Virus record (IMG/VR): IMGVR_UViG_3300042484_003148
Coordinates: 62,001-126,000 of that record
Origin: a virus
Direction: 5' to 3' (one strand)
DNA length: 64,000 nucleotides
Of the stretch, positions 1 to 64,000 are shown in pieces. How positions within the stretch are numbered: position 1 is the stretch's first letter; every line of letters starts with the position of its first letter. A program made the position numbers and the translations under genes. The notes under the pieces are model-generated. The model searched no databases, was not told the origin of the DNA, and saw only the letters and a list, made by a program, of their open reading frames with translations.

Positions 1-18
1 ATTTCGTAAATTAACCCT

Positions 19-237
19 TTAGTTGGTGTTATTAAGTTTGCTTGCATCTTTGTAAATGTATTTCTTGTATAAATAGACTAATAAACTTAGTATTGCTGCT
101 AGTATTAATAGTGCAGGTATAATACCTAGAGGTAATAAAATTATAAACCAATTATAGGTTATTATTTTGGTTAGTTTTAAATAAATCAACATTATTTGTA
201 GTTGACCTATTAGGATGTATAAGTAGTTGCGTGTCAT
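19..237 (-). CDS. Small membrane protein closing the microprotein operon
   Basis: A 72-aa protein, not recognised. After a short N-terminal hydrophobic stretch (about residues 5-17) there is a strong membrane segment around residues 30-56 (YNWFIILLPLGIIPALLIL), then a basic patch (YLYKKYIYK), so it is probably an inner-membrane protein with one or two spans. Its ATG overlaps the stop of the last microprotein ORF (ATGA, 234-237), so it is probably translationally coupled to the array. It does not have the MKLxI opening or the IYxR ending of the array family, so it is a neighbour and not a member. Confidence 0.7.
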   Translation of the reverse strand: MTRNYLYILIGQLQIMLIYLKLTKIITYNWFIILLPLGIIPALLILAAILSLLVYLYKKYIYKDASKLNNTN

Positions 238-359
238 TGTTTTAATATAATAATGTAGTTTATAAAGTGCATACTATAGTTTTGTTTGATTAAAATATGT
301 TTTATTAAGCTATCATTCAAAACGTTGCTCCAACTGTAATCAAATATATTAAGTTTCAT
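234..359 (-). CDS. MKL-family microprotein, 41 aa (array member 27)
   Basis: Opens MKLNIF and ends IIILKQ, a drifted form of the family ending. Last family member of the array. Its stop overlaps the start of the 72-aa membrane protein by ATGA, and its start overlaps the preceding ORF in the same way. Confidence 0.65.
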   Translation of the reverse strand: MKLNIFDYSWSNVLNDSLIKHILIKQNYSMHFINYIIILKQ

Positions 360-469
360 CTGTCGTAAATTATTAGTTTATTGTAATGTGTTTTTACAGT
401 TTTTATATAATTTAATTGTTTACCTGTATATATTACAAAATCAGTAAAAAGAAATATTTTAAGTTTCAT
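356..469 (-). CDS. MKL-family microprotein, 37 aa (array member 26)
   Basis: Opens MKLKIF, ends NKLIIYDR, a typical family C-terminus. ATGA overlaps at both ends. Function unknown. Confidence 0.7.
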   Translation of the reverse strand: MKLKIFLFTDFVIYTGKQLNYIKTVKTHYNKLIIYDR

Positions 470-582
470 CTTTTAATTAATAAAATTTCATTAGAATGAT
501 AACGTTTTTGTAAAACAAAAAACTCTGTTGTTAAATATTTAGGTACGTTATAATTAGGAATAACTTGGGTTTTAAGTTTCAT
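466..582 (-). CDS. MKL-family microprotein, 38 aa (array member 25)
   Basis: Opens MKLKTQV, ends NEILLIKR. ATGA overlaps at both ends. Function unknown. Confidence 0.7.
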   Translation of the reverse strand: MKLKTQVIPNYNVPKYLTTEFFVLQKRYHSNEILLIKR

Positions 583-698
583 CTTTCAAATATAATTAAT
601 TTATTATAACGGATTTTGTCAATAATATAATTTAAAGACTCATCATGTTTTACTGTAAAACCTTTGTAAGGTACTATATCTAGTATTTTAAGTTTCAT
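579..698 (-). CDS. MKL-family microprotein, 39 aa (array member 24)
   Basis: Opens MKLKIL, ends NKLIIFER. ATGA overlaps at both ends. A TATCTTTG box (703-710) lies 5 nt before its ATG inside the upstream ORF, with GTTG 19 nt further up, so an internal promoter giving an almost leaderless transcript is possible. Confidence 0.7.
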   Translation of the reverse strand: MKLKILDIVPYKGFTVKHDESLNYIIDKIRYNKLIIFER

Positions 699-829
699 CT
701 TACAAAGATATAAATAATATTTTTAGAAACAACGCATTTTAGTCTATTTCCGAAAATAATTCTTCCATTAACATTTTCTATGTAACCTGAATCTAAATTT
801 ATACCTGTTCTATTAAAGTCAAGTTTCAT
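695..829 (-). CDS. MKL-family microprotein, 44 aa (array member 23)
   Basis: Opens MKLDFN, ends IIYIFVR. ATGA overlaps at both ends. Glycine-containing body with hydrophobic stretches near residues 24-27 and 38-43. Confidence 0.7.
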   Translation of the reverse strand: MKLDFNRTGINLDSGYIENVNGRIIFGNRLKCVVSKNIIYIFVR

Positions 830-942
830 CTGTTATAAGTTCTTAATGCGTTATAACGTTTAAAATAAATTACAGCAATTAATGTACTAGATGTAAATTT
901 AACCCAATTTGTACTTTGAGTATTAAATATTTTAAGTTTCAT
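826..942 (-). CDS. MKL-family microprotein, 38 aa (array member 22)
   Basis: Opens MKLKIF, ends NALRTYNR. ATGA overlaps at both ends. Function unknown. Confidence 0.7.
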   Translation of the reverse strand: MKLKIFNTQSTNWVKFTSSTLIAVIYFKRYNALRTYNR

Positions 943-1070
943 CTGTAAGTTAAATATAATGAATCAGTTTTAAATGTGGTCCATACATCTTTTTTGATTA
1001 ACAAGTTAAATGCTAATGTATAATATTCTTTTTTATTATTCTTTGAATCTGGATTTATCTTAAGTTTCAT
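939..1070 (-). CDS. MKL-family microprotein, 43 aa (array member 21)
   Basis: Opens MKLKIN, ends SLYLTYR. Lysine-rich near residues 10-14. ATGA overlaps at both ends. Confidence 0.7.
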   Translation of the reverse strand: MKLKINPDSKNNKKEYYTLAFNLLIKKDVWTTFKTDSLYLTYR

Positions 1071-1180
1071 ACCCTTCGATGAATTAATAGTTTGTTAGAA
1101 CGTTTATCTTTACGTTGAACATGAATATCAATAATAAATTCAAGAAAATTAATAGGAAATATAGTTCTTTTAAGTTTCAT
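1067..1180 (-). CDS. MKL-family microprotein, 37 aa (array member 20)
   Basis: Opens MKLKRT, ends NKLLIHRRV: the family C-terminus plus one extra residue before the overlapping stop (GTATGA). Strongly basic. Confidence 0.7.
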   Translation of the reverse strand: MKLKRTIFPINFLEFIIDIHVQRKDKRSNKLLIHRRV

Positions 1181-1311
1181 CTTTGGTAAATTCTTATTTT
1201 ATTATTCCATGTTTTGTTATGTAGTTTACCAGATAAACCTTTTGTTAGTAAATCAAAACTAGTTGTCTCGTTATAATTTAAATCACTTAAATTTAATATT
1301 AGAAGTTTCAT
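1177..1311 (-). CDS. MKL-family microprotein, 44 aa (array member 19)
   Basis: First member after the exonuclease gene, starting 5 nt past its stop. Opens MKLLIL, ends NKIRIYQR. ATGA overlap with the next member. Confidence 0.7.
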   Translation of the reverse strand: MKLLILNLSDLNYNETTSFDLLTKGLSGKLHNKTWNNKIRIYQR

Positions 1312-1315
1312 CTTT

Positions 1316-2380
1316 TTAAACTTTTTTACTAAATGACTTTTCTTTCAAAATCGTAGCGTAGAATGGTTCACAGAAACTCTTTAAACTACCATTCCAATGC
1401 TGCATGAAACCAATTTCGTCAAATATTCTAATTAAATTACGTGAACCTCTATTTTCTTCATCTAAAGGTAGTTCACAAGCTTCTTTTAAGTTGTGAATAT
1501 CATTTTTGGTAACAAAAGGTTCCAATAAATTAATTATTTTATAGTTGTTTTCGTATAGTGATATACCTAACTCTTCGTCTTGTCCATTAATACCGTATTT
1601 AATGTTATCTAGTACTAATAAAGGTTTCTTTTTGGTTAAAGTGCGTTCATTAATTAATTCCTCAGTTCTTTCAAGTATAAACTTAATATCTATCGCTTGT
1701 GTTTTTATCTCAGGAAATAACTTAATTAGTGTGTCTTCACCTAATCCTTTTACACCATATATATTATCACTAGTATCACCACAAAATGTCTTAACAATAG
1801 CTAAGTTTTTGTAATAATGTTTGAAAAATAAATGATAATTATCTTTACATATTAAACTCTTTTTAGAAGCTAAATAAACTTTAATTGTATCAGAATATTG
1901 TAATAACTGTAATAAATCGACATCACCAGTATAAACAGTGATTTTTTCATCTTCATGGTATTGTTTACAATACACAGAAATTAAATCATCAGCTTCAATT
2001 TCATCATGTGCCATTACTTGTCTAATGAATAACTCTTCCAATATATTTTGTAAACATATCTTGGTTCTTAATAAGGATTCTTTGTTTGCTTCCTCTTTAC
2101 GAATATCTTTTTCATCAAGAATTATTTTGGTAGTAAAAGATTTATGCATCCTGGTTGCTTTATAGTTACCTACTAAGTTGTTTCTTAGTTTACCATTATT
2201 CTGACCATCCCAAACAAAAACAATCTTGTTTGCTGCTAATTGTTTAGCCAAGGTTCTTAATGTAATTAAAGATAATAAAACACCAGATATATTTCCAAAT
2301 TCTGGAGTATAATGATTTCCGTTCACAGCGTGAGAACGTTTATATAATGATGAAGCATCTACTAGTAATGTGTGTCGCAT
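1316..2380 (-). CDS. 5'-3' exonuclease / RNase H-like flap nuclease (T4 Rnh type)
   Basis: A 354-aa FEN/PIN-like nuclease that would remove RNA primers and 5' flaps during lagging-strand synthesis. Seen: N-terminal LLVDAS (Asp8), VWDGQ near residue 57, the acidic EIEADDL helix, TGDVDLLQLL and CGDTSDNIYGVKGLGEDT, which are the successive metal-binding clusters and helix-hairpin-helix of the family. Length fits T4 RNase H and the exonuclease part of PolA. It sits inside the microprotein array, 3 nt after the stop of member 18 and 5 nt before member 19, so it is probably co-transcribed with them. Confidence 0.9.
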   Translation of the reverse strand: MRHTLLVDASSLYKRSHAVNGNHYTPEFGNISGVLLSLITLRTLAKQLAANKIVFVWDGQNNGKLRNNLVGNYKATRMHKSFTTKIILDEKDIRKEEANKESLLRTKICLQNILEELFIRQVMAHDEIEADDLISVYCKQYHEDEKITVYTGDVDLLQLLQYSDTIKVYLASKKSLICKDNYHLFFKHYYKNLAIVKTFCGDTSDNIYGVKGLGEDTLIKLFPEIKTQAIDIKFILERTEELINERTLTKKKPLLVLDNIKYGINGQDEELGISLYENNYKIINLLEPFVTKNDIHNLKEACELPLDEENRGSRNLIRIFDEIGFMQHWNGSLKSFCEPFYATILKEKSFSKKV

Positions 2381-2383
2381 AGG

Positions 2384-2512
2384 TTATTTGTTAAATGTAA
2401 ATAATTTATTTGTTTCTGAGAATTCTATCTTAAGTTTACCGTTTAAGAAACTGTTACCAATATGTGTTTCTTTGAAATTCTTGTAAGTTATCTGAATTAA
2501 TTCAAGTTTCAT
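2384..2512 (-). CDS. MKL-family microprotein, 42 aa (array member 18)
   Basis: Opens MKLELI, ends KLFTFNK. Ends with TAA rather than an ATGA overlap, because the exonuclease gene follows after 3 nt. Its own start overlaps member 17. Confidence 0.7.
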   Translation of the reverse strand: MKLELIQITYKNFKETHIGNSFLNGKLKIEFSETNKLFTFNK

Positions 2513-2616
2513 CTTTTGTAAGTAAGAATAAAGTTGTAACTTTGATGGTGTAAGTCATCCTCTAGTTCATCTAAAGTGAATTTGATGTGTGTATTTTCTG
2601 TTATAGTTAATTTCAT
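2509..2616 (-). CDS. MKL-family microprotein, 35 aa (array member 17)
   Basis: Opens MKLTIT, ends NFILTYKR. Acidic centre (DELEDD). ATGA overlaps at both ends. Confidence 0.7.
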   Translation of the reverse strand: MKLTITENTHIKFTLDELEDDLHHQSYNFILTYKR

Positions 2617-2717
2617 CTTCTGTATAAAATTAAAGTATTATAAAACTCATAATTAATATCATCTTGTAAATCAGCTAATATAAAAGACATATTGTAAGTC
2701 TGTTTTTTAAGTTTCAT
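2613..2717 (-). CDS. MKL-family microprotein, 34 aa (array member 16)
   Basis: Opens MKLKKQ, ends NTLILYRR. Contains ADLQDDI, resembling DELEDD of member 17. ATGA overlaps at both ends. Confidence 0.7.
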   Translation of the reverse strand: MKLKKQTYNMSFILADLQDDINYEFYNTLILYRR

Positions 2718-2824
2718 CTTTTATAAATTATAATTTTATTGCTTCTCTTATCACGAATATCTTCAATTAACTGTAATTCATTGAATGAGAAGAATATATA
2801 CCAATCACTTATATCAAGTTTCAT
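2714..2824 (-). CDS. MKL-family microprotein, 36 aa (array member 15)
   Basis: Opens MKLDISDWYIFFSF, contains NELQLIED, ends NKIIIYKR. Same length as member 14 and clearly its recent duplicate, matching along the whole chain. ATGA overlaps at both ends. Confidence 0.75.
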   Translation of the reverse strand: MKLDISDWYIFFSFNELQLIEDIRDKRSNKIIIYKR

Positions 2825-2931
2825 CTTTTATAAATTATAATTCTATTAAACCTATCATTTTCAAAATCTTCAATAAATTGTAATTCACTAAAAGTGAACA
2901 TTATATAGAAATTACTAACGTTGAGTTTCAT
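2821..2931 (-). CDS. MKL-family microprotein, 36 aa (array member 14)
   Basis: Opens MKLNVSNFYIMFTF, contains SELQFIED, ends NRIIIYKR. Tandem paralogue of member 15. The duplication is visible at both DNA and protein level. Confidence 0.75.
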   Translation of the reverse strand: MKLNVSNFYIMFTFSELQFIEDFENDRFNRIIIYKR

Positions 2932-2934
2932 CTT

Positions 2935-3057
2935 TTAAAGATTGTTAAGTTGTCTTTGGTAAATTATTAATCTGTTATAATATATGATATTAATATCGTC
3001 ATAAATCTGGCGAACACTGAAGTCAATTAATACAAAAGGTACTATTTTTAGTTTCAT
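2935..3057 (-). CDS. MKL-family microprotein, 40 aa (array member 13)
   Basis: Opens MKLKIVP, reaches the family motif RLIIYQR and then runs on five residues (QLNNL) to a TAA. Its ATG lies 5 nt after a TATCTTTG box, so it may be read from an internal promoter with almost no leader. Confidence 0.65.
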   Translation of the reverse strand: MKLKIVPFVLIDFSVRQIYDDINIIYYNRLIIYQRQLNNL

Positions 3058-3061
3058 CGTA

Positions 3062-3092
3062 CAAAGATAATAATTTTTATTTATAAAACAAG
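3062..3092 (-). promoter_or_regulatory. Internal array promoter (CTTG-N19-TATCTTTG)
   Basis: On the minus strand TATCTTTG (3062-3069) is preceded after 19 nt by CTTG (3089-3092), matching the Bacteroidota -33/-7 layout. It falls in the decayed slot and would start RNA at or just before the ATG of member 13. Confidence 0.45.
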
Positions 3093-3098
3093 TTTCAT
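3081..3098 (-). pseudogene. Decayed array member (5-codon stub)
   Basis: An intact junction box is followed by MKLVL and a stop. The remaining about 24 nt before the next member hold no family sequence but do contain an internal promoter. Best read as a remnant of a deleted member. Confidence 0.5.
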
Positions 3099-3238
3099 CT
3101 TTTGTAAATTGATAAAACGTTAATATAATATTCTTTATGTTGTACTGTGTGGTAAATATTTACCTCTGACTGGAAATCAATATTATTAGTGAATCTTACT
3201 GAAACGAAACTTGACATATTATTTATGTTAAGTTTCAT
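3095..3238 (-). CDS. MKL-family microprotein, 47 aa (array member 11)
   Basis: Opens MKLNIN, ends NVLSIYKR. ATGA overlap with the stub downstream and with member 10 upstream. Confidence 0.7.
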   Translation of the reverse strand: MKLNINNMSSFVSVRFTNNIDFQSEVNIYHTVQHKEYYINVLSIYKR

Positions 3239-3351
3239 CTTTTGTAAATTGAAATTTGATTACTATTATTAATAACATCAATTAGTTCTATTTCTAACCA
3301 TTCAACGTTGAATTTAATTTCTTTGGTTATTTTGTTTATATATAACATCAT
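3235..3351 (-). CDS. MKL-family microprotein, 38 aa (array member 10)
   Basis: Starts with two adjacent ATGs (MMLYIN). The first is used for the ATGA overlap with member 9. Ends NQISIYKR. Confidence 0.65.
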   Translation of the reverse strand: MMLYINKITKEIKFNVEWLEIELIDVINNSNQISIYKR

Positions 3352-3461
3352 CTTCGGTATATTACTAATAAATTATGTAACGTTGTTGGTGGATTTCCTA
3401 AATCAACTACTCTAAATTTAGGTTGTAAGTAAAATGTGTAATCGTGAATATCTAATTTCAT
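3348..3461 (-). CDS. MKL-family microprotein, 37 aa (array member 9)
   Basis: Opens MKLDIHD, contains VVDLGNPPTT, ends NLLVIYRR. ATGA overlaps at both ends. Confidence 0.7.
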   Translation of the reverse strand: MKLDIHDYTFYLQPKFRVVDLGNPPTTLHNLLVIYRR

Positions 3462-3595
3462 CTCAAATAAATTGTTATTTCGTTTAGAAAAACCGACATG
3501 TCTCTTTGTTTATTTTCAACAAGATGTACGTAAGCAGTGGATAAACAAAAATGTTCATAAGTGTATTTAGCTATGTTGTCTATTATTAATTTCAT
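3458..3595 (-). CDS. MKL-family microprotein, 45 aa (array member 8)
   Basis: Opens MKLIIDN, contains YVHLVEN, ends FLNEITIYLR. Paralogue of member 7 (YKHLVQD, FINEITIYQR). ATGA overlaps at both ends. Confidence 0.75.
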   Translation of the reverse strand: MKLIIDNIAKYTYEHFCLSTAYVHLVENKQRDMSVFLNEITIYLR

Positions 3596-3720
3596 CTTTG
3601 GTAAATTGTTATTTCGTTAATAAATCCTCTAAGATTTCTACATTCATCCTGTACAAGATGTTTATAAACTTTGCTGTAACTGAACGGTTTATTTGTATAT
3701 TTATCTATAATTATTTTCAT
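3592..3720 (-). CDS. MKL-family microprotein, 42 aa (array member 7)
   Basis: Opens MKIIIDK, contains YKHLVQDE, ends GFINEITIYQR. Adjacent paralogue of member 8. ATGA overlaps at both ends. Confidence 0.75.
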   Translation of the reverse strand: MKIIIDKYTNKPFSYSKVYKHLVQDECRNLRGFINEITIYQR

Positions 3721-3860
3721 CTTTTGTAAATTGTTAGTTCATTTAGAAGTAGCTCAAGATATTTATTGTTTGTTTTTAATTTACGAAAAACATTACTTCC
3801 GCTGAAATTTATTATTTTATCACTATAAAATAATTTTCTTGTTTCTATTTTAAGTTTCAT
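3717..3860 (-). CDS. MKL-family microprotein, 47 aa (array member 6)
   Basis: Opens MKLKIE, ends LLLNELTIYKR, the same ending as members 7 and 8 (NEITIYxR), so these three look like a sub-family. ATGA overlaps at both ends. Confidence 0.75.
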   Translation of the reverse strand: MKLKIETRKLFYSDKIINFSGSNVFRKLKTNNKYLELLLNELTIYKR

Positions 3861-4000
3861 CTTTGGTAGATTTTTATCGTATTACAATGATATTTTATAT
3901 TAACAAGGGAGTAGTATTGTTCAGTTAATAACATAACTATAATATTAATTTTGTTATTGGTAAATTTAAAATTTTGAGTTGAATGTATTTTAAGTTTCAT
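3857..4000 (-). CDS. MKL-family microprotein, 47 aa (array member 5)
   Basis: Opens MKLKIH, ends NTIKIYQR. ATGA overlaps at both ends. Confidence 0.7.
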   Translation of the reverse strand: MKLKIHSTQNFKFTNNKINIIVMLLTEQYYSLVNIKYHCNTIKIYQR

Positions 4001-4119
4001 GTTCTAAATAAAATAAATACACGATTTATTTCCATAACTGTCGGATTTAAATCAAAGTTAGGGTTAAATATAGTTTGTTGTATATATACAGTTGTTAGGT
4101 TAGATATTTTAAGTTTCAT
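3997..4119 (-). CDS. MKL-family microprotein, 40 aa (array member 4)
   Basis: Opens MKLKIS, ends VFILFRT; the overlap is ACATGA, so the last codon is Thr instead of Arg. ATGA overlaps at both ends. Confidence 0.7.
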   Translation of the reverse strand: MKLKISNLTTVYIQQTIFNPNFDLNPTVMEINRVFILFRT

Positions 4120-4247
4120 CTTTTGTAAGTTGTTAGTTGATTATTGTACCAATCAATTAGTATGCCTTTTGGTCCTTTTAATGTTTTATACAAATCACTA
4201 TACTTAAAATCTATGTTTGCTTGATTTTTAAATATCTTAAGTTTCAT
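4116..4247 (-). CDS. MKL-family microprotein, 43 aa (array member 3)
   Basis: Opens MKLKIF, ends NQLTTYKR. ATGA overlaps at both ends. Confidence 0.7.
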   Translation of the reverse strand: MKLKIFKNQANIDFKYSDLYKTLKGPKGILIDWYNNQLTTYKR

Positions 4248-4348
4248 CTTATATAAATCCTTAGTTCTATAAAATCATAATCTTCTCTAGAATTTAAATC
4301 AGTTATATCAAATTCAGGTAACTGATAATAATGTATTTTTAATTTCAT
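4244..4348 (-). CDS. MKL-family microprotein, 34 aa (array member 2)
   Basis: Opens MKLKIHYY, ends LRIYIR. Starts 6 nt after the stop of member 1 and overlaps member 3 by ATGA. Confidence 0.7.
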   Translation of the reverse strand: MKLKIHYYQLPEFDITDLNSREDYDFIELRIYIR

Positions 4349-4354
4349 CTTTTG

Positions 4355-4486
4355 TTATCTTTTGAATATTGATATATAATTAATAGACTCGATTACATTG
4401 ACCATTTTTATTTGATGAAAAATTAATCTGTATCTCATCGTTTTATTGAAATTTAAAGCTGTGTTTTTGTTTATACCTAGTTTCAT
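4355..4486 (-). CDS. MKL-family microprotein, 43 aa (array member 1)
   Basis: The open frame extends upstream to 4567, but the internal ATG at 4486 is preferred. It gives the family start MKLGIN and lies about 17 nt after the probable transcription start of the TATCTTTG promoter. Ends ISIFKR then TAA. Confidence 0.7.
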   Translation of the reverse strand: MKLGINKNTALNFNKTMRYRLIFHQIKMVNVIESINYISIFKR

Positions 4487-4509
4487 AGATGTTCCCATAT
4501 TGTTGAACG

Positions 4510-4540
4510 CAAAGATAGTTTTTATTTTTGAGAAATAAAA
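4510..4540 (-). promoter_or_regulatory. Main promoter of the microprotein array
   Basis: TATCTTTG (4510-4517, minus strand) matches the Bacteroidota -7 box TAnnTTTG. The -33 position (4537-4540) reads TTTT, a one-base variant. It lies just ahead of the first array gene, and no other candidate is seen between it and the endonuclease gene. Confidence 0.5.
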
Positions 4541-4573
4541 ATGTCCGTTAATTATTTTAACGAACAAGGGTTT

Positions 4574-6055
4574 TTAGATTATGTTTTGTTGTTTTAGAAA
4601 TTCGGTTAACTTTTTTTCGACATCTTCGTTATATCGAATACGAAGTAAGGGTATGTTGTTGGTTAGGCAATATTCGTTTTTGATTTGGTCACGTTGTTTA
4701 ATAGTGTTGAATGTTTCTTCACCACCGAAATAATTAATAGGTTGAAAGTGTTGTTTACCATCATATTCTATTAAAATATTGTGTTCAGTTAAATAAAAAT
4801 CAAACGGTAATTCTCTTTTATGAACACATCCAAAAAATTTCTTTTCTATTTCAAAATTTATATTATGTTCAGTTAAAATCTCACTTATCCTAGTTTCACC
4901 TTTTGATGCCACACATTTTGAACAGCCACCACTTGCACTTAAATGTGTATTTGCTGAAATTTCAAAATCACCGTGTTCTTCGCATGTAATAATTACTTTA
5001 TTTTTTGAAAGTGTATAATTAGTTTTACTATAATTATATTTATTACCATGTATTTCTTTAGCTTTTTGAATAAATTCATCGTTTGTTAACCTATTCCCTT
5101 CATCTGCGCACATTTTACAACCCCCACCTAGTAGGTGAGTATTTGGAATTTGTTCAAATTCACCATGAACTTTACATTTTATGGTAACTTTTTGTTTATT
5201 ATGTTTGTAATCTACTAAACTATAGTCGTATTTATCACCATGTATTTTTTTGGCTTTTTCTATAAAACGTTCAGTATTGTTGTAATGTGTATTACATTTT
5301 TTACAACCTATTTTTTCATTTAAAAAACTACTTTTTAAAATCATGAAAGGACCATGTTCTTTGCAAATGATTTTAATTTTATCTTTTTTAGTACCATGTA
5401 CAGTTTCATCGTAAATATATTTATCACCATGAACTTCCATTGCTCTTTTAATAAATTCTTCACCAGTAATTGATAGTTTTTCTCTGGAACAACGTTCACA
5501 ATCACATAATAGGTGACTTGATGGTGTTGTTTTAAATAACCCGTGTTTATCACATCTTAATTCTATGTGACTTTTCATGTTAATAAAATTTATATTGTCA
5601 TAATTAAATTTTTCACCATGAACTTCTTTAGCTTTTTGAATAAATTCTTCTTTAGTTATTGTATGATTTGAACATTTTTTACAACCTGTTGAGTTTATAT
5701 GGTTGGTAGGTCTTTGTTCAAAATATTCACCACATGAATTACATTTTATTTTAATTTTAGTATCAGCGTTTATATATTCGCTTTCACTGTAATCGTATTT
5801 ATCACCATGTTTTTCTTTAAAAACTTCCTTAAAATTGTCTTTATTAACACTATATTTTGGTCCACAACTTGGACATGTTAAATTTTTACGTATCTTAGAT
5901 GCTTTATTTAAAGTAAATGGTCCGTGAACTTTACATGTTATAGTAACAGGGTCGTTATTACTGATATATTTGGTGAGTTCGTAAGTATAATTTTCACCAT
6001 GTATTTTCTTGCATTGTTCAATATACTGTTCGTTGGTTAAGTTTTTAGCGTTCAT
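4574..6055 (-). CDS. Free-standing homing-type endonuclease with six zinc-ribbon repeats and a Vsr-like nuclease domain
   Basis: 493 aa. Six tandem units of about 57 residues run from residue 8 to about 385. Each carries F-x-K-A-K-x-x-HG-x-K-Y-x-Y and then C-x-x-HG-x-F...H-(L/I)...GC-x-x-C, probably zinc-binding DNA-recognition ribbons (DUF723-type). The C-terminal about 100 residues contain LPFDFYL, LIEYDGKQHF, FNTIKQRDQIKNEYC and LLRIRY, the PD-(D/E)XK/Vsr-like core of the EDxHD homing-nuclease type. It lies directly behind the replicative helicase, a common landing place for free-standing homing nucleases. Close paralogue at 36495-37781. Specificity unknown. Confidence 0.8.
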   Translation of the reverse strand: MNAKNLTNEQYIEQCKKIHGENYTYELTKYISNNDPVTITCKVHGPFTLNKASKIRKNLTCPSCGPKYSVNKDNFKEVFKEKHGDKYDYSESEYINADTKIKIKCNSCGEYFEQRPTNHINSTGCKKCSNHTITKEEFIQKAKEVHGEKFNYDNINFINMKSHIELRCDKHGLFKTTPSSHLLCDCERCSREKLSITGEEFIKRAMEVHGDKYIYDETVHGTKKDKIKIICKEHGPFMILKSSFLNEKIGCKKCNTHYNNTERFIEKAKKIHGDKYDYSLVDYKHNKQKVTIKCKVHGEFEQIPNTHLLGGGCKMCADEGNRLTNDEFIQKAKEIHGNKYNYSKTNYTLSKNKVIITCEEHGDFEISANTHLSASGGCSKCVASKGETRISEILTEHNINFEIEKKFFGCVHKRELPFDFYLTEHNILIEYDGKQHFQPINYFGGEETFNTIKQRDQIKNEYCLTNNIPLLRIRYNEDVEKKLTEFLKQQNII

Positions 6056-6089
6056 AAATAAAAGATGAGGAGGTATTGTTAACCTCCTC
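6056..6089 (-). terminator. Rho-independent terminator after the helicase gene
   Basis: GAGGAGGT/ACCTCCTC 8-bp stem with a 7-nt loop, followed on the minus strand by a T-rich tract (TCTTTTATTT). It separates helicase transcripts from the endonuclease gene. Confidence 0.75.
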
Positions 6090-6114
6090 TGAAAGTAAAT
6101 AGTTTGTTTTGTAA

Positions 6115-7602
6115 TTAATTCAAGTTAATACCTTGAAGTGGATGTGCTGATAACGCTTGTGACATTATTTCATCTTCATTATATTTTTGTTCAAATTTCT
6201 CTTCTTCTTTAACTATTTTTTCATTAAAGATAGAGTTTGGGTCATCTGATTGTATTTCTAACGTATCTTTATCAAAAGTAACATTTTCCCACATCATACC
6301 ATTACCTGAAATTCTTGATTTACAAATCATGAAATTATTTAGATTATTCTTTTTCATTTCAGGTGTTGCAGCACAACCTAAAACCACTGCCGCTTTTTTA
6401 CCTAACATAGCTGAACCGTATATATCAGCTAAGGTTAATACAGGCGCAATGTTAGCATTTTTACCTGCTTGGCAAGCTGTGAAAATAGCTATTTGATAAT
6501 ATTCAGCCATATTGTCCATAGCTCTTACAACTAAAGATTGCGAAGTAAATTCGGAATTTGTAGGTATTTCCCAGTCAAGGCAATCGTAATAGTCTAAGTG
6601 TAAGGCAGTTACCTTTTTTCCAGTCTTGATTTCGGTATCTTCTATTAACTTTTTTATTTGACTTAACTTACTACCATCAGGCATTCTGGTTATTGTTAAA
6701 GTTCCGGTGTTTGGATTTTCTTTAACTATTTTTAGTCTTTTTTGAGCCAATTCTTTGTTAGCAACCAATTGTGATATAGGAATACCAACCAAGTGTGAAA
6801 AAATTTTGCGTCTTACATCATCACGTTTACCTTCTAACAAAACAAATAAAATATTTTCACCAGCTTTGTATTGATTAGCCGCTATTACCGACATTAGACT
6901 CGTTTTTCCTTGTCCCTGACCACTGAGGCAGACAAAAATTTCACCAAATGAAATTCCGCCATTTGTACCAAACGCATTATCAATAAAATTAATACCTGTT
7001 TTAACTGCTCTTCTACTAGTTTCTGAAAACACTTCGTCTTCATTATCGAATATATCAATAGCGTCTTGTTTAACCTTACCAATGTTTGATACTTTTTTAA
7101 TTCTATCAATAACATCATCTAACAAGTAATCACCAACATTTCCATTATTTAATAAAGATTCTCCATGAACTAAAGCTTTTAGTAATTCTTTTTGTTTGAT
7201 GAAGTTTAATGATTGGTCTTTGATTAATTGTGTATCATTATTGATTGTGCCATTTTTTCTATCAATAGTAATCTTTCTAATTTGTTGTAATCTTGCAACA
7301 ATCTCAGCTCTATCTACATCGTTCTGTACCTCAGTATTAACAATGCTGAAAATATTTTCAATATTTGGAGGTAATTGGTATTTATCATAATAATTCTTGA
7401 TTTGAATCATTATCATCCTTAAACTTTTATCCTCAAAATAATTACTATCAATAGAATGTATTATTTCATCAAAAAACGTATTATTAGTTTTTAGATTAAT
7501 ATTATTAGGTGTTAAAATCTCATTTAATAACTTAACTTGATATAATTGACCAAGTTTACTAAATGTGGGTAAATTGTCTTCAGCGTCATTCAACTGACTC
7601 AT
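6115..7602 (-). CDS. DnaB-type replicative helicase (T4 gp41-like)
   Basis: 495 aa. The RecA-fold helicase core starts near residue 200. Walker A is GQGQGKTS (228-235), followed by ILFVLLEGKRDDVRRK, and Walker B is ALHLDYYD (about 333-340); then come FTACQAGK and a late ISGNGMMWENVTF strand, typical of the DnaB superfamily. The N-terminal about 190 residues match the position of the primase-interaction/collar region. It would unwind the phage replication fork with SSB (32841), UvsX (34005) and the 5'-3' exonuclease (1316). Followed by a terminator and then a homing endonuclease. Confidence 0.88.
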   Translation of the reverse strand: MSQLNDAEDNLPTFSKLGQLYQVKLLNEILTPNNINLKTNNTFFDEIIHSIDSNYFEDKSLRMIMIQIKNYYDKYQLPPNIENIFSIVNTEVQNDVDRAEIVARLQQIRKITIDRKNGTINNDTQLIKDQSLNFIKQKELLKALVHGESLLNNGNVGDYLLDDVIDRIKKVSNIGKVKQDAIDIFDNEDEVFSETSRRAVKTGINFIDNAFGTNGGISFGEIFVCLSGQGQGKTSLMSVIAANQYKAGENILFVLLEGKRDDVRRKIFSHLVGIPISQLVANKELAQKRLKIVKENPNTGTLTITRMPDGSKLSQIKKLIEDTEIKTGKKVTALHLDYYDCLDWEIPTNSEFTSQSLVVRAMDNMAEYYQIAIFTACQAGKNANIAPVLTLADIYGSAMLGKKAAVVLGCAATPEMKKNNLNNFMICKSRISGNGMMWENVTFDKDTLEIQSDDPNSIFNEKIVKEEEKFEQKYNEDEIMSQALSAHPLQGINLN

Positions 7603-7763
7603 TTGTTTTTAATTTAAAGGGTTCAACATATTTGGAATTTTAAGCGCGTTTAACGCAGGTTGATTCAAACCTAATACTTTATATCAACTAACTAATATTG
7701 TGTCTCTACGGTACATAAAAACACACTTTAAAGATACAATACTAATTAATATAACGGCTATTA

Positions 7764-8138
7764 CTACCAGTCAATTTCTATACAATATTCACCTGCTTTT
7801 ATCAAACCTTTACTATAGAGGTCATTAATAACCATATCAACGTGAGGATAGAAATTTCTTTGATAGTCAATATCATTACCTTCGATATAGTCAATTTCTA
7901 ACCAATTTTTGAAACTAACACCACCAAAACCATCAAACGGGTCTTTTTCATTTGGGTCAAACTCACCAGATACGTCTTCATGGTCATAAGGATTAGTTAC
8001 AGGAACAGTTATATGTTCAGTACCTCTATCTTTGCAACCATCTTGTTGTTGGAATGAATACGGTTTACTATAAGTTTTCTCTACAAGATTATCCCAATCT
8101 TGGAGTTTAACCATTTGTATTGTTGTTGTCTTTAACAT
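7764..8138 (-). CDS. Hypothetical protein, 124 aa, acidic
   Basis: Not recognised. Rich in Asp/Glu with a glycine turn region (FDPNEKDPFDGFGG) and aromatic residues (FKNWLEIDYIEG); soluble, with no membrane segment. A second ATG at residue 9 (MVKLQDW) is an alternative start. The 160-nt gap between its stop and the helicase start (7603-7763) has GC-richer inverted-repeat pieces (GCGTTTAACGC) but no gene. Confidence 0.6.
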   Translation of the reverse strand: MLKTTTIQMVKLQDWDNLVEKTYSKPYSFQQQDGCKDRGTEHITVPVTNPYDHEDVSGEFDPNEKDPFDGFGGVSFKNWLEIDYIEGNDIDYQRNFYPHVDMVINDLYSKGLIKAGEYCIEIDW

Positions 8139-8157
8139 TTTTTATCAGATTTATTAA

Positions 8158-8195
8158 AAACCTAAACTACAATATTTCTATTATAGTTTAGGTTT
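8158..8195 (-). terminator. Terminator overlapping the end of the 57-aa ORF
   Basis: 12-bp stem AAACCTAAACTA/TAGTTTAGGTTT with a 14-nt loop, followed by a T-run on the minus strand. The stem begins inside the last codons of the 57-aa ORF. Confidence 0.75.
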
Positions 8196-8354
8196 GAATG
8201 TTATTTGTACACCTTTAACACCAATAAATTTATATTCAACTAACCAATTTTGTTGGTTGCAAATTTCTTCTAACCAATCAGTAAATTTCTTTAAAGGAAA
8301 TTTATGCATCATGTTATAAGTTTTATTGGGTTTTATTGAAAGTGTGTTGTCCAT
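8181..8354 (-). CDS. Hypothetical protein, 57 aa
   Basis: Starts MDNTLSIK and contains KKFTDWLEEICNQQNWLVEY, with an amphipathic helix around residues 20-40 and a basic C-terminus (FKPKL). Not recognised. The CDS ends inside the terminator stem, a compact arrangement that supports it being a real expressed unit. Confidence 0.6.
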   Translation of the reverse strand: MDNTLSIKPNKTYNMMHKFPLKKFTDWLEEICNQQNWLVEYKFIGVKGVQITFKPKL

Positions 8355-8387
8355 ATTAATTTATTGATTCTAGTCAATTTTTGAAAC

Positions 8388-8427
8388 AAACACTACAATA
8401 ACCAACTTAATGATTATTGTAGTGTTT
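8388..8427 (-). terminator. Terminator, 14-bp stem
   Basis: AAACACTACAATAA/TTATTGTAGTGTTT perfect stem with an about 12-nt loop, after the 23-aa membrane peptide ORF on the minus strand. Confidence 0.75.
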
Positions 8428-8437
8428 AATAAAGCAT

Positions 8438-8509
8438 TTACTCTTTAGTTACTGTTACTATAATTAAAATAAGTAGTAGTAAATTAGTTGCAATTAATTG
8501 GATATCCAT
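8438..8509 (-). CDS. Single-span membrane micropeptide, 23 aa
   Basis: ATG at 8509, 21 nt after the stop of the 185-aa gene, ending 10 nt before a strong terminator. The peptide is MDIQL followed by a hydrophobic stretch (LLLLILIIVTV) and KE. Size and context suggest a deliberate membrane micropeptide, but there is no homology evidence. Confidence 0.45.
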   Translation of the reverse strand: MDIQLIATNLLLLILIIVTVTKE

Positions 8510-8530
8510 AATTTTAGCACTTAACTATAT

Positions 8531-9088
8531 TTACTCAACAACTAAGAAACTACTGAATGGGTGTCTTTCGTAGTTTTTGTGTAGGATTTCAAAATCACGT
8601 TTTTTAAGTTGTGATTGAATATCTGTAACAATGTCGCTGAATGTGTCGGTTAAGTTATAACTAAATCTAACATTTGGGTTATAATTTTCAACCATGAAAT
8701 TTCTTTCAATTACGATGTCTTTAGTTGGGTTACCTTTTTCATCAGTACCTTCGTTATAAAGAACGTATTTGAATTTTTCTTGGTCGTTAATGTAGAAACC
8801 TTCATCACTTTTACCGCCTGTTGAAAGTCTAACTGTTTTGTTTTCAGAATCAGGTAATTTTGCAAACTCGGCAGCTTTAATGTAGTTAATTAACTCATTA
8901 GTTTTTTTGTTTGAGCCAGCAATCCTTAAATCTTTATCAGGAGTTGAAAGAGTTTGTTTAAACTGACGAATGTAAGTTTTAGCTACATCTTGTAAGTTTA
9001 TGTTGTTAATAAAGTGTTTAGGAAAGATTCTTTCTGTAATAACTTTATTGTTAAGTAATAATGCAAATTTAAAGTGAGAATTGCTCAT
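8531..9088 (-). CDS. Hypothetical protein, 185 aa
   Basis: Not recognised. Soluble mixed alpha/beta protein with basic and acidic patches (GGKSDEGFYINDQEKFKYVLYNEG). Lies downstream of the 91-aa membrane protein and 151-aa genes, separated from them by a hairpin at 9165-9206. It has no membrane segment or catalytic motif that I can name. Confidence 0.65.
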   Translation of the reverse strand: MSNSHFKFALLLNNKVITERIFPKHFINNINLQDVAKTYIRQFKQTLSTPDKDLRIAGSNKKTNELINYIKAAEFAKLPDSENKTVRLSTGGKSDEGFYINDQEKFKYVLYNEGTDEKGNPTKDIVIERNFMVENYNPNVRFSYNLTDTFSDIVTDIQSQLKKRDFEILHKNYERHPFSSFLVVE

Positions 9089-9164
9089 TCGGTAGAGATT
9101 TATTCGGAATTAGTTTGTTTCTTTGCTTTAGACGTTATTATTTTATTTCTAAAGTAAGAAGAGT

Positions 9165-9206
9165 AAACAAACAACACAATTTATTATTTTAATGTGTTGT
9201 TTGTTT
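9165..9206 (-). terminator. Terminator / inverted repeat
   Basis: AAACAAACAACACA/TGTGTTGTTTGTTT 14-bp perfect stem with a 14-nt loop between two minus-strand genes. The T-richer flank is on the plus side, so direction is inferred from gene order. Confidence 0.6.
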
Positions 9207-9217
9207 TTGTGGTTTTG

Positions 9218-9493
9218 TTATTTTAGGTTTTTAATATCTATCGTTGTTTCAATGAACAAATCAGATAAACCTAATTTTTTTAGTTCATTTTTTAGTAATC
9301 TAGTTTTTGCTCTTTCTAAAGTATTTTCTGTTAGTAAAGAGAACATAAATACAGTAGTAAAAATACTGTTTAATTCTTTTTGACCTGGTTGATTTGTTGC
9401 AAAGAAGAATAAAACTAGTATTAAAAGACCAAATACTGAACATTGCAATATTACATTAGCGTAATAAACAATTTTTGTTACTTTGTTTGACAT
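9218..9493 (-). CDS. Membrane protein, 91 aa
   Basis: Two hydrophobic segments (about residues 9-32, VYYANVILQCSVFGLLILVL, and 42-54, SIFTTVFMFSLL), then a charged cytoplasmic-looking tail with NTLERAKTRLLKNELKKLG. Not recognised. Starts 6 nt after the 151-aa gene, so probably the same transcript. Confidence 0.65.
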   Translation of the reverse strand: MSNKVTKIVYYANVILQCSVFGLLILVLFFFATNQPGQKELNSIFTTVFMFSLLTENTLERAKTRLLKNELKKLGLSDLFIETTIDIKNLK

Positions 9494-9499
9494 TACAGA

Positions 9500-9955
9500 T
9501 TAAGCTTTAAAAGGTTTCTTGCCTGCTTTACCTTTCTCTTTTTGGTCTTTAGCTTCGTCAGCTTTTTGTTGAATTAATGTTCTAACCAATTCTTTAGCTC
9601 TACTAAGTTTTTTGTCATACTTAGATTGAAGACCTGAGAATGTTGTGTAATCTGGTGTTGCTTTTGAAACAATTTCTTTGTCTTGGTCGAATCCAACGTA
9701 AGCTAAAGCTTCTTCAATGATATCTCTTGCTTCATCATCTAATTTGTCAAAAAGGTCTTCGTTGACAAAAATTAAGAATTCGATTTCATTTAGGTATTCA
9801 ATTACACCATTTGCTTTTGCAGGTGAATAAATATCCTTTTGTTTTTCGTTGTTAAGTAACTTTATTTTAATAAAGTCTGGGAGTGAGGTTTGTTTGTTTC
9901 TGATTTCGTTAAATCTTTCTTGTAATTCATCAGATACTTCTGTAAACTTAGCCAT
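9500..9955 (-). CDS. Hypothetical protein, 151 aa; possible degenerate phage metallopeptidase-like fold
   Basis: Central FLIFVNEDLFDKLDDEARDI followed by IEEALAYVGFD resembles the layout of small phage putative metallopeptidases, where this helix carries HExxH. Here the zinc ligands are absent (EEALAY), so activity is unlikely. C-terminus is basic and lysine-rich (KEKGKAGKKPFKA). First gene behind a good TTTG-N20-TAAGTTTG promoter. The family link is a weak inference. Confidence 0.55.
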   Translation of the reverse strand: MAKFTEVSDELQERFNEIRNKQTSLPDFIKIKLLNNEKQKDIYSPAKANGVIEYLNEIEFLIFVNEDLFDKLDDEARDIIEEALAYVGFDQDKEIVSKATPDYTTFSGLQSKYDKKLSRAKELVRTLIQQKADEAKDQKEKGKAGKKPFKA

Positions 9956-10001
9956 TTAGTTTATTGGTTAAGAGGTTAAACATTTATTTAAATTGATAAT
10001 G

Positions 10002-10033
10002 CAAACTTAGTAATAAAAAATGATAAAACCAAA
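10002..10033 (-). promoter_or_regulatory. Promoter TTTG-N20-TAAGTTTG
   Basis: Minus strand: TTTG (10030-10033), 20 nt, TAAGTTTG (10002-10009), ahead of the 151-aa gene. The TTTG box lies inside the stem of the upstream terminator, so terminator and promoter overlap. Confidence 0.65.
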
Positions 10034-10090
10034 CAATTATTTAACATATTTTCTTGTTAAAGTGTGTTTTTCTTTTAACTGTTTGGTTTT
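10025..10090 (-). terminator. Two-tier terminator hairpin
   Basis: Outer stem AAAACCAAACAATT/AACTGTTTGGTTTT (one G-T pair) encloses a second stem TTTAACA/TGTTAAA. It lies 30 nt past the stop of the minus-strand gene at 10121 and is followed by a T-rich stretch. Confidence 0.65.
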
Positions 10091-10120
10091 TAGTTGTAAA
10101 ATTTTAAAAATATTTTGTTT

Positions 10121-10666
10121 TTATTTACTATCACTAATAATATCATCAACATCTTGTAAATTTGATGTTTTGTTTATTTTTATTACCTTATCTAGTACAC
10201 TATATTCTTGTCTTTCTACATTTATGTAATTATTTATTCTTGGTTTTTCATTTATATTTATTAGTAGGTCATCTTTTTTATATAAAAAGTTATCATTATA
10301 ATTATTTGTTGTGGAACCTGTGTAAATATAAGTTGTTGTGTTTGTTATTAGATTTGTTGTATAAATAATATCATTTAAATTATAAACAACTTGTGTATAT
10401 TCTAAAGTAGTTGGGTTTCTTGTTAAATTGATAACACCATTTACACCTATTTGGTATGGATTTGTCTGGTCATACGTTCTAATTTCATCTAACATAGATT
10501 CGGTTGAACCTGTAATGAATATATTATTTTTATTTGTTGTGTTTGGATTATTATTTTCTATTTCATCATTTACTCCGGATAATTTAAATGATTCAGTTAG
10601 TAATATATCAATATTGTATTCGGTTGAACCTGAGTTATATAGTATTTTTTTGGTTATTGTTTGCAT
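10121..10666 (-). CDS. Probable virion-associated structural protein, 181 aa
   Basis: The open frame starts at 10756, but the ATG at 10666 (MQTITKKIL) is preferred, as the upstream part overlaps the divergent gene start at 10733. Contains repeated GST(E/T) turns (SGSTEYNI, ITGSTESML, YTGSTTNN) also seen in the large structural proteins here. Upstream sequence has TATTTATTATAAATA, resembling the late motif. Exact role unknown. Confidence 0.6.
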   Translation of the reverse strand: MQTITKKILYNSGSTEYNIDILLTESFKLSGVNDEIENNNPNTTNKNNIFITGSTESMLDEIRTYDQTNPYQIGVNGVINLTRNPTTLEYTQVVYNLNDIIYTTNLITNTTTYIYTGSTTNNYNDNFLYKKDDLLININEKPRINNYINVERQEYSVLDKVIKINKTSNLQDVDDIISDSK

Positions 10667-10732
10667 AATTGTACTATTTATAATAAATATTAGAAAATAA
10701 CTAATATTTTGATTATTTAAACAAATATTAAT

Positions 10733-11122
10733 ATGGCAAGACCTATAAAAAAACAAAATAATTTTACTACTGGGTATGATTCAGTTTTAGGTGAGTTGGG
10801 TAATTTAGCGAAAGAACTTAATGATTTTAAAATGAAAGCATTAAGGGATTATAATGAAGTAAGAGCTTTGGCTGGTAAGGATGATTTAGCTGATAAAATT
10901 CAGATTGAAAATATACGTGCTAACTGTATGAAAAGCTTCCAGGAATTCTTTAAATTAAGGGTTGATGTTCTTAAAATTCATGCAGCTGTTGCGATGAAAG
11001 CTAATGCAAAAAGTAAAGAAGTTGAAGATGCTGCTAGTTTAGGTACTGGTGAAAAGGAGTCGATGATGGATTTGATGGAAAAACTTAAGAAAGATATATC
11101 AGATTCTAGATTGAAAAATTAA
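10733..11122 (+). CDS. Hypothetical protein, 129 aa, helical
   Basis: Starts MARPIKKQNN; largely alpha-helical and charged with possible coiled coil (ELGNLAKELNDFKMKALRDY, LMEKLKKDI). The size and helical character could fit a small DNA-packaging or scaffold-type protein, but no family motif was recognised. Monocistronic between a divergent gene and a terminator. Confidence 0.65.
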   Translation: MARPIKKQNNFTTGYDSVLGELGNLAKELNDFKMKALRDYNEVRALAGKDDLADKIQIENIRANCMKSFQEFFKLRVDVLKIHAAVAMKANAKSKEVEDAASLGTGEKESMMDLMEKLKKDISDSRLKN

Positions 11123-11127
11123 ACAAT

Positions 11128-11162
11128 AAAACCTCTCTTAATTAATTTTAGGAGAGGTTTTC
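11128..11162. terminator. Bidirectional terminator (AAAACCTCTC stem)
   Basis: AAAACCTCTC/GAGAGGTTTT between convergent genes. The same stem recurs at 23036 and 56343. Confidence 0.8.
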
Positions 11163-11165
11163 ATT

Positions 11166-11763
11166 TTAACAAGGTAATTCATTTATTTTTATTATCCAAC
11201 CACTTGGAATGTTTATCATAGCTAATACATTTTTAAAATATTCATCTTTTGGTGGTACGGTTATGTTGTCTTTCTCAGGTGATAACATTTTTAACAAAAT
11301 AAGTTCATTGTAACACGCTTCAATATATTTGTTGTAAATGTTTAAAACCATGTTACTCGTTTTAGGTATTAAATTTTGTATTTCATAACTAGCGTTTATT
11401 CTAACTTTTTCAGCTAACTGAATGTATCTTGATTCTTCTTCAGTAAATGTTGTTAAGATAATAGTATTTCCTAAGACAGATTTGTTATGTTGTCTAATTT
11501 TATCAATAACGTCAACGTTTTCAAATCCGAAATAAGGGTCGTCTATGATTAAATCATTTATTCTGTAACCTATTAAATTACTATTGAATGATTTAATTTT
11601 TCTATCTATCAAATGACTATGTTTTTTATTAAAAGATTTTGATTCAAAAATTTTTGGTTTTATGTTTTAAACTTGGTATAAAGTTTGCAACATTTTTATT
11701 TAAAAGCTCAATGGCTCTGGTGGTTTTTCCAGAACCTCTTGGTGAAGAATAGACGTAAATCAT
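11166..11763 (-). pseudogene. P-loop ATPase split in two frames at TTT-TGA
   Basis: ORF A (11644-11763, 39 aa) begins MIYVYSSPRGSGKTTRAIEL with a clear Walker A (GSGKTT). It ends at TTT TGA (11644-11649). The +1 frame continues without a stop as ESKSFNKKHSHLIDRK and on into ORF B (11166-11612), which carries a Walker-B-like LIIDDP and then TIILTTFTEEE. The whole would be an about 197-aa NTPase. TTT-TGA resembles the CTT-TGA +1 slippery stop of prfB, so programmed frameshifting, a one-base mutation in the A5T5 run, or a sequencing error are all open. Confidence 0.6.
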
Positions 11764-11792
11764 GTTAAAAATTTTTATAAAATTAGTTTAGT

Positions 11793-12194
11793 TTATTCCA
11801 TTTCAAAAATATATTCTTCATTTTCATTCCATGTAAAATTTATTTTATTTTTATAATCATGTATACATATTGAGGTTTCATTAGGAAAAATTGTTAATAC
11901 ACCTGAAAAACCGATTAGATTAAAATTTAGTAAATCTGTTCTATTGTTCATTATTTCTACAGTTTTTTCACATATTTTGGTAATTTTAACATATTGTCCG
12001 TTTTTAAATTTTTTATTTTTTAAATCAGATAACATATTTTCTTTTATTTTAGAAACATTTTCAGTTCTTATAATATAATCTCGATTGTTATATGTTTGAT
12101 TTTTTAATTTATTTAAAAATACTGTACTATCTATTTTATTATCAATTTGTATTTCAGATATTATTTTTATGATTTCATCTAAATGGTAAGCCAT
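11793..12194 (-). CDS. Hypothetical protein, 133 aa
   Basis: ATG at 12194 (MAYHLDEI) is chosen over a longer frame to 12242. N-terminal helical half, then a beta-rich half with FKNGQYVKITKIC and SGVLTIFPNETSICIHD, suggesting a small SH3/KOW-like barrel; that is only a guess. Sits ahead of the split ATPase. Confidence 0.55.
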   Translation of the reverse strand: MAYHLDEIIKIISEIQIDNKIDSTVFLNKLKNQTYNNRDYIIRTENVSKIKENMLSDLKNKKFKNGQYVKITKICEKTVEIMNNRTDLLNFNLIGFSGVLTIFPNETSICIHDYKNKINFTWNENEEYIFEME

Positions 12195-12260
12195 AATTAA
12201 TTTATTTTTCACTAGTATAATAAAATTAATTAACATTTCCAAATTATTTCATTTATTTTT

Positions 12261-12277
12261 ACATTATTTATAAAAAA
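12261..12277 (+). promoter_or_regulatory. Late-type promoter motif
   Basis: ACATTATTTATAAAAAA, 10 nt before the baseplate OB-fold gene; a variant of the AAACTATTTATAA motif. Confidence 0.5.
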
Positions 12278-12287
12278 GTATTATAAT

Positions 12288-13184
12288 ATGGACATATCCG
12301 ACCACATGTTAAGAGGTTCTGGGAAACCAAACAAAAGAGACGGTTTAAAAACCAAGACAATACATATTGCTGAGGTTATTGATAATAATGACCCAACGGA
12401 TAGTTATAGGGTTAAATGTAAAATACCTGGGTTAGATGATACCGTTTCATCTAGTGATAATCGTTTGTGGTGTAATTTTTTTGGTTATAAAGGTTCTAGT
12501 GTAATTCCTAAGATAGGTGAATCTGTTTATGTTATTCTTGGTGATGTTTCATATCCTTTGGAATTTAGATTTTGGTCAGGACCTGTTATTGGTGATTTAC
12601 AGAATATGGAATTTGATTCTTATGTTAGTTCTTTGAATAATCAAACAGGTGCTGTACTTGAAAGTAACAAACCTCTTTCAACTGTACCTAATTCAGATAA
12701 AACATTTCCTGTTACAAATAATGATGATTTAAATGATTCTAAATTATTAGGAAGGTATGGTTCTGATTTATTATTACCTAGGAATAAATTTAGATTAAGA
12801 GCAAATAAAAATAATTCTGATTTAAGTATTAATAATATTAACCCTGTCATAGTTGAAGGGGGTATCAATAAAGATTCTGATACTTCTTATCACGCTATTA
12901 TGAGCGATATGTTGGTTTTATTATCAAGAGCTGAAGGTTCTGCTAAATTAACAGGTAATAATCATGAAATAACTGAAGATGATATTCAAAATATAAAACA
13001 AAACGGTTTTACAACACTTAGAGCTGAACCAACTGTTGAGTTATTAAAATTAATGATTAGGTTTATGTTTGAACATATGCATCCTTACGGAGGAAAGGAA
13101 CCTTTGTTGAATTTAGATTTACCTAAAAGTATTGCAAACTTTGATTTTGAAACAATTAAAAATAAAGGTATTAAGATTAATTAA
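12288..13184 (+). CDS. Baseplate hub/spike protein with OB-fold (T4 gp5 N-domain / gpV-like)
   Basis: 298 aa. Residues 25-105 (HIAEVIDNNDPTDSYRVKCK, NRLWCNFFGYKG, IPKIGESVYVILGD, EFRFWSGPV) have the strand-turn pattern of the OB domain of baseplate spike proteins. The rest is low-complexity Asn/Asp/Ser sequence and a C-terminal helix region with PYGGKEPL. No lysozyme motif is visible, so it would be the spike/hub scaffold only. Late-type motif upstream; bidirectional hairpin downstream. Confidence 0.65.
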   Translation: MDISDHMLRGSGKPNKRDGLKTKTIHIAEVIDNNDPTDSYRVKCKIPGLDDTVSSSDNRLWCNFFGYKGSSVIPKIGESVYVILGDVSYPLEFRFWSGPVIGDLQNMEFDSYVSSLNNQTGAVLESNKPLSTVPNSDKTFPVTNNDDLNDSKLLGRYGSDLLLPRNKFRLRANKNNSDLSINNINPVIVEGGINKDSDTSYHAIMSDMLVLLSRAEGSAKLTGNNHEITEDDIQNIKQNGFTTLRAEPTVELLKLMIRFMFEHMHPYGGKEPLLNLDLPKSIANFDFETIKNKGIKIN

Positions 13185-13189
13185 TTTAA

Positions 13190-13276
13190 AAACACACTCA
13201 GTGATTATTCTATTTGGTAGATAAATTATAATTGTTTGCAACCAACTATAAACTAATTTGAGTGTGTTTGTTTTTT
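13190..13276. terminator. Long hairpin between convergent genes
   Basis: AAACACACTCA/TGAGTGTGTTT 11-bp stem with an about 58-nt distal region, ending in a T-run on the plus side. Likely terminates transcription from at least the plus strand. Confidence 0.6.
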
Positions 13277-13505
13277 AACCGAATTTATTACATTTTTTAC
13301 AATAACATGTTTGGTCAAACGGGTCTGCTGTCATTACCCATTGATGTTCACATTCAGTTTTTGTATTATCTATAAACTCATCAACTGTTGGTCCAACTTT
13401 ATCATATTCTTGTGACTTATTCCAATCTTCAAGAATTTGCTCTTTCGATGTTGTTCTGAAATATTCTTTCAGTTCTTCTAGAAAGTTTTGGTTGTTATTT
13501 TCCAT
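13275..13505 (-). CDS. Small zinc-finger-like protein, 76 aa
   Basis: C-terminal CEHQWV...CYCKKCNKFG forms a C-x-H...C-x-x-C zinc-knuckle candidate; the N-terminal about 45 residues are helical and acidic. Its ATG overlaps the stop of the 73-aa gene upstream. Last gene of a five-gene operon (14705 to 13275). Confidence 0.6.
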   Translation of the reverse strand: MENNNQNFLEELKEYFRTTSKEQILEDWNKSQEYDKVGPTVDEFIDNTKTECEHQWVMTADPFDQTCYCKKCNKFG

Positions 13506-13716
13506 TTTGTTCTTTAAATTTTTTAATTGATAAAACCAATGCTGATAAAGGTGTTAAACTTGTATTGTAACATTCTTTATTAATATAACCATAATACTGA
13601 AAATCCTCACCTCGAATAATTTGAATATCATGGTTTAGTTGAAATTGTAATATTTCATCTAAATCAAACAATTCTTTGGTTAATTTATTTTCTTCTTGAA
13701 AGTAATTAAATTCCAT
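13495..13716 (-). CDS. Hypothetical protein, 73 aa
   Basis: ATG at 13716 (MEFNYFQEE) overlaps the previous stop by 11 nt; an ATG at 13728 is possible. Contains ELFDLDEILQFQLNHDI and YYGYINKECYNTSLTPLSAL. Not recognised. Confidence 0.55.
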   Translation of the reverse strand: MEFNYFQEENKLTKELFDLDEILQFQLNHDIQIIRGEDFQYYGYINKECYNTSLTPLSALVLSIKKFKEQNGK

Positions 13717-14140
13717 TATTACCAACATTTAACTTTTCAACTTTAATAATATACTCTTCAAGCAAACTTGTATTCTTTGAAATATAGAACCTTTCAACAC
13801 CTGTTGAATCTTTGTTTTTAAATGCTTCTACAGTCTTTTCTTCACCATTATACAAAGTAGTTACTAAATATTGGTTATCTGGGTTATATCTAGCATTAAA
13901 TAATAAACAATCTTCGTTATTTTCCTCTAGACCTTTTTCCATTCGATAATTTCTACTTATCCAACCAAATAAATTAATTCTTTGTTCAGGTGTTAATTGA
14001 TTATAATAGCTATCAATAACTTTCTGAAAGAACATAGCTCTGGCGATAGGTACAGGAGGTATGCATGTTTCAACTAAGAAACTAAACTCAAAGAAATCTA
14101 TAATGAACCCTTCTGGTTTTGTTGTTTTGTTTTTTTTCAT
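13706..14140 (-). CDS. Hypothetical protein, 144 aa
   Basis: Contains MFFQKVIDSYYNQLTPEQRI and LLFNARYNPDNQYLVTTLYN; likely alpha then beta, soluble. Not recognised. Starts 4 nt after the 102-aa gene, so the same transcript. Confidence 0.6.
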   Translation of the reverse strand: MKKNKTTKPEGFIIDFFEFSFLVETCIPPVPIARAMFFQKVIDSYYNQLTPEQRINLFGWISRNYRMEKGLEENNEDCLLFNARYNPDNQYLVTTLYNGEEKTVEAFKNKDSTGVERFYISKNTSLLEEYIIKVEKLNVGNNGI

Positions 14141-14144
14141 TACT

Positions 14145-14453
14145 TTAAATCTTATCTACTTTCCAACCGAATTGTGCAACAAAGTTTGAAGCTAGTCTTA
14201 ATCTATTTTCTTTATTATTTCTAAGATATGATTTTCCAAACAAATGAAATGTTTTTTTCTTTGTTTTAAAATAATCACCTAACCAGTTAATAAATTCTGA
14301 TTCTTGTTCCTTGGTCCAAGTATGTGACCAATACCAATTATCAGCTTTAACAAACTCTCTAATATTATCAGTTGGTGCTGATACACTTTTAAACATTTCT
14401 GGTAAAATATCTTCGTATAGATATTTATCAATTAATTCTTGTCTGTTTAACAT
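14145..14453 (-). CDS. Hypothetical protein, 102 aa
   Basis: Helical, aromatic-rich (DNWYWSHTWTKEQESEFINW), basic centre (FKTKKKTFHLFGKSYLRNNK). Not recognised. Starts 3 nt after the 82-aa gene. Confidence 0.6.
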   Translation of the reverse strand: MLNRQELIDKYLYEDILPEMFKSVSAPTDNIREFVKADNWYWSHTWTKEQESEFINWLGDYFKTKKKTFHLFGKSYLRNNKENRLRLASNFVAQFGWKVDKI

Positions 14454-14456
14454 ATT

Positions 14457-14705
14457 TTATAAACTTTTAATAAATGATTCGGTTTCTCTAACTAAACTAA
14501 CAAAGTCTGATGATTCTATCTTTTGATAACCAGTTGAATTTCCGTTTTTGAAACGTATACTTGCTGTATATTCTATCTCATTTTCTGTAAAAAGTTTTCT
14601 ACCTATAGTAAATTCAATCTTATCAACTTTATCTGATTTAAACGGATTACTATAACTAGAAATAAATTTCTTTTCTTCTTCTGAATTATTAAATATATTT
14701 AACAT
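14457..14705 (-). CDS. Hypothetical protein, 82 aa
   Basis: First gene of the operon running 14705 to 13275. Contains IEFTIGRKLFTENEIEYTAS, predicted beta strands. Not recognised. A promoter candidate lies 60 nt upstream. Confidence 0.6.
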   Translation of the reverse strand: MLNIFNNSEEEKKFISSYSNPFKSDKVDKIEFTIGRKLFTENEIEYTASIRFKNGNSTGYQKIESSDFVSLVRETESFIKSL

Positions 14706-14764
14706 TATATTGTTTTATTTAAGTTATTATTTAAAATCTTAAACGTTTTTAAGTATAAAAGGTT

Positions 14765-14772
14765 GCAATATT
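14765..14772 (-). promoter_or_regulatory. Candidate promoter -7 box (AATATTGCAAC)
   Basis: Minus strand AATATTGC followed by AAC resembles the TAnnTTGCAA variant seen before the 92-aa/PhoH, HAD-like and UvsX genes, with one mismatch; an ATTG lies about 20 nt upstream. Would drive the 14705 to 13275 operon. Confidence 0.35.
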
Positions 14773-14887
14773 TAACACTTTTACATTAAAGACAATACAA
14801 ATCTAGTTGTTTTAAACTAATAAAACAAATTTTTACTAAACAATTTTTACATAAATTGTCAAAATGAGAACCTACTATTTAAGGGAA

Positions 14888-16099
14888 CTAAACAGTTTCC
14901 AATAAAGAAGAAAACAAATTAAAACTGTTGCAGGTAATGTTGTTAGAAAACTTAATCATTGATGAGTTATTCTTGGTTGAATAGAATACTTTACCATACT
15001 TAGAAACAAGTTTATTAGTTTGTAAATCATCCAACATGTAACCATCATCATTAAAAGAGTATTCTTGAATTTTATCTTTTTCAATAAGATTTAATTCTTT
15101 TAATCTTTTAATAATTTTAGAACCTTTAGATTTAGATTTAAAACCAACACATTTAGCAACACCTTCTCTACTTAAAGTAAAGAAAGGGTTTCTATTTGAT
15201 TTAATAAATTCTTTTGAATCTTCAATTTTGTCTTTATTCACAAAGCCTGATAATAAATTATACACGGTTCGTTTGTCTTCATGTATATAAAAATCAAGAT
15301 TCTTTTCAATGTCTTTACGAGCAATTGAATATCTTTTTTTATTATACGAAGTTATTCCCTTATATTTTTCGGTAATCTTATTATCTAGTACCTTCTGAAT
15401 TAATTTATCAACATACTTTTCTCTTTGCTGTTCAATACTATTATTGATACAGTAAGCGTATAATATGTTTTTAAACTTATCCTTTTCATGTTTTACATTT
15501 TTATCAAAAATTACATTATTATCCCAATATTTTATATTATGAAAATCTCTTACAAGATTTTGTTTATTATATTTATTTACAATTAAATTTGGATTAACTA
15601 AAAAATTATTATCAAATATTAATTTATCTTGCATCGTACCAACATTAATAATGTTTTCATCAACAAGACCATCAAAATAATATTCGTTATCTAAAACAAC
15701 GTTGTCAGTGATAATTAAATTATCTTTTCTGATTCTTAATGTTTCAAACATAACCTTATCAGTATCTTTTCCGTTTTTATTATTATAACCGAAAGAATCA
15801 ATAAGATTATATTTTGAATTTAAAAATAAATTACCATTCTCTATCCTAACTAAACCTTTTTCTTTAAGAAGTTGAATCCTTCTTCTTATTGTAGCTTCTG
15901 AATAACCTGTCTTTCCACATAAAAACGCATATTTCTTCCTGTACCCTTTTATGGCACCACAATTTGTTAATGATTTAAGCTGAAGAAAGAATTCTACTAT
16001 TGTAAACTGTTCTTTTTCAGACATTAAACCTAACAAAACTTTTGGAAACGATATGTAAGTCTTTTGTTTTTTGATAATTTCTTGGTAATTTATGTTCAA
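14888..16099 (-). CDS. Winged-helix DNA-binding protein, possible replication initiator or regulator
   Basis: 403 aa. Residues about 30-95 (FTIVEFFLQLKSLTNCGAIK, GKTGYSEATIRRRIQLLKEKGLVRIENGN) form a classic winged helix as in plasmid/phage initiators and MarR/PadR-like proteins. Near the C-terminus AKCVGFKSKSKGSKIIKRLK followed by LNLIEKD is a second winged helix. The middle is Asn/Lys/Asp-rich. Stand-alone, with its own upstream region. Which DNA it binds is unknown. Confidence 0.65.
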   Translation of the reverse strand: MNINYQEIIKKQKTYISFPKVLLGLMSEKEQFTIVEFFLQLKSLTNCGAIKGYRKKYAFLCGKTGYSEATIRRRIQLLKEKGLVRIENGNLFLNSKYNLIDSFGYNNKNGKDTDKVMFETLRIRKDNLIITDNVVLDNEYYFDGLVDENIINVGTMQDKLIFDNNFLVNPNLIVNKYNKQNLVRDFHNIKYWDNNVIFDKNVKHEKDKFKNILYAYCINNSIEQQREKYVDKLIQKVLDNKITEKYKGITSYNKKRYSIARKDIEKNLDFYIHEDKRTVYNLLSGFVNKDKIEDSKEFIKSNRNPFFTLSREGVAKCVGFKSKSKGSKIIKRLKELNLIEKDKIQEYSFNDDGYMLDDLQTNKLVSKYGKVFYSTKNNSSMIKFSNNITCNSFNLFSSLLETV

Positions 16100-16141
16100 A
16101 CTTAATAAAATTTATTGAATTATGCAAATAAAAGAAGAAAA

Positions 16142-16405
16142 TTAATCTTGTATCATTTCAAAAAAATTAATATCTAATTTATATAAAAAATAATTATCAC
16201 TACTACTTACTTCTAAATTATAATAATTTATTTTAGTATTATGTGAACCTTGATGTATTAAAAAATTATTTGGTAAATCTATTTTAACATCTAATTTAAA
16301 ACTCACAGGCATGTATAAATATTTACCGTTACTGTAATACAGACATAAATCACTCAATTCAAAAACTTCATGTTTATCTAGTTGTTCATCTAAAATATAA
16401 TTCAT
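16142..16405 (-). CDS. Hypothetical protein, 87 aa
   Basis: Beta-rich small protein (YMPVSFKLDVKIDLPNNFLI, YYNLEVSSSDNYFLYKLDI). Not recognised. Upstream AAACTATATATTTAAAAG resembles the late motif. Confidence 0.55.
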   Translation of the reverse strand: MNYILDEQLDKHEVFELSDLCLYYSNGKYLYMPVSFKLDVKIDLPNNFLIHQGSHNTKINYYNLEVSSSDNYFLYKLDINFFEMIQD

Positions 16406-16490
16406 ATTCTATTTCTTTTAAATATATAGTTTATTATAAACTTTTATAATAACAAGCTTCCAAAATACCAATTAATTTAATTTTTAGGTT

Positions 16491-16506
16491 AATCTATTTA
16501 TTAAAA
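16491..16506 (+). promoter_or_regulatory. Late-type promoter motif
   Basis: AATCTATTTATTAAAA, 11 nt before the GTG start of the 1312-aa structural gene. Confidence 0.6.
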
Positions 16507-16517
16507 ATACAATTCAA

Positions 16518-19500
16518 GTGGTAAAGAAAGTTAAAGTTTTTGGTTCAGGTTCAGAAGTTGCTAACAGCAATATTTCTATATTCAATAGTTATCAAACTAA
16601 TCCAAGTACGATAACAAACATAGGTTCCTTTTTAATTAATACAAATAATAGTTCAAGAGTTATTAATAATACAAAAAAATTAACTAATTTCTCTTCTAAC
16701 ATAACTATTGATTCGTTAAAATTAAACCAAGACCAAATAACTTCTATTATTAACAAAACAACACATTATAGTTTCAATATTGATAAGACAAATCTTTTAA
16801 GTTATGCTAAATATGGTAGTTTATTTGAAAGATTTAAAGCTGCGGTCAATAATATCATAACAACATTTCCTGGTTCTTTATATGTTAATGGTTTAATTGA
16901 TGATTTTACATCATACAATACTGTTAATAATTATGTTTATGATTCAACAACAAACATAGGGTCATTTAATGTTAATATGTTATCTGTTAAGAATAAATTT
17001 AATTTAAACATAAACAATTCTTCTTTAAATAATGACCCAAGTAATCATGAATTAAAAAACTTACCTGTTTCATATTCTGACTATGTTTTATTTGTTAATA
17101 ATACAGAATATGATGTATTAGGTTTTACTGGTTTAACATCAACAAATAACACTACTTTATATTTTAAAGTTAAAGGTAACCCATTTACAGGTTCTACATC
17201 AAGTTTATCGTATCACATTAAACCTAATCAAAACAAATATACGTTATTCTATAGTAACTTAGATTTCTTTGAACAGTATTTACTTAATAAAGATATTACA
17301 CCAATATACACAGTAAATTTTAGAATACCTATATTAGATGAAGATAATGATACAATAATTTATAACAATAAAACACTTACTTGGACCACAACTGATGGAT
17401 ACAATATAGATATTGATAATATTTCTTTTGAAAATTACTATAGTGATTTTATTGAAATTTGCAATATTTTTGATTTAGTTAAATCTGATTTAATTAATAG
17501 AATGTTAATGACTCAATCTGTTATTATAACTGATAACAGCGAAAGTAATAAATCTGTTCAAATTAGTAGAATATTAGGTAGAGAGATTGATGAAATTAAA
17601 AGATATGTTGATGGTTTGCAATTTGTAAACACATTAAGTTATGATAAAATTGACAATACAAGTGATGTTTTAATAAAATCAATGGCAAATACATTAGGAT
17701 TCCAACATTTTAATTTTGTTGAATTAGACAATGTATTTGAATCAATGTTTACACCCTCAGTTGCTAATGTTACAGGTTCAACAAATAACGGAAAGACACC
17801 TTCTGAGTTAGATATTGAATTATGGCGAAATATTTTAATCAATACAAATTATTTATTTAAATCAAAAGGTACAAGAAAAGGTATTGAAGGTATATTTTCT
17901 ATTTTAGGTTTACCTGATGCTTTTATTGAAATAAATGAACATGTTTATACAGTTGATGGTGTTATCGACCCTAACAATGTTGATTTAACAGTTATTTACC
18001 CGTTAAATGAAACATTAACTACATTACCATACGATAATAATGGTTACCCTGTTGCTGGTAATGAAATTGATAGTTATTGGTTCCAAATGAACGGTAATGA
18101 AGATAGAGGACAAGCTTACTTAGATGTTTATAGAAAATTAGGTTTTAATATTACAAAACAAATTGATAATAAAAAATCTTGGGTTTATAGTACAGGGCAA
18201 ACCAGACATACTGATTCGTTTTCACCTACAGCTGTTGATTATTTAATTAATGAAAGTAAATTAGTACTTAATACTAAAGAAATTTCTGTTTATTTAGACC
18301 CTATTCAAGCTATCGAAAATGATGTGTATAATTATAATAAAACATATAATTTTCCAATAAGTTCAACAGGTAGAACATATCCTTATCCTAATAGAAGTAA
18401 TACATCTTTTAGTGTAACAGGTTTAACCTTTAACCAATATGTGTCTGAAAGTTATATTAATTTTATTAACGTACAAAATAGAAAAACAATAACATCAGCG
18501 AATGGTATCAACTATCCTTCATTATACAAATTATATGAAGATTATTTATTAGTTACAAATTCAAATAAATATACACTTGAAAAAATATACACATTTATTG
18601 ATAAATTTCAAAATTTATATCAAAAATTAATAACCCAATTATTAAGTGCTACTGTAATTGTTGGTGAAGATGGTATTAAAATAAAAAATTTAATTTACAC
18701 TGAACAAAAGTTTGATTACAAAAATGGTATAGATGTTGGTAGTGAATTTAAAAATGAACAACCTAAAGATTTAAATGCTGATTTAAATTCAGTTACAACT
18801 ATTTCAGGTTTTTATACTAAACCTATAACAAACAATACTTATTTATTTCAATCTTATGGTAATGGTTCATATAACGGTTCAAACAGTAGTAACGGTGTGA
18901 TAAATTCAAACACTAATAATCTATCAGGTTTTATAAAACCACATCAACATTTTAGTTCATTTATTGTTGATTTAGATATACCTACTTTAGATATAAGTGG
19001 TGCGACTAAAATAGGTTCAATAGGTACAAATAATAGTGTGTATTATTACGATAACTCAACCGGACATACATTACAATATACAGTTACTGATAATCTCCCA
19101 GTTTTACAAAATAGTGGAAATACTTTTAATTATGAAATATATAGTTTAGATAAAACTATAACAGGTTTTACTAATTTAGAAATTGTAGTAAATACCGACT
19201 ATAAATCTTTTACTGGTTCTAGTGTATTTACAGACACTCTAGAGAAGACTTTATTATCAGGTGATACTGAGTATATAATTAAACCTTACTTTGAATATAG
19301 AACGAATTTATTAACTGGTGAAACAATAAACTTTAGTAGTGTGTTAGATTCATACAACTTAGATAGTATTTTAAAATACCCTTTACAAAAAGCTTATTAT
19401 AATTACTACTTTGATAATAGTAAATATTATTCTTATACAGGTCAAACATATTCAACCAAATCAAATGGTGTTTATGATTTACCTTATTATAATTATAATA

Positions 19501-20456
19501 ATGATAGTGATTGGTATTTTTTATCAGTTAAAAATCCAGATAAACCTGTTATATTAACAACTAGTACATCAGATACAACTCAACAACCTTTAGGTAATTT
19601 ATATACTGAAAATATAGTACCAGACAACACAGACACATTTGTTTTATCTTATCAACCAGCAGGTGATATCAAAGTTTCTGTTAATGGTAGTACTTTACAA
19701 AAAAATACCGAATATAGTGGTGTAACATCATTACCAGCGGCTTTAGCTAATATTACATTTAAATTATTAGTTCCATTTAACAGTAGTACTGATTTATTAA
19801 CTGTTACTTATGTTATTAATAGTGCTAAAAATAGTTTAATAACTGAAAATGAATTTGTTAATTATATGATTCCAACAGGCACAACTAGAGGTTTAGATGG
19901 TAGAGTATTTTATGATACAACAAATAATTATTATAGTTACATAATGGATATAAACAGTTTTGATGGTACTAGTAATAATTTATTAGTAACATATAATGGT
20001 AATACACTAACACCTAATCAAGATTATAGTTTATCTAACATTGTAAAAAACAAAATAAAACTTCATAATATATTAGTTGAAAGTGGTGATACTATAACAG
20101 TTAGTTATCCAACTCAAAACCAATCTATTATTTCAATGTCAAGTACATCTCAAGTAATAAATTGGGATACTAACAATGTAATTCCAATAAATGAAACAGG
20201 ATATTTTAATCTAGAGTTATCAACTGATACTGTATTTAATACTATTACATGTGTTTCAAATAATATTAATTATGTAGTAGGGCAAAATGTATTTAGCGAA
20301 ACAATTGACTTAACAATAGCACCTTACAATGTTTTAACATATAATACAACCTATTATGGAAGAATCAAAAGTACTAGGTTATATTCAACAGTAAACGGTG
20401 ACATTATACCTGTAACAATTTATAGTGATAAATTTACAATAAAAACAACTTCTTAA
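16518..20456 (+). CDS. Large virion structural protein (tail/baseplate), 1312 aa
   Basis: GTG start, then VKKVKVFGSG. Asn/Thr/Ser-rich beta protein with TGST turns. Around residues 440-475, LFKSKGTRKGIEGIFSILGL is the 'extra-chain' signature found in tail/baseplate proteins of the P2 gpI / T4 wedge type. The C-terminal about 95 residues (FNLELSTDTVFN, TTYYGRIKSTR) look like a fibronectin-III-type domain. Likely a baseplate wedge or tail component. A late-type motif precedes it. Confidence 0.7.
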   Translation: MVKKVKVFGSGSEVANSNISIFNSYQTNPSTITNIGSFLINTNNSSRVINNTKKLTNFSSNITIDSLKLNQDQITSIINKTTHYSFNIDKTNLLSYAKYGSLFERFKAAVNNIITTFPGSLYVNGLIDDFTSYNTVNNYVYDSTTNIGSFNVNMLSVKNKFNLNINNSSLNNDPSNHELKNLPVSYSDYVLFVNNTEYDVLGFTGLTSTNNTTLYFKVKGNPFTGSTSSLSYHIKPNQNKYTLFYSNLDFFEQYLLNKDITPIYTVNFRIPILDEDNDTIIYNNKTLTWTTTDGYNIDIDNISFENYYSDFIEICNIFDLVKSDLINRMLMTQSVIITDNSESNKSVQISRILGREIDEIKRYVDGLQFVNTLSYDKIDNTSDVLIKSMANTLGFQHFNFVELDNVFESMFTPSVANVTGSTNNGKTPSELDIELWRNILINTNYLFKSKGTRKGIEGIFSILGLPDAFIEINEHVYTVDGVIDPNNVDLTVIYPLNETLTTLPYDNNGYPVAGNEIDSYWFQMNGNEDRGQAYLDVYRKLGFNITKQIDNKKSWVYSTGQTRHTDSFSPTAVDYLINESKLVLNTKEISVYLDPIQAIENDVYNYNKTYNFPISSTGRTYPYPNRSNTSFSVTGLTFNQYVSESYINFINVQNRKTITSANGINYPSLYKLYEDYLLVTNSNKYTLEKIYTFIDKFQNLYQKLITQLLSATVIVGEDGIKIKNLIYTEQKFDYKNGIDVGSEFKNEQPKDLNADLNSVTTISGFYTKPITNNTYLFQSYGNGSYNGSNSSNGVINSNTNNLSGFIKPHQHFSSFIVDLDIPTLDISGATKIGSIGTNNSVYYYDNSTGHTLQYTVTDNLPVLQNSGNTFNYEIYSLDKTITGFTNLEIVVNTDYKSFTGSSVFTDTLEKTLLSGDTEYIIKPYFEYRTNLLTGETINFSSVLDSYNLDSILKYPLQKAYYNYYFDNSKYYSYTGQTYSTKSNGVYDLPYYNYNNDSDWYFLSVKNPDKPVILTTSTSDTTQQPLGNLYTENIVPDNTDTFVLSYQPAGDIKVSVNGSTLQKNTEYSGVTSLPAALANITFKLLVPFNSSTDLLTVTYVINSAKNSLITENEFVNYMIPTGTTRGLDGRVFYDTTNNYYSYIMDINSFDGTSNNLLVTYNGNTLTPNQDYSLSNIVKNKIKLHNILVESGDTITVSYPTQNQSIISMSSTSQVINWDTNNVIPINETGYFNLELSTDTVFNTITCVSNNINYVVGQNVFSETIDLTIAPYNVLTYNTTYYGRIKSTRLYSTVNGDIIPVTIYSDKFTIKTTS

Positions 20457-20525
20457 AAAATAAAAATAGATAAATATTTGGATTAAAAAAAATTAATTAT
20501 TAAGTTTGTTTAAAATATAAAACAA

Positions 20526-20651
20526 ATGATGTTATTAGGATTTATTTGTGGGATTCCACTAGCAATGTTAGCGTTTAAAATAGGTGAAAGTGATGGTAAT
20601 GTAGTTTATCAAATTATAGAAGATGCTGCTAAAAGAAATGCTAAAAATTAA
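20526..20651 (+). CDS. Short protein with N-terminal membrane segment, 41 aa
   Basis: Two adjacent ATGs, then LLGFICGIPLAMLAF and a hydrophilic tail (KIGESDGNVVYQIIEDAAKR). Ends 6 nt before a terminator. Not recognised. Confidence 0.5.
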   Translation: MMLLGFICGIPLAMLAFKIGESDGNVVYQIIEDAAKRNAKN

Positions 20652-20657
20652 CAAACT

Positions 20658-20690
20658 AAACCTTACTTATTAATTTAAGTAAGGTTTTTT
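20658..20690 (+). terminator. Rho-independent terminator
   Basis: AAACCTTACTTA/TAAGTAAGGTTT 12-bp stem, 6-nt loop, then T6. Confidence 0.85.
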
Positions 20691-20705
20691 ATTTTTTAAA
20701 ATATA

Positions 20706-20737
20706 TTTGTTATTTATTGTTTAAATACGTACTTTTG
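20706..20737 (+). promoter_or_regulatory. Promoter TTTG-N20-TACTTTTG
   Basis: TTTG (20706-20709) and TACTTTTG (20730-20737), 27 nt before the VWA gene. Confidence 0.65.
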
Positions 20738-20764
20738 TATCTCACAATTTAAACAAAGTAATTA

Positions 20765-23029
20765 ATGTTAAAATCATTAAAAATTACAGATAATTTCTTC
20801 TTAAATGAAAGAATTATCAAACAAAAAGACGAAACTGTAGTAGTTTCAAAACCTGTACCTGTAAACTTCATTGTTAATATTGATGTTTCAGGTTCAATGA
20901 GTTGGGAATTAAATGAGATTCGCAAACAGCTTAAAAACAAATTACCTAACCTTATTAAAGAAGGTGATACAGTATCAATTATTTGGTTCTCAGGTAATAG
21001 AGATGCAGGTATTTTGAAAGAAGAAGTTGAAATTAAGTCTTTAACTAATTTAAAAGACCTAAATGATGCGATTGATAGATTCTTAAAACCTGTAGGTTTA
21101 ACAGCATTCGCTAAACCTTTAGAATTAACTAAAGAAGTAATTAGTAGAATTAAGAAAAATAGACCTAACAGTATATTTTCTTTATTATTCTTGACAGATG
21201 GTTATAATAATGATTGTTCTTGGTCAGACGTTACCAAACATTTATCAACTTTAACAACTGATTTAAGTTCATCTACATTTATTGAATACGGCTTGTATGC
21301 TGATTCAAAAAGATTAACTGAAATGGCTGAAGCTTTGGGTGGTGAAAAAATTTCAGCATCTAATTTTGAAGATTATGATGTTATTTTTGCTGATAAAATT
21401 AGTAAAAACTTAACTTCAACTAAAAAAGTAACAATTGATATTGTAGATAATAAACATAATTTTGTTTTCTCTGTTTCAGATGATAATGAAGTTTTAGTAT
21501 ATGGTGTTAATAATGGTCAAATCTTAATTAATGATAACATTGAGAAAATTTATTATTTCAGTGAACTAGCTTTATCTGATAATGAACTAACTTTTACTTC
21601 AGAAACTAACAAAGACTTAGCTAAAGTACTTTATTCAGCTATCTATGTTTTATCTGATAGAACATTAAATAATGATGTAGAATTAATCTATTCAGTACTT
21701 GGTGATAAATATACATTTGATTTGTTTAATAATTCTTTTGGTAAACAGAAGTTAAATCAATACAAACAATATATTAAAGACTGTGTTTCTGATGAAACAA
21801 AACGATTTGTTAAAGGTAGAATTGAAGATTTAGTTTTAGATGAAAATACATACTGTTTCTTAGATTTAATTAATGACTTATCTGCCGAAGGTAATTTATT
21901 TTATCCAAATCATGAGGATTTCAATTATAAACGTATCGGTGCGAAAAAAGTTTCATCAGCGAATAAAATATCTAAAGAATTAGCAGAAAAGATAGCTCAG
22001 TGTGATGATTTAAACCAACTCCAACTGTTAGTTCAAGAAGAATTAGATTCTATTCCAGGTGAACTTAAATTCATCAACAGTGAACCAAACAAAGGTTATA
22101 AATTATCTGATTTGGTCTACAATGAAAGCAGATGTAACTTATCTGTTAGGGTTAAATTCGAGGGTTATGTAGATTTACCAACTAACCAATTTGGCATCCA
22201 AAGAATTAATACATTCATTTATAGAACATTTACTTTAGTAAAAGATGGCATTTTAAACATAACTAAATTACCTGTAACATTAACTACTGAAACAGTAAGT
22301 AAAGTCGGTTTATTTGTTAATTTAAAAAATGTAACTGAAGATATTATTACTATTGATTTCAGTTCACTACCGATTATTAACCGTAGTATGGTTAAATCAA
22401 TCTCAGCAACTGATTTAGCAAAACAAGAATGGTCTCTATTAAAACTTCAAGCTAATAAAAAGGTTTATGACCATTTTGATAAAACATTATTTCCTAAAGT
22501 TTCAAAAGGATTTATTGACACTTACGGTAAAGAAGCTGAAGAATATTTAAAATCAATAGGTATCACAGATTTTAACGGCTTTGCACCTAAAACAACTAAT
22601 GCTGAAAGTACAGATTTTTACATGTCAGTGTTATTAGAAACTAAAGTTGCAGGATACTCTAGTTTACCTAAAGTTACTGATGTGATTTCTAAGATTGAAA
22701 AAGGTGCAACTTTAAAACCAACAGAATTATTAATGGCTGACGCTGTAAACGATTATAATAACCAGATAACATCTGAATTATATTTATCTCAAGACGTAGA
22801 AGTTCAAAAATCAATTCTTGAAAAATGGTTAAAGAAAGTTAAAACTGATTTTATAACTGAAAAAAGAAGAGTTATAAACGAAATAGCTAAAATCAAGTTT
22901 GGTTTAATCTTATCTAAAGGTTGGTTCAAAGAATTCAGTTCATTTGATGAAAATACTTTAGAACTTGAACTAGATGATAAAAAAGTTAAATTTACCTTCG
23001 ATTTAAAAGAAGAACAAGTAAATATCTAA
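20765..23029 (+). CDS. VWA-domain protein with intact MIDAS motif, 754 aa
   Basis: The von Willebrand A domain covers about residues 32-215. It has FIVNIDVSGSMS (Asp40-x-Ser42-x-Ser44), the metal-binding Thr region GLTAFAKPL and LLFLTDGYNND, so the MIDAS site looks complete. The rest (500+ residues) is unfamiliar, with helices near the C-terminus. VWA proteins bind partner proteins through a metal ion; in phages they occur with chaperone or tellurite/stress-type systems, but no AAA ATPase partner is adjacent. Own promoter and terminator, so probably a single-gene unit expressed before the structural genes. Confidence 0.8.
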   Translation: MLKSLKITDNFFLNERIIKQKDETVVVSKPVPVNFIVNIDVSGSMSWELNEIRKQLKNKLPNLIKEGDTVSIIWFSGNRDAGILKEEVEIKSLTNLKDLNDAIDRFLKPVGLTAFAKPLELTKEVISRIKKNRPNSIFSLLFLTDGYNNDCSWSDVTKHLSTLTTDLSSSTFIEYGLYADSKRLTEMAEALGGEKISASNFEDYDVIFADKISKNLTSTKKVTIDIVDNKHNFVFSVSDDNEVLVYGVNNGQILINDNIEKIYYFSELALSDNELTFTSETNKDLAKVLYSAIYVLSDRTLNNDVELIYSVLGDKYTFDLFNNSFGKQKLNQYKQYIKDCVSDETKRFVKGRIEDLVLDENTYCFLDLINDLSAEGNLFYPNHEDFNYKRIGAKKVSSANKISKELAEKIAQCDDLNQLQLLVQEELDSIPGELKFINSEPNKGYKLSDLVYNESRCNLSVRVKFEGYVDLPTNQFGIQRINTFIYRTFTLVKDGILNITKLPVTLTTETVSKVGLFVNLKNVTEDIITIDFSSLPIINRSMVKSISATDLAKQEWSLLKLQANKKVYDHFDKTLFPKVSKGFIDTYGKEAEEYLKSIGITDFNGFAPKTTNAESTDFYMSVLLETKVAGYSSLPKVTDVISKIEKGATLKPTELLMADAVNDYNNQITSELYLSQDVEVQKSILEKWLKKVKTDFITEKRRVINEIAKIKFGLILSKGWFKEFSSFDENTLELELDDKKVKFTFDLKEEQVNI

Positions 23030-23035
23030 ATTAAA

Positions 23036-23070
23036 ATAAACCTCTCTTATTAAATTAGGAGAGGTTTTAA
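23036..23070 (+). terminator. Terminator (AAACCTCTC stem)
   Basis: AAACCTCTC/GAGAGGTTT, 9 bp, then a T/A tail. Same stem as at 11128 and 56343. Confidence 0.8.
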
Positions 23071-23086
23071 TATAAATGATGTTATT

Positions 23087-23263
23087 ATGAAATTAGACTT
23101 TATATTTAGAAATGAAAAAATTTGTTCAGATTTTTTTCGTTCAGTTCTTTTTAAACTAAACTATCCAAAAGTGACTTATACTTGTATTTATAGTTATTAC
23201 AAATCTGATGAAATAACTGAAAATAATATGAAAAATAATCAAATTTATATATTTTCAAGATGA
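23087..23263 (+). CDS. MKL-family microprotein, 58 aa (plus-strand cluster 1)
   Basis: Opens MKLDFIF, contains NEKICSDFFRS, ends NQIYIFSR. The same start, ending and ATGA coupling as the large array, but on the plus strand and longer. Stop overlaps the next ORF by ATGA. Confidence 0.65.
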   Translation: MKLDFIFRNEKICSDFFRSVLFKLNYPKVTYTCIYSYYKSDEITENNMKNNQIYIFSR

Positions 23264-23415
23264 AATTACAAATAGCTAATTCTGAACTAAAAATCGAAAG
23301 ATTTCAACTAACCAAACAAGAATCTAGACAAACTTATTCTTACTTACATTTTAGTAAAGATATCAATCAAATGACTTTATTAATTAATAATCACTTACAT
23401 ATATTTACAAGATGA
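23260..23415 (+). CDS. MKL-family microprotein, 51 aa (plus-strand cluster 2)
   Basis: Opens MKLQIAN, ends NHLHIFTR. ATGA overlaps on both sides. Confidence 0.65.
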   Translation: MKLQIANSELKIERFQLTKQESRQTYSYLHFSKDINQMTLLINNHLHIFTR

Positions 23416-23567
23416 GATTAAGAATACATCTCAGCGAACAACCTATTTGTTCAGACATTTATAAATCAGAAATTTCTGGGAATTTTTGCATATTAACTAA
23501 ACATAAAATTAGTGGTAGTGAAATCATCAACTTTATTATCATTGGAAATTTACACACATTCAACTGA
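23412..23567 (+). CDS. MKL-family microprotein, 51 aa (plus-strand cluster 3)
   Basis: Opens MRLRIHL, contains EQPICSDIYKS (compare ICSDFFRS in cluster 1), ends GNLHTFN. Stops 3 nt before the convergent structural gene. Confidence 0.6.
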   Translation: MRLRIHLSEQPICSDIYKSEISGNFCILTKHKISGSEIINFIIIGNLHTFN

Positions 23568-23569
23568 TT

Positions 23570-25129
23570 CTAAAAACCACCTAATCCTTGTAAGATAGCT
23601 AGATAACTTCTAGCTTTTTCTTTTATCATCGAAATAATAATTGGAGTTAACTTCTTTTTAATTATTTTAGTTAAGTAGTTATATATCAATTCAGTAACTT
23701 TCTTTTTCAAAGTTTTAATAATACAAAGTAAAACAAAACTATTTTGTTTCATTATATCTTGAAAGTTTGTAGGTTGTGTTGAAACTGATACACCTTTTAT
23801 ATACGAATCAAGTATATTATTAATCATTAAATATTGTGGTGATGTAATTGCATTTTTTATAATAATAAAACTTAAAGCTTTAATAATATCGTTATTTAGT
23901 TTATTATCTACCCCTTGTTTATTACCTGTACTTGACTGTAAAGATTGGTCCTTCTTTAAGAACTTTTCCATTTTAGATTTTGTTGCATCAACAGTATATT
24001 TAACATTCAAATCATTTGAAACAATATTACCATTAACTCTACTATTCAAAGACAATAAAGGGTCCTGAGAATTTAAAATATCAGAAACATCTTTATCAGT
24101 TAAAAACACATTAAGTTCAGTACAATCAAAATCAAAAGAAGTACCATAAGTTTTTTTATCAATTGAATTTTGCAAATTAGACATATCCTGAGTAGACAAT
24201 GTAAAAACTGTATCATTAACATCATCTGAATTAATAATATTAGTTAATTGCTTATTAAATGTTTCTTTAGCTAATATTTTATTACTACTCTCATTCCCTA
24301 TATTATACAAAGAACCAAACAATAAGTTTATTATCTCAGAATAAATAATATTACCATCTATAAAATCAGTACCATCAATTATTTTATTAACTAATTCAAA
24401 TTTAGTAATTGTATTAGATGTTGATTTTAAACTTATCTTACCGGTAGCATCAAAAGTGTAACTATACAAACTATCTGAATATGTGTTTTTATCCAAAACA
24501 TTAGATAAACCATTATAAATTTGACCACCTATTTTTAAATTATAATTATGTACAATATTAGTTGAACCTCTAACTTTCAAATTACCAAAAGGGTCAATCT
24601 GCTGCATCGTCATTGATATATCTTGTGGTTTGTTCGTTAAATTAATAGCACCAAGTGATTGTTGTGTATTTACTGATATGTTAGTATTAACACCTAAATT
24701 ACCTGTTGAGTTATTTAAATTAGATACCTGACTATTAACACTACTGGTAACATTTGACGTTGCAATACTAACTGCACTAGATAAATTAGACTGACTTGAA
24801 CTTATTTGAGAACCTACTTGACTAGAAACATCACCAATAGCACCCAAAACCGAAGCCTGTGATTTTAACAGTTGTTTAATTAAATTATTAAATTCAAGTG
24901 TTGATGTAGTAATTATTTTTTTAACCAATAATTGAACTTCATTTACAGATGTCAATGTGGTTAATAATTGTATTAAAAAGGGTATTATATCTTTTGTATT
25001 TGTATCATTTGGTAAATTAAACCTATTTAACAAATCATCTAATTTATTTATTGTTGATAAACTATCACTCAATGAGTTGATAGATGTAACTGAATCAAAA
25101 ATAGCTTTTTTATCACTTGTGATAGACAT
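23570..25129 (-). CDS. Probable virion structural protein, 519 aa
   Basis: N-terminal about 135 residues helical (TLTSVNEVQLLVKKIIT, coiled-coil like), followed by Ser/Asn/Gln-rich repeats (SQVGSQISSSQSNLSSAVS, VNTQQSLGAINL), then a beta-rich region and a basic helical C-terminus (LTKIIKKKLTPIIISM). A composition like this is typical of tail or fibre-associated proteins. Late-type motif 11 nt upstream. No specific family recognised. Confidence 0.6.
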   Translation of the reverse strand: MSITSDKKAIFDSVTSINSLSDSLSTINKLDDLLNRFNLPNDTNTKDIIPFLIQLLTTLTSVNEVQLLVKKIITTSTLEFNNLIKQLLKSQASVLGAIGDVSSQVGSQISSSQSNLSSAVSIATSNVTSSVNSQVSNLNNSTGNLGVNTNISVNTQQSLGAINLTNKPQDISMTMQQIDPFGNLKVRGSTNIVHNYNLKIGGQIYNGLSNVLDKNTYSDSLYSYTFDATGKISLKSTSNTITKFELVNKIIDGTDFIDGNIIYSEIINLLFGSLYNIGNESSNKILAKETFNKQLTNIINSDDVNDTVFTLSTQDMSNLQNSIDKKTYGTSFDFDCTELNVFLTDKDVSDILNSQDPLLSLNSRVNGNIVSNDLNVKYTVDATKSKMEKFLKKDQSLQSSTGNKQGVDNKLNNDIIKALSFIIIKNAITSPQYLMINNILDSYIKGVSVSTQPTNFQDIMKQNSFVLLCIIKTLKKKVTELIYNYLTKIIKKKLTPIIISMIKEKARSYLAILQGLGGF

Positions 25130-25140
25130 AATACTGTGTT

Positions 25141-25154
25141 TTTAATAAATAGGG
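25141..25154 (-). promoter_or_regulatory. Late-type promoter motif
   Basis: Minus strand CCCTATTTATTAAA, 11 nt before the 519-aa structural gene. Confidence 0.55.
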
Positions 25155-25186
25155 TTATAAATATTTTAAAAATAAATAAAATAATG

Positions 25187-25217
25187 TTTGGTTTTAATAA
25201 ATTAATTTGTATATTGC
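25187..25217 (+). promoter_or_regulatory. Promoter TTTG-N19-TATATTGC
   Basis: TTTG (25187-25190), 19 nt, TATATTGCAAC (25210 on); the TTGC variant of the -7 box. Drives the 92-aa gene and phoH. Confidence 0.6.
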
Positions 25218-25238
25218 AACTACTAAACAGAAATTTTT

Positions 25239-25517
25239 ATGTTCATTGATTTTAAACAACTAGCTACTAAATGTGGTGAATATTGCGAACTAGACCCAAC
25301 TGGAAATGTTGCTGAAACACTAAATGAATGTGTTCAATATCTTTTATTAAGTTCTGAATCCGAATTTAACGATGAAACATTAGATGATGATGAATTACCT
25401 TTAAATACAGTTTTTATTAAAAATACACTTATCAGAGAAAAAGTATTGGTTTTTGGTAATAACACACCTGTTTCACCTGTTAATAAAAAAGCTCCAACCG
25501 CTAAGAAGAAAGCTTAA
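25239..25517 (+). CDS. Hypothetical acidic protein, 92 aa
   Basis: Acidic middle (SSESEFNDETLDDDELPLNT) and a short basic Lys/Ala-rich tail (NKKAPTAKKKA). Not recognised. 32 nt upstream of phoH on the same strand. Confidence 0.6.
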   Translation: MFIDFKQLATKCGEYCELDPTGNVAETLNECVQYLLLSSESEFNDETLDDDELPLNTVFIKNTLIREKVLVFGNNTPVSPVNKKAPTAKKKA

Positions 25518-25549
25518 AAACTAATTTTTTTAATTTAGATTTAACCATA

Positions 25550-26350
25550 ATGGCTAAACGCAAACCAACACCTTCTTATATTAGAGAAGAACAGGATAAT
25601 TTAATAACAACATCTAAAGATAAAAGGTTTAAAGAACCGACAGCTAGAGATATTATATCAATTGACGATATACTCAAAACCCCAATTACACTTTCTACGG
25701 AACAAGAACAACTTATTAGATTAGTTGATAAATCCATAGTGACTGTTTCGGAGGGTGGTCCTGGTTCGGGAAAATCCTTTACTGCGATATATATAGCACT
25801 ATTAAAATTAGCCAAAGGTGAAGTTGAAAGAATAATTTTATCTAAACCATTAGTACAAAGTGCATCGGATGAAATTGGTTTCCTAAAAGGAACACTAGAC
25901 GAAAAAGTAAAACCTTTTTTGGAGTCATATTTTGATATTTTTGAAACTTTTCTAACCAAACAACAAATTGAATCTTTAATAAAATCAGGATTTATTAAAT
26001 TTGAACAAATTTCGTTTTTACGTGGAAGAACATTTAAGAACGCAATGATAATTTTAGACGAGGGACAATCAGCCCGAATTGACGGTTTATTTTTAATTTC
26101 ATCGAGGGTAGGTTTAGGTTCAAAATTATTAATTTTGGGTGATAGATTCCAAGCAGATATCAAACCTTCTGAGCAGAAATTTACAGATTTTATTTCTATT
26201 CTTGAAAAGATTCCAGAAGCTAGTGTTTTTAAATTTTCAGATTCACATAACTATAGAAACCCTTTCCTTATAGAGTTAACTAGATTATATAATGAGTACA
26301 TGGAAAAACAATTAGAGCCAAAAACAAAAAAACTACTTTTGAAATCATGA
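25550..26350 (+). CDS. phoH: PhoH-like P-loop ATPase
   Basis: 266 aa. Walker A GGPGSGKS (about 69-76), ILSKPLVQSASDEIGFLKGT, FLRGRTFKNAMIILDEGQ (Walker B) and LLILGDRFQADI match the PhoH ATPase family very well. Common in phages, possibly an RNA-associated helicase or nuclease accessory; the role in infection is not settled. The following gene starts inside its last codons (ATGA overlap at 26347-26350). Confidence 0.92.
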   Translation: MAKRKPTPSYIREEQDNLITTSKDKRFKEPTARDIISIDDILKTPITLSTEQEQLIRLVDKSIVTVSEGGPGSGKSFTAIYIALLKLAKGEVERIILSKPLVQSASDEIGFLKGTLDEKVKPFLESYFDIFETFLTKQQIESLIKSGFIKFEQISFLRGRTFKNAMIILDEGQSARIDGLFLISSRVGLGSKLLILGDRFQADIKPSEQKFTDFISILEKIPEASVFKFSDSHNYRNPFLIELTRLYNEYMEKQLEPKTKKLLLKS

Positions 26351-26679
26351 TTTTAATTAACCCAGCATACATAAGTTCTATTGAAATTACCCAACCTTTT
26401 TTACTTAGTGAATTAGAATTTATTAATGGTGTGTACCATAAAGTATACGAAAATGAAATTGGACAAATAATTAAAAAACCGTTATATCATTTAGACATTG
26501 ATAATATAATAAAAGGCACTATTACTGAAGATGAAAAAGTTTACGGCAAACCTAAAGTGATTATTTATTATAATAATGATAAATATATAACTGTTGATGG
26601 TTTTAAAACAAAAAATGAGTTTGATAATTATTTGGAAAAACTAAAACAACATACCACTAATTTTTTATCAGTTATTTAA
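26347..26679 (+). CDS. Hypothetical protein, 110 aa
   Basis: Coupled to phoH by an ATGA overlap. Beta-rich (MILINPAYISSIEITQPFLL, GKPKVIIYYNNDKYITVDGF). Not recognised; its coupling suggests a PhoH partner. Confidence 0.6.
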   Translation: MILINPAYISSIEITQPFLLSELEFINGVYHKVYENEIGQIIKKPLYHLDIDNIIKGTITEDEKVYGKPKVIIYYNNDKYITVDGFKTKNEFDNYLEKLKQHTTNFLSVI

Positions 26680-26697
26680 AAAATAATCAACAAATTA

Positions 26698-26729
26698 TTT
26701 GGTTATATAAAAACTTTTTATTAGATTGC
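26698..26729 (+). promoter_or_regulatory. Promoter TTTG-N20-TAGATTGC
   Basis: TTTG (26698-26701), 20 nt, TAGATTGCAAC (26722 on), ahead of the 187-aa gene. Confidence 0.6.
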
Positions 26730-26752
26730 AACATAGTAATTCAGAGAAACAA

Positions 26753-27316
26753 ATGGCAAAGGTAGTAACAATTTTTATAGATGATATTTTAAGGAATTTT
26801 TCTGGTGCGTTCAAAGAATGTTACAATGAGCAATACCCAAAAAATACTTTTTCAACTTTTGATATTTTTAATCTTAATAATTTTTTTCAGTCAAGTGAAG
26901 TTTTTAATGATTTTTTTAGCTTAAATTTTTTTACAATCCTTAGCGCATCCGAGACTAAATATCAAGGGTGCGTTAATGATTATTCTAACACAAAACATCT
27001 ACTTAACTCAGAAGGATATAAAATTAGATTAGTATCAACAGTTAGTGACACTAGACATATTTTTGCAAACTACTTCTTCTTATCTAAAAACTTTATTTCA
27101 GGTGATGAAGTTGTAATGTTGCAACCAGAAGAAGATATTAGAACAGCTTACAACCAAAATTATATAGTTACAACAAATTATAATTTAATAGGTGACAATG
27201 TTATTTTGCTTGAAACTGAATATAACATAGAACATGCACATAAATTTAAACATGTTATTAAAAAAGTTTCAGATATACCTAAAATAGTTTTTAAAGATAG
27301 TGAAAATAATGAATAA
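26753..27316 (+). CDS. Hypothetical protein, 187 aa; HAD-like N-terminus with degraded motif
   Basis: The ATG at 26753 (MAKVVTIFIDDIL) is chosen; the longer frame begins with a TTG in the promoter. The first strand TIFIDDILRNF resembles HAD-phosphatase motif I, but the second Asp is Ile, so catalysis is doubtful. Later YKIRLVSTVSDTRHIFANYF could be motif II. C-terminus overlaps the next gene by 8 nt. Function uncertain. Confidence 0.5.
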   Translation: MAKVVTIFIDDILRNFSGAFKECYNEQYPKNTFSTFDIFNLNNFFQSSEVFNDFFSLNFFTILSASETKYQGCVNDYSNTKHLLNSEGYKIRLVSTVSDTRHIFANYFFLSKNFISGDEVVMLQPEEDIRTAYNQNYIVTTNYNLIGDNVILLETEYNIEHAHKFKHVIKKVSDIPKIVFKDSENNE

Positions 27317-27650
27317 CATAGATAATTTTATAAATATTCTTGAACAAACAAAAAAAGATTGTTTAAGTATTAGTAATGAATTAATCAAAGCTGATTATTT
27401 AATTCAACTAGACAATATTGAAGTATGTGATGAAAATATTAATTCATATAACACATACTTTAAAGACAAAGTTAGTTATTTTGGTACACAATTTAATGGA
27501 AAAACAATTCCTTATTTTTGTTATATCAATAACACCGAATTTACACAGATTTTAACTATTGAAGATATTAATAAACTAGAACCTAATATTGAAATAGAAA
27601 AAGTTTATATTGAAGAATTAGAGTTTGCTTTTAATAAATTAACATTGTAA
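27309..27650 (+). CDS. Hypothetical protein, 113 aa
   Basis: ATG at 27309 (MNNIDNFINILEQT); a GTG 9 nt earlier is possible. Helical N-terminus, then YFGTQFNGKTIPYFCYIN. Acidic. Not recognised. Ends with TAATG shared with the next microprotein. Confidence 0.55.
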   Translation: MNNIDNFINILEQTKKDCLSISNELIKADYLIQLDNIEVCDENINSYNTYFKDKVSYFGTQFNGKTIPYFCYINNTEFTQILTIEDINKLEPNIEIEKVYIEELEFAFNKLTL

Positions 27651-27772
27651 TGAAACTTAAAATAACATATTACGATAGACAATATTCTTTAATATTAACT
27701 TGTACAGTAGATACCAGCAATAAACTTGAACTAAAGTACAACAAAAACAGACTTTTTATCTTTAATAGATAA
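27650..27772 (+). CDS. MKL-family microprotein, 40 aa (isolated copy)
   Basis: Opens MKLKITYY, ends NRLFIFNR, an ideal family member far from the arrays. Start overlaps the preceding stop by one base (TAATG). Confidence 0.65.
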   Translation: MKLKITYYDRQYSLILTCTVDTSNKLELKYNKNRLFIFNR

Positions 27773-27806
27773 AACTTTAAACTAAAAACAATAATCAATT
27801 TTTAAT

Positions 27807-28865
27807 ATGACTGATAAAATCGAAAAAGTTTCGACATCACTTTCAAATCTTAAATCAAAAGACTTCACATTTTATTTTTTCATTGTTGAAGAACAAAATG
27901 TTAACGCAGGTGTACTTGAAGTTTACAATCAAGCTAATGTTTTAAGAAAACTAGGTTACAATGTAACAATGATTACTGATGACGAATACAAAACACCTTT
28001 ATTTTTAGATGATGAATTACAAACTATTCAAACAAAAAAATCTAGTGAAAATATCACAGTAAAACCAGAAGATTTTTTAATTATCCCTGAGATTTTCACA
28101 AACGTTTTAGACCAAACTAGAAAGTATAACTGTAATAAAATTTTATTATTCCAATCATATAGTAATGCATTAAGAGGGTTACTACCAGGTTTCTCTTGGT
28201 TACAAGAATACGGTATTACACAAATTATCACTACGAATGATAACCTAACTAATTTTGTTAATAAATTTATGGGTCCTGGGTATGATATTCAAAAATACAC
28301 TATTGGAATACCTGATTATTTCAAAAAACCAACACTACCAAAAGATTTAACTATTTCTTACTTATCAAGAAATCCACAAGAAATGGAAATGGTTATTAAA
28401 TTATTTTATCTTCAAAATCCCGAATATAAATTTATTACTTTTGAAGATTTAAGAATTAATTCAAAAAGAAAAGATTTTGCTGAAAAACTAAACAAATCTA
28501 TCGGAACAATTTTCATTGATAGAATTAGTAGTTTTGGTACATTACCTCTAGAAGCAATGAAATCACATAACTTTGTTTGTGGTTTAATACCTGAAATGGT
28601 ACCTGAATATATTGATGAAAAAAATGGTTTATGGTCATATAACATATTTGATTTACCTGAATTATTAGCTTCATTAATTAGTAGTTTTATTCAAGATAAA
28701 ATTCCACAAGAATTCTACGATAAAATGGATGAAACTGTAGCTAAATATACACCAGAAATTAGTGAAAATAGTATCAAAAATGTTTATGAATATTTTATTA
28801 ATAAAAGAATAAATAATTTTGAAGACGCACTAAAAGAACTTAACGAAAGTGAAACACAGAACTAA
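27807..28865 (+). CDS. Glycosyltransferase-like protein (GT-B / GT4 type)
   Basis: 352 aa. N-terminal Rossmann-like half (FYFFIVEEQNVNAGVLEVYN, LRKLGYNVTMITDD) and C-terminal half with TISYLSRNPQEM, FIDRISSFGTLPLEAMKSHN and VPEYIDEKNGLWS, the arrangement of GT4 enzymes (the FGTLPLEAM element corresponds to the EX7E region). Paired with a GT2 enzyme 23 nt downstream; together they may modify phage DNA, virion proteins or host surface glycans. Target unknown. Confidence 0.7.
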   Translation: MTDKIEKVSTSLSNLKSKDFTFYFFIVEEQNVNAGVLEVYNQANVLRKLGYNVTMITDDEYKTPLFLDDELQTIQTKKSSENITVKPEDFLIIPEIFTNVLDQTRKYNCNKILLFQSYSNALRGLLPGFSWLQEYGITQIITTNDNLTNFVNKFMGPGYDIQKYTIGIPDYFKKPTLPKDLTISYLSRNPQEMEMVIKLFYLQNPEYKFITFEDLRINSKRKDFAEKLNKSIGTIFIDRISSFGTLPLEAMKSHNFVCGLIPEMVPEYIDEKNGLWSYNIFDLPELLASLISSFIQDKIPQEFYDKMDETVAKYTPEISENSIKNVYEYFINKRINNFEDALKELNESETQN

Positions 28866-28888
28866 TTTTAAATTAATTAAAACAAAAT

Positions 28889-29698
28889 ATGTCAAATAAC
28901 ATAAACGTAGTAATACCAATCCATGAATTTAATCAAGAAATTGATAGACCATATTTAGAAAAAGCTCTAAACTCTGTAACTAATTCAGAAACCAAACCTG
29001 AAAAACTTACACTGGTTTTAACTAAAGAATTAGAATACTACAATATTGATGATTTAATTAAAGAACACAATATTAATATTCTTAATAACAACTCAGGTAA
29101 GACCGACTTTCCAAGTCAAATCAATTTCTTTGCCAAACAAAATGCAACTGAGTATTTTTTAATCTTAGAATTAGATGATGAATTATCTGAAAAAGCTATC
29201 ACACACTTTGAAACTTACTCAAACGCTTACGGTCAAAAAGTACAAAATTTTATACCTATTATAGCTGATGCAACAATTGATGACCAATTAATTGCTTACA
29301 GAAATATTGAAGTGTTTAGTAAATCAGTATTCCAAGATGACAATATAGGTATGTTAAACAATAGAATCCTTCAAGAATACCACTTATTCAATACAAGTGG
29401 TGGGTTATTTAACACTAGTGCATTTAACGAAATAGGTGGTTTCAAATCTTCGTTAAACATTGCTTTTATTTATGAATATTTCTTAAGAGCAACATCTAAT
29501 GACCAACAATTTATGGTTATTCCTAAAGTTTCATTAATTCACAGAAACAATAGAGAAGGTTCTTTCTTAAAATCACTTAATGATAGACATATCAGTAAAG
29601 AAGAGGTTGGTTTTTATTACGAAAAAGCCAAGGTGGAATATTTTTTCACGAAAGAACGTGATTTAGTGTATTCTGGATTAGTTGAAGAAGTTAAATAA
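28889..29698 (+). CDS. Family 2 glycosyltransferase
   Basis: 269 aa, starts MSNNINVVIPIHEFNQEIDR. GT-A fold signals: VVIPIH, the pattern YLEKALNSVTNS, ILELDDELSE (DxD-like metal site), then FNTSGGLFNTSAFNEIGGF and EYFLRAT (acceptor region). Follows the GT4-like gene and ends before a terminator, so the two form one unit. Confidence 0.75.
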   Translation: MSNNINVVIPIHEFNQEIDRPYLEKALNSVTNSETKPEKLTLVLTKELEYYNIDDLIKEHNINILNNNSGKTDFPSQINFFAKQNATEYFLILELDDELSEKAITHFETYSNAYGQKVQNFIPIIADATIDDQLIAYRNIEVFSKSVFQDDNIGMLNNRILQEYHLFNTSGGLFNTSAFNEIGGFKSSLNIAFIYEYFLRATSNDQQFMVIPKVSLIHRNNREGSFLKSLNDRHISKEEVGFYYEKAKVEYFFTKERDLVYSGLVEEVK

Positions 29699-29731
29699 TT
29701 AAACAAAGTTCATAAGTATATATTTTTTCTT

Positions 29732-29778
29732 AAAAACTAAATAATCTTTTGTAAAAATTAGGTTATTTAGTTTTTTTG
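29732..29778 (+). terminator. Terminator after glycosyltransferase pair
   Basis: AACTAAATAA/TTATTTAGTT stem, about 18-nt loop, then T7. Confidence 0.75.
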
Positions 29779-29810
29779 TTTTATAATTGTAAATAATAAT
29801 AAAAATTATA

Positions 29811-30059
29811 ATGAAACCTAACTTAACAAATTCTGAACTATTAAACATTACCGAAAATAAAAGATTAGATATTCTTTTTACTGAAAGAATTTACACAGAT
29901 TATTATCCTATAATTACTGAAAATAACAAACAAAAGAAATTTGGTAAAATCTGTGATGTTAATCTAAACTTCAATATCCAAGATAACCAAACCGAAACTA
30001 TACAAAATGTTCTTATTGAAAAATACGGACTAATTGATAAATTTTATTTCATTAAATAA
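29811..30059 (+). CDS. Hypothetical protein, 82 aa
   Basis: Contains SELLNITENKRLDILFTERI and FGKICDVNLNFNIQDN. Not recognised. Ends 2 nt before the membrane protein gene. Confidence 0.55.
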   Translation: MKPNLTNSELLNITENKRLDILFTERIYTDYYPIITENNKQKKFGKICDVNLNFNIQDNQTETIQNVLIEKYGLIDKFYFIK

Positions 30060-30061
30060 CC

Positions 30062-30289
30062 ATGCAAACACTACTACAACATAACCTAATTATAGGTTTA
30101 TTAATCTTATCATCTGTACTATCAAGTTTCATTGATATAATTTTAGGGTTTTCTGTCAGAAGATTAATCGTGAAATATAAATTAAAAACATTTATTGAAA
30201 TATTTTCTACAGCTTTTGCTACTACTAGAAATATCATCTTAATAGGTTTTGTTATTTTATTATTAATTGGAAAAATAAATATTATTTAA
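30062..30289 (+). CDS. Membrane protein, 75 aa
   Basis: Two hydrophobic segments (residues 8-28, LIIGLLILSSVLSSFIDIIL, and 56-73, IILIGFVILLLIGKI) joined by a basic linker (RRLIVKYKLK). Possible small inner-membrane protein with a role in lysis or exclusion; no direct evidence. Confidence 0.6.
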   Translation: MQTLLQHNLIIGLLILSSVLSSFIDIILGFSVRRLIVKYKLKTFIEIFSTAFATTRNIILIGFVILLLIGKINII

Positions 30290-30396
30290 AAATAATTAAG
30301 TTTTTATTTGGTTTATTCATTTTTATTTCTTATTTTACAGACAGTTCAAAATAAGGACTTTTTAACCTAAAATATATTTTTCACTTTTAATTTTTA

Positions 30397-31287
30397 ATGG
30401 AAAACCAAAATACAAACATTGATGTTCAGGATACTATCAATAACATTGCACTACCACCTAAAGTAGACAAAGGTGCGTTATCTAGACGTGGCAGAAAAAA
30501 ACAATTAAATCACTATTGGACTGAAGACACTGAAAAGGCTGTAATAGCTTATATCGAAACTACTGAAAGAGGTTTAAGAAATGAAATATACACAAAATAT
30601 TTACACGAGACAATTAATAAATTAATTGATGGGTTGATTCAAAAATATGCATCAGGAAATAAACGACACATAGGACATTGCGGTTTAGAAGAATTAAGAG
30701 CCAGAATGTATCTACAAGTATTTAATTCAATTGAAGGTTTCGATAAAAATTTAGTAGGTAAAAACGGTACACCTGTTAGAGCTTATTCATATTTAGGTAC
30801 AATAGCAAATAACTTTTTAAAAAACCACTCAAAAACAAGTTATAAATTAGAATCAAAAAATGACAACATTGATTCATATAATACATCTTACCTAGATGAA
30901 CAAATTAAAGAGGAACATTACAAAACCAGAGACCCTGACGAAGTAGATGCTATTGATTTAATTATCGAACATACCATAGATGCTTTAAAAAAAGAAGTTA
31001 AATCAAATATTACATTAAAAGAAATTGACATAAAAATAGCGAATGCAATTATTGTTATTCTTGAAAATTTTGAATACTACTTTACAGAACCAACTGAAAA
31101 TTCAGAACCACTAGAATATACTAAACGTGGTAAGATTAAAAAACCTAAATTTACTAACTCTTATACAAAAAATAAAGTTTTCTTTATCCTTAAAGATATT
31201 ACTGGACTAGAAACAAAAGATGTTAAAATGAGTTTAACTAAATTTAAATCATTATACCAAGAAACTAAAAGAAATTTATTTGTTTAA
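30397..31287 (+). CDS. Sigma-70-like factor, probable late-gene sigma (T4 gp55-like)
   Basis: 296 aa. Residues about 65-150 show sigma region 2 layout: ETINKLIDGLIQKYASG, EELRARMYLQVFNSIEGFD, then RAYSYLGTIANNFLKNHSKT, which matches the core-binding and -10 recognition helices of gp55-type factors. A helical C-terminal part follows (ALKKEVKSNITLKEIDIKI). No clear region 4, as in T4 gp55. It would recruit host RNA polymerase to the AAACTATTTATAA motifs before structural genes. Confidence 0.75.
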   Translation: MENQNTNIDVQDTINNIALPPKVDKGALSRRGRKKQLNHYWTEDTEKAVIAYIETTERGLRNEIYTKYLHETINKLIDGLIQKYASGNKRHIGHCGLEELRARMYLQVFNSIEGFDKNLVGKNGTPVRAYSYLGTIANNFLKNHSKTSYKLESKNDNIDSYNTSYLDEQIKEEHYKTRDPDEVDAIDLIIEHTIDALKKEVKSNITLKEIDIKIANAIIVILENFEYYFTEPTENSEPLEYTKRGKIKKPKFTNSYTKNKVFFILKDITGLETKDVKMSLTKFKSLYQETKRNLFV

Positions 31288-31289
31288 TT

Positions 31290-31694
31290 ATGCAAATTAT
31301 AGACAATACTACCAATTACCATCAAGTTGGTGACTGTATAATGACAGGTACAACTACAATAACCGCATCTGCTTGTAATGTCGGTTATTGGAATGATAAT
31401 TTTAATATAAACGATAATACAATCAAATTTATATATAACGGAAATAAAACATATACATCTACGACTTTTAAAACTTATTTTAACGAACAATTAGTTAAAA
31501 CTGAAATAAACGACGATTCTGTTGTTTTTATTTATAAAGCTGATGATGCTACTATTCTAACTAATACAGGTAGTTGTAAAATTTGCTTTAAAGATATTTA
31601 CAAAGTAATAGATAATAAACTTGTAAAACAAGAAAGAATATTTGGTAAATTAGAACCTGCTAAAACTATTGAAGAAACTTATTTATTTGATTAA
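31290..31694 (+). CDS. Hypothetical protein, 134 aa
   Basis: Starts 2 nt after the sigma gene (same transcript). Cys-containing, beta-rich (QVGDCIMTGTTTITASACN, FIYNGNKTYTSTTF, TGSCKICF). CKIC may be half of a metal site. Not recognised. Confidence 0.55.
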   Translation: MQIIDNTTNYHQVGDCIMTGTTTITASACNVGYWNDNFNINDNTIKFIYNGNKTYTSTTFKTYFNEQLVKTEINDDSVVFIYKADDATILTNTGSCKICFKDIYKVIDNKLVKQERIFGKLEPAKTIEETYLFD

Positions 31695-31696
31695 TC

Positions 31697-31888
31697 ATGG
31701 AAAAATTTTGGAAAGTAACTTATTTAGATTATAGTGGTAATTTACAATGTTATATTGCTAAGGGATTTGATTTATTCAACCTTCAAAACAATTTAAATTG
31801 TTTACCTAATTTCAACAACAACGGTTTGCTTAAAGTTGAAAGATTTATAGAAATGGAACCTCAAAATAAAAGTGAGTTTTTAATTTAA
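31697..31888 (+). CDS. Hypothetical protein, 63 aa
   Basis: Starts 2 nt after the previous gene. Contains FWKVTYLDYSGNLQCYIAKG, beta-hairpin like. Not recognised. Confidence 0.5.
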   Translation: MEKFWKVTYLDYSGNLQCYIAKGFDLFNLQNNLNCLPNFNNNGLLKVERFIEMEPQNKSEFLI

Positions 31889-31909
31889 AAAAATAAATTT
31901 GTTACTTTA

Positions 31910-31941
31910 CTTGCAAATTCAAAAAGTAATTAGTAGGTTTG
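31910..31941 (+). promoter_or_regulatory. Promoter CTTG-N20-TAGGTTTG for tRNA-Ser
   Basis: CTTG (31910-31913), 20 nt, TAGGTTTG (31934-31941), ending 15 nt before the tRNA 5' end. Confidence 0.6.
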
Positions 31942-31956
31942 TTTTATAATTAACAT

Positions 31957-32043
31957 AGAGAGTTGGGTGAGAGGTTTAAACCAGGGCATTGCTAACGCTC
32001 CGACCCCTAAAAAGGTCCACAGGTTCAAATCCTGTACTCTCTG
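31957..32043 (+). tRNA. tRNA-Ser (anticodon GCT)
   Basis: Acceptor AGAGAGT/ACTCTCT 7 bp; 3-bp D stem GGT/ACC with the GG-containing loop; anticodon loop TTGCTAA (GCT, U33 present) with one A.C mismatch at the top of the stem; long variable arm GACC/GGTC; T arm ACAGG-TTCAAAT-CCTGT; discriminator G. No encoded CCA. Class II tRNA reading AGC/AGU, common codons in an AT-rich phage. Confidence 0.85.
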
Positions 32044-32044
32044 C

Positions 32045-32110
32045 TTGGCACAGTACAACTAACTGTAAAGATTCTTATAAACTGGTAAGTTTAAGAGCAG
32101 CTAAACCAAT
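32045..32110 (+). ncRNA. Hairpin-rich trailer after tRNA-Ser
   Basis: Contains ACAGT-acaacta-ACTGT (5-bp stem, 7-nt loop) and an imperfect AAACT-GGTA-AGTTT hairpin (TAAACT...AGTTTA). It does not fold into a tRNA. May be a processing leader or just a 3' structure. Confidence 0.25.
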
Positions 32111-32131
32111 TAAAATATAAAGAGTAATAAC

Positions 32132-32371
32132 ATGAATGAAAACAGTATAATTATATTAAAAATAATATTTTGTGTTTGGTGTGGTTTAGGTTTCATATCT
32201 TTCACATACTGGTTAGAAAAAGGTTGGAGAAATAGAGACAATATAACATTCAACTATTCACTTTATTTATTTTTGTTAGTACTTAATATAATGTTTGGAG
32301 CTTTCTCATTCTTTATGACAACTTTTGAAATATCTGCTGAACCATCAATTAAAAAAGACAATGATAACTGA
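32132..32371 (+). CDS. Membrane protein, 79 aa
   Basis: Two hydrophobic segments (residues 5-26, IIILKIIFCVWCGLGFISF, and 45-66, LYLFLLVLNIMFGAFSFF) with a charged middle (EKGWRNRDN). Not recognised. Confidence 0.6.
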   Translation: MNENSIIILKIIFCVWCGLGFISFTYWLEKGWRNRDNITFNYSLYLFLLVLNIMFGAFSFFMTTFEISAEPSIKKDNDN

Positions 32372-32546
32372 AACAGAAGAATTAGAATTCTTACAAAAGA
32401 AAATGTTTGACGCTATAACTTATCAAGGATATTTTGGTAAAACAGGTAGTGAATAACAAATTAAAAGACAAGCTGATAATTGTGCGAAATTATCTATACA
32501 ATTTACTAACAAAAAGATTCAAAATTTAAAAGATTTAACTATTTAA
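32361..32546 (+). pseudogene. Small ORF interrupted by an in-frame TAA
   Basis: ATG at 32361 overlaps the end of the membrane protein gene. It reads MITETEELEFLQKKMF and on to TGSE-stop (TAA, 32454-32456), then continues in the same frame for 29 codons (QIKRQADNCAKLSIQF...) to a second stop. Changing TAA to GAA or CAA would give a 61-aa protein, so this looks like a nonsense-mutated gene. Confidence 0.45.
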
Positions 32547-32560
32547 AAGAAAGACTTATT

Positions 32561-32611
32561 ATGAAAAACACTGATTTTGTTGCTTGGAATAAAGATATTA
32601 TTGCTATCTAA
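32561..32611 (+). other. Very short ORF, 16 codons, doubtful
   Basis: MKNTDFVAWNKDIIAI then TAA, between the broken ORF and the tRNA-like promoter. May be the remnant of a longer gene; no support beyond the frame. Confidence 0.2.
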
Positions 32612-32629
32612 AAAATAATTAAATAAAAG

Positions 32630-32660
32630 TTTGTTTATTAAAATATTAATAGTACATTTG
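32630..32660 (+). promoter_or_regulatory. Promoter TTTG-N19-TACATTTG
   Basis: TTTG (32630-32633), exactly 19 nt, TACATTTG (32653-32660): a perfect consensus. Drives the tRNA-like RNA and probably the SSB gene downstream. Confidence 0.75.
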
Positions 32661-32672
32661 TAAAACAAAAAA

Positions 32673-32764
32673 GCTCATGTCGTATAACGGTAATACGAAC
32701 TACCTATAGGTTTCCCTGAGTGGTCGTAGGTTGGTTTATACTAGTTCGATTCTAGTCAAGAGTT
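32673..32764 (+). tRNA. tRNA-like RNA with enlarged anticodon loop
   Basis: Acceptor GCTCATG/CAAGAGT (one G-U, one A.A), D arm GTAT-AACGGTA-ATAC, G26, stem AACTA/TGGTT, and T arm ACTAG-TTCGATT-CTAGT lie in the right order, with a 3-nt variable region. The anticodon loop is 29 nt instead of 7 (32703-32731), so no anticodon can be assigned. Could be a tRNA with an insertion, a pseudo-tRNA or a tRNA mimic. An alternative fold with stem GAACT/GGTTT leaves a 26-nt variable arm. Confidence 0.4.
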
Positions 32765-32840
32765 CTAAATGTTACCTAGTAACATAAAAGATAATCATCG
32801 TTAAAACTAAAATAAATGTTAATTTAAAACAATTGTAATC

Positions 32841-33737
32841 ATGGGATTTGCAACTAACAACACGGGTTCATCGAAACCAACAACGTATCTTAAAATTAAA
32901 ACGTTAAGAAAAGTACAAACAGACAAAGATTCACCGATTATCGGTAAATGCTTCACAAACTCTACTACAGGTGAAGACATGGTATCTGCAAAAGGATATC
33001 CAGCACCATTCTACGGTTATTTAACCAACATCCAACCAAACTTAAGTAATGTTATTAAAGGTAAAGGTGGTCAAGCAGACAAACCAGTACCAATGATTAA
33101 CTTTTGGTTCAAAGATGATTCAGATGAAAATTTCTGTTTATCATTAAACTGGACATCTGATGGTGGTAAAATTAACTTAATTGTTAATAACTTATTAAAC
33201 AGTTTAGCTGGTATTGAAAATTTTGGTTTACTTAAGTTAAGTATCTTTAGCACCACAAATACTAAAGACGATAAAACTTATACCAATTTCAACATTTCTG
33301 TTAAAAACGCAGAAAACTGGGTGGCTGGTTCAAACAATTATGATGTGTTCAAAAAGAACGAAGATGGTAGTGACCCAACTAAAGCTTCTTGGAAATATGA
33401 TTTCAAAGATATTCCTGCTGTAGAAATCGAAGAAGAGATTAAAGGTAAACTTAGAAAAGTTGACAACTCTGAAGAACATCAACAATTCTTCCTTGATATC
33501 GTTGAAGCTGTTGTACCTAAAATCAAAGCTACTAAATATGATGTGATTTCAGGCATTTCTACTGCTTCAAATACTCAAAATGGTAGTCAAGGTCAATCTC
33601 AACAATCAAACGCTTCTAGCACACCTAAAAACGCTCCAAAAACATCAGCTAAGTCTGACGAAGAATGGGAGAAAGAAAATGGTCTTAAAGGTATCGACCT
33701 TAACGCTAAAGTTTCTGAAGACGACCTTCCCTTCTAG
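32841..33737 (+). CDS. Single-stranded DNA-binding protein (gp32-like role)
   Basis: 298 aa. Beta-rich N-terminal two thirds (TYLKIKTLRKVQ, PFYGYLTNIQPN, INFWFKDDSDENFCLSLNW). Then a Gln/Ser/Asn-rich linker (SNTQNGSQGQSQQSNASS) and an acidic tip ending SEDDLPF, the tail by which SSBs recruit replication partners. Codon use favours C-ending codons more than its neighbours, suggesting high expression. Lies between the tRNA-like gene and the recombinase. Confidence 0.85.
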   Translation: MGFATNNTGSSKPTTYLKIKTLRKVQTDKDSPIIGKCFTNSTTGEDMVSAKGYPAPFYGYLTNIQPNLSNVIKGKGGQADKPVPMINFWFKDDSDENFCLSLNWTSDGGKINLIVNNLLNSLAGIENFGLLKLSIFSTTNTKDDKTYTNFNISVKNAENWVAGSNNYDVFKKNEDGSDPTKASWKYDFKDIPAVEIEEEIKGKLRKVDNSEEHQQFFLDIVEAVVPKIKATKYDVISGISTASNTQNGSQGQSQQSNASSTPKNAPKTSAKSDEEWEKENGLKGIDLNAKVSEDDLPF

Positions 33738-33749
33738 AATAAAATAAAC

Positions 33750-33804
33750 ATAAGTATATAACCTTGTTGTAACGATGATGCAAGGTTGTATGCTTATTTT
33801 TTTT
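33750..33804 (+). terminator. Terminator after SSB
   Basis: TAAGTATATAACCTTG/CAAGGTTGTATGCTTA stem (15 of 16 positions pair), 14-nt loop, then T8. Confidence 0.8.
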
Positions 33805-33861
33805 GTTTTTGTGTAGATAATAATTTTATTCTAATTGTAAAAAATAAATTATTAAGTTTGT

Positions 33862-33892
33862 TTTGTTTTTATCAAAACTTTTACTACATTGC
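33862..33892 (+). promoter_or_regulatory. Promoter TTTG-N19-TACATTGC
   Basis: TTTG (33862-33865), 19 nt, TACATTGCAA (33885 on); TTGC variant. Leaves an about 100-nt leader before the recombinase gene in which no other signal is seen. Confidence 0.6.
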
Positions 33893-34004
33893 AATATCAA
33901 AAAAATAATTCTTTGTTTTTAATGAATAACAACTTTTATAGATTATAGTTTTATAACAAAGAATATAGATTTTAAACTCAAAATATTTTAATATTAATTT
34001 TCAG

Positions 34005-35144
34005 ATGGCTAAGACCAAATCAGAAACAGCACCAGAAGTTGTTGTCAACACAGAAGAAACTACAGTACCTGCTAGAGGTAAAAAAATCGAAAAAAAGTCA
34101 TTTAGTTTAAGTGATTTTAAAGCTAAAAATAATTTAAATGATGAAGTTAAAGATAAACCTTTAGATTTTATTAGAGTATCGCAAGCATTTGAAGAATCAA
34201 CTGGTCTAGGTATCGCTGTTGGTTATTTTTCAATTGTTGCTGGGCATTCGAGCGTTGGTAAAAGCACACTAGTAATGGAAGCTATTGTTGGTGCACAAAA
34301 AAAGGGTATATTACCTGTAATTATAGACCTTGAAAATAACTTTTCATTTGAAAGAGCGAAATTAATGGGTATGGAATTTGATGAAATAGTTGATGAAAGT
34401 ACAGGTGAAATTGTAGGTTATGATGGTTTTTTCCTTTATATTAATTCACAATATATTTTAGATAACTACGATAAAAAAAGAAACCCTAAATTAAAGGAAC
34501 CAACAATTGAAGGTTTAGCTGCTTGTATGAATCATTTATTAGATGAACAAGAAGATGGTAACTTGGATTACTCTTTATTTTTTGCATTAGATTCAATAGG
34601 TGTATTAGCTGATGAAAAAAGTGCATTAGGTTCTAGGAATAATCAATTTGCTGCTGGAGCTTATTCAACACATTTTCAATCATTATTAAACTATAGAATA
34701 CCTGCGTCTAGAAAACTCAATAGAAAACACACTAATACAGTTTTAGCTGTTAACAAGATTTGGTTGGATAACTTAAATGGAGGAGGAATTAAAATGAAAG
34801 GTGGTGACTCGTTATTCTATGCTTGCCGTGCAATTTTTTTACTAGGAAATCAAATTACACATGGTACTAAAAAACTTTATGCAGAGTGCACTTATCAAGG
34901 TCAAAAATATAGTTATCAATATGGAATTGAAGTTAAAGTCAAATGTATAAAGAACCACATTACCGGTGTGTCCGTCGAAAATCGTATCATATCATCAGTA
35001 CACGGTTTCATATCAGTTAACGATGTTGACAAATATAAAAAAGATAATAAAATATTCTTATTATCAAAACTAGGTATACCTGAAAATGCTGATGTTGATT
35101 TAAAAACAACAGAGATTGAATCAGATAATGTAGAACTAGAATAA
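34005..35144 (+). CDS. RecA/UvsX-like recombinase
   Basis: 379 aa. Walker A GHSSVGKST (80-88), VIIDLENNFSFERAKLMG, LFFALDSIGVLADE (Walker B region), AVNKIWLDNLNGGG and the KGGDSLFYACRAIFLLG segment are those of UvsX-type RecA proteins. It would perform strand exchange in recombination-dependent replication. The first about 35 residues (Thr/Glu/Lys-rich) are an extra tail. Followed by a terminator and two homing endonucleases. Confidence 0.9.
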   Translation: MAKTKSETAPEVVVNTEETTVPARGKKIEKKSFSLSDFKAKNNLNDEVKDKPLDFIRVSQAFEESTGLGIAVGYFSIVAGHSSVGKSTLVMEAIVGAQKKGILPVIIDLENNFSFERAKLMGMEFDEIVDESTGEIVGYDGFFLYINSQYILDNYDKKRNPKLKEPTIEGLAACMNHLLDEQEDGNLDYSLFFALDSIGVLADEKSALGSRNNQFAAGAYSTHFQSLLNYRIPASRKLNRKHTNTVLAVNKIWLDNLNGGGIKMKGGDSLFYACRAIFLLGNQITHGTKKLYAECTYQGQKYSYQYGIEVKVKCIKNHITGVSVENRIISSVHGFISVNDVDKYKKDNKIFLLSKLGIPENADVDLKTTEIESDNVELE

Positions 35145-35150
35145 ACACTA

Positions 35151-35178
35151 AAACCCAATAGAAATATTGGGTTTTTTT
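35151..35178 (+). terminator. Terminator after recombinase
   Basis: AAACCCAATA-gaaa-TATTGGGTTT then T5; a compact GAAA-type tetraloop hairpin. Confidence 0.9.
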
Positions 35179-35217
35179 ATAATAAAAATAATAGACAAGA
35201 TACATAAAATAAAAATT

Positions 35218-35232
35218 TAACTATTTAAAATA
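35218..35232 (+). promoter_or_regulatory. Late-type promoter motif
   Basis: TAACTATTTAAAATA, 6 nt before the GIY-YIG endonuclease gene. Confidence 0.5.
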
Positions 35233-35238
35233 AAACTT

Positions 35239-36459
35239 ATGAATTATAAAATATACGCTTTAACTACACCTACTCAATCTATTAGATACATTGGTTACAC
35301 TAAACACACTTTAAATAGAAGATTTAATGGACATAAACAAGAATCTAAAAGAAAAAACCCTGACGGGTCTTATTATAATACAAAACATAAAGATAAATGG
35401 TTTAGAAAAAACTACGATGAAATTTCAATAATATTAATTGAAGAAAATATCACAAGTTATGAAAAAGCTTTAGAACGTGAAAAATATTGGATTAAATATT
35501 ATAGAGATAATGGCTATAACTTAGTCAATAGTACAGATGGTGGTGACGGCACAGTTGGTTATAAATTAACCGAAGAACACAAACAACATTTAAGTAATAT
35601 TAATAAAGGTAAAACTTTAACAGAAGAACATAAACAAAAAATTTCAAATTCTCATAAAAAATTAAATAAAAAAATGCCAGAAGAACACAAAGAATTATTA
35701 TCTAAAATAACTAACACACCTGAAGCTAGAAATAAAATTAAAATATCTAGGTATAGAATTTTCCTAGAAAGAAACGGTGTAAATTTTGAAAATAATGATA
35801 ATGATATTATTGAAAAATATAACAAATTAAAATCTGACATCGAAAATACAAAACTTCAAAAACAAAATGAAATAAATGAACTAAAGAGTAAAATTAAACA
35901 AATTAAAGACGAAGAAAATATTAAAAAACAAATTCTAAAAGATAATTTAAATAACAAAAGAAAACAAGAGAAAATAGAAAGAGAAGCGAATAAAATAAAG
36001 TCTTATGAAGAGTTAGTTAGTCAAGGTTTAATGTATAAATTTATAGATAAAAATGGTAAAATAATATACAAACATATAGTTTCAGAAGAATCAAAACAAA
36101 AAATGTCAGAATCACACAAAGGTAAAATTATTTCAGAAGAAACTAAATTAAAAATGTCTGAATCAATAAAAGAATATTATGTGAATAATCCTAAAAAACC
36201 TTTGACTGAAGAACAGAAACAAAACTTAAGGGAAAAGAATTTAGGTAAAAAACAAAGTAAAGAAACAATCGAAAAACGTGCTATCAAAAATAGAGGTGAA
36301 AATAGTGGTAGTGCTAAAGTAACTGAAAAAGATGTTATTGAAATGCGTAGATTGATTGAAACAAATGAATTAACTAGAAAACAGGTTACTGAAAAATACA
36401 ACTTAGATTATACTACAGTATGTAAAATATACCAACGAAAACTTTGGAGTCACATTTAA
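35239..36459 (+). CDS. GIY-YIG homing endonuclease with NUMOD-type DNA-binding repeats
   Basis: 406 aa. Catalytic domain residues 1-100: KIYALTTP...IRYIGYTKHTLNRRF (IY...YIG and Arg), KALEREKYWI (catalytic Glu) and GYNLVNSTDGGDG. It is followed by several NUMOD3-type motifs (LTEEHKQHLSNINKGKTL, SEESKQKMSESHKGK, LTEEQKQNLREKNLGK) and a C-terminal helix-turn-helix (ELTRKQVTEKYNLDYTTVCK). Free-standing, next to the recombinase gene, which it may spread with. Confidence 0.88.
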   Translation: MNYKIYALTTPTQSIRYIGYTKHTLNRRFNGHKQESKRKNPDGSYYNTKHKDKWFRKNYDEISIILIEENITSYEKALEREKYWIKYYRDNGYNLVNSTDGGDGTVGYKLTEEHKQHLSNINKGKTLTEEHKQKISNSHKKLNKKMPEEHKELLSKITNTPEARNKIKISRYRIFLERNGVNFENNDNDIIEKYNKLKSDIENTKLQKQNEINELKSKIKQIKDEENIKKQILKDNLNNKRKQEKIEREANKIKSYEELVSQGLMYKFIDKNGKIIYKHIVSEESKQKMSESHKGKIISEETKLKMSESIKEYYVNNPKKPLTEEQKQNLREKNLGKKQSKETIEKRAIKNRGENSGSAKVTEKDVIEMRRLIETNELTRKQVTEKYNLDYTTVCKIYQRKLWSHI

Positions 36460-36494
36460 ATAAACTAACAACACAAAGTATTAAACAAAACAAT

Positions 36495-37781
36495 ATGAAC
36501 CCAACTGAAACTTTTATATCAAAAGCAAGGAAAAAACACGGTGATAAATATGATTATTCAGAAGTTAACTTTATAAAAAACACTATCCCTGTAACAATAA
36601 TATGTAGAACACATGGACCTTTTCAACAAACACCAGCAACACACTTAAAAGGTTCTGGTTGTCAGAAATGTTCTAAAACAGCTAAATTAACAACTGAAGA
36701 ATTTATTGAAAAAGCAAAAGATATACATGGTGATAGATATGATTATTCTGAAACAATATATATTTCAAATATTTTACCTGTAAAAATTAAATGTCATAAA
36801 CATGGGTATTTTGAGCAAAGACCCAATTCACATTTATCATCAAAAGATGGTTCAAAAGGTAATTGTCCACTTTGCGCTAAAAAAATATTAACAAAAGATG
36901 AATTTATTCAAAAAGCAAGAGAAGTTCATAGTGATAAATATATTTATGATGATGTTGTATATGTTAATGAAAGTAAAAATATCACAATTAAATGTAAAAT
37001 ACATGGTCCATTTGAACAAACACCAAAATCACATTTAAAGGGTAATGGATGTTCAAGTTGTTCTGGTTTAAAACAATTAACAACTGAAGAATTTATAGAA
37101 AGAGCTAAAAAAGTTCATGGTGATAGATATAATTATTCGGAAAGTGAATATATTAATTCCAACACTAAAATAAAAATTATATGCAAAGAACATGGTCCAT
37201 TTTACCAGACACACACTATACATTGCAGTGGTAATGGATGTAGTAAATGTTCAGGTATGCATAATAAAACAACTGAAGAGTTTGTAAAAGAACTTGAAAA
37301 AATATATGGTGATAAATATGATTACAAAGATGTTAAATATATTAACAATAGGGTAAAAGTTTTATTACACTGTCCTACACATGGAGAGTTTTTAAAAACA
37401 CCTAAAGAATTACTTAAAAACACCGGTTGTCCAAAATGTAGATGTTCCAAAGGTGAACACAAAGTTGATAGTGTATTAAGTGAAGCAGGTTTTGAATTTG
37501 AAACAGAAAAAACTTTTGAAGGGTGTTTTTATAAAACTAAATTACGATTTGATTTTTATTTACCTTACCAAAATTTATGTATTGAATTTGATGGTAAACA
37601 ACACTATGAACCTGTTAAAATATTTGGTGGTAAGGATGCTTTTGAAGAGTTACAAAAACGTGATAAAATTAAAGAACAGTATTGTAAAGATAATGGAATT
37701 GATTTAATACGTATTCGTTATGATGAAGATATAATTCAGAAAATCGAAGAATTTTTCACACCCACAGGACCTGTATATTAA
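36495..37781 (+). CDS. Free-standing endonuclease with five zinc-ribbon repeats and a Vsr-like nuclease domain
   Basis: 428 aa from ATG 36495 (MNPTETF); the open frame reaches 36444 but that overlaps the GIY-YIG gene. Five repeats of the F-x-x-KA-x-x-x-HGDKYDYS ... C-x-x-HG-x-F-x-Q-x-P-x-x-H...GC-x-x-C type, then LRFDFYLP, CIEFDGKQHYEP, FEELQKRDKIKEQYC and LIRIRYDED. Same architecture as the 493-aa protein at 4574, which has six repeats. Inference: repeat number varies with recognition-site length. Confidence 0.8.
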   Translation: MNPTETFISKARKKHGDKYDYSEVNFIKNTIPVTIICRTHGPFQQTPATHLKGSGCQKCSKTAKLTTEEFIEKAKDIHGDRYDYSETIYISNILPVKIKCHKHGYFEQRPNSHLSSKDGSKGNCPLCAKKILTKDEFIQKAREVHSDKYIYDDVVYVNESKNITIKCKIHGPFEQTPKSHLKGNGCSSCSGLKQLTTEEFIERAKKVHGDRYNYSESEYINSNTKIKIICKEHGPFYQTHTIHCSGNGCSKCSGMHNKTTEEFVKELEKIYGDKYDYKDVKYINNRVKVLLHCPTHGEFLKTPKELLKNTGCPKCRCSKGEHKVDSVLSEAGFEFETEKTFEGCFYKTKLRFDFYLPYQNLCIEFDGKQHYEPVKIFGGKDAFEELQKRDKIKEQYCKDNGIDLIRIRYDEDIIQKIEEFFTPTGPVY

Positions 37782-37798
37782 ATTCCTAAACTAACCCA

Positions 37799-37830
37799 GT
37801 TATCTTCTTTAATTAGAAGATAACTTTCAA
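37799..37830. terminator. Hairpin between convergent genes
   Basis: GTTATCTTCT/AGAAGATAAC 10-bp stem with a 6-nt loop; no long T-run. Confidence 0.55.
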
Positions 37831-38324
37831 CCCACATTTCCTTCTTCAACCAACTTTCCACCAACATACCTTTTTCTATCGTGGTAAAGAACAATATCTT
37901 CAACCACTGTTTCCCCTTCGGCTCCTTCTGATTCTTCGTTAGCACCTTCTCTATTACTTCTAGAACTAGTATTATCCAAAGCGACATCAATACCTTCAAA
38001 CGGACTAGCTTGAAGTATATCTTCAACAACATCTACTTCTATTTCATGCAACATACCAATTAGGTCAAAACTTCCTTTATTATCAGCATCATTAGAAAAA
38101 GGTATTGCTGATAACTTACTTTTGGAACCTACTTGTGTATCATGTAATTCTTTAATCATTTCTTTCATGTGCTGAATTTCAACTTTAAGCATTTGAAGTT
38201 CAGTTTGCATGTTTAATACATAAATAACACCAGCTAGGACAACACCACCAATAAAGATAAAATTCTTTAATTCTGATTGAGTAATAAAACCTTTATTTTC
38301 ATTATTGTTATTAGAAGCTGCCAT
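37827..38324 (-). CDS. Membrane-anchored coiled-coil protein, 165 aa
   Basis: N-terminal Asn-rich head, membrane segment at residues about 20-42 (NFIFIGGVVLAGVIYVLNM), coiled coil about 43-65 (TELQMLKVEIQHMKEMIKEL), then an acidic soluble tail (DNTSSRSNREGANEESEGAE). Could be a virion-membrane or spanin-like component; no homology evidence. Confidence 0.6.
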   Translation of the reverse strand: MAASNNNNENKGFITQSELKNFIFIGGVVLAGVIYVLNMQTELQMLKVEIQHMKEMIKELHDTQVGSKSKLSAIPFSNDADNKGSFDLIGMLHEIEVDVVEDILQASPFEGIDVALDNTSSRSNREGANEESEGAEGETVVEDIVLYHDRKRYVGGKLVEEGNVG

Positions 38325-38414
38325 GCTATGTATTTTTATTTCTTTTAAATATAGAAATATATGATTTTTATTAGCTAATTAACAAAAAATAGTAAAATTT
38401 ATTTTATATAAAAC

Positions 38415-38455
38415 AAAAAAATAACCCAACATAAATAAATGTGTTGGGTTATTTT
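38415..38455 (-). terminator. Terminator (AAAATAACCCAACA stem)
   Basis: AAAATAACCCAACA/TGTTGGGTTATTTT 14-bp stem, about 10-nt loop, after the 191-aa minus-strand gene. Confidence 0.75.
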
Positions 38456-38512
38456 AATAAACAACATTACGTTACATTGTTAAACAAGAGGCTTTACGTA
38501 ATCTAAACTATA

Positions 38513-39088
38513 TTAAGCGTAATAACCAAATAATTTAAGTTGGATTAAATATTCAGTTGCGTTATCAACATCAAGTTTTCCGTCAAGTTCAGCTTTTTCA
38601 ACTACTTCATTTTTAAGTGGAATATAAGAAATTTCAATCTCTTTACTCATTAAATCATTATTTTCTGTAACATACTCCTCAAATCTCGATGGTTCAACTG
38701 GATATGGAATAAATAATGGTTTAACATTGAAAATTTCAAAAGATTTTTTATCATCTTCAGTATAATTTTCTTCAATTTCTTTTACAGCTTCTTCAGAAAA
38801 CTCAATTTCTTTTTCATCTTTAAAGAAAGGTCTAATTGTCTGACCATTATCAACTGATATATAAAGAAATTGTTTATAGGTTGTATTACCTTGTTGGTCT
38901 GTACCATTTTCAATAGAAAAGGAATCAACTAATAGTTTATTTTCTTTACCAAGTTTATCGGTTTCTAATTGAAGTGTTACTAAGTTATTTGCAACAAAAG
39001 ATGGAAATAATTTAGCATCTTTAATTTTTTCAAAAAGTGATTTAGCTTCGTAAATCTGTTTGGTTTTTAACTTTAAAGTTGTTGACAT
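38513..39088 (-). CDS. Hypothetical protein, 191 aa
   Basis: Acidic, mixed alpha/beta (TLKLKTKQIYEAKSLFEKIK, NGTDQQGNTTYKQFLYISVD). Late-type motif AAACTATTTATAATA 22 nt upstream suggests a structural or assembly role. Not recognised. Confidence 0.6.
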   Translation of the reverse strand: MSTTLKLKTKQIYEAKSLFEKIKDAKLFPSFVANNLVTLQLETDKLGKENKLLVDSFSIENGTDQQGNTTYKQFLYISVDNGQTIRPFFKDEKEIEFSEEAVKEIEENYTEDDKKSFEIFNVKPLFIPYPVEPSRFEEYVTENNDLMSKEIEISYIPLKNEVVEKAELDGKLDVDNATEYLIQLKLFGYYA

Positions 39089-39110
39089 ATTATAAAAATT
39101 AGGTTTATTT

Positions 39111-39125
39111 TATTATAAATAGTTT
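39111..39125 (-). promoter_or_regulatory. Late-type promoter motif
   Basis: Minus strand AAACTATTTATAATA, exact consensus, ahead of the 191-aa gene. Confidence 0.65.
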
Positions 39126-39213
39126 TATCTTTTAAAACTTAAGATTTATAAATATATAAAATTACTTTGTAAAAAACAAATAAATACTCATTTATTTTTG
39201 ATAGTAACATAAA

Positions 39214-39251
39214 AATTGCACAATAACATAATCAAAGTTATTGTGCAAAAA
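39214..39251 (-). terminator. Terminator (TTGCACAATAAC stem)
   Basis: TTGCACAATAAC/GTTATTGTGCAA perfect 12-bp stem with an 8-nt loop, 18 nt past the stop of the 173-aa gene. Confidence 0.75.
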
Positions 39252-39268
39252 TCATGTTAGTATAATAT

Positions 39269-39790
39269 TTAATCAACCAAAGGTAAATCTATTTTAATTA
39301 TTTCATAGTTATTTTCAATATAATCACCAGCTCTAAATGAATTTTCAGCATCACCAAAACAAGTAAGCATTAATTCAAAACAAAACCATTTGTCTGGATT
39401 ATTGATATTCGACAATGATTTACTTAATCTTGACTCAGCACCAAATAATTTATTTGACAACAAAAATAATGCGTAACTATACCAAACTGATAGTTGATAT
39501 TTTTTACCTTTTTGTGATATTAAGAAATTATAATCACCTGATGTTTTTGGTATAAATGACCAAACTTCTCTTTTAGGTTCTTTCTCTTTCCAAGTTTTAT
39601 AATCAGTCTCAATCACGCCATGTCCAACAGCCTCAATAACTACTTTTTTACCATCAGGATATTCTACAAGAATAGCTCCGTGATTAAAGTAAGTTCCCAA
39701 CACTTCTCTTTGTAAAGCTGAAGCGTAAAACAAAGGTCTTTTCCATTCAAATGGATTATGTATAAGTAACGGAGTTAGTTTTATTTCCAT
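39269..39790 (-). CDS. Permuted papain-like (YiiX/NlpC-P60-type) cysteine hydrolase candidate
   Basis: 173 aa. His37 in YFNHGAILVEYPDG, a conserved acidic residue in KVVIEAVGHG (Glu53), and Cys137 in KWFCFELMLTCFG reproduce the His...Glu...Cys order of circularly permuted NlpC/P60 enzymes (Cys-x-Glu-Leu). Such enzymes cleave peptides, amides or lipids; in a phage, cell-wall or virion processing is plausible. Late-type motif 35 nt upstream. The family call is from the motif pattern only. Confidence 0.6.
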   Translation of the reverse strand: MEIKLTPLLIHNPFEWKRPLFYASALQREVLGTYFNHGAILVEYPDGKKVVIEAVGHGVIETDYKTWKEKEPKREVWSFIPKTSGDYNFLISQKGKKYQLSVWYSYALFLLSNKLFGAESRLSKSLSNINNPDKWFCFELMLTCFGDAENSFRAGDYIENNYEIIKIDLPLVD

Positions 39791-39825
39791 TTTATCTAAT
39801 TTTAGATAATCGTAATGTTAGTTTT

Positions 39826-39840
39826 TTATTTAAATAGTTT
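39826..39840 (-). promoter_or_regulatory. Late-type promoter motif
   Basis: Minus strand AAACTATTTAAATAA ahead of the cysteine-hydrolase gene. The remaining gap to 39973 holds only short palindromes (AAGTTAAATAACTT). Confidence 0.6.
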
Positions 39841-39973
39841 GTAAGTTAAATAACTTAATCAAAATATTCAATATACGTTTTATAATTATTTTATTACTAT
39901 TAATAAGTTAAATTATACGTTTCATTTTTATAACAATCAATTACATAAAGTAACTTATTAAAATTTATTATAA

Positions 39974-40492
39974 CTAAGAAACTCTTTTATTTAATTTACC
40001 TTTAATATCTGTTGTTAACATAGATTCAATACTCAAACCTATTGCTGAATATCTTATAGCATTAAAATAACTAACATATTCAGATTTCAATGTATAAACC
40101 TTAGTTTGTGCATCATAATTATAAGCTGTTAAATCAGTCAAATCGGTAACAACACCTGTTAAAGTACTAACAACAACCGAATCATCAGTTATTAATTTAT
40201 CTAAATTTTTAAATATTGAATTATCAATATTATTTGGTTGAACTTTATTCCATAAATTATTTATCATTGATAATTCATAGTGTGTTGTTGTAGTTTTTAG
40301 TGTTTTATTTAAGAAGGAAATATCTAACTCTTCTACAACAACCAAATATTGCGCACCATTATTTAGTATAGCTAAAACACATGGTACATTATATGTTGAA
40401 CCTGTAGTTGAACCTGTGTATATACCTCCATTTGGGTCATTATCGTTAATTAACCTACCTGATAATATTGTTTTTATTGAATTCATATTCAT
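39974..40492 (-). CDS. Probable tail-associated structural protein, 172 aa
   Basis: MNMNSIKTILSGRL, then GGIYTGSTTGSTYNVPCVLA; Thr/Asn-rich, beta then helical. Lies directly downstream of the 1161-aa tail-fibre gene (19 nt), so probably a fibre-associated or assembly protein. Confidence 0.55.
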   Translation of the reverse strand: MNMNSIKTILSGRLINDNDPNGGIYTGSTTGSTYNVPCVLAILNNGAQYLVVVEELDISFLNKTLKTTTTHYELSMINNLWNKVQPNNIDNSIFKNLDKLITDDSVVVSTLTGVVTDLTDLTAYNYDAQTKVYTLKSEYVSYFNAIRYSAIGLSIESMLTTDIKGKLNKRVS

Positions 40493-40511
40493 GTTTTTAT
40501 TTTTAAAAGTT

Positions 40512-43500
40512 TTATTTAATTATTCTAATATAATACCTAGCACCAGCAGGTACGCTTATAAAACTAGTTACTCTACTCCAGACCCTAATGGTATTTGCTG
40601 CTGAAACCCAAGCTAATAATTGATAACCAGAACCAGCTGTCAACAAAGCACCATAAACTGAATCATCAACAACAACTTGAACATTATCACCCAAAGCGGC
40701 ACCTGTTAATGTTATGGTTTGTGTATAATTTTGATTACCATTCCAAGACGCACCAGCTTCTGTAATTACAGCATTTGTAGATAAATTTGTTATAGAAGAA
40801 GGAGTTGACCAAACAGGAACACCACCACTTACAGTTAATACTTGACCAGTTGTACCTATTGCTCTTTTAGATAAAGTATTCCCGGTAGAAGCGAATAAAA
40901 TATCACCTGTTGAATAACTTGTTTGATTAGTACCACCATTTATTTCACTTAATTGTGTACCCAAATTTAAAGCACCAGCAACACCCAAACCACCACTAAC
41001 CACTAAAGCACCTGTTGTTGAATTAGTAGAAGATGTTGTTAATGGTATTCTAACACTACTATTACTAACAGTTGTTCCTGTTGTGTTTAAGAATTCAAAC
41101 GTATCATAATATGTTAATGCAAATCGTCTTGCTGAAATACCACCAATTCTTAGTTGCCACGTATTTGCTACTATATTAGAAATAGTATCATTAACATACC
41201 TAAAAGATAATGAATCTAAATTATTATTAGATAACGACAAATAAGATGTTTGACCTGTAGTTACAGATGTAGTTAAAGAAATATTTGAAGTTGAATTTAA
41301 AGTACCTGATAAAGTACCACCTGTTAAATTAAGATAATTATTTAAATCATTTGATGTTAAATATGTATTTGTATCAATAAAAACTGTACCAGTACCTCCT
41401 GAAACTCTAACAAAACCATTACTTGTAAATCTTGATAAGTTAATTGTACTTGAATTCAAACTTAAATTTCCAATTGAACCAGCAATAGCAGAACCTAAGT
41501 TAATATTTGTTACACTTCCACTAACACCTGCTGTACCTATATTTATTGCCTTAACTGCTGCATTTGCAGTAGGTACAGCACCAAAGGAATAAATAACACT
41601 TCCTGTATTAGTACCACCTATAGATAAAGTTGAAGCACCACCAAAAGCATTTATTACCGCTGAACCTGTATTAAATACTGCCATAGTAGCTGACCCTATA
41701 ACAGATGTTGCAAAAGTTGGTGATGTATTAAAGACAACAGTACCTGTACCTGTTTCATTTGTTAATGATGAGGCTAATTGTGCTGATGTTATACTATTAG
41801 CTAATGTACTATATAAAGTACCTGAAGTAGGTAATGTTACATTCGTATTAGCTGTAACAGTTAAAGTTGTAGTAAACGCTCCTGAAGTAGTAAAGGCACC
41901 ACCTAATGTAAAATCCTTATCATTAAAAGACCATTGACCAGTTGAAGATAATTGACCATACGTATTACCTGTTAATGAACCACCTGCTACAAATTTTATA
42001 CCTCTATTTGCTGTTATCGAACCTAAAACTAAGTTACCACCATTAACAAATAAATAACCGTCATTAGCTAAAGTTGAATTAAACGATGCTTCGTTGTAGC
42101 CACTATTATTGATACCTAAATTAATATAATTACTAGTATCATTACCGTTATTAGCTGTTGCAACAAAATCAGAAGATGCCGTAGAACCAGTACTAAGATT
42201 TTGTATACTTGATTGTACATAACCATTACTATTACCACCTATACTTAAATAATTCAAAGAATTTAAAAAGGTACCACCATTTAAAGATAAAGTTGTTCCA
42301 GTAATATTATTAAACAACCCATCACCTTGACCTGTAATATAACTTACAGTACCACCTGTAGTATTCAATAATTCTAAAACTCTATCACTATCTAAACCTG
42401 AACCAACCTGCAAAGTAAAAGCACCTCTAGTTGAATCGGTAATGATTTCAGGTGACACACTGTTATTATAAGCACCTTGAAGTGTCGTTGTTGAAATTGA
42501 ACCGCCATCAGTTCCGCTATCAAATCTAGCCGCTTTTATAATTCTTGCACGATTTGATGTTAAATCAGTACAATTTTTTTGAACAACAATATAACCTATT
42601 AAAATTGATAACCCCTGCAAAGATGGTGACAAGACAAACTCATCAGTTGATAAATTATCAATAGCGTTAGCTAAAGATGGATAATGTTGTTGTCCATACT
42701 GTATTCTAATATTCCCACTAGGGAATAAAAATACTCTTTGAATAGTCGTTGTACCACCAGCACCAGGTACAGTTGTTACAACACCGTTTACATCATAAGA
42801 TGTTGGGTCAACCAACGTTACATTAGATGCTGTACCACCCGTTTGTGTTCTATACGCAAAAGATGCAGGTGTTGATGATGCAGGTATTGATACAACATTA
42901 GGTGCAACAGGTATTGTTGAATAATTATATGCTCTAGTAAACATAGTACCAGCACTTTTAATGAATGTTAAATTCGCACCATTAGTACTAATAACATTAC
43001 CTGTTATGTTAAACTGCCCTAAAGCATCATAAAAATCATATAGATTATTCCCTAAATCTCCAACAATATCAGGTATTGTATTTGCAAAACTTATTGACGT
43101 TCTATTTGCATGATTTAATCTACCTAAAAATATATTTTGTCTTCTTTGTAGTTGTGTTGGAAATGTTGATGATTGTAATACTGTACCACCACTAGTAATT
43201 AAAATATAACTAACATCAGATGATGAGATATAAGTAGGTGTAACACCAACAAAATCATTCCAAGATACATTTATTATTGCAGGCATAGCCATATTAGTAT
43301 AATCCACTATATGTCCAGTTCCACCTGAAATGTTAAACAAACTTGAATTACCATTATTAATAGTCAAATAACCACCGCTAATTAACCCTGTAAAACTATT
43401 CAAAGCCATTTTATTACCCAAATAACTATTATTAAATGTTGGGTTAGTTAATAAAATATCTGTACTAACAGTTAAACCACTAACAGTTAAATTTTTTGTT

Positions 43501-43997
43501 GAATTATTAAAATAAAAAGAATTATCAGAAGTTAAACCAGATATTGAATTAAAAAACGGTACATTATTAATACCACCTGTTCCAAATATAGGATTATCAG
43601 TGTATTTAACATATTTAGTAAAACCACTATAATTAGATAGTTTTAAAGGTGTAACAAAAACATTATCTACTGTACCAGCATCAGTTTCTGGTTGTGTAGC
43701 TTGATATGGAACTGATGACATTAAGGTCCAAACTGAACCATTACTATAATAAACACCTTTTGCATAAAATGTACCACCTAAAGAACCTGGCAACCAAGAT
43801 GTACCTTGGTCATTTAAAACCAAATAACAATTTCCTGTATTACCACTAGCTGCTGGTAACAAAGAATATGTATCGACTTTATCTACAATAATAATCCCTG
43901 TAGTAGAACCTGTGCCAGAACCACCACCTGAATTATCGTTGTTAACTAAATCTAATTGTTTTGTTATTGGATTATATATAAATTTGTATTTAGCCAC
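40512..43997 (-). CDS. Tail fibre / receptor-binding protein, 1161 aa
   Basis: N-terminal MAKYKFIYNPITKQLDLVNN is a virion-attachment-like segment also typical of phage fibres. It is followed by a Gly/Ser/Thr linker and a very long Gly-Asn-Thr-Ser beta-repeat shaft (LTVSGLTVSTDILLTNPTFN, GGTFLNSLNYLSIGGNSNGY). The C-terminal about 90 residues (WNGNQNYTQTITLTGAALGD, AGARYYIRI) resemble a fibre tip. Late-type promoter motif and terminator frame it on the minus strand. Confidence 0.8.
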   Translation of the reverse strand: MAKYKFIYNPITKQLDLVNNDNSGGGSGTGSTTGIIIVDKVDTYSLLPAASGNTGNCYLVLNDQGTSWLPGSLGGTFYAKGVYYSNGSVWTLMSSVPYQATQPETDAGTVDNVFVTPLKLSNYSGFTKYVKYTDNPIFGTGGINNVPFFNSISGLTSDNSFYFNNSTKNLTVSGLTVSTDILLTNPTFNNSYLGNKMALNSFTGLISGGYLTINNGNSSLFNISGGTGHIVDYTNMAMPAIINVSWNDFVGVTPTYISSSDVSYILITSGGTVLQSSTFPTQLQRRQNIFLGRLNHANRTSISFANTIPDIVGDLGNNLYDFYDALGQFNITGNVISTNGANLTFIKSAGTMFTRAYNYSTIPVAPNVVSIPASSTPASFAYRTQTGGTASNVTLVDPTSYDVNGVVTTVPGAGGTTTIQRVFLFPSGNIRIQYGQQHYPSLANAIDNLSTDEFVLSPSLQGLSILIGYIVVQKNCTDLTSNRARIIKAARFDSGTDGGSISTTTLQGAYNNSVSPEIITDSTRGAFTLQVGSGLDSDRVLELLNTTGGTVSYITGQGDGLFNNITGTTLSLNGGTFLNSLNYLSIGGNSNGYVQSSIQNLSTGSTASSDFVATANNGNDTSNYINLGINNSGYNEASFNSTLANDGYLFVNGGNLVLGSITANRGIKFVAGGSLTGNTYGQLSSTGQWSFNDKDFTLGGAFTTSGAFTTTLTVTANTNVTLPTSGTLYSTLANSITSAQLASSLTNETGTGTVVFNTSPTFATSVIGSATMAVFNTGSAVINAFGGASTLSIGGTNTGSVIYSFGAVPTANAAVKAINIGTAGVSGSVTNINLGSAIAGSIGNLSLNSSTINLSRFTSNGFVRVSGGTGTVFIDTNTYLTSNDLNNYLNLTGGTLSGTLNSTSNISLTTSVTTGQTSYLSLSNNNLDSLSFRYVNDTISNIVANTWQLRIGGISARRFALTYYDTFEFLNTTGTTVSNSSVRIPLTTSSTNSTTGALVVSGGLGVAGALNLGTQLSEINGGTNQTSYSTGDILFASTGNTLSKRAIGTTGQVLTVSGGVPVWSTPSSITNLSTNAVITEAGASWNGNQNYTQTITLTGAALGDNVQVVVDDSVYGALLTAGSGYQLLAWVSAANTIRVWSRVTSFISVPAGARYYIRIIK

Positions 43998-44010
43998 TGT
44001 TTGTTTTGTT

Positions 44011-44025
44011 TTTAATAAATAGTTT
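44011..44025 (-). promoter_or_regulatory. Late-type promoter motif
   Basis: Minus strand AAACTATTTATTAAA, 13 nt before the 1161-aa fibre gene. Confidence 0.65.
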
Positions 44026-44035
44026 ATATATAAAA

Positions 44036-44076
44036 CAAAAAAGTTCTGTACTAAATTAATAGAACAGAACTTTTTA
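44036..44076 (-). terminator. Terminator (AAAAGTTCTGT stem)
   Basis: AAAAAGTTCTGT/ACAGAACTTTTT stem with an about 15-nt loop between the 88-aa gene and the fibre promoter. Confidence 0.75.
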
Positions 44077-44097
44077 ATTTATAAGAAAATATTTTAA

Positions 44098-44364
44098 TTA
44101 TCTACCATATTGATAACTTAATCTATCATCCCAAACATATTCTTCTTTATAACTTGGTACACCCTTATTATCAACTACAGAACCTATTGTTGTTATTGTA
44201 CCACCATTCCCATCTGAACTATCAACCTGTCTTAAAATTTTCCAAAATGGTTGATTAGTGGGTGTACCTAATGGTGCATAACCATAATATGTTACAGTAC
44301 CACCACTTAAAGCATGTATTAATGGTGCTGGATTATTTTCCGCAACTATCGGATATTGTGTCAT
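44098..44364 (-). CDS. Small tail-fibre-associated protein, 88 aa
   Basis: MTQYPIVAENNPAPLIHALS, GYAPLGTPTNQPFWKILRQV. The GYAPxGT...WKI pattern occurs in short tail or collar proteins of large phages. Between two fibre genes on the same strand. Role inferred. Confidence 0.55.
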   Translation of the reverse strand: MTQYPIVAENNPAPLIHALSGGTVTYYGYAPLGTPTNQPFWKILRQVDSSDGNGGTITTIGSVVDNKGVPSYKEEYVWDDRLSYQYGR

Positions 44365-44398
44365 TTATTATTAATTAATGTTTTAATTAGTTTTTTAA

Positions 44399-44905
44399 TT
44401 ATCTAGTAGTCATATCTGCAAACATAGAATCTTTAAATTTTACTGATTGTTGAAAGAATGAAAACGCAGGTACTAAATTAGCTTTAACTTTTTTCTCATA
44501 CTTTTTTGGTTCAAAAGAAACAGGTAATTCTGAATTAGTTGTATCAAGTATTTCTTTAGTTAAATCATCTTCATAAATATCTGATTCATTTTTAGCTAAA
44601 AGACCGTTTGTTGTGTTTAAATAAACTGAATCAGAAAGCACCATCTCTAGTCCATTATAACGATTTGAAACTTGATTACCTGTAACTCTAGTCCAACCAC
44701 CTCTAGGTGTTTTAATAAACTCAACAACCTTAGATTTCATCCTATTTTCAAACACTTCAGACATTACCCAAACATCCAACTCTTCTGTACCATCATCATT
44801 AATTCTATGACAACCAACTGATTTAAGAGGGTCATAAGTTACAATATTTGCTGTATTATTAGTCCAATCTATTTCAACTGAAACTTTATTTTTTACTGTT
44901 GCCAT
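44399..44905 (-). CDS. Probable structural protein, 168 aa
   Basis: ATG at 44905 (MATVKNKVSVEIDW) follows a late-type motif by 16 nt; the longer frame to 44965 would overlap the fibre stop and the promoter. Beta-rich with KSKVVEFIKTPRGGWTRVTG. Not assigned. Confidence 0.6.
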   Translation of the reverse strand: MATVKNKVSVEIDWTNNTANIVTYDPLKSVGCHRINDDGTEELDVWVMSEVFENRMKSKVVEFIKTPRGGWTRVTGNQVSNRYNGLEMVLSDSVYLNTTNGLLAKNESDIYEDDLTKEILDTTNSELPVSFEPKKYEKKVKANLVPAFSFFQQSVKFKDSMFADMTTR

Positions 44906-44921
44906 TTTTTTGTTATTATTT

Positions 44922-44936
44922 TTAATTAAATAGTTT
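44922..44936 (-). promoter_or_regulatory. Late-type promoter motif
   Basis: Minus strand AAACTATTTAATTAA, lying at the stop codon of the 1376-aa fibre gene. Confidence 0.6.
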
Positions 44937-47900
44937 TTAATATAAATCATTCCAAGTTGAACCATTCCAACCTTGATGTTTATTAGTTGTAGTGTTATAT
45001 ATAATCATACCTGCATCACCTGACACCCAAGAAATAGCATCCCTTTCAGTAGTTGTCAATCTGTTAGGTAAAAAACCTTTACTAGTTGATTGTAATTCTA
45101 ACTGTGCTCTTGCGTTAATTGTCGCAGTACCTAAAGCAAAACCTCCACTCCCAGCCCAATATTTTACTGTTGCATCTGCGGAATATCTTTCGTTTTCAAT
45201 ACCTAAATTTCTTACTCTACCCCAAGAATCAAAAGTTAATCTCTGATATGTAGCTGTAAATAAAAGACTTTGAGCAGTACCAGTTATTTGCGCTCTTCCA
45301 GAATTTAAAACTAAATCAAAAGCTGCTGTATCTATAGATGGTTGTAGTATATTAATATTACTTACACTCCCATCAGTAGTTACTGTTATTATTGCTGAGA
45401 TATGATAATAAGGTGAATTTACTACATTATATATATCAACTTTTATTTTTTGGTCTGCATTAGATGTGGCATACTTAGCTATACTTGTTGATATACTAGA
45501 GTTACCTCCGTTTGCAGGTGACGCTATTCTTCTACCATCCCACAACGCTAAAAACCCACCATCACCTCTATTGACCCAAAACTGTCCATCGTATGGTCTA
45601 AGTAATTGATTACCATCACCGTTTGCAAACATTAAGAAACCTCTATTGGTATCCGCTGTTACAAATCTACCTATCTGAACAGGTTGAACAGGATTGGTAT
45701 TGCTAACTGTTACTGATGAACTAGCTAAATCTAAATAACTACCTAACGTCAACGGTGAACCATTTGAACGTTTATAACTTTGTAATACCCAATCAGCTCC
45801 TTCTTTTCTATACACAGCTGTATCTCCTGCTTGTGTCACTATTGACCCAAATGAACCGTTATCAATTCTGTTTGGTGCAACACCTCCGCCAGAAGTAATA
45901 GTCAATGAACCTGAAAATCTTAACACCCTTACCGCACCATTTTGTACAGTAATACCTCCTGCGCCTCTTAATTCTGTTATGGTTGTTGTACCGTTAACTA
46001 TGTTGTAAACTTGAGGTAAATTAAGAACACTAGTGCTACTAACTGTTGCTAAAGAATCATTTACAGGTAAGCTTGTATTTATATCTGTAGTATTTTCTTC
46101 AATGTTAGTATTTACCAAACCACTTCCACTCCACTTAGTTAAACGGTTAGTACTCAATCCACTACCTGTTAACAAATTAACAACACCACCATTTTGAACA
46201 CCTTTGAAACTATTAGCTATAGTATCATACCAAACAAGACCATTTCTTGTTGTACCTAAATCACCTGCAATTAAGTTTAATCCCAGACCTTTAGATGTTG
46301 ATTGAAGGTCTAGTTGGGTTAACGCATTAATTGTATTAGTTCCCAATGCTAACCCACCAGCACCTGCCCAATATTTTACTGTACCATCGGGAGAATATCT
46401 TTCGTTTTTTTGAGGTATTATATAACTTGCACCAAAACCACCTGTTGTTTCTTTTACACAAATAAACTCAACCGTACCTCCTCCACTTCCACCAAATGCA
46501 AGTCTAGTATCTGTTATACTAACATTAAATATACTTGTATTTTGTGAATCTTTAGTAATATCCAAAGCAACAACAGCACCACTACTATTTACAGTAAAAT
46601 AACCTTCAACTACAAAAAACTGAGAAGAAGCAGCGGTCATTGCCTTGAACCTAACTTGACAAGAATGTATATTAGTATTATATCTTAGTGTTGTATTACC
46701 TCCACCTTTACCACCATTTGCAGTCGCTCCAATTACAGCACCATCCCAATCTCTCATGAAAAAATTAGATGTTATTGATTGTTGCCACATCATACCATCC
46801 TCAAATTTCAAAAAACCAGCACCACCCCCTGCTTGAAAAACGCTTAAACCAAAACGATACCCGTTTATACTTAAATTTCTAATCTCCCCTGTGTATAAGT
46901 TAGTCGGTAGTGTTGAAGTAGAGTTTGAAATACTACTTAGTCCCATACCAATAGCAGGTGACGAAGTAGCTAAAACAGAGAATAAAGTATTTTGGTTTGT
47001 CAATATTTCATACCAACCTGGACCTTGACCATTTGTATAATGACTATAAATATATAACCTACCAAAATTTACCCCATTGTCTATATATTTCAAATACCCA
47101 GACCATGCCGAGTTAGTTCCTGATGGCGCTCCAGATTGATTAAATGTAGGATAAGGTCTAGTAGCACCAACACCAGATGTATCACCTACCGTTCCTGTAA
47201 GCTCAGTTATATAAGAGTTTTCGTAACTTGTGCCGTTCCATCTTGAAACAGTATTAGTTGTCAACCCTGTAGGTGTGTTAAACTTACCATTCCATGTGCT
47301 AGCACTTGCAATGTAAGCATCCATAATAGGTGTTCCTGACCAAGAACCTGTTATTATAGAACCTACAGTATTAATTGTTGTTTGACCACTATAATTCGAT
47401 GCTATATCAATAGTATAACCTGTTGTTATAGTTATTCTATTTGTGGTACCCGAATAAGCGATTAAATCACCTTCCATAAGGAAATTTTTCCAAGAACCAC
47501 CTCTATACCCCTCAAATTGTGTATTTAAGGTGTTATATGCAATAGAACCATTACTTGAAACTCTATCAGCGGTTGAAATATTAGGTATTAATAACCCTTT
47601 AGTTGAAATATTAGTATAACTACCTGAATTTGCATTCGTTAATGTAATAACAGGAGCATCCAAAACAAACGACCCAGCTGTATTTAACGTAGAAGTACCT
47701 GTTGATTGTTGCAAATGAAAATAATTATTACCAGCATACATTTCAACCCTAGTTTGACCCGAAATATTAACTTGTGTATTGCTTAACTCAACCTTACTTC
47801 TAATAGCACCGGATATTCCATAATACAAACCGATACCTGTAGTACTGCTAACATTAAGATATAACTGAGGTACTGATTCAAAAATACCAAATTTTACATC

Positions 47901-49067
47901 ATTAGCTGTATTAGTTAACAAATCACCAGTTATTTTTCCTGAAGGTGTAGTACCTGTAATAGGGATATAACCATTTAAAGCGTTCCAAACACCATAACTA
48001 GTAATACCGTGTTCATAGTTACCATTACTAGGAGTGTCTGTCAATGAACTAGATACTATTTCCCATGCATCAAACTTACCTTTTCTCAAAAGTAACCATT
48101 CACCGTTTTGTAATATAAAAGAATTAACACTTACACTATAAGTTGAAGGATTAGCTAAATTTTTAATATAAACTAGTCCACCATAAATATTACTTGATGG
48201 CAATGTTACAAAACAATTATCAGCAACTAAATCGGTGTCAACATAAACTGAATCACCATAACTAGCTGTATAATATGGTGTCCCTGACAATGTAACTATA
48301 TTAGGACAAATTTTTGTCATCGTATCAACGGTCCATGACCTATCAGCAGTTAAATCATAAGATTCACCGTTTATTGTTAAAGTTCTAGCTTCAGTAACAG
48401 GAGTATAACCTAAAGACTGGGCAACAGAACCATTAAACCATAAATCAACATTATTATCATACATTAATATTGAATTATTTGGTATTGGCTGAAACATATA
48501 TACATCAGTCAAACCTGACAAATAAGTTACAACATTAATACTATTACCACTAATACCTAAAACTCTACCTTTATTATCAACTGTGATACTTGGAATAATG
48601 GTACTAGACCCATACGTTCCACCACTTACACCTGTATTAGATAAAGATAATTCTATATTAGCACCTAAAATACCACTAGGATTAAACAGAGTAAAATCAG
48701 ATGAACCACTTAAACTAACAGTTGTTACATCAGTACCGTAATTAACCATAATACCATCAGTGGTAAGATTATTTATTGATTGCAAACGTGGACCAACTGT
48801 TGTACTACTACCTGTAAAAGATATAATTAAATTTTCACCATCATAACCAGTAGCTATACCTGTATTACCTATAACCTTACCAGATTTATAACTTTGTGTA
48901 AAACCATCAAATAATAAAGTTGAACCTAAAAATGGACTCCTAGGGTCAATCTCAAAACCACCTATTCTTAAAGTTTCACCTATATTTACAGAACCTTGCC
49001 AATCAGCTGTCTGACCAGTAGGTATTCGTGATTGTTGTGATAAATCTAATTTAGTTTGAAAACTCAT
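44937..49067 (-). CDS. Long tail fibre protein, 1376 aa, with internal duplication
   Basis: Starts MSFQTKLDLSQQSRIPTGQT. Long Gly/Ser/Thr/Asn beta-structured shaft. Two copies of a module containing NERYS-x-D-x-TVKYWAG-x-GG-x-ALGT and QL-(D/E)-LQSTSKG occur, one roughly two thirds along and one at the C-terminus, the latter ending ...GWNGSTWNDLY, the common 'chaperone-less' fibre end motif. Preceding segments (GGNTTLRYNTN and GGNSSISTSI) also match, so an about 400-residue unit was duplicated. Host receptor binding is the likely role. Confidence 0.8.
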   Translation of the reverse strand: MSFQTKLDLSQQSRIPTGQTADWQGSVNIGETLRIGGFEIDPRSPFLGSTLLFDGFTQSYKSGKVIGNTGIATGYDGENLIISFTGSSTTVGPRLQSINNLTTDGIMVNYGTDVTTVSLSGSSDFTLFNPSGILGANIELSLSNTGVSGGTYGSSTIIPSITVDNKGRVLGISGNSINVVTYLSGLTDVYMFQPIPNNSILMYDNNVDLWFNGSVAQSLGYTPVTEARTLTINGESYDLTADRSWTVDTMTKICPNIVTLSGTPYYTASYGDSVYVDTDLVADNCFVTLPSSNIYGGLVYIKNLANPSTYSVSVNSFILQNGEWLLLRKGKFDAWEIVSSSLTDTPSNGNYEHGITSYGVWNALNGYIPITGTTPSGKITGDLLTNTANDVKFGIFESVPQLYLNVSSTTGIGLYYGISGAIRSKVELSNTQVNISGQTRVEMYAGNNYFHLQQSTGTSTLNTAGSFVLDAPVITLTNANSGSYTNISTKGLLIPNISTADRVSSNGSIAYNTLNTQFEGYRGGSWKNFLMEGDLIAYSGTTNRITITTGYTIDIASNYSGQTTINTVGSIITGSWSGTPIMDAYIASASTWNGKFNTPTGLTTNTVSRWNGTSYENSYITELTGTVGDTSGVGATRPYPTFNQSGAPSGTNSAWSGYLKYIDNGVNFGRLYIYSHYTNGQGPGWYEILTNQNTLFSVLATSSPAIGMGLSSISNSTSTLPTNLYTGEIRNLSINGYRFGLSVFQAGGGAGFLKFEDGMMWQQSITSNFFMRDWDGAVIGATANGGKGGGNTTLRYNTNIHSCQVRFKAMTAASSQFFVVEGYFTVNSSGAVVALDITKDSQNTSIFNVSITDTRLAFGGSGGGTVEFICVKETTGGFGASYIIPQKNERYSPDGTVKYWAGAGGLALGTNTINALTQLDLQSTSKGLGLNLIAGDLGTTRNGLVWYDTIANSFKGVQNGGVVNLLTGSGLSTNRLTKWSGSGLVNTNIEENTTDINTSLPVNDSLATVSSTSVLNLPQVYNIVNGTTTITELRGAGGITVQNGAVRVLRFSGSLTITSGGGVAPNRIDNGSFGSIVTQAGDTAVYRKEGADWVLQSYKRSNGSPLTLGSYLDLASSSVTVSNTNPVQPVQIGRFVTADTNRGFLMFANGDGNQLLRPYDGQFWVNRGDGGFLALWDGRRIASPANGGNSSISTSIAKYATSNADQKIKVDIYNVVNSPYYHISAIITVTTDGSVSNINILQPSIDTAAFDLVLNSGRAQITGTAQSLLFTATYQRLTFDSWGRVRNLGIENERYSADATVKYWAGSGGFALGTATINARAQLELQSTSKGFLPNRLTTTERDAISWVSGDAGMIIYNTTTNKHQGWNGSTWNDLY

Positions 49068-49080
49068 TATATAAAATTTA

Positions 49081-49097
49081 TTTTTTATAAATAGTTT
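49081..49097 (-). promoter_or_regulatory. Late-type promoter motif (divergent pair, left)
   Basis: Minus strand AAACTATTTATAAAAAA, 13 nt before the 1376-aa fibre gene. Confidence 0.7.
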
Positions 49098-49120
49098 CAG
49101 ATAAAAACTAATATTTATTA

Positions 49121-49137
49121 AAACTATTTATATATAA
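49121..49137 (+). promoter_or_regulatory. Late-type promoter motif (divergent pair, right)
   Basis: AAACTATTTATATATAA, 7 nt before the ATG of the 462-aa gene. Together with the minus copy it forms a divergent late promoter region. Confidence 0.7.
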
Positions 49138-49144
49138 AAATATT

Positions 49145-50533
49145 ATGGATTTAATAAGAACCTACCTAGATAAAGAATCAACTTTAATATACAACAACAA
49201 AACAAACAACTCAAAAAATACTGTTTGGGAATTGGTACGTGGTTACAATCAAACAACTGGACAACCGTTTTATTCAAGACATATCTTCTCAATTGATTTA
49301 TCTGATTTAAGAACTAAGGTTAATACTTATGGTTTTAATTCAACACAACTAAATAAACATATTGTTAATTTTATTTCTACTATTAGATACAGAGAAGACC
49401 TAATTGGTGGTACAAATTTTGATGGTTTCGTAAGAGATTCTAATTATGAATTATCTATATATCCTATAACTGAAAACTTTACAGATGGTGTTGGTTTTGA
49501 CTACAATTATGTTGATAGTGGCTCAGAAGCTCAAAATATTAATGTACCTAACTGGTTTTATAAAGATAAAGTTAATACTTGGAATGAAAATGGTACATTT
49601 ACAGGAACAACAATACCTACCGGTTTAACAAACAACACACAATTATTTGAACAAGGTAACGAAAATATAAAATTTGATATTACAAGTTATATTAATAATA
49701 TATTATTTACAACAACAGGTAATACAGCAAGTTTTGGTATATGTTATTCACCAGCTTACGAACAAATATTAACAGGTGATACTAATTATATTACTAGTTT
49801 CTTTAGCCAACATTGTCAATCATTCTTTGAACCTTATTTAGAAACTAATATTAATTCTTATTTTGAAGATAATAGAAATTTATTTTACTTAGATAAAAAT
49901 AACACATTATGTTTATATACTAAACAACCAATAACTTCTGTTAATAGTGTTGAAATTTATGATAATAACGATGTGTTAATAAATACATTGACTGGTAATA
50001 GTATTACACAAGTTAACCCTACAACTTATTCAATTAATTTAAATATACCTTCATCAGGTTATACAGATTTAATTATGTTTACTGATGTTTGGAACATTAC
50101 ATATAACGGCACCATTAAAGATATTACTAATCAATTTACTTTAGAAAGCGAAGACATCACTTTAGCAAACGATGATTATGATAATAGTAGATTTAACTTT
50201 AATTTTATTGGTATTAAACAAGAGGAAATAATAAAACAAAATTCCGGTGTTAGAAAAATACAGGTACAAACAAAAAGGTTATATGGTAATGAAGTTGTTA
50301 GTGAATATAATATCAGTAATTTAAAATATCGTTTATACACCATTCAAGGTGTAAATGAAATTGAGATAATTCCCTATACTTTAATTTCAAAATCGATTAA
50401 TGGTTTATTCTTTGAAATAGACATTGATTCATTGATACCACAGGTTTATTTTATTGATGTAATTGTTGAACGAAATGGATTAACTTACGGAAACAACAAA
50501 CACCTTAAGTTTTATGTAAAAAATATGTTATAA
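49145..50533 (+). CDS. Virion structural protein, 462 aa
   Basis: Starts MDLIRTYLDKESTLIYNNKT. Asn/Thr-rich beta protein with FSIDLSDLRTKVNTYGFNST, ITSVNSVEIYDNNDVLINTL and a C-terminal immunoglobulin-like strand set (YFIDVIVERNGLTYGNNKHL). Divergent to the long fibre gene with its own late motif. Likely fibre-network or baseplate component. Confidence 0.6.
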   Translation: MDLIRTYLDKESTLIYNNKTNNSKNTVWELVRGYNQTTGQPFYSRHIFSIDLSDLRTKVNTYGFNSTQLNKHIVNFISTIRYREDLIGGTNFDGFVRDSNYELSIYPITENFTDGVGFDYNYVDSGSEAQNINVPNWFYKDKVNTWNENGTFTGTTIPTGLTNNTQLFEQGNENIKFDITSYINNILFTTTGNTASFGICYSPAYEQILTGDTNYITSFFSQHCQSFFEPYLETNINSYFEDNRNLFYLDKNNTLCLYTKQPITSVNSVEIYDNNDVLINTLTGNSITQVNPTTYSINLNIPSSGYTDLIMFTDVWNITYNGTIKDITNQFTLESEDITLANDDYDNSRFNFNFIGIKQEEIIKQNSGVRKIQVQTKRLYGNEVVSEYNISNLKYRLYTIQGVNEIEIIPYTLISKSINGLFFEIDIDSLIPQVYFIDVIVERNGLTYGNNKHLKFYVKNML

Positions 50534-50561
50534 ATAAATATTTCATATCGGAATTTGGAAT

Positions 50562-50596
50562 AAAACCTCTACTTATTTGATTAGGTAGAGGTTTTC
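50562..50596. terminator. Bidirectional terminator (AAAACCTCTAC stem)
   Basis: AAAACCTCTAC/GTAGAGGTTTT, 11 bp, between convergent genes. Confidence 0.8.
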
Positions 50597-50602
50597 GTTT
50601 TG

Positions 50603-51205
50603 TTATCTAACACTTTTCTTATATATACTCTTAACTATTTCACCTGTATCTTCATCCTGATAATCTTCAATTTCATAACCAGGTTGAACCTCACCCATTG
50701 GTGATAACTTCTGTTTCATTTCACTGATTTGTTTTTGTAATTTTTGTAATTCTGTATTTTCACTATGCATAATATCCAAAGTCTTACCAGCACTATTAAC
50801 AATGTCTTCAAATAAATTATAAGGTGTATTTAATTTTATTATTTTAACTGGTGTATTACCTTCACCTTCTGAACTTACTTCTACAATATTAGCATTATTA
50901 TCTAATATTAAATAAAAATATCTAGCATCCCAACCCCTTAAATCCTCTTTAGGTATATTTAAGTTTAATGTTTTAACTAAAAATTCAGGTACACCTAACA
51001 TTAACCAATCTTTTGATGCCTCAACAAGAGTTTCTTTAATATAACTTTCATTTTTACGTAAAAAATTTTTAATGTAATTGTTACTTGATTCTTTTATTAA
51101 CTTATTATTCGGATTTAACCTTTGTGAACCCATCTCTTCCTTAATAATTTTTTTAATAACACTTCTAAGTGATTCTACTAGGTGTTTATTTACACCCCCC
51201 CCCAT
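50603..51205 (-). CDS. Hypothetical protein, 200 aa, with a G9 tract at its start codon
   Basis: Reads MGGGVNKHLVESLRSVIKKI; the GGG comes from nine G residues (C9 at 51195-51203 on the plus strand) directly after ATG. One base fewer gives MGGV-stop and one more gives MGGGCK-stop, so tract length would switch the gene on or off. Otherwise helical at the N-terminus, with a predicted coiled coil near residues 140-165 (ELQKLQKQISEMKQKL) and an acidic C-terminal part. Late-type motif 44 nt upstream. Function unknown; possibly virion-associated. Confidence 0.6.
   Translation of the reverse strand: MGGGVNKHLVESLRSVIKKIIKEEMGSQRLNPNNKLIKESSNNYIKNFLRKNESYIKETLVEASKDWLMLGVPEFLVKTLNLNIPKEDLRGWDARYFYLILDNNANIVEVSSEGEGNTPVKIIKLNTPYNLFEDIVNSAGKTLDIMHSENTELQKLQKQISEMKQKLSPMGEVQPGYEIEDYQDEDTGEIVKSIYKKSVR
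51195..51203. repeat. C9/G9 homopolymer tract at a start codon
   Basis: Nine C residues in a region otherwise very AT-rich; no other run of G/C this long was noticed in the window. Confidence 0.8.
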
Positions 51206-51249
51206 TATTTGAGGTATTTTTTGAATTTGTCATAATTTAATTAAGTTTT

Positions 51250-51263
51250 ATTTTAAATAGTTA
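51250..51263 (-). promoter_or_regulatory. Late-type promoter motif
   Basis: Minus strand TAACTATTTAAAAT, 44 nt upstream of the G9-tract gene. Confidence 0.4.
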
Positions 51264-51336
51264 TAAATTAATTATGTAATTATAAGTAATTAAAGTAATT
51301 TTTTTTGTTTTTAACAAAATATTTTTTACATAATTA

Positions 51337-51367
51337 TTTGGTAATTAATTTTTTATTATTACATTTG
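51337..51367 (+). promoter_or_regulatory. Promoter TTTG-N19-TACATTTG
   Basis: TTTG (51337-51340), exactly 19 nt, TACATTTG (51360-51367), 22 nt before the 158-aa gene. Confidence 0.75.
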
Positions 51368-51389
51368 TGTAGGTTTTAAATTTAAACGC

Positions 51390-51866
51390 ATGATAAATAC
51401 AAATGTTTTAAATAATGTATTAGAAATTATACAAAATGCTGTGTATTTTCAAGTTCAAAGAGTAGATTTACCTGAAGTTTTCGACTTATTTCTTGAAGAG
51501 AACTTTGAATACATTGGTAATGATAATATTGACTTGTTTATGCAAGCTAAAGAAGTTTACTGGTTATATGCTTCTTTTAAGAAAGAAGATTTTCACAAAC
51601 AAGTAAGTGAAAGTTTTGGTAACAAGTTCATTAAAAAGAATAATGTTATTCTAATAAAAGTTTTAGATGACAAAAACTCAAAAATTCTTTTTTTACAATA
51701 TGAAATTGATAGTGTTAGTAACACAAAACATAAACGTAAAACTCTTCAAGAATTAAATCTTGATTTAGAAGAGGCAGTTAAAAAAGAAAACTTTGAATTA
51801 GCTCAAAAAATTAAAAATAAAATTGAGTTAAAGGAAAAAGTAACCCAAACTAGATTCGACCAATAG
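51390..51866 (+). CDS. Hypothetical protein with UVR-like C-terminal motif, 158 aa
   Basis: The C-terminal about 35 residues (ELNLDLEEAVKKENFELAQK, then IKNKIELKEK) match the helix-turn pattern of the UVR motif (LxxAVxxExFExAxxLKxxI) found in UvrB/UvrC and Clp adaptor proteins. The N-terminal 115 residues are not recognised. 32 nt upstream of the phosphoesterase gene, and likely co-transcribed. Confidence 0.6.
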   Translation: MINTNVLNNVLEIIQNAVYFQVQRVDLPEVFDLFLEENFEYIGNDNIDLFMQAKEVYWLYASFKKEDFHKQVSESFGNKFIKKNNVILIKVLDDKNSKILFLQYEIDSVSNTKHKRKTLQELNLDLEEAVKKENFELAQKIKNKIELKEKVTQTRFDQ

Positions 51867-51898
51867 AATCAACCCAGATTTAATTAACTTAATAATAA

Positions 51899-53743
51899 AT
51901 GAGAGAAGTATTGAGAAGATACGATAGTGCATTAAATATTATAAAACATGCATTAGAAAATAATTGTTCACTTGATGTTGCAACGATATATTTTGGTTAT
52001 ACTAAAGGTTATATTAAAGATTATATAACAAGAGGTGACATTAAAGGTAATTTAGCAAAAGGTAAAATTACACAAAACGAATATGATACCATTATGTTAT
52101 TGTTCGATAAATATAATAACAAAAAAGGTTTTAAAAATATTGACGTAATAAATATTACTTCAAAAGTTCAAGGTTTGATTTCTAAACTTGATGCTCACAT
52201 TAGTTTAAATGAACAAAGTGATGATGAAAAATCTTTAGATACAATCTATAATGATATTTTAACAAAGACTAAAAAAGGTTTAACCAATTTAGAAGTTAAA
52301 GATTTAACTGTTTTAACTGGTTTATATAATACTTATAAAAATAAATTTTCTACTGTAAAAGGTACAACACCTAGTAACAGTTATAAAATAACAAAAGAAA
52401 CTGATTTATCATTAGAAGAAAAATATGATAAAAGAAGTACTAATAATGTTGTTAGAGATGAAAATGGTAAAATAGTTAAATATACATTTAAAATTCTTGT
52501 TAGAGATGAACCTGACTTTATTGGTGAATTATCTAGAGAACAAATGGAAACCATTTATGCTAACTATCCTTATGTTAACCAAAGAACAGTTTCTAATTAT
52601 TTTTCTTATTTAACCTTTCCTCAATTTAAAAAAATTGTTCGTTGTTTTAACATAACAAAAGACATGTTATTTCCACAACACATTTTAGAGGAAAAAACAG
52701 ATGAGGAAGCTGCTAAATTAGCATTAAAACACAAAGAACTTTCAGCTTACAAAAAATTCCAAGAGTTAAAGCCTGTTTTCCTTGAAAAAGAATTACATGA
52801 TGTTAAACAAGAATTGTTTAAATTAAAAAAACAAAAAGAAGGTTTTGATATTTTTCTTAAAGAGTATATCAGTGAACATGTTGAACAATTAACACCTATT
52901 ATCAAAAACAATAACAATGTGTTTAAATCAGAGTTAAATGACAAAGCTTTAGTTATTTATTTATCTGACATGCACATCGGTGCTGAAAATAAAGAAGTTC
53001 AATACTCTGGTGAATATAACAAAGATGTTTACCAAGAAAGACTTAACACCATTATTAATAATGTCAAAGAAGAATTATCTATTCACAAATTTGAAAAGAT
53101 ATTTATTGTCGGTTTAGGTGACCAAATTGATGGTTTTAATGCAGAAACAACACGAGGTGGACATGCATTACCACAAAACTTAACCAATAAAGAACAATTT
53201 AATACTTATTTAAACAGTATGATTGGTTTTGTTGAAGAATTAACTAATATTTTTGATGGTAGTATTGAATTTATTCATGTTTTAGAAAGTAATCACGGTG
53301 GTGATTTTGAATATGGTGCAAATAAAGCTTTAGAACATATTTTACCTTTAAAATTTCCTTCACAAGCTAAAGCTAGAGTGTTAGGTAAAAATATTGACCA
53401 TTTTAATTACGGTGTTCATACACTTATTTGTACACATGGCAAGGATAATCATACTATGAGTCGCAACATGCCAATGCATCTCAATCCAAACACTATTACT
53501 AATATCAATGAATATATTGATTTTAACAAAATCAAATCTGACAATGTTTTATTTGTAAAAGGTGACCTCCATAACCACACAAGTGAAACCAACAAAAGAT
53601 TTAAGTACATAAACGTACCTAGTATCTATGGTGGTTCCGGTTACACAGACGCTAATTTTGGTAGAACAAAACCAGCAACATTGTTTCATATTTTACATAA
53701 GAATAAACCTAAAGTTAATGAAATTTATATTGAGTTAGCTTAA
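51899..53743 (+). CDS. Calcineurin-like metallophosphoesterase with helix-turn-helix N-terminus, 614 aa
   Basis: The N-terminal half has two HTH-like stretches (VATIYFGYTKGYIKDYITRG; YVNQRTVSNYFSYLTFPQFK). The C-terminal domain (about 350-614) has DMHIG (Asp357, His359), GLGDQID, ESNHGGD, ICTHGKDNH and GDLHNH, the full set of metal ligands of the calcineurin/Mre11 superfamily. Inference: a DNA-directed nuclease or phosphodiesterase positioned by the HTH region. It is not a recognised SbcD/gp47 (no SbcC/gp46 partner nearby). Confidence 0.75.
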   Translation: MREVLRRYDSALNIIKHALENNCSLDVATIYFGYTKGYIKDYITRGDIKGNLAKGKITQNEYDTIMLLFDKYNNKKGFKNIDVINITSKVQGLISKLDAHISLNEQSDDEKSLDTIYNDILTKTKKGLTNLEVKDLTVLTGLYNTYKNKFSTVKGTTPSNSYKITKETDLSLEEKYDKRSTNNVVRDENGKIVKYTFKILVRDEPDFIGELSREQMETIYANYPYVNQRTVSNYFSYLTFPQFKKIVRCFNITKDMLFPQHILEEKTDEEAAKLALKHKELSAYKKFQELKPVFLEKELHDVKQELFKLKKQKEGFDIFLKEYISEHVEQLTPIIKNNNNVFKSELNDKALVIYLSDMHIGAENKEVQYSGEYNKDVYQERLNTIINNVKEELSIHKFEKIFIVGLGDQIDGFNAETTRGGHALPQNLTNKEQFNTYLNSMIGFVEELTNIFDGSIEFIHVLESNHGGDFEYGANKALEHILPLKFPSQAKARVLGKNIDHFNYGVHTLICTHGKDNHTMSRNMPMHLNPNTITNINEYIDFNKIKSDNVLFVKGDLHNHTSETNKRFKYINVPSIYGGSGYTDANFGRTKPATLFHILHKNKPKVNEIYIELA

Positions 53744-53751
53744 AAAACAAT

Positions 53752-53784
53752 AAACCTCCAGTTATTAAATCAACTGGAGGTTTT
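53752..53784. terminator. Bidirectional terminator (AAACCTCCAGTT stem)
   Basis: AAACCTCCAGTT/AACTGGAGGTTT, 12 bp, 8-nt loop, between convergent genes. Confidence 0.85.
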
Positions 53785-53787
53785 ATT

Positions 53788-54903
53788 TTATCCTCTTATT
53801 AAAAATCCTGACACAGGCATGTATTTTATAACTTCTTGCAAACTATTAGCAATATCTGCCCTCACTTTCATCATGTTAACATAAGATAAACGTTCAAGAT
53901 AAACCTTTAAATCGTCATATATTTTATCCTTTTCATTAGTGTATTGTTCAATTAACATTTTATAATCCATTGTTATTTCTTTTCCATCTCTACCTTTTAC
54001 AACACCAGAATACTTCCCTCTACCTAGTGCCATAACATTTTTAGCTTCACATAATAATAATCTTCTAATCCTAGCTTTAGCACTTTCATTCAATCTACTA
54101 TATTCAGGCGTATCAACTAACACATCAAATGGTGAAACAATAACATCCTTATTAGCATCAACACAAGCATCAGCATCATCCATCTCAGAAGTATCATAAT
54201 ACCAATAAAACACCAAACTACCATCTAAATGCTTACCATGTCTACCTGAAATTTCATCTCTCGAACCTGGAACTGGATATAAATGTAAAACTCTAGTACC
54301 GTTTGGTCCAGCTGTAATTTTATATGTTAAATCTGACTGCCAAATTTGTTTTTGTGTTTTCAAAGTTTGTTGATACAATAAAGCATAATAACTTGGTAAC
54401 ACGGCATTCATGGGTGAACCCATAAAATTAAAACCTGAAGCTGTTGCTGCTAAACCGTCAACACTCAAACTATCATAAATTGGCGCACTACCCATACTTG
54501 GTGGTGTTGACCACAAAACATCAATTACTTCTCTACCTTTAGGTATTGTATAATATTGTGTATCACCAGTAATAACAACATAATCTTTTTTTAATTCCCA
54601 AGTTCCAGTTGTTGAAATTCCTGTTTGACGACTATAACTAGCAGCAAAGGCTCTCTCAAAATCCAATGTTTTTGTTGTTAATGAATAAACTAAATCTGAT
54701 TGATTTATTGACTTATTTTGTAAAGTACTAAAATTTTGCTCAACAACCCATTCATTTATTTTACCACAATACTCTTCAACAGAAACTTTCAACAAAACAT
54801 CCAATTCTTCATCAGTTATTTCAACACCCCTACCAGCAGCACCGCACATAATACGTACTTCATGGAATAACTTATCTTTTTGTGATTTACTTATTGCTGA
54901 CAT
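53788..54903 (-). CDS. Virion structural protein, possible neck/connector component, 371 aa
   Basis: Helical N-terminus (KDKLFHEVRIMCGAAGRGVE, ITDEELDVLLKVSVEEY), a central beta region with YYTIPKGREVIDVLWSTPPS and VLHLYPVPGS, then a helical C-terminus (RLNESAKARIRRLLLCEAKN). The helix-beta-helix plan and its position beside the 171-aa gene suggest a head-tail neck protein, but this is only by analogy. Confidence 0.6.
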   Translation of the reverse strand: MSAISKSQKDKLFHEVRIMCGAAGRGVEITDEELDVLLKVSVEEYCGKINEWVVEQNFSTLQNKSINQSDLVYSLTTKTLDFERAFAASYSRQTGISTTGTWELKKDYVVITGDTQYYTIPKGREVIDVLWSTPPSMGSAPIYDSLSVDGLAATASGFNFMGSPMNAVLPSYYALLYQQTLKTQKQIWQSDLTYKITAGPNGTRVLHLYPVPGSRDEISGRHGKHLDGSLVFYWYYDTSEMDDADACVDANKDVIVSPFDVLVDTPEYSRLNESAKARIRRLLLCEAKNVMALGRGKYSGVVKGRDGKEITMDYKMLIEQYTNEKDKIYDDLKVYLERLSYVNMMKVRADIANSLQEVIKYMPVSGFLIRG

Positions 54904-54904
54904 A

Positions 54905-55258
54905 TTATATTAAATTTAAACTTTTAAAGTTTACTAAAATATTTTTAATTGTTGATAAGTTCTTATTAAAAATAAAATCATAATTATTTAATACATCTGT
55001 TATTAAACTATGTAATTTAATAACTTTTCTATACTCATCAGTATTTCTATCTGTAGAATCTAAAATAAATTTCTTTAAAATATCAGAAATTTTAACTAAA
55101 AAATTATATGTATCTTCTGAACTATCTAATATTTTATCAAAATTACCACTATGTGTAATATCTTTCAATTCCCACCCTAATTTATTTTGAGTTAACATAG
55201 TCTTATCCAACTCCTCATTAATAAGTTTCTTTAATATAATATCTATTTTATTTTCCAT
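54905..55258 (-). CDS. Helical protein, 117 aa
   Basis: Almost entirely alpha-helical (IDIILKKLINEELDKTMLTQ, FLVKISDILKKFILDSTD). Ends 1 nt before the start region of the 371-aa gene, so the two are coupled. Late-type motif 12 nt upstream. Not recognised. Confidence 0.6.
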   Translation of the reverse strand: MENKIDIILKKLINEELDKTMLTQNKLGWELKDITHSGNFDKILDSSEDTYNFLVKISDILKKFILDSTDRNTDEYRKVIKLHSLITDVLNNYDFIFNKNLSTIKNILVNFKSLNLI

Positions 55259-55270
55259 CCTATTTGTTTT

Positions 55271-55284
55271 ATTGTAAATAGTTT
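55271..55284 (-). promoter_or_regulatory. Late-type promoter motif (divergent pair, left)
   Basis: Minus strand AAACTATTTACAAT ahead of the 117-aa and 371-aa genes. Confidence 0.6.
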
Positions 55285-55287
55285 AAG

Positions 55288-55303
55288 TTACTATTTAAGA
55301 ATA
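55288..55303 (+). promoter_or_regulatory. Late-type promoter motif (divergent pair, right)
   Basis: TTACTATTTAAGAATA, 10 nt before the 171-aa gene; starts 3 nt from the minus-strand copy. Confidence 0.55.
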
Positions 55304-55313
55304 AATTGTTATC

Positions 55314-55829
55314 ATGCAAAAACCAAACAAAAAACCATCAACACCTTTTAAATATTATACTGAAAAAGATTTTAACTATGACTTGATGTTTTCAAGAGAA
55401 TTTAGTGATAGTGACGCTATAGCTATAGTTAGATTATACAGAGTTGATGTTGTTAAATCAAATGTTCATAGAGTTTATGGTGAAGCCAAACCAAGTCAAA
55501 AACGTTTTTTAACCCCAATTGAAATGAATGTTACAATAACAATCGGTGATTTAGAACATAATGATATCGGTGGTTCTGGACCTAATAGACAAAACCCAAG
55601 TTCAGTTGAGTTAGGCATCTACAAAGAAGAAATGGAAGAAAAAAATGTAAATATAAACAAAGGTGATTTCTTTGCTTATTATGATGGTGAAAGAGAAAGA
55701 TTTTATGAAATTATAACAGTTAGCAATATCGCTTCAAATAATAGTACAATTGGTTATAAACCGTTTTTCATGACATTCACAGCGGTACATGTACTTAGGG
55801 ACGCTATTGAAGAATATTTTAATAATTAA
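55314..55829 (+). CDS. Virion structural protein, possible neck protein, 171 aa
   Basis: Contains FNYDLMFSREFSDSDAIAIV, RLYRVDVVKS, GIYKEEMEEKNVNINKGDFF and YYDGERERFYEI; the GDFF-x-Y-x-x-x-x-x-FYEI strand pair resembles T4 gp14-type neck proteins. Divergent from the 371-aa gene with paired late motifs. Assignment is tentative. Confidence 0.55.
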   Translation: MQKPNKKPSTPFKYYTEKDFNYDLMFSREFSDSDAIAIVRLYRVDVVKSNVHRVYGEAKPSQKRFLTPIEMNVTITIGDLEHNDIGGSGPNRQNPSSVELGIYKEEMEEKNVNINKGDFFAYYDGERERFYEIITVSNIASNNSTIGYKPFFMTFTAVHVLRDAIEEYFNN

Positions 55830-55831
55830 AA

Positions 55832-55863
55832 TTTGGTTTTGTGAAATTAAATTTGTAGGTTTG
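55832..55863 (+). promoter_or_regulatory. Promoter TTTG-N20-TAGGTTTG
   Basis: TTTG (55832-55835), 20 nt, TAGGTTTG (55856-55863), 17 nt before the 89-aa membrane gene. A second TAAATTTG lies inside the spacer. Confidence 0.65.
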
Positions 55864-55880
55864 TTAAAATAAAAAAATAA

Positions 55881-56150
55881 ATGGATAAATATACTATCAC
55901 TAACCTAAGTATGCAATTAGCCATAAATACTATTATAATAATATTATATTTAATATGTGTGATTGTTTGGTTTCATTTTAACAAAACAAAAGAATACTTG
56001 TATAAAGAATCATTATACGAATTTACATGTGAAAAACCTTTACCAATAACAGTTGTTATATTGTTTTTCACTGTAAATTGTGTTTATTCAATTTTTTGGT
56101 TAACAAAACTTTATGTTTATTTATTAAATAATATTTTTTATGTTGAATAA
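55881..56150 (+). CDS. Membrane protein, 89 aa
   Basis: Two hydrophobic segments (residues 12-32, LAINTIIIILYLICVIVWFH, and 55-82, ITVVILFFTVNCVYSIFWLT) separated by a charged loop (NKTKEYLYKESLYEFTCEK). Not recognised. The next membrane ORF overlaps its end. Confidence 0.6.
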   Translation: MDKYTITNLSMQLAINTIIIILYLICVIVWFHFNKTKEYLYKESLYEFTCEKPLPITVVILFFTVNCVYSIFWLTKLYVYLLNNIFYVE

Positions 56151-56338
56151 ATTTATCTTAATATTTTACAAAAAAATATAAAATAATTCTACTATGTTTA
56201 TTCTTAGGATTAATTTTTATACCGTTATATTTTACAGTACAAGAGATATATAACGGTTATCAAGGGTTTTTTGTATGTTTTTTCAGTTATTTAATTGTAT
56301 CTATATTACTACAATTAAAATATTCAGATAAATTTTGA
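56140..56338 (+). pseudogene. Membrane protein gene frameshifted at an A7 run
   Basis: ATG at 56140 reads MLNKFILIFYKKI then TAA. In the +1 frame, beginning at the A7 run near 56174, an uninterrupted sequence continues KKYKIILLCLFLGLIFIPLY and on to a TGA at 56336-56338, with two membrane segments. Removing one A yields a 65-aa two-span protein. Either a frameshift mutation or a homopolymer sequence error. Confidence 0.5.
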
Positions 56339-56342
56339 AAAC

Positions 56343-56376
56343 AAAAACCTCTCCTAATATTTAAGAGAGGTTTTTT
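56343..56376. terminator. Bidirectional terminator (AAAACCTCTC stem)
   Basis: AAAACCTCTC/GAGAGGTTTT, same stem as 11128 and 23036, between convergent genes. Confidence 0.85.
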
Positions 56377-56381
56377 CATTC

Positions 56382-57281
56382 TTAAGGTTGCATTTTAAAA
56401 TTCCTCATTAAAGGACCTGCACTATTAATACCGTTCCAATCCGAATCCCTTGATTTAGTATTTAAATCAATAAATTTATTAGCAAAGTAATAACAAAAAT
56501 GACCTTCAGTTGGTTTATTACCTGCAATTTTTAAAAACTCATTCATGTTAGTATTATTAATTTTCTTAAATTGAACAGGAAATTGTACATTTGTTTCAAA
56601 ACAAAAAGCTGATGCATAAACAAATAAAGGTCCTTCATCTTGATTTACATATAATTTAGGTTTAACAACCTTCAAGAATACATCAAAAGCTGGGTCAAAG
56701 TAATATTTAATTACTACACCTAGATATATTTTTTTACTTCTATCAGTACTTAATAAATCATATATTTTTTGCAACAAAGGTTTATCTATTCTAGCTTTTT
56801 TAGAATTTACATCAGTATAAAGATTACCTGGATATGGTGAACCGTTTTTAAATTTTTCTTTAACTTCCAAATAAATATCATTATCTAGTAATTTTAAAAA
56901 CTCCATTAATGGATTCCCTTCCGTTGGATTAGCTAATTGAATGATACCGACTGACAAACCACCATTATCGTAAGTATTTATAGAATTAAAATTACCTTCA
57001 TGCTCTGCAACAATACCCAAAGCATATAAAAAATATGTAGTGTATTCGGAACACAAAATTTGTACATCATTTGGTTTCCATGACGGGTTTTTAGCTAACG
57101 TATTTTTATATCCATATTTTGAATTTTCATTAAAAGCATCAATAACTATTTGATTAATTGGGTTATTTTTTGCCTTAGATAAACTATCTTTGGAAAAATT
57201 TGTTGGTTTTGGACCTGTACCTGATATCTTATATCCTGGTGCTGTAAAATTATCTATTGTATTAACGGAAAAAATTGACAT
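56382..57281 (-). CDS. Lysozyme/transglycosylase-like protein, 299 aa
   Basis: ATG at 57281 (MSIFSVNTIDNF) chosen over a longer frame to 57320. Residues about 115-150 read IVAEHEGNFNSINTYDNGGL followed by SVGIIQLANP. A Glu followed by N...D-x-GG-x-SxGxxQ is the catalytic-Glu and substrate-loop arrangement of lysozyme-fold muramidases. Role: endolysin or virion muramidase. No signal peptide. Exact family not determined. Upstream TTATTTACAAATAA resembles the late motif. Confidence 0.6.
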   Translation of the reverse strand: MSIFSVNTIDNFTAPGYKISGTGPKPTNFSKDSLSKAKNNPINQIVIDAFNENSKYGYKNTLAKNPSWKPNDVQILCSEYTTYFLYALGIVAEHEGNFNSINTYDNGGLSVGIIQLANPTEGNPLMEFLKLLDNDIYLEVKEKFKNGSPYPGNLYTDVNSKKARIDKPLLQKIYDLLSTDRSKKIYLGVVIKYYFDPAFDVFLKVVKPKLYVNQDEGPLFVYASAFCFETNVQFPVQFKKINNTNMNEFLKIAGNKPTEGHFCYYFANKFIDLNTKSRDSDWNGINSAGPLMRNFKMQP

Positions 57282-57297
57282 AATTTTGTAACCTTTA

Positions 57298-57328
57298 TTT
57301 GTAAATAACGTTATAATCATTAAATTTG
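57298..57328 (+). promoter_or_regulatory. Promoter TTTG-N19-TAAATTTG
   Basis: TTTG (57298-57301), exactly 19 nt, TAAATTTG (57321-57328), 29 nt before the secreted-protein gene. Confidence 0.75.
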
Positions 57329-57357
57329 TAAAAATGTTAACTTAAATTGTAAATTAA

Positions 57358-58743
57358 ATGAAAAAATTACTAACAACGCTATTAATATTATCTTATTTAA
57401 CTGTTTCTGCGCAGATTAAAAAAGTTTATTACAATACTCACTCGGACACTACTATATTTAATGGTAAAATATATAGGGAAGATGTTTTTAATCCAAACAA
57501 AACTGTAACTATTAATAACATAAATTATAACTACAGTTTTTTACATTTATATAAAGATACCAAAGGTGCATTAAGAAGTTATGGTGATTTTGAAGCTAAT
57601 CGTTGCGAATCAACTGACACAACTTTGTTTTATTATATTAGCAAAAACAGTTTATACAAAGTAAATGACAAGAAAATACAGAAGTTAAAATTCAATGATG
57701 ACAACCCACAATTAATTGATGAAATTTGCTTTCTAAGAAAGAATTTTGGTATAGCAAGGTCAAACTACCGACTATATGTTTACGATGGTTCTGATACGCT
57801 TAAATTCAAATCTAAACTACTAAACTACGCTTTGCCATATAAAGGTGAAGAAAATAAATTTGTTTATTATGATAGTATTTTAGGTTTATTTAATGAAAAC
57901 TTAACACAAGTTATTAATAGAGAAAAATATACAGAAACAGGTTATTATGTACCAAGAGAATCTGTACAAGATTTTCTTAACTATATAAAATGTAACAACA
58001 TTAATAATTCGTGTTTAGATACTAAATATGTAAGATATGATTACCCAACATTTAACCAAGAATATACATTTTATTACGACAAACGTGAGTTATACCACTA
58101 TACTAGCAATTTACTAGAACAATATTTAGATAATCGTTCAGATGAATATTTAAAAGAAATAAGTAAAACACCAGATAGTTTAGTTATTGATAATATTATT
58201 ATGACTGATTTGTTATTAAAAGTTGCTTTACAATCAAAAATAAATTTAGATGTTAAATTATTAACGTATTCAATGTTTTTATTAAATGATAGTTTAATGA
58301 TAACAGGTTATAGCCATAATAATGAATATCAATTAGGTTTGTATAACTTAAAAAATAATTCATTCATTAAATTCACACCACCTACTTGCAAGTTTATTAC
58401 CAAATATTATGATGAGGATGGTTTTAGAAATATTAAAACCGAAACAGTTCCATTAACACCACATTTAATTTCATATCATTACAATGAGAATGAAAATAGT
58501 GTTTTATGCAGCGGTAATGATGGTTATATATTTAATATTGACTTAAACACATTTAAAATAAATAACATAACTGATTATGTTATTAAAGAAAATATTCACA
58601 CATCTAAAAATGATAAATTTAAAGAAGTTGAAATGGTCTACTTAAAGGAAATAAAAGATGGAGTTTATACTGAGATACCTTGGTTAAACTATATTAAGAA
58701 AAACTTCTTAGTTCAAAAATTTTACAATAATGATAATAGATAA
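57358..58743 (+). CDS. Secreted protein with Sec signal peptide, 461 aa
   Basis: Signal peptide MKKLLTTLLILSYLTVSA, probable cleavage before QIKK. The mature part is Tyr/Asn/Asp-rich with recurring beta segments (FNGKIYREDVFNPNKTVTIN, YKVNDKKIQKLKFNDDN, GYSHNNEYQLGLYNL), possibly a beta-propeller. Looks more like a Bacteroidota periplasmic or outer-surface protein than a virion part, so it may be host-derived cargo. Own early-type promoter; a structured RNA begins 8 nt after the stop. Confidence 0.65.
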   Translation: MKKLLTTLLILSYLTVSAQIKKVYYNTHSDTTIFNGKIYREDVFNPNKTVTINNINYNYSFLHLYKDTKGALRSYGDFEANRCESTDTTLFYYISKNSLYKVNDKKIQKLKFNDDNPQLIDEICFLRKNFGIARSNYRLYVYDGSDTLKFKSKLLNYALPYKGEENKFVYYDSILGLFNENLTQVINREKYTETGYYVPRESVQDFLNYIKCNNINNSCLDTKYVRYDYPTFNQEYTFYYDKRELYHYTSNLLEQYLDNRSDEYLKEISKTPDSLVIDNIIMTDLLLKVALQSKINLDVKLLTYSMFLLNDSLMITGYSHNNEYQLGLYNLKNNSFIKFTPPTCKFITKYYDEDGFRNIKTETVPLTPHLISYHYNENENSVLCSGNDGYIFNIDLNTFKINNITDYVIKENIHTSKNDKFKEVEMVYLKEIKDGVYTEIPWLNYIKKNFLVQKFYNNDNR

Positions 58744-58750
58744 CTAACAG

Positions 58751-58862
58751 AATATTTGCTAAAGTGGGTTTTTATCCTTACCTTTGTTTTCAATCTAAAA
58801 TTCTACTAAAACCAAAATTATGAACCTTATTCAATCTTTAATAACCCACCTTCGCAAATATT
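58751..58862 (+). ncRNA. Structured RNA, copy 1 (P1 9 bp, 4/4 internal loop, P2 7 bp)
   Basis: P1 AATATTTGC (58751-58759)/GCAAATATT (58854-58862); internal loop TAAA/CTTC; P2 GTGGGTT (58764-58770)/AACCCAC (58843-58849); about 72-nt distal region. A second copy with different stem bases but the same architecture is at 59563. Its 3' half overlaps the proposed start of the 109-aa ORF. No known RNA family recognised. Confidence 0.55.
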
Positions 58863-59149
58863 ATATGTTGTGTGTTAGTTTAATAAGACCGCAACAACAC
58901 GACACAGACTTGCAAGAGAATGAAAAAAATGGTAAGTTTGAGAAAAATAATAAGACTATGACAGATGTTGAAGTAAATAATAAAAGGTATCTTTCATCAA
59001 GTAAGATATCTGAAACCGAAATTAACTCTATTAAAAATAGAGCGCAAGAATCATACCAAGCACACCATAACAAGGTAAATCAATTTACCAAAATGACACC
59101 TGACGAAAGATTAAAAATGGTTTTAAATAATCGCAATGTTTCAAAATGA
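58820..59149 (+). CDS. Hypothetical protein, 109 aa
   Basis: Starts MNLIQSLITHLRKYY inside the structured RNA. If that RNA is real, the later ATG at 58958 (MTDVEVNNKRYL, 63 aa) could be the true start. The C-terminal part is helical and charged (TEINSIKNRAQESYQAHHNK, TPDERLKMVLNNRN). Overlaps the next ORF by 14 nt. Not recognised. Confidence 0.5.
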   Translation: MNLIQSLITHLRKYYMLCVSLIRPQQHDTDLQENEKNGKFEKNNKTMTDVEVNNKRYLSSSKISETEINSIKNRAQESYQAHHNKVNQFTKMTPDERLKMVLNNRNVSK

Positions 59150-59543
59150 ATATATTATAGAATACAATATTAATAACTACGGTATTGGTGTAATCACTTA
59201 TGATATCAGTTACATTAATCCATTATGGAAAATAATAATTTTTAAATTTAACTATTTAACGTACTATAATAATTCTATGTTATTAGAGAGTTACTTTACT
59301 TTAGAAGATGTAAACAAAAATGACAATTTTAGTATGTACAGCAAAAACGATAAAATTATATTATGGAAAATTATTTTTAGTATTAAAAACTATTATTTTA
59401 ACAAACACAAACCAGATATTGTTGAACACTTTATTGATGGTAATTTTTCAAAAAGATTAAAATTATATAAATGTTATTTAAATCCGACACATTATTATTA
59501 CCAAGACGAACAACATTTAAATATATTTTATTTAAAACTTTAA
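59136..59543 (+). CDS. Hypothetical protein, 135 aa
   Basis: Asn/Tyr/Ile-rich, beta-type start (YIIEYNINNYGIGVITYDIS, NPLWKIIIFKFNYL), then helices. Not recognised. A structured RNA follows 19 nt after the stop. Confidence 0.5.
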   Translation: MFQNEYIIEYNINNYGIGVITYDISYINPLWKIIIFKFNYLTYYNNSMLLESYFTLEDVNKNDNFSMYSKNDKIILWKIIFSIKNYYFNKHKPDIVEHFIDGNFSKRLKLYKCYLNPTHYYYQDEQHLNIFYLKL

Positions 59544-59562
59544 CAAAACCAACACACAACAT

Positions 59563-59670
59563 GGGTTTGGTAAAAGCAGGGCTGACGTGAATAACCAAGT
59601 TTCAACTTCTATCAAACTTAAGTTGTTAAACCCAACAGATGTAATTCTAAACCCTGCCTTCACCAAGCCC
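59563..59670 (+). ncRNA. Structured RNA, copy 2 (P1 9 bp, 4/4 internal loop, P2 6 bp)
   Basis: P1 GGGTTTGGT (59563-59571)/ACCAAGCCC (59662-59670, one G-U); internal loop AAAA/CTTC; P2 GCAGGG (59576-59581)/CCCTGC (59652-59657); about 70-nt distal region with CAACTT/AAGTTG. Same plan and length (108 vs 112 nt) as copy 1 with compensatory base changes. GC-richer than its surroundings. Not coding in any convincing frame. Confidence 0.6.
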
Positions 59671-59707
59671 TTTGACGTTAGTTATCATTATACAAACATA
59701 TAATAAC

Positions 59708-59932
59708 ATGAATTTCTTAGACGATTATAAAAAACTAGAGAATGAGTTATTAGCTTCAGAGCAAGAAAATAACCGAAAAAAGAACTATTTATTAAGAGAA
59801 CTTAAAGCAACACCTATAGAAGAAATTATTGGGATACCTCAAGATTTAGTCAATAATATTGAAAACCCAGATAAACTAGAAACTAAAGAACCGACTAAGC
59901 TATTTGGTTGGTTAAAGAAAATATTTAGATGA
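59708..59932 (+). CDS. Hypothetical coiled-coil protein, 74 aa
   Basis: ATG at 59708 (MNFLDDYKKLENEL); a longer frame from 59672 lacks an ATG. N-terminal coiled coil (LENELLASEQENNRKKNYLL), C-terminal LFGWLKKIF basic amphipathic end. Overlaps the nuclease start by ATGA (59929-59932), so coupled to it. Confidence 0.55.
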   Translation: MNFLDDYKKLENELLASEQENNRKKNYLLRELKATPIEEIIGIPQDLVNNIENPDKLETKEPTKLFGWLKKIFR

Positions 59933-60885
59933 ACATTTCAACACAAGACAGAACTATTGATTTAACAAGAATTGGTGGTATAAAATTTGAAGAACATAAT
60001 CATAGATACACAAATAAAGAAGGTGTAAGATATAATGGTGTTACTACTTTATTAAAAAATTATGAACATCATTTTGATACAGAAATTGGTGCTATCAATT
60101 CAGCTATAAAATATGTAATTATTGAAGAATTCGGAGAAGAAAAATTCAATACTTTAAAACACCAATGTAAAAATGAACAATTAAATAAATTAAAAGGTTT
60201 AATTAGCAAAGAAGATGAAAAACATGTTTTCGGACATAATTTTTTACATGAAAAATTACATTCAATTACCAATAAATATCCTTTATTAAAGGATAAAGTT
60301 GAAGAAAACAGAGTTAGGTTTTTAAAAGAATGGAAAGAAGCTAGTGATGAAGCAATAAAAATAGGCTCAGGTGAACACGACCTTAGAGAACAAAATATTA
60401 AAAAATATGGTTATTGGTTTGAAGGTGTACATTACAAATATATTGAAGGTAAAAACATATTAAACGTAACAACTGATGACGTAATTATTATACCGGAGTG
60501 TTTAGTTTGGAATCATAATGTAAAACTTGGTGGTCTTGCTGATATATTTCTTTTTAACAAAGGTTATATATTCGTACACGATTTTAAAACGAACCAATCA
60601 ATTGACATGGAATCGTTCTTAGGAAAAAAGATGAAAGGTTGTTGTTCTAGATTAATGGATTCATCGTATTATCACTATTCATTACAATTAAGAATATACC
60701 AAAAAATGGCTCTTGACTTAAGAAAAGAATTCAAACAAGGTGAAAATTACATAATACACACAACATCAGAAAAATATAACAGAACCGAAGATAGTTATAT
60801 TAAATGTTTTGAGGTTGAGAATGAAGTGGAGAATATTTTTAAAGATTTATATGAACGTGATTTTAGTAAAAATAATACATTTTAA
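59929..60885 (+). CDS. PD-(D/E)XK nuclease, RecB/Cas4-like, 318 aa
   Basis: The core lies in the second half: PECLVWNHNVKLGGLADIFL (Asp205), FVHDFKTNQ (Asp218-x-Lys220), and YHYSLQLRIYQKMAL, the QxxxY helix of RecB-type nucleases. The N-terminal part has RYNGVTTLLKNYEHHF and FGHNFLHEKLHS, a motif-I-like helix. No cysteine cluster for an iron-sulfur centre. Could act in phage DNA recombination or host-DNA breakdown. A related but truncated nuclease lies beyond the tnpB-like gene. Confidence 0.8.
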   Translation: MNISTQDRTIDLTRIGGIKFEEHNHRYTNKEGVRYNGVTTLLKNYEHHFDTEIGAINSAIKYVIIEEFGEEKFNTLKHQCKNEQLNKLKGLISKEDEKHVFGHNFLHEKLHSITNKYPLLKDKVEENRVRFLKEWKEASDEAIKIGSGEHDLREQNIKKYGYWFEGVHYKYIEGKNILNVTTDDVIIIPECLVWNHNVKLGGLADIFLFNKGYIFVHDFKTNQSIDMESFLGKKMKGCCSRLMDSSYYHYSLQLRIYQKMALDLRKEFKQGENYIIHTTSEKYNRTEDSYIKCFEVENEVENIFKDLYERDFSKNNTF

Positions 60886-60895
60886 TTGTAAACTT

Positions 60896-60910
60896 TAACT
60901 ATTTATAATA
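60896..60910 (+). promoter_or_regulatory. Late-type promoter motif before the tnpB-like gene
   Basis: TAACTATTTATAATA, 17 nt before the ATG, closely matching motifs before fibre genes. Confidence 0.6.
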
Positions 60911-60927
60911 AATAACTAAATCTTTTA

Positions 60928-62655
60928 ATGCTTTCTCTTAATTTACCTATTATACATAACAGTGATACTAATTTTGTCGAAGACAAAATGAATCAACACG
61001 CTTATGCTTTTAGGTATATGTTTAGAACATTAGATGAATCCGGTAATCGTCAATACGATGATAATATTAAAAATAAATTTAAATTAAATGATACTGAATA
61101 TAGTTCACTTGAAACGGTAGTAAAAACTTTCTTTAAACAGTGTGAAACAAACAATAAAAAGACACAAAAACGTATTAATAATAAGTTAGATGAAATTGAA
61201 GAACTTAAAACCAAACAACAAGACCCTAAAAAGTTTCTAACTAAAAAAGAAAAACGTTCACTTCATAAATTACAAGAACAAGTTGTTTATTTAAAAGGTG
61301 TTCTTAAAAACAAACCTGTTTTTGGTGGTAGAAAGAACCTACAACATTTAACACATTTACATAATCAGTACAATACTTTAGTTAATAATCTATCTGTTAC
61401 AACTGATGAAACTGAAATAATATTACTTGAAAATGAATTAGTCGAACAGTTTGATAAAATTGAAAAACAAAAGAACAAATATGTTACACAGAGATTAAGG
61501 TCTTTTTATTTGTTGGGCGAAGCCAATCAAAAAGGTAACAGGTTCTTTGACTTTATAAAACTAAATGAAGGTTTGTTGGTTTACAAACCCAAACAAGGTA
61601 CTAAAGTCAACTTAACTGTTAAGGTTTGCAAGAATGAACTTAAACTTGTTAACAAGTTGATTGAGTTATCTCAAACTAAAAACATTAGTTTGTCTGTTTA
61701 TTTATCAAACAAAAGTGTTTCAATTGCTTACGATGATGATATTGTTAACGGTTGGACACTTGATGAAACTGAAAAGAAACAAAAGATTAAAGAAATAAAA
61801 GAAACGTATGTTGATAAAGAGTTACAAACAACACTTATAAAAGCTGTTTACAGTGAACACCATAGAAAAGTTGAGCAATTAAAACTAGAAGGTAAAATTG
61901 AAGGACGTTGCGTAGCAATTGATATGAATCCATCTTATATTGGAGTTGCTATCTTAGAACGTGATTATGAGAATGAAGATACAGAAACAGGTAAACATGC
62001 TGTAAAAGTAATACATAAGTTCTGTTATTCTTTAAAGTATTTTATACAAAAGCTTCCTAAGGAAGCAACAGAAGAGGAAAGAGAATACTTACGTAACAAA
62101 CAGAAACATGAGATTAAAGAATTAAATCATCATTTGTTTAATGTAGCTAATCATTATAAATGTTCAAGTTTTGTAATGGAAGACTTAAATTTTAATGAGT
62201 CAAAAGAAACATTAAAGAAAGGTAAAGAAGCAAACAGACAAACCAAAAATGTATGGTACAGAGGTCTGTTTACACAGATGATAATGAAGTTAACTTCAAA
62301 ATATGGTATCAAACTTATAGAAGTTGAACCAAGTTATTCTTCATTTATTGGAAATATAATGTACAAGAACTTTGACCCTATCAATTCAGCTATTGAGATA
62401 GGAAGAAGAGGATTGTATAAGTTTATAAAAAATTGTGCAGGTTTACCACAGATTACCGAAGGTATCTTGAACACCGTGGCTGAAATTCTTTTAAAGAATG
62501 GAGAGGATGTTTCAAAGATGAACAAAATGAGTAAAGTGACGTGGAAAAACTTGTTTAACCTCTTGAAAAAATACAGATGGAGAGGTTCATCGGACTTGGT
62601 AACAAGTCGATGCAGGATGAGTACTAAAAAGAGTAGAGTTAAGATATTAAGCTGA
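60928..62655 (+). CDS. TnpB/Cas12-like RuvC nuclease, 575 aa
   Basis: RuvC-I CVAIDMNPSYIGVAILE (Asp332), RuvC-II SSFVMEDLNF (Glu418) and RuvC-III FDPINSAIEIGRRG (Asp483) are all present. The PSYSSFIGN...RRGL pattern is that of TnpB variants lacking the usual C4 zinc finger; no CxxC pair is seen. Longer than typical TnpB (about 400 aa) because of an N-terminal coiled-coil/WED-like region (NKLDEIEELKTKQQ, FGGRKNLQHL). No TnpA is nearby. Inference: an RNA-guided nuclease, perhaps domesticated, expressed from a phage late promoter. It lies just before the 5'-truncated second nuclease gene. Confidence 0.8.
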   Translation: MLSLNLPIIHNSDTNFVEDKMNQHAYAFRYMFRTLDESGNRQYDDNIKNKFKLNDTEYSSLETVVKTFFKQCETNNKKTQKRINNKLDEIEELKTKQQDPKKFLTKKEKRSLHKLQEQVVYLKGVLKNKPVFGGRKNLQHLTHLHNQYNTLVNNLSVTTDETEIILLENELVEQFDKIEKQKNKYVTQRLRSFYLLGEANQKGNRFFDFIKLNEGLLVYKPKQGTKVNLTVKVCKNELKLVNKLIELSQTKNISLSVYLSNKSVSIAYDDDIVNGWTLDETEKKQKIKEIKETYVDKELQTTLIKAVYSEHHRKVEQLKLEGKIEGRCVAIDMNPSYIGVAILERDYENEDTETGKHAVKVIHKFCYSLKYFIQKLPKEATEEEREYLRNKQKHEIKELNHHLFNVANHYKCSSFVMEDLNFNESKETLKKGKEANRQTKNVWYRGLFTQMIMKLTSKYGIKLIEVEPSYSSFIGNIMYKNFDPINSAIEIGRRGLYKFIKNCAGLPQITEGILNTVAEILLKNGEDVSKMNKMSKVTWKNLFNLLKKYRWRGSSDLVTSRCRMSTKKSRVKILS

Positions 62656-62680
62656 AGAGTTTAATAAAATTCTATTGTTT
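62570..62680 (+). ncRNA. Candidate omega-RNA (guide scaffold) at the 3' end of the tnpB-like gene
   Basis: The last about 85 nt of the coding region are GC-richer than the gene and fold into GACTTG-GTAA-CAAGTC (62593-62608, GNRA tetraloop) and TACT-aaaaag-AGTA. TnpB guide RNAs normally overlap the gene's 3' end and extend into the right flank. Position and structure fit, but ends and guide are not determined. Confidence 0.4.
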
Positions 62681-63189
62681 TTATTACTATATCTATCTGA
62701 TGACAATCAAATTTTTATAGGTGATAACATGATTAAAGCTGGACATGAATTTATTGAATTAATGCACAGTCGCGGTGCCGTACTTTTAGATACGGAAATG
62801 GTTTTGGGTTGTCCACATTTAGGTTATACAGGACAACCAGATAAGGTTTGGTTATTTAATAAAAACGGTGAATTGGGTATCATTATCAGCGATTACAAAA
62901 GTAATAAACCAAAAAACTTTGAATCACATTGGTACACTATTCCTATGTTAAAACCTTTTGAACAATACGATGACACAGCATTAAGTCATTACTATTTACA
63001 ATTACCTTTTTATGTAAGATTGTTATTACAAATGTTAAAAGGTCAAAGTATGAAAATATATCTTTCTTCGGTGGTATCGTCCTTTTACTTAAAGAAGATG
63101 CAACATACAAGGAATATAGAATTCCAAAAGATATTATAACCAAAGTATTTAGTTTAGATATTAAAAATATTCTACAAAACAACATTTAA
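62675..63189 (+). pseudogene. Second PD-(D/E)XK nuclease, 5'-truncated and frameshifted
   Basis: Readable from GHEFIELMHSRG on: GYTGQPDKVWLF, IIISDYKSNKPKNF (Asp-x-Lys) and SHYYLQLPFYVRLLL are RecB-type motifs. Near 63047 the frame changes: the listed ORF ends at 63139 with unnatural sequence, while the -1 frame continues KYENISFFGGIVLLLKED to a TAA at 63187-63189. The N-terminal part is missing where the tnpB-like gene begins. Probably a gene disrupted on insertion and then decaying. Confidence 0.6.
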
Positions 63190-63194
63190 GTTTT

Positions 63195-63209
63195 AAACTA
63201 TTTATAAAA
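63195..63209 (+). promoter_or_regulatory. Late-type promoter motif
   Basis: AAACTATTTATAAAA, exact consensus, 32 nt before the 59-aa gene. Confidence 0.65.
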
Positions 63210-63241
63210 AACTTAATAAAGAATTTTAACTTTAAATTATA

Positions 63242-63421
63242 ATGAATAATGACAAATTAAAAGCGTTTTTAAACAATGGTTCAAAAAACGCACCAATTAT
63301 TTCACCTGATAATAAATTTGATAACGAGGAAATTATCGAATCAAGACAAGGTTTAATTGAAAGAGTTGACAGAACTCTAAAAACTAAAGACGGACGTATT
63401 CTTTTAATGGAACAAAGATAA
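63242..63421 (+). CDS. Hypothetical protein, 59 aa
   Basis: MNNDKLKAFLNNGSKNAPII, then helical charged C-terminus (ERVDRTLKTKDGRILLMEQR). First gene of a late unit, 4 nt upstream of the next gene. Possibly a prohead or capsid accessory peptide by position; not recognised. Confidence 0.6.
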   Translation: MNNDKLKAFLNNGSKNAPIISPDNKFDNEEIIESRQGLIERVDRTLKTKDGRILLMEQR

Positions 63422-63425
63422 TAAA

Positions 63426-64000
63426 ATGGCTAAGATTAGAGAAATATTAATCGAAAACAAAATAACTGAAACTAATTATAGAGTACAGGTAGGTAAAAAA
63501 TTTCTTGCATTAAATTCAAAAGAAGAATTAGATAATGTAATGAATGAATCTTTAAATACTGAAAATACTCTAACAGTTAAAAGTTATAACGTTGATGGTT
63601 TTGTTAAAGAAACAAAATACATTAATGAAAATAAGTCATGGGTTGAATTTAAACCAACATTAAATGAAAGTTATGTTGAAAAATTCAAAAGATTAGTTGA
63701 ATATGAAATAAAACCACATGTTTCTTCTTCAACAATTATTGACGAGGATGATGAAGATGTTGTTGAAATACCAGATTCAAAACCTGCTATTGAACCATTT
63801 GAGGACACTGAAGCTATTAATCAAATCCAAAATACTGAAGCACCTGTTGATATAGTTACAGAATTAACACCTGAACAAAAAGCCAAAGAATTAGAAGATT
63901 TAGCAAAAGTTGATGATATTACACGTATCAAAGAAATTCAGGACCAACAAACACTCGAATTAAACAACATGCTACAAACTGTTGATTTAATCAAAACTGA
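63426..64000 (+). CDS. Hypothetical protein, N-terminal part (runs off the window)
   Basis: At least 191 codons, starting MAKIREILIENKITETNYRV, then acidic (IDEDDEDVVEIPDSKPAIEP) and helical (TPEQKAKELEDLAKVDDIT). Composition resembles prohead core or scaffold proteins of large myoviruses, but no motif supports this. Open at 64000. Confidence 0.6.
   Translation, partial: MAKIREILIENKITETNYRVQVGKKFLALNSKEELDNVMNESLNTENTLTVKSYNVDGFVKETKYINENKSWVEFKPTLNESYVEKFKRLVEYEIKPHVSSSTIIDEDDEDVVEIPDSKPAIEPFEDTEAINQIQNTEAPVDIVTELTPEQKAKELEDLAKVDDITRIKEIQDQQTLELNNMLQTVDLIKT

Follow-up and report, generated by a model that had tools for sequence, protein, structure and literature searches.

A family of about 150 microproteins, in about 40 clusters, is encoded across two contigs of a single T4-like phage. 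Its members share conserved ends and differ in their centers, and most of their genes overlap the next gene by the four nucleotides ATGA. The best reading, to which we give a probability of roughly one half, is that they form a diversified, translationally coupled early repertoire acting on host targets. The window, meaning the whole 64,000-nucleotide stretch that was analyzed, holds one array of 26 units and three members outside it. The literature searched describes no parallel to a family of this size in which the microproteins are coupled, have one frame in common, and vary in their centers. The earlier note had known of no described system of such form, and none was found in the family libraries, fold databases, or literature covered here.

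Architecture of the array and its joints

The array lies on the minus strand at 234-4486 and contains all 26 of the ORFs of 34 to 47 aa, plus the stub, that the earlier note had described. The array is thus real, although the note did not mention that a 5'-3' exonuclease gene (1316-2380) interrupts it, and the extent given, while correct for the array, covers only part of a feature with about 150 members in two contigs. Unit 1 (4355-4486, 43 aa) stands first. The promoter -7 consensus of Bacteroidota is TAnnTTTG, and by comparison with it TATCTTTG at 4510-4517, on the same strand and 31 nt upstream of unit 1, is a putative Bacteroidota-type -7 element. There follow unit 2 (4244-4348, 34 aa), unit 3 (4116-4247, 43 aa), unit 4 (3997-4119, 40 aa), units 5 and 6 (3857-4000 and 3717-3860, 47 aa each), unit 7 (3592-3720, 42 aa) and its tandem duplicate partner unit 8 (3458-3595, 45 aa), unit 9 (3348-3461, 37 aa), unit 10 (3235-3351, 38 aa), and unit 11 (3095-3238, 47 aa). 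The stub, MKLVL* at 3081-3098, is a start box that ends after five codons. It leads into a promoter-like TTG-N19-TATCTTTG arrangement of Bacteroidota type (3062-3091, minus strand), inferred from sequence, whose TTG falls within the stub and which would serve unit 12 (2935-3057, 40 aa), a member with a five-residue tail beyond the R.

The remaining units on this side of the exonuclease gene are the tandem duplicate partners 13 and 14 (2821-2931 and 2714-2824, 36 aa each), unit 15 (2613-2717, 34 aa), unit 16 (2509-2616, 35 aa), and unit 17 (2384-2512, 42 aa), whose TAA stop lies directly ahead of the exonuclease. The latter is a replication gene of the RNase H type encoding 354 aa on the same strand, 32% identical to the 5'-3' exonuclease of Flavobacterium phage immuto (E 6e-20). 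Beyond it are unit 18 (1177-1311, 44 aa), unit 19 (1067-1180, 37 aa), unit 20 (939-1070, 43 aa), unit 21 (826-942, 38 aa), unit 22 (695-829, 44 aa), unit 23 (579-698, 39 aa), unit 24 (466-582, 38 aa), unit 25 (356-469, 37 aa), and unit 26 (234-359, 41 aa), which ends in LKQ and is ATGA-coupled to a 72-aa ORF at 19-237. The three isolated members are on the plus strand: one of 58 aa (23087-23263), which the profile search picked up over its C-terminal part only, the 51-aa member to which it is coupled (23260-23415), and one of 40 aa (27650-27772). The conserved ends read MKLxI and NxLxI[YF]xR. The claim that all units share the MKLxI opening was nearly right, but exceptions include MKIII, MMLYI (unit 10), MKLKR, MKLKK, and MKLDF.

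That nearly every stop overlaps the next start by ATGA is borne out at 21 of the 24 direct unit-unit junctions, and the joint from unit 26 to the ORF at 19-237 brings the overlaps in the array to 22. The other junctions are small gaps (4355/4348, 3095/3057, and 2935/2931) and the two edges of the exonuclease gene. Both contigs together have 109 joints, of which 98 measure exactly -4, the stop overlapping the next start. The longest ATGA chain numbers 12 in this phage, whereas related phages reach no more than 3 over 394 kb, and the feature is far beyond chance. The four-nucleotide stop/start overlap is identical to that used in termination-reinitiation; ATGA-coupled operons usually have only one or two such joints, whereas chains here reach 12 units with the same joint. 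An A is found at -3 in 81% of units versus 48% of long genes, resembling the non-Shine-Dalgarno initiation of Bacteroidota, where A at -3 favors initiation in F. johnsoniae (PMC6847099; a search of that paper by term turned up neither reinitiation nor overlapping genes). For most units, translation may proceed by termination-reinitiation at the ATGA joint, the A at -3 supplying a start context favored by Bacteroidota ribosomes, and a standard joint of this kind would permit units to be gained, lost, or reordered with the reading of their neighbors left intact. Frameshift fusion of the units into one protein was rejected, as the joint lacks the form of a slippery heptamer, the array is broken up by promoters and gaps, and the last units end in TAA.

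Coding status and growth of the family

The coding status of the units is secure. When the search was started from the DNA box ATGAAAYTW alone, with neighboring pairs 60 to 200 nt apart taken from the two contigs, 105 pairs were obtained, of which 92 had a spacing of 2 mod 3 and 88 formed a single open frame whose closing TGA overlaps the ATG that follows. The out-of-frame readings were open in none (+1) and four (+2), and when the middles were shuffled a frame stayed open with a mean probability of 0.036 per unit. The centers fit the codon use of the phage in frame 0 in 140 of 150 units. Conserved residues vary synonymously, with N encoded as AAT 71 times and AAC 50 times, I as ATT, ATA, or ATC, and Y/F as TAC, TAT, or TTT. 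Most of the uncoupled last units (25 of 32) still end in [YFLI]xR/K, so the terminal R is kept for the protein and not for the joint. A profile trained on one contig recovers the members on the other, every frame being open, and a profile of the centers alone works on held-out units and beats shuffles (p=6e-8). Together with a pooled dN/dS of 0.55 and the lack of RNA structure or an Rfam family, these profiles uphold the proposal of a diversified family of small proteins.

It is conceivable that the box is conserved as DNA or RNA, for example as a processing site, a recombination site, or a repeat array, and that the frames are open only incidentally. CTT serves as the third codon in 89 of 150 units, compared with 13% of Leu codons in the centers and 11% in long genes, at a similar level in coupled and uncoupled units, and ATGAAACTT occurs 111 times, 89 of them at unit starts. 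Part of the start box is thus held or copied at the nucleotide level. The frame logic, codon use, and synonymous variation at conserved residues, along with the absence of RNA structure (mean z -0.07) and of any Rfam family, refute such an element as the full explanation, and we consider this reading scarcely credible. A CRISPR-like or structured RNA repeat array was likewise rejected, the spacers being coding and neither RNA structure nor an Rfam family being found.

Among the ten most similar pairs of units, eight lie within 1.5 kb of each other (0.5 expected). The most similar units are therefore neighbors, and the family has grown by local tandem duplication, which would have been followed by divergence. 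The best pair is 83% identical and there are no recent duplicates. Of the suggestion that the family is expanding by recombination at the box, tandem duplication is supported, but recombination at the box itself is not, as recent duplicates are lacking and L017 matches the window exactly where the two overlap. Tandem amplification of a small anti-defense gene is known from tifA in T4 (PMC9391042). TifA/Dmd is similar in being a small gene of a T4-like phage that is amplified in tandem by recombination and has a counter-defense role; however, the T4 copies are identical, recent, and made under laboratory selection, whereas here about 150 old and highly diverged units are built on a shared frame. 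No sequence match between the units and TifA/Dmd was found among the PHROG profiles.

The pooled dN/dS of 0.55 was obtained from unit pairs chosen by DNA similarity; pairs chosen by protein identity were left out because pN/pS on such pairs is biased. With change almost equal at the three codon positions, this value shows only weak constraint on the centers. Where DNA matches between centers occur, 31 of 38 are in the same frame. The same figures, the local duplicates, and standardized joints that render gain and loss harmless would also fit a mostly neutral gene accordion, in which tandem duplication is frequent, the ATGA units join to one another and are carried along without harm, and copies persist for long enough to diverge while only a few are functional. 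Diversity of the units, the best evidence for a repertoire, would also arise by neutral drift of redundant copies. Nevertheless, coding DNA amounting to about 20 kb, or 8% of the 265 kb, stays open, with broken units almost absent (the stub and a few others), and key residues are conserved between pairs with no remaining DNA similarity. Useless DNA is also penalized by headful packaging, as in the T4 case (PMC9391042). We regard a mostly neutral origin as unlikely.

The carrier phage and the search for relatives

The window comes from a contig of 195 kb (G000), which overlaps a 70-kb contig (G001) head-to-head by 255 bp (99.6%). Portal, RNR, and ligase genes are found on one contig and capsid, terminase, and sheath genes on the other, and the two together make up one T4-like phage, whose length is 265 kb or more. 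The overlap and the complementary gene content rule out G001 as a second phage with the family; since G001 is more of the same phage, the members on it are not independent conservation. A gp23-type capsid, T4-type terminase, tail sheath, and portal place the phage among T4-like myoviruses, and its host is probably a member of the Bacteroidota. L017 is identical to the window across the 5.7 kb over which they overlap.

Arrays lie near exonuclease, RNR, SbcC-like, and helicase genes, suggesting that the units share operons with early (replication) genes. No unit is present in the 76-kb stretch of tail fiber, baseplate, capsid, and sheath genes (G000 89,773-165,904). Internal proteins and superinfection-exclusion peptides are known from phages, and the units could in principle be small proteins of the structure, the scaffold, or the interior of the head, or confer immunity to competing phages, but their absence from this stretch and the lack of any membrane-like stretch in their sequences render a role inside the phage or virion quite improbable.

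Only one phage lineage with the family is known. Searches with two-box DNA patterns through IMG/VR and 85,000 genomes returned coupled open frames only in this phage, the other matches being due to chance, and single units had no tblastn match in phages and plasmids. The family is absent from 82 related-phage records, chosen by capsid (26-42% identical) and by terminase, barring one chance match inside a 328-aa ORF, and from 295 Bacteroidia genomes. In Pfam, PHROGs, NCBIfam, and PADLOC no profile match was common to several members, each weak match being confined to one; the units matched no known inhibitor in PHROGs and no known defense-related protein in PADLOC, which covers defense proteins more than inhibitors. 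No reverse transcriptase, as a diversity-generating retroelement would have, was noticed when roughly 35 large ORFs were scanned, and the units show no RNA fold such as the folded attC recombination sites of an integron cassette array. Fremin et al. 2022 have reportedly treated small phage proteins as a class. A review of that class (PMC11323111) covers comparable phage genes, also very short and probably directed at the host, and a search of it found no reference to paralogues, tandem genes, or arrays.

Predicted fold and candidate roles

Structure prediction, which had been proposed as a check in the earlier note, gave a confident AlphaFold2 model of a beta-alpha-beta mini-fold (pLDDT 92.3, pTM 0.58) in which the two strands are the conserved ends; the model of the window's own unit 3 is poorer (pLDDT 80). 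When the confident model was compared with PDB and BFVD folds, nothing was found at E <= 0.001 (best E 1.4), and PDB sequences gave no match to the units. Each unit, at 34 to 60 aa, would be a self-contained mini-protein of this predicted fold, its ends forming a constant two-stranded frame and its fast-evolving middle, consisting of a helix and loops, giving every copy its own surface. The centers are enriched in W, H, F, and Y and poor in A and G, a composition that by analogy resembles that of binding surfaces.

The units have a median pI of 9.6 and a net charge of +3, with K2 and the C-terminal R near-invariant, which would also suit nucleic-acid binding, as may the W/Y/F/H-rich centers. 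They could thus be transcription regulators or nucleoid proteins that differ in specificity or simply act at high dose. The sole comparable expansion found, the approximately 35 zinc-ribbon copies of Bacillus phage G, a number that a survey of jumbo phages called unprecedented, has been proposed to comprise transcription factors or DNA-binding proteins (PMC7824862). It too is a case of a jumbo phage in which a single small domain has expanded in one lineage; however, the units described here are a different family, with about 4-fold more copies in tandem ATGA-coupled arrays and an average of 0.3 Cys. A zinc-ribbon expansion was rejected, as paired Cys ligands are wanting and only 5 of 150 units have at least two Cys. 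Against nucleic-acid binding in general, the units lack similarity to any DNA-binding family or fold in the family libraries, PDB, and BFVD, the centers carry a charge of about +1, ranging between -4 and +4, and such extreme diversity is unusual in a protein needed in bulk. This alternative appears rather unlikely.

For the preferred reading of a repertoire acting on host targets, one new microprotein family would have expanded in a T4-like jumbo phage, and the likeliest role of its members would be as small inhibitors or modulators of host targets, defenses included, which would match the anti-defense or host-takeover factors suggested in the earlier note. It is possible, although we put this forward tentatively, that the family is a modular binder library, in which about 150 units, each with a constant two-strand frame and a diversified middle, are linked by a standard stop/start joint that permits harmless gain or swapping and are directed against many host and defense proteins at once. 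If true, such a library would give viruses of prokaryotes a counterpart to the large, variable families of receptors or toxins. Genes this small can account for much of the gene number of a phage and can escape both gene callers and family libraries; none of the four libraries searched knows the units. If the units do bind different host proteins, the standard joint shows a route by which a virus may evolve a binder library through tandem duplication, and each array would offer a ready-made set of natural inhibitors aimed at bacterial functions and defenses.

A microprotein family across two contigs

The window forms positions 62,001 to 126,000 of a 195,283-bp virus record (G000), one end of which overlaps head to head with an end of the 69,893-bp contig G001 (IMGVR_UViG_3300042484_002853) over exactly 255 bp at 99.6% identity. 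Since gene content is also complementary, with capsid, terminase, and sheath on one contig and portal, ribonucleotide reductase (RNR), and ligase on the other, the two are handled here as parts of a single T4-like genome that measures 265 kb or more. Its coupled arrays encode a microprotein family that is both very large and diversified. An iterated profile recovers 150 clear members (68 on one part, 82 on the other), and at least 3 more were seen by eye (G000 40282, G000 40422, and G001 43228). Members are grouped in about 40 clusters on both strands, the longest with 12 units.

In the window, the 26 minus-strand ORFs of 34 to 47 aa that an earlier note placed at 234-4486 are all present, and the ATGA coupling of stops to following starts holds at 21 of 24 direct joints and at the last exit of the array, which is interrupted by a 5'-3' exonuclease gene (1316-2380). 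Promoter-like sites of the Bacteroidota type lie upstream of unit 1 (TATCTTTG, 4517-4510) and unit 12 (TTG-N19-TATCTTTG, 3091-3062), the latter adjoining a stub, MKLVL* (3098-3081). The 493-aa protein directly upstream of the array (4574-6055), with repeated HGxKYDYS...CxxHGxF...GGCxxC modules and a nuclease-like C-terminus, is by inspection probably a homing or repair endonuclease.

Selection on the encoded proteins

The frame test started solely from the DNA boxes, the start/end motif shared at ATGA joints. Among 105 neighbouring box pairs spaced 60-200 nt, spacing is 2 mod 3 in 92 and coupling is exact in 88, while one of the alternative frames is open in 0 cases and the other in 4. Judged by the codon preferences of long genes in this phage, frame 0 is the best choice in 140 of the 150 centres, the variable stretches between the conserved unit ends. 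At the C-terminus, N-x-[LI]-x-I-[YF]-x-R is kept as protein through synonymous codons (N as AAT 71 times and AAC 50; I as ATT, ATA, or ATC; Y as TAC or TAT), and a [YFLI]xR/K ending is retained in 25 of 32 last units whose TAA or TAG stops are free of the overlap constraint. A profile of G000 members finds 44 members in G001 with zero interrupted frames, and a profile of centres alone tells centres kept out of its training apart from shuffled ones (p=6e-8). Where two centres still match at the DNA level, the match keeps the reading frame in 31 of 38 cases, and the pooled dN/dS is 0.55. Together, the frame, codon, motif, profile, and dN/dS results indicate selection on proteins with fast-evolving centres, upholding the earlier view of a small-protein family over a box conserved only as DNA or RNA. 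No RNA structure was found in the units, and no Rfam family matched.

The box carries a nucleotide-level bias of its own. CTT serves as the third codon in 89 of 150 units, whereas it makes up 13% of the Leu codons of the centres and 11% of those of long genes. Its share is similar in coupled (62%) and uncoupled (54%) units, and the bias may come from initiation or else from copying of the box. An A at -3 is found in 81% of units vs 48% of long genes. This base boosts initiation in Flavobacterium johnsoniae, whose phylum is without Shine-Dalgarno sequences (PMC6847099).

Origin, distribution, and genomic setting

Similarity is highest between neighbouring units: 8 of the 10 most similar pairs fall within 1.5 kb of each other, where 0.5 would be expected, as do 16 of the 25 most similar, against an expectation of 1.4. 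This indicates local tandem duplication. There are no fresh copies, as the best pair is only 83% identical at the DNA level, and no strain variation is visible, since L017, a fragment overlapping the window, is identical to it across its full 5,683 bp. The family was not found in 82 related-phage records (among the matches listed) or in 295 Bacteroidia genomes. Nor did tblastn with single units, which would miss distant members, find it in 50,697 phage records. As far as these collections reach, many of their records being fragments, the family is lineage-restricted.

Several arrays adjoin exonuclease, helicase, SbcC-like, RNR, and VWA-protein genes, and no member lies in G000 89,773-165,904, which holds tail fibre, baseplate, capsid, and sheath genes. 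In G014, a phage with a related capsid, the gp32, UvsX, exonuclease, helicase, and RNR genes (some named by inspection) form one compact block without microproteins. From gene context, we infer early expression of the units.

Other features of the genome were also recorded. A stem-loop, AAAACCTCTCTTAATTAATTTTAGGAGAGGTTTT, that looks like a standard bidirectional terminator recurs at window 11128-11161, 23036-23071, 50559-50601, and 56338-56374 and elsewhere on both contigs. Over the whole genome it occupies about 20 places; the 29 BLAST lines behind this figure include cases where both orientations of one place are listed. The window also encodes a tRNA-Ser (31957-32044) and a 93-nt tRNA called as tRNA-Pyl (32673-32765); despite the amber CTA anticodon of the latter, a number of long genes end normally at TAG and have little open frame beyond it. 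TnpB/OrfB-like proteins were recognized by inspection at G000 20615-21895, G000 135250-136551, and G001 15086-16366, one pair being 92% identical across the contigs. In the portal gene (67-2805 of L030, a stretch of G001), an HNH-like stretch precedes the portal portion and may represent an intein or an endonuclease insertion. Directly after the terminase gene lies a 930-aa protein with many HNH/NUMOD-type and DNA-binding repeats (14440-17232 of L016, a stretch of G000; G000 176440-179232). Large window proteins of 1376 aa (44937-49067) and 1312 aa (16518-20456) have no PHROG match.

Predicted fold and possible role

With an alignment of 71 paralogues as input, AlphaFold2 yields a beta(4-12)-alpha(17-24)-beta(35-40) model (pLDDT 92.3, pTM 0.58), in which the two strands are predicted to correspond to the conserved ends and the helix and loops to the variable part. 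The model for the window's own unit 3 is poorer (pLDDT 80), with the helix in the matching position and strands barely assigned. Comparison with PDB and BFVD gave no match. The units have a basic character, with a median pI of 9.6; they contain little Cys and lack any membrane stretch, and W, H, F, and Y are over-represented in their centres.

Diversity, surface composition, and the precedent of tifA amplification (PMC9391042) suggest a repertoire whose targets would lie in the host. In the main rival reading, the units would be a set of nucleic-acid-binding proteins, a role likewise suggested for the approximately 35 zinc ribbons that phage G carries (PMC7824862). What is new here is the family and its array architecture; should the function turn out to be anti-defence, an already known activity would here take a new form.
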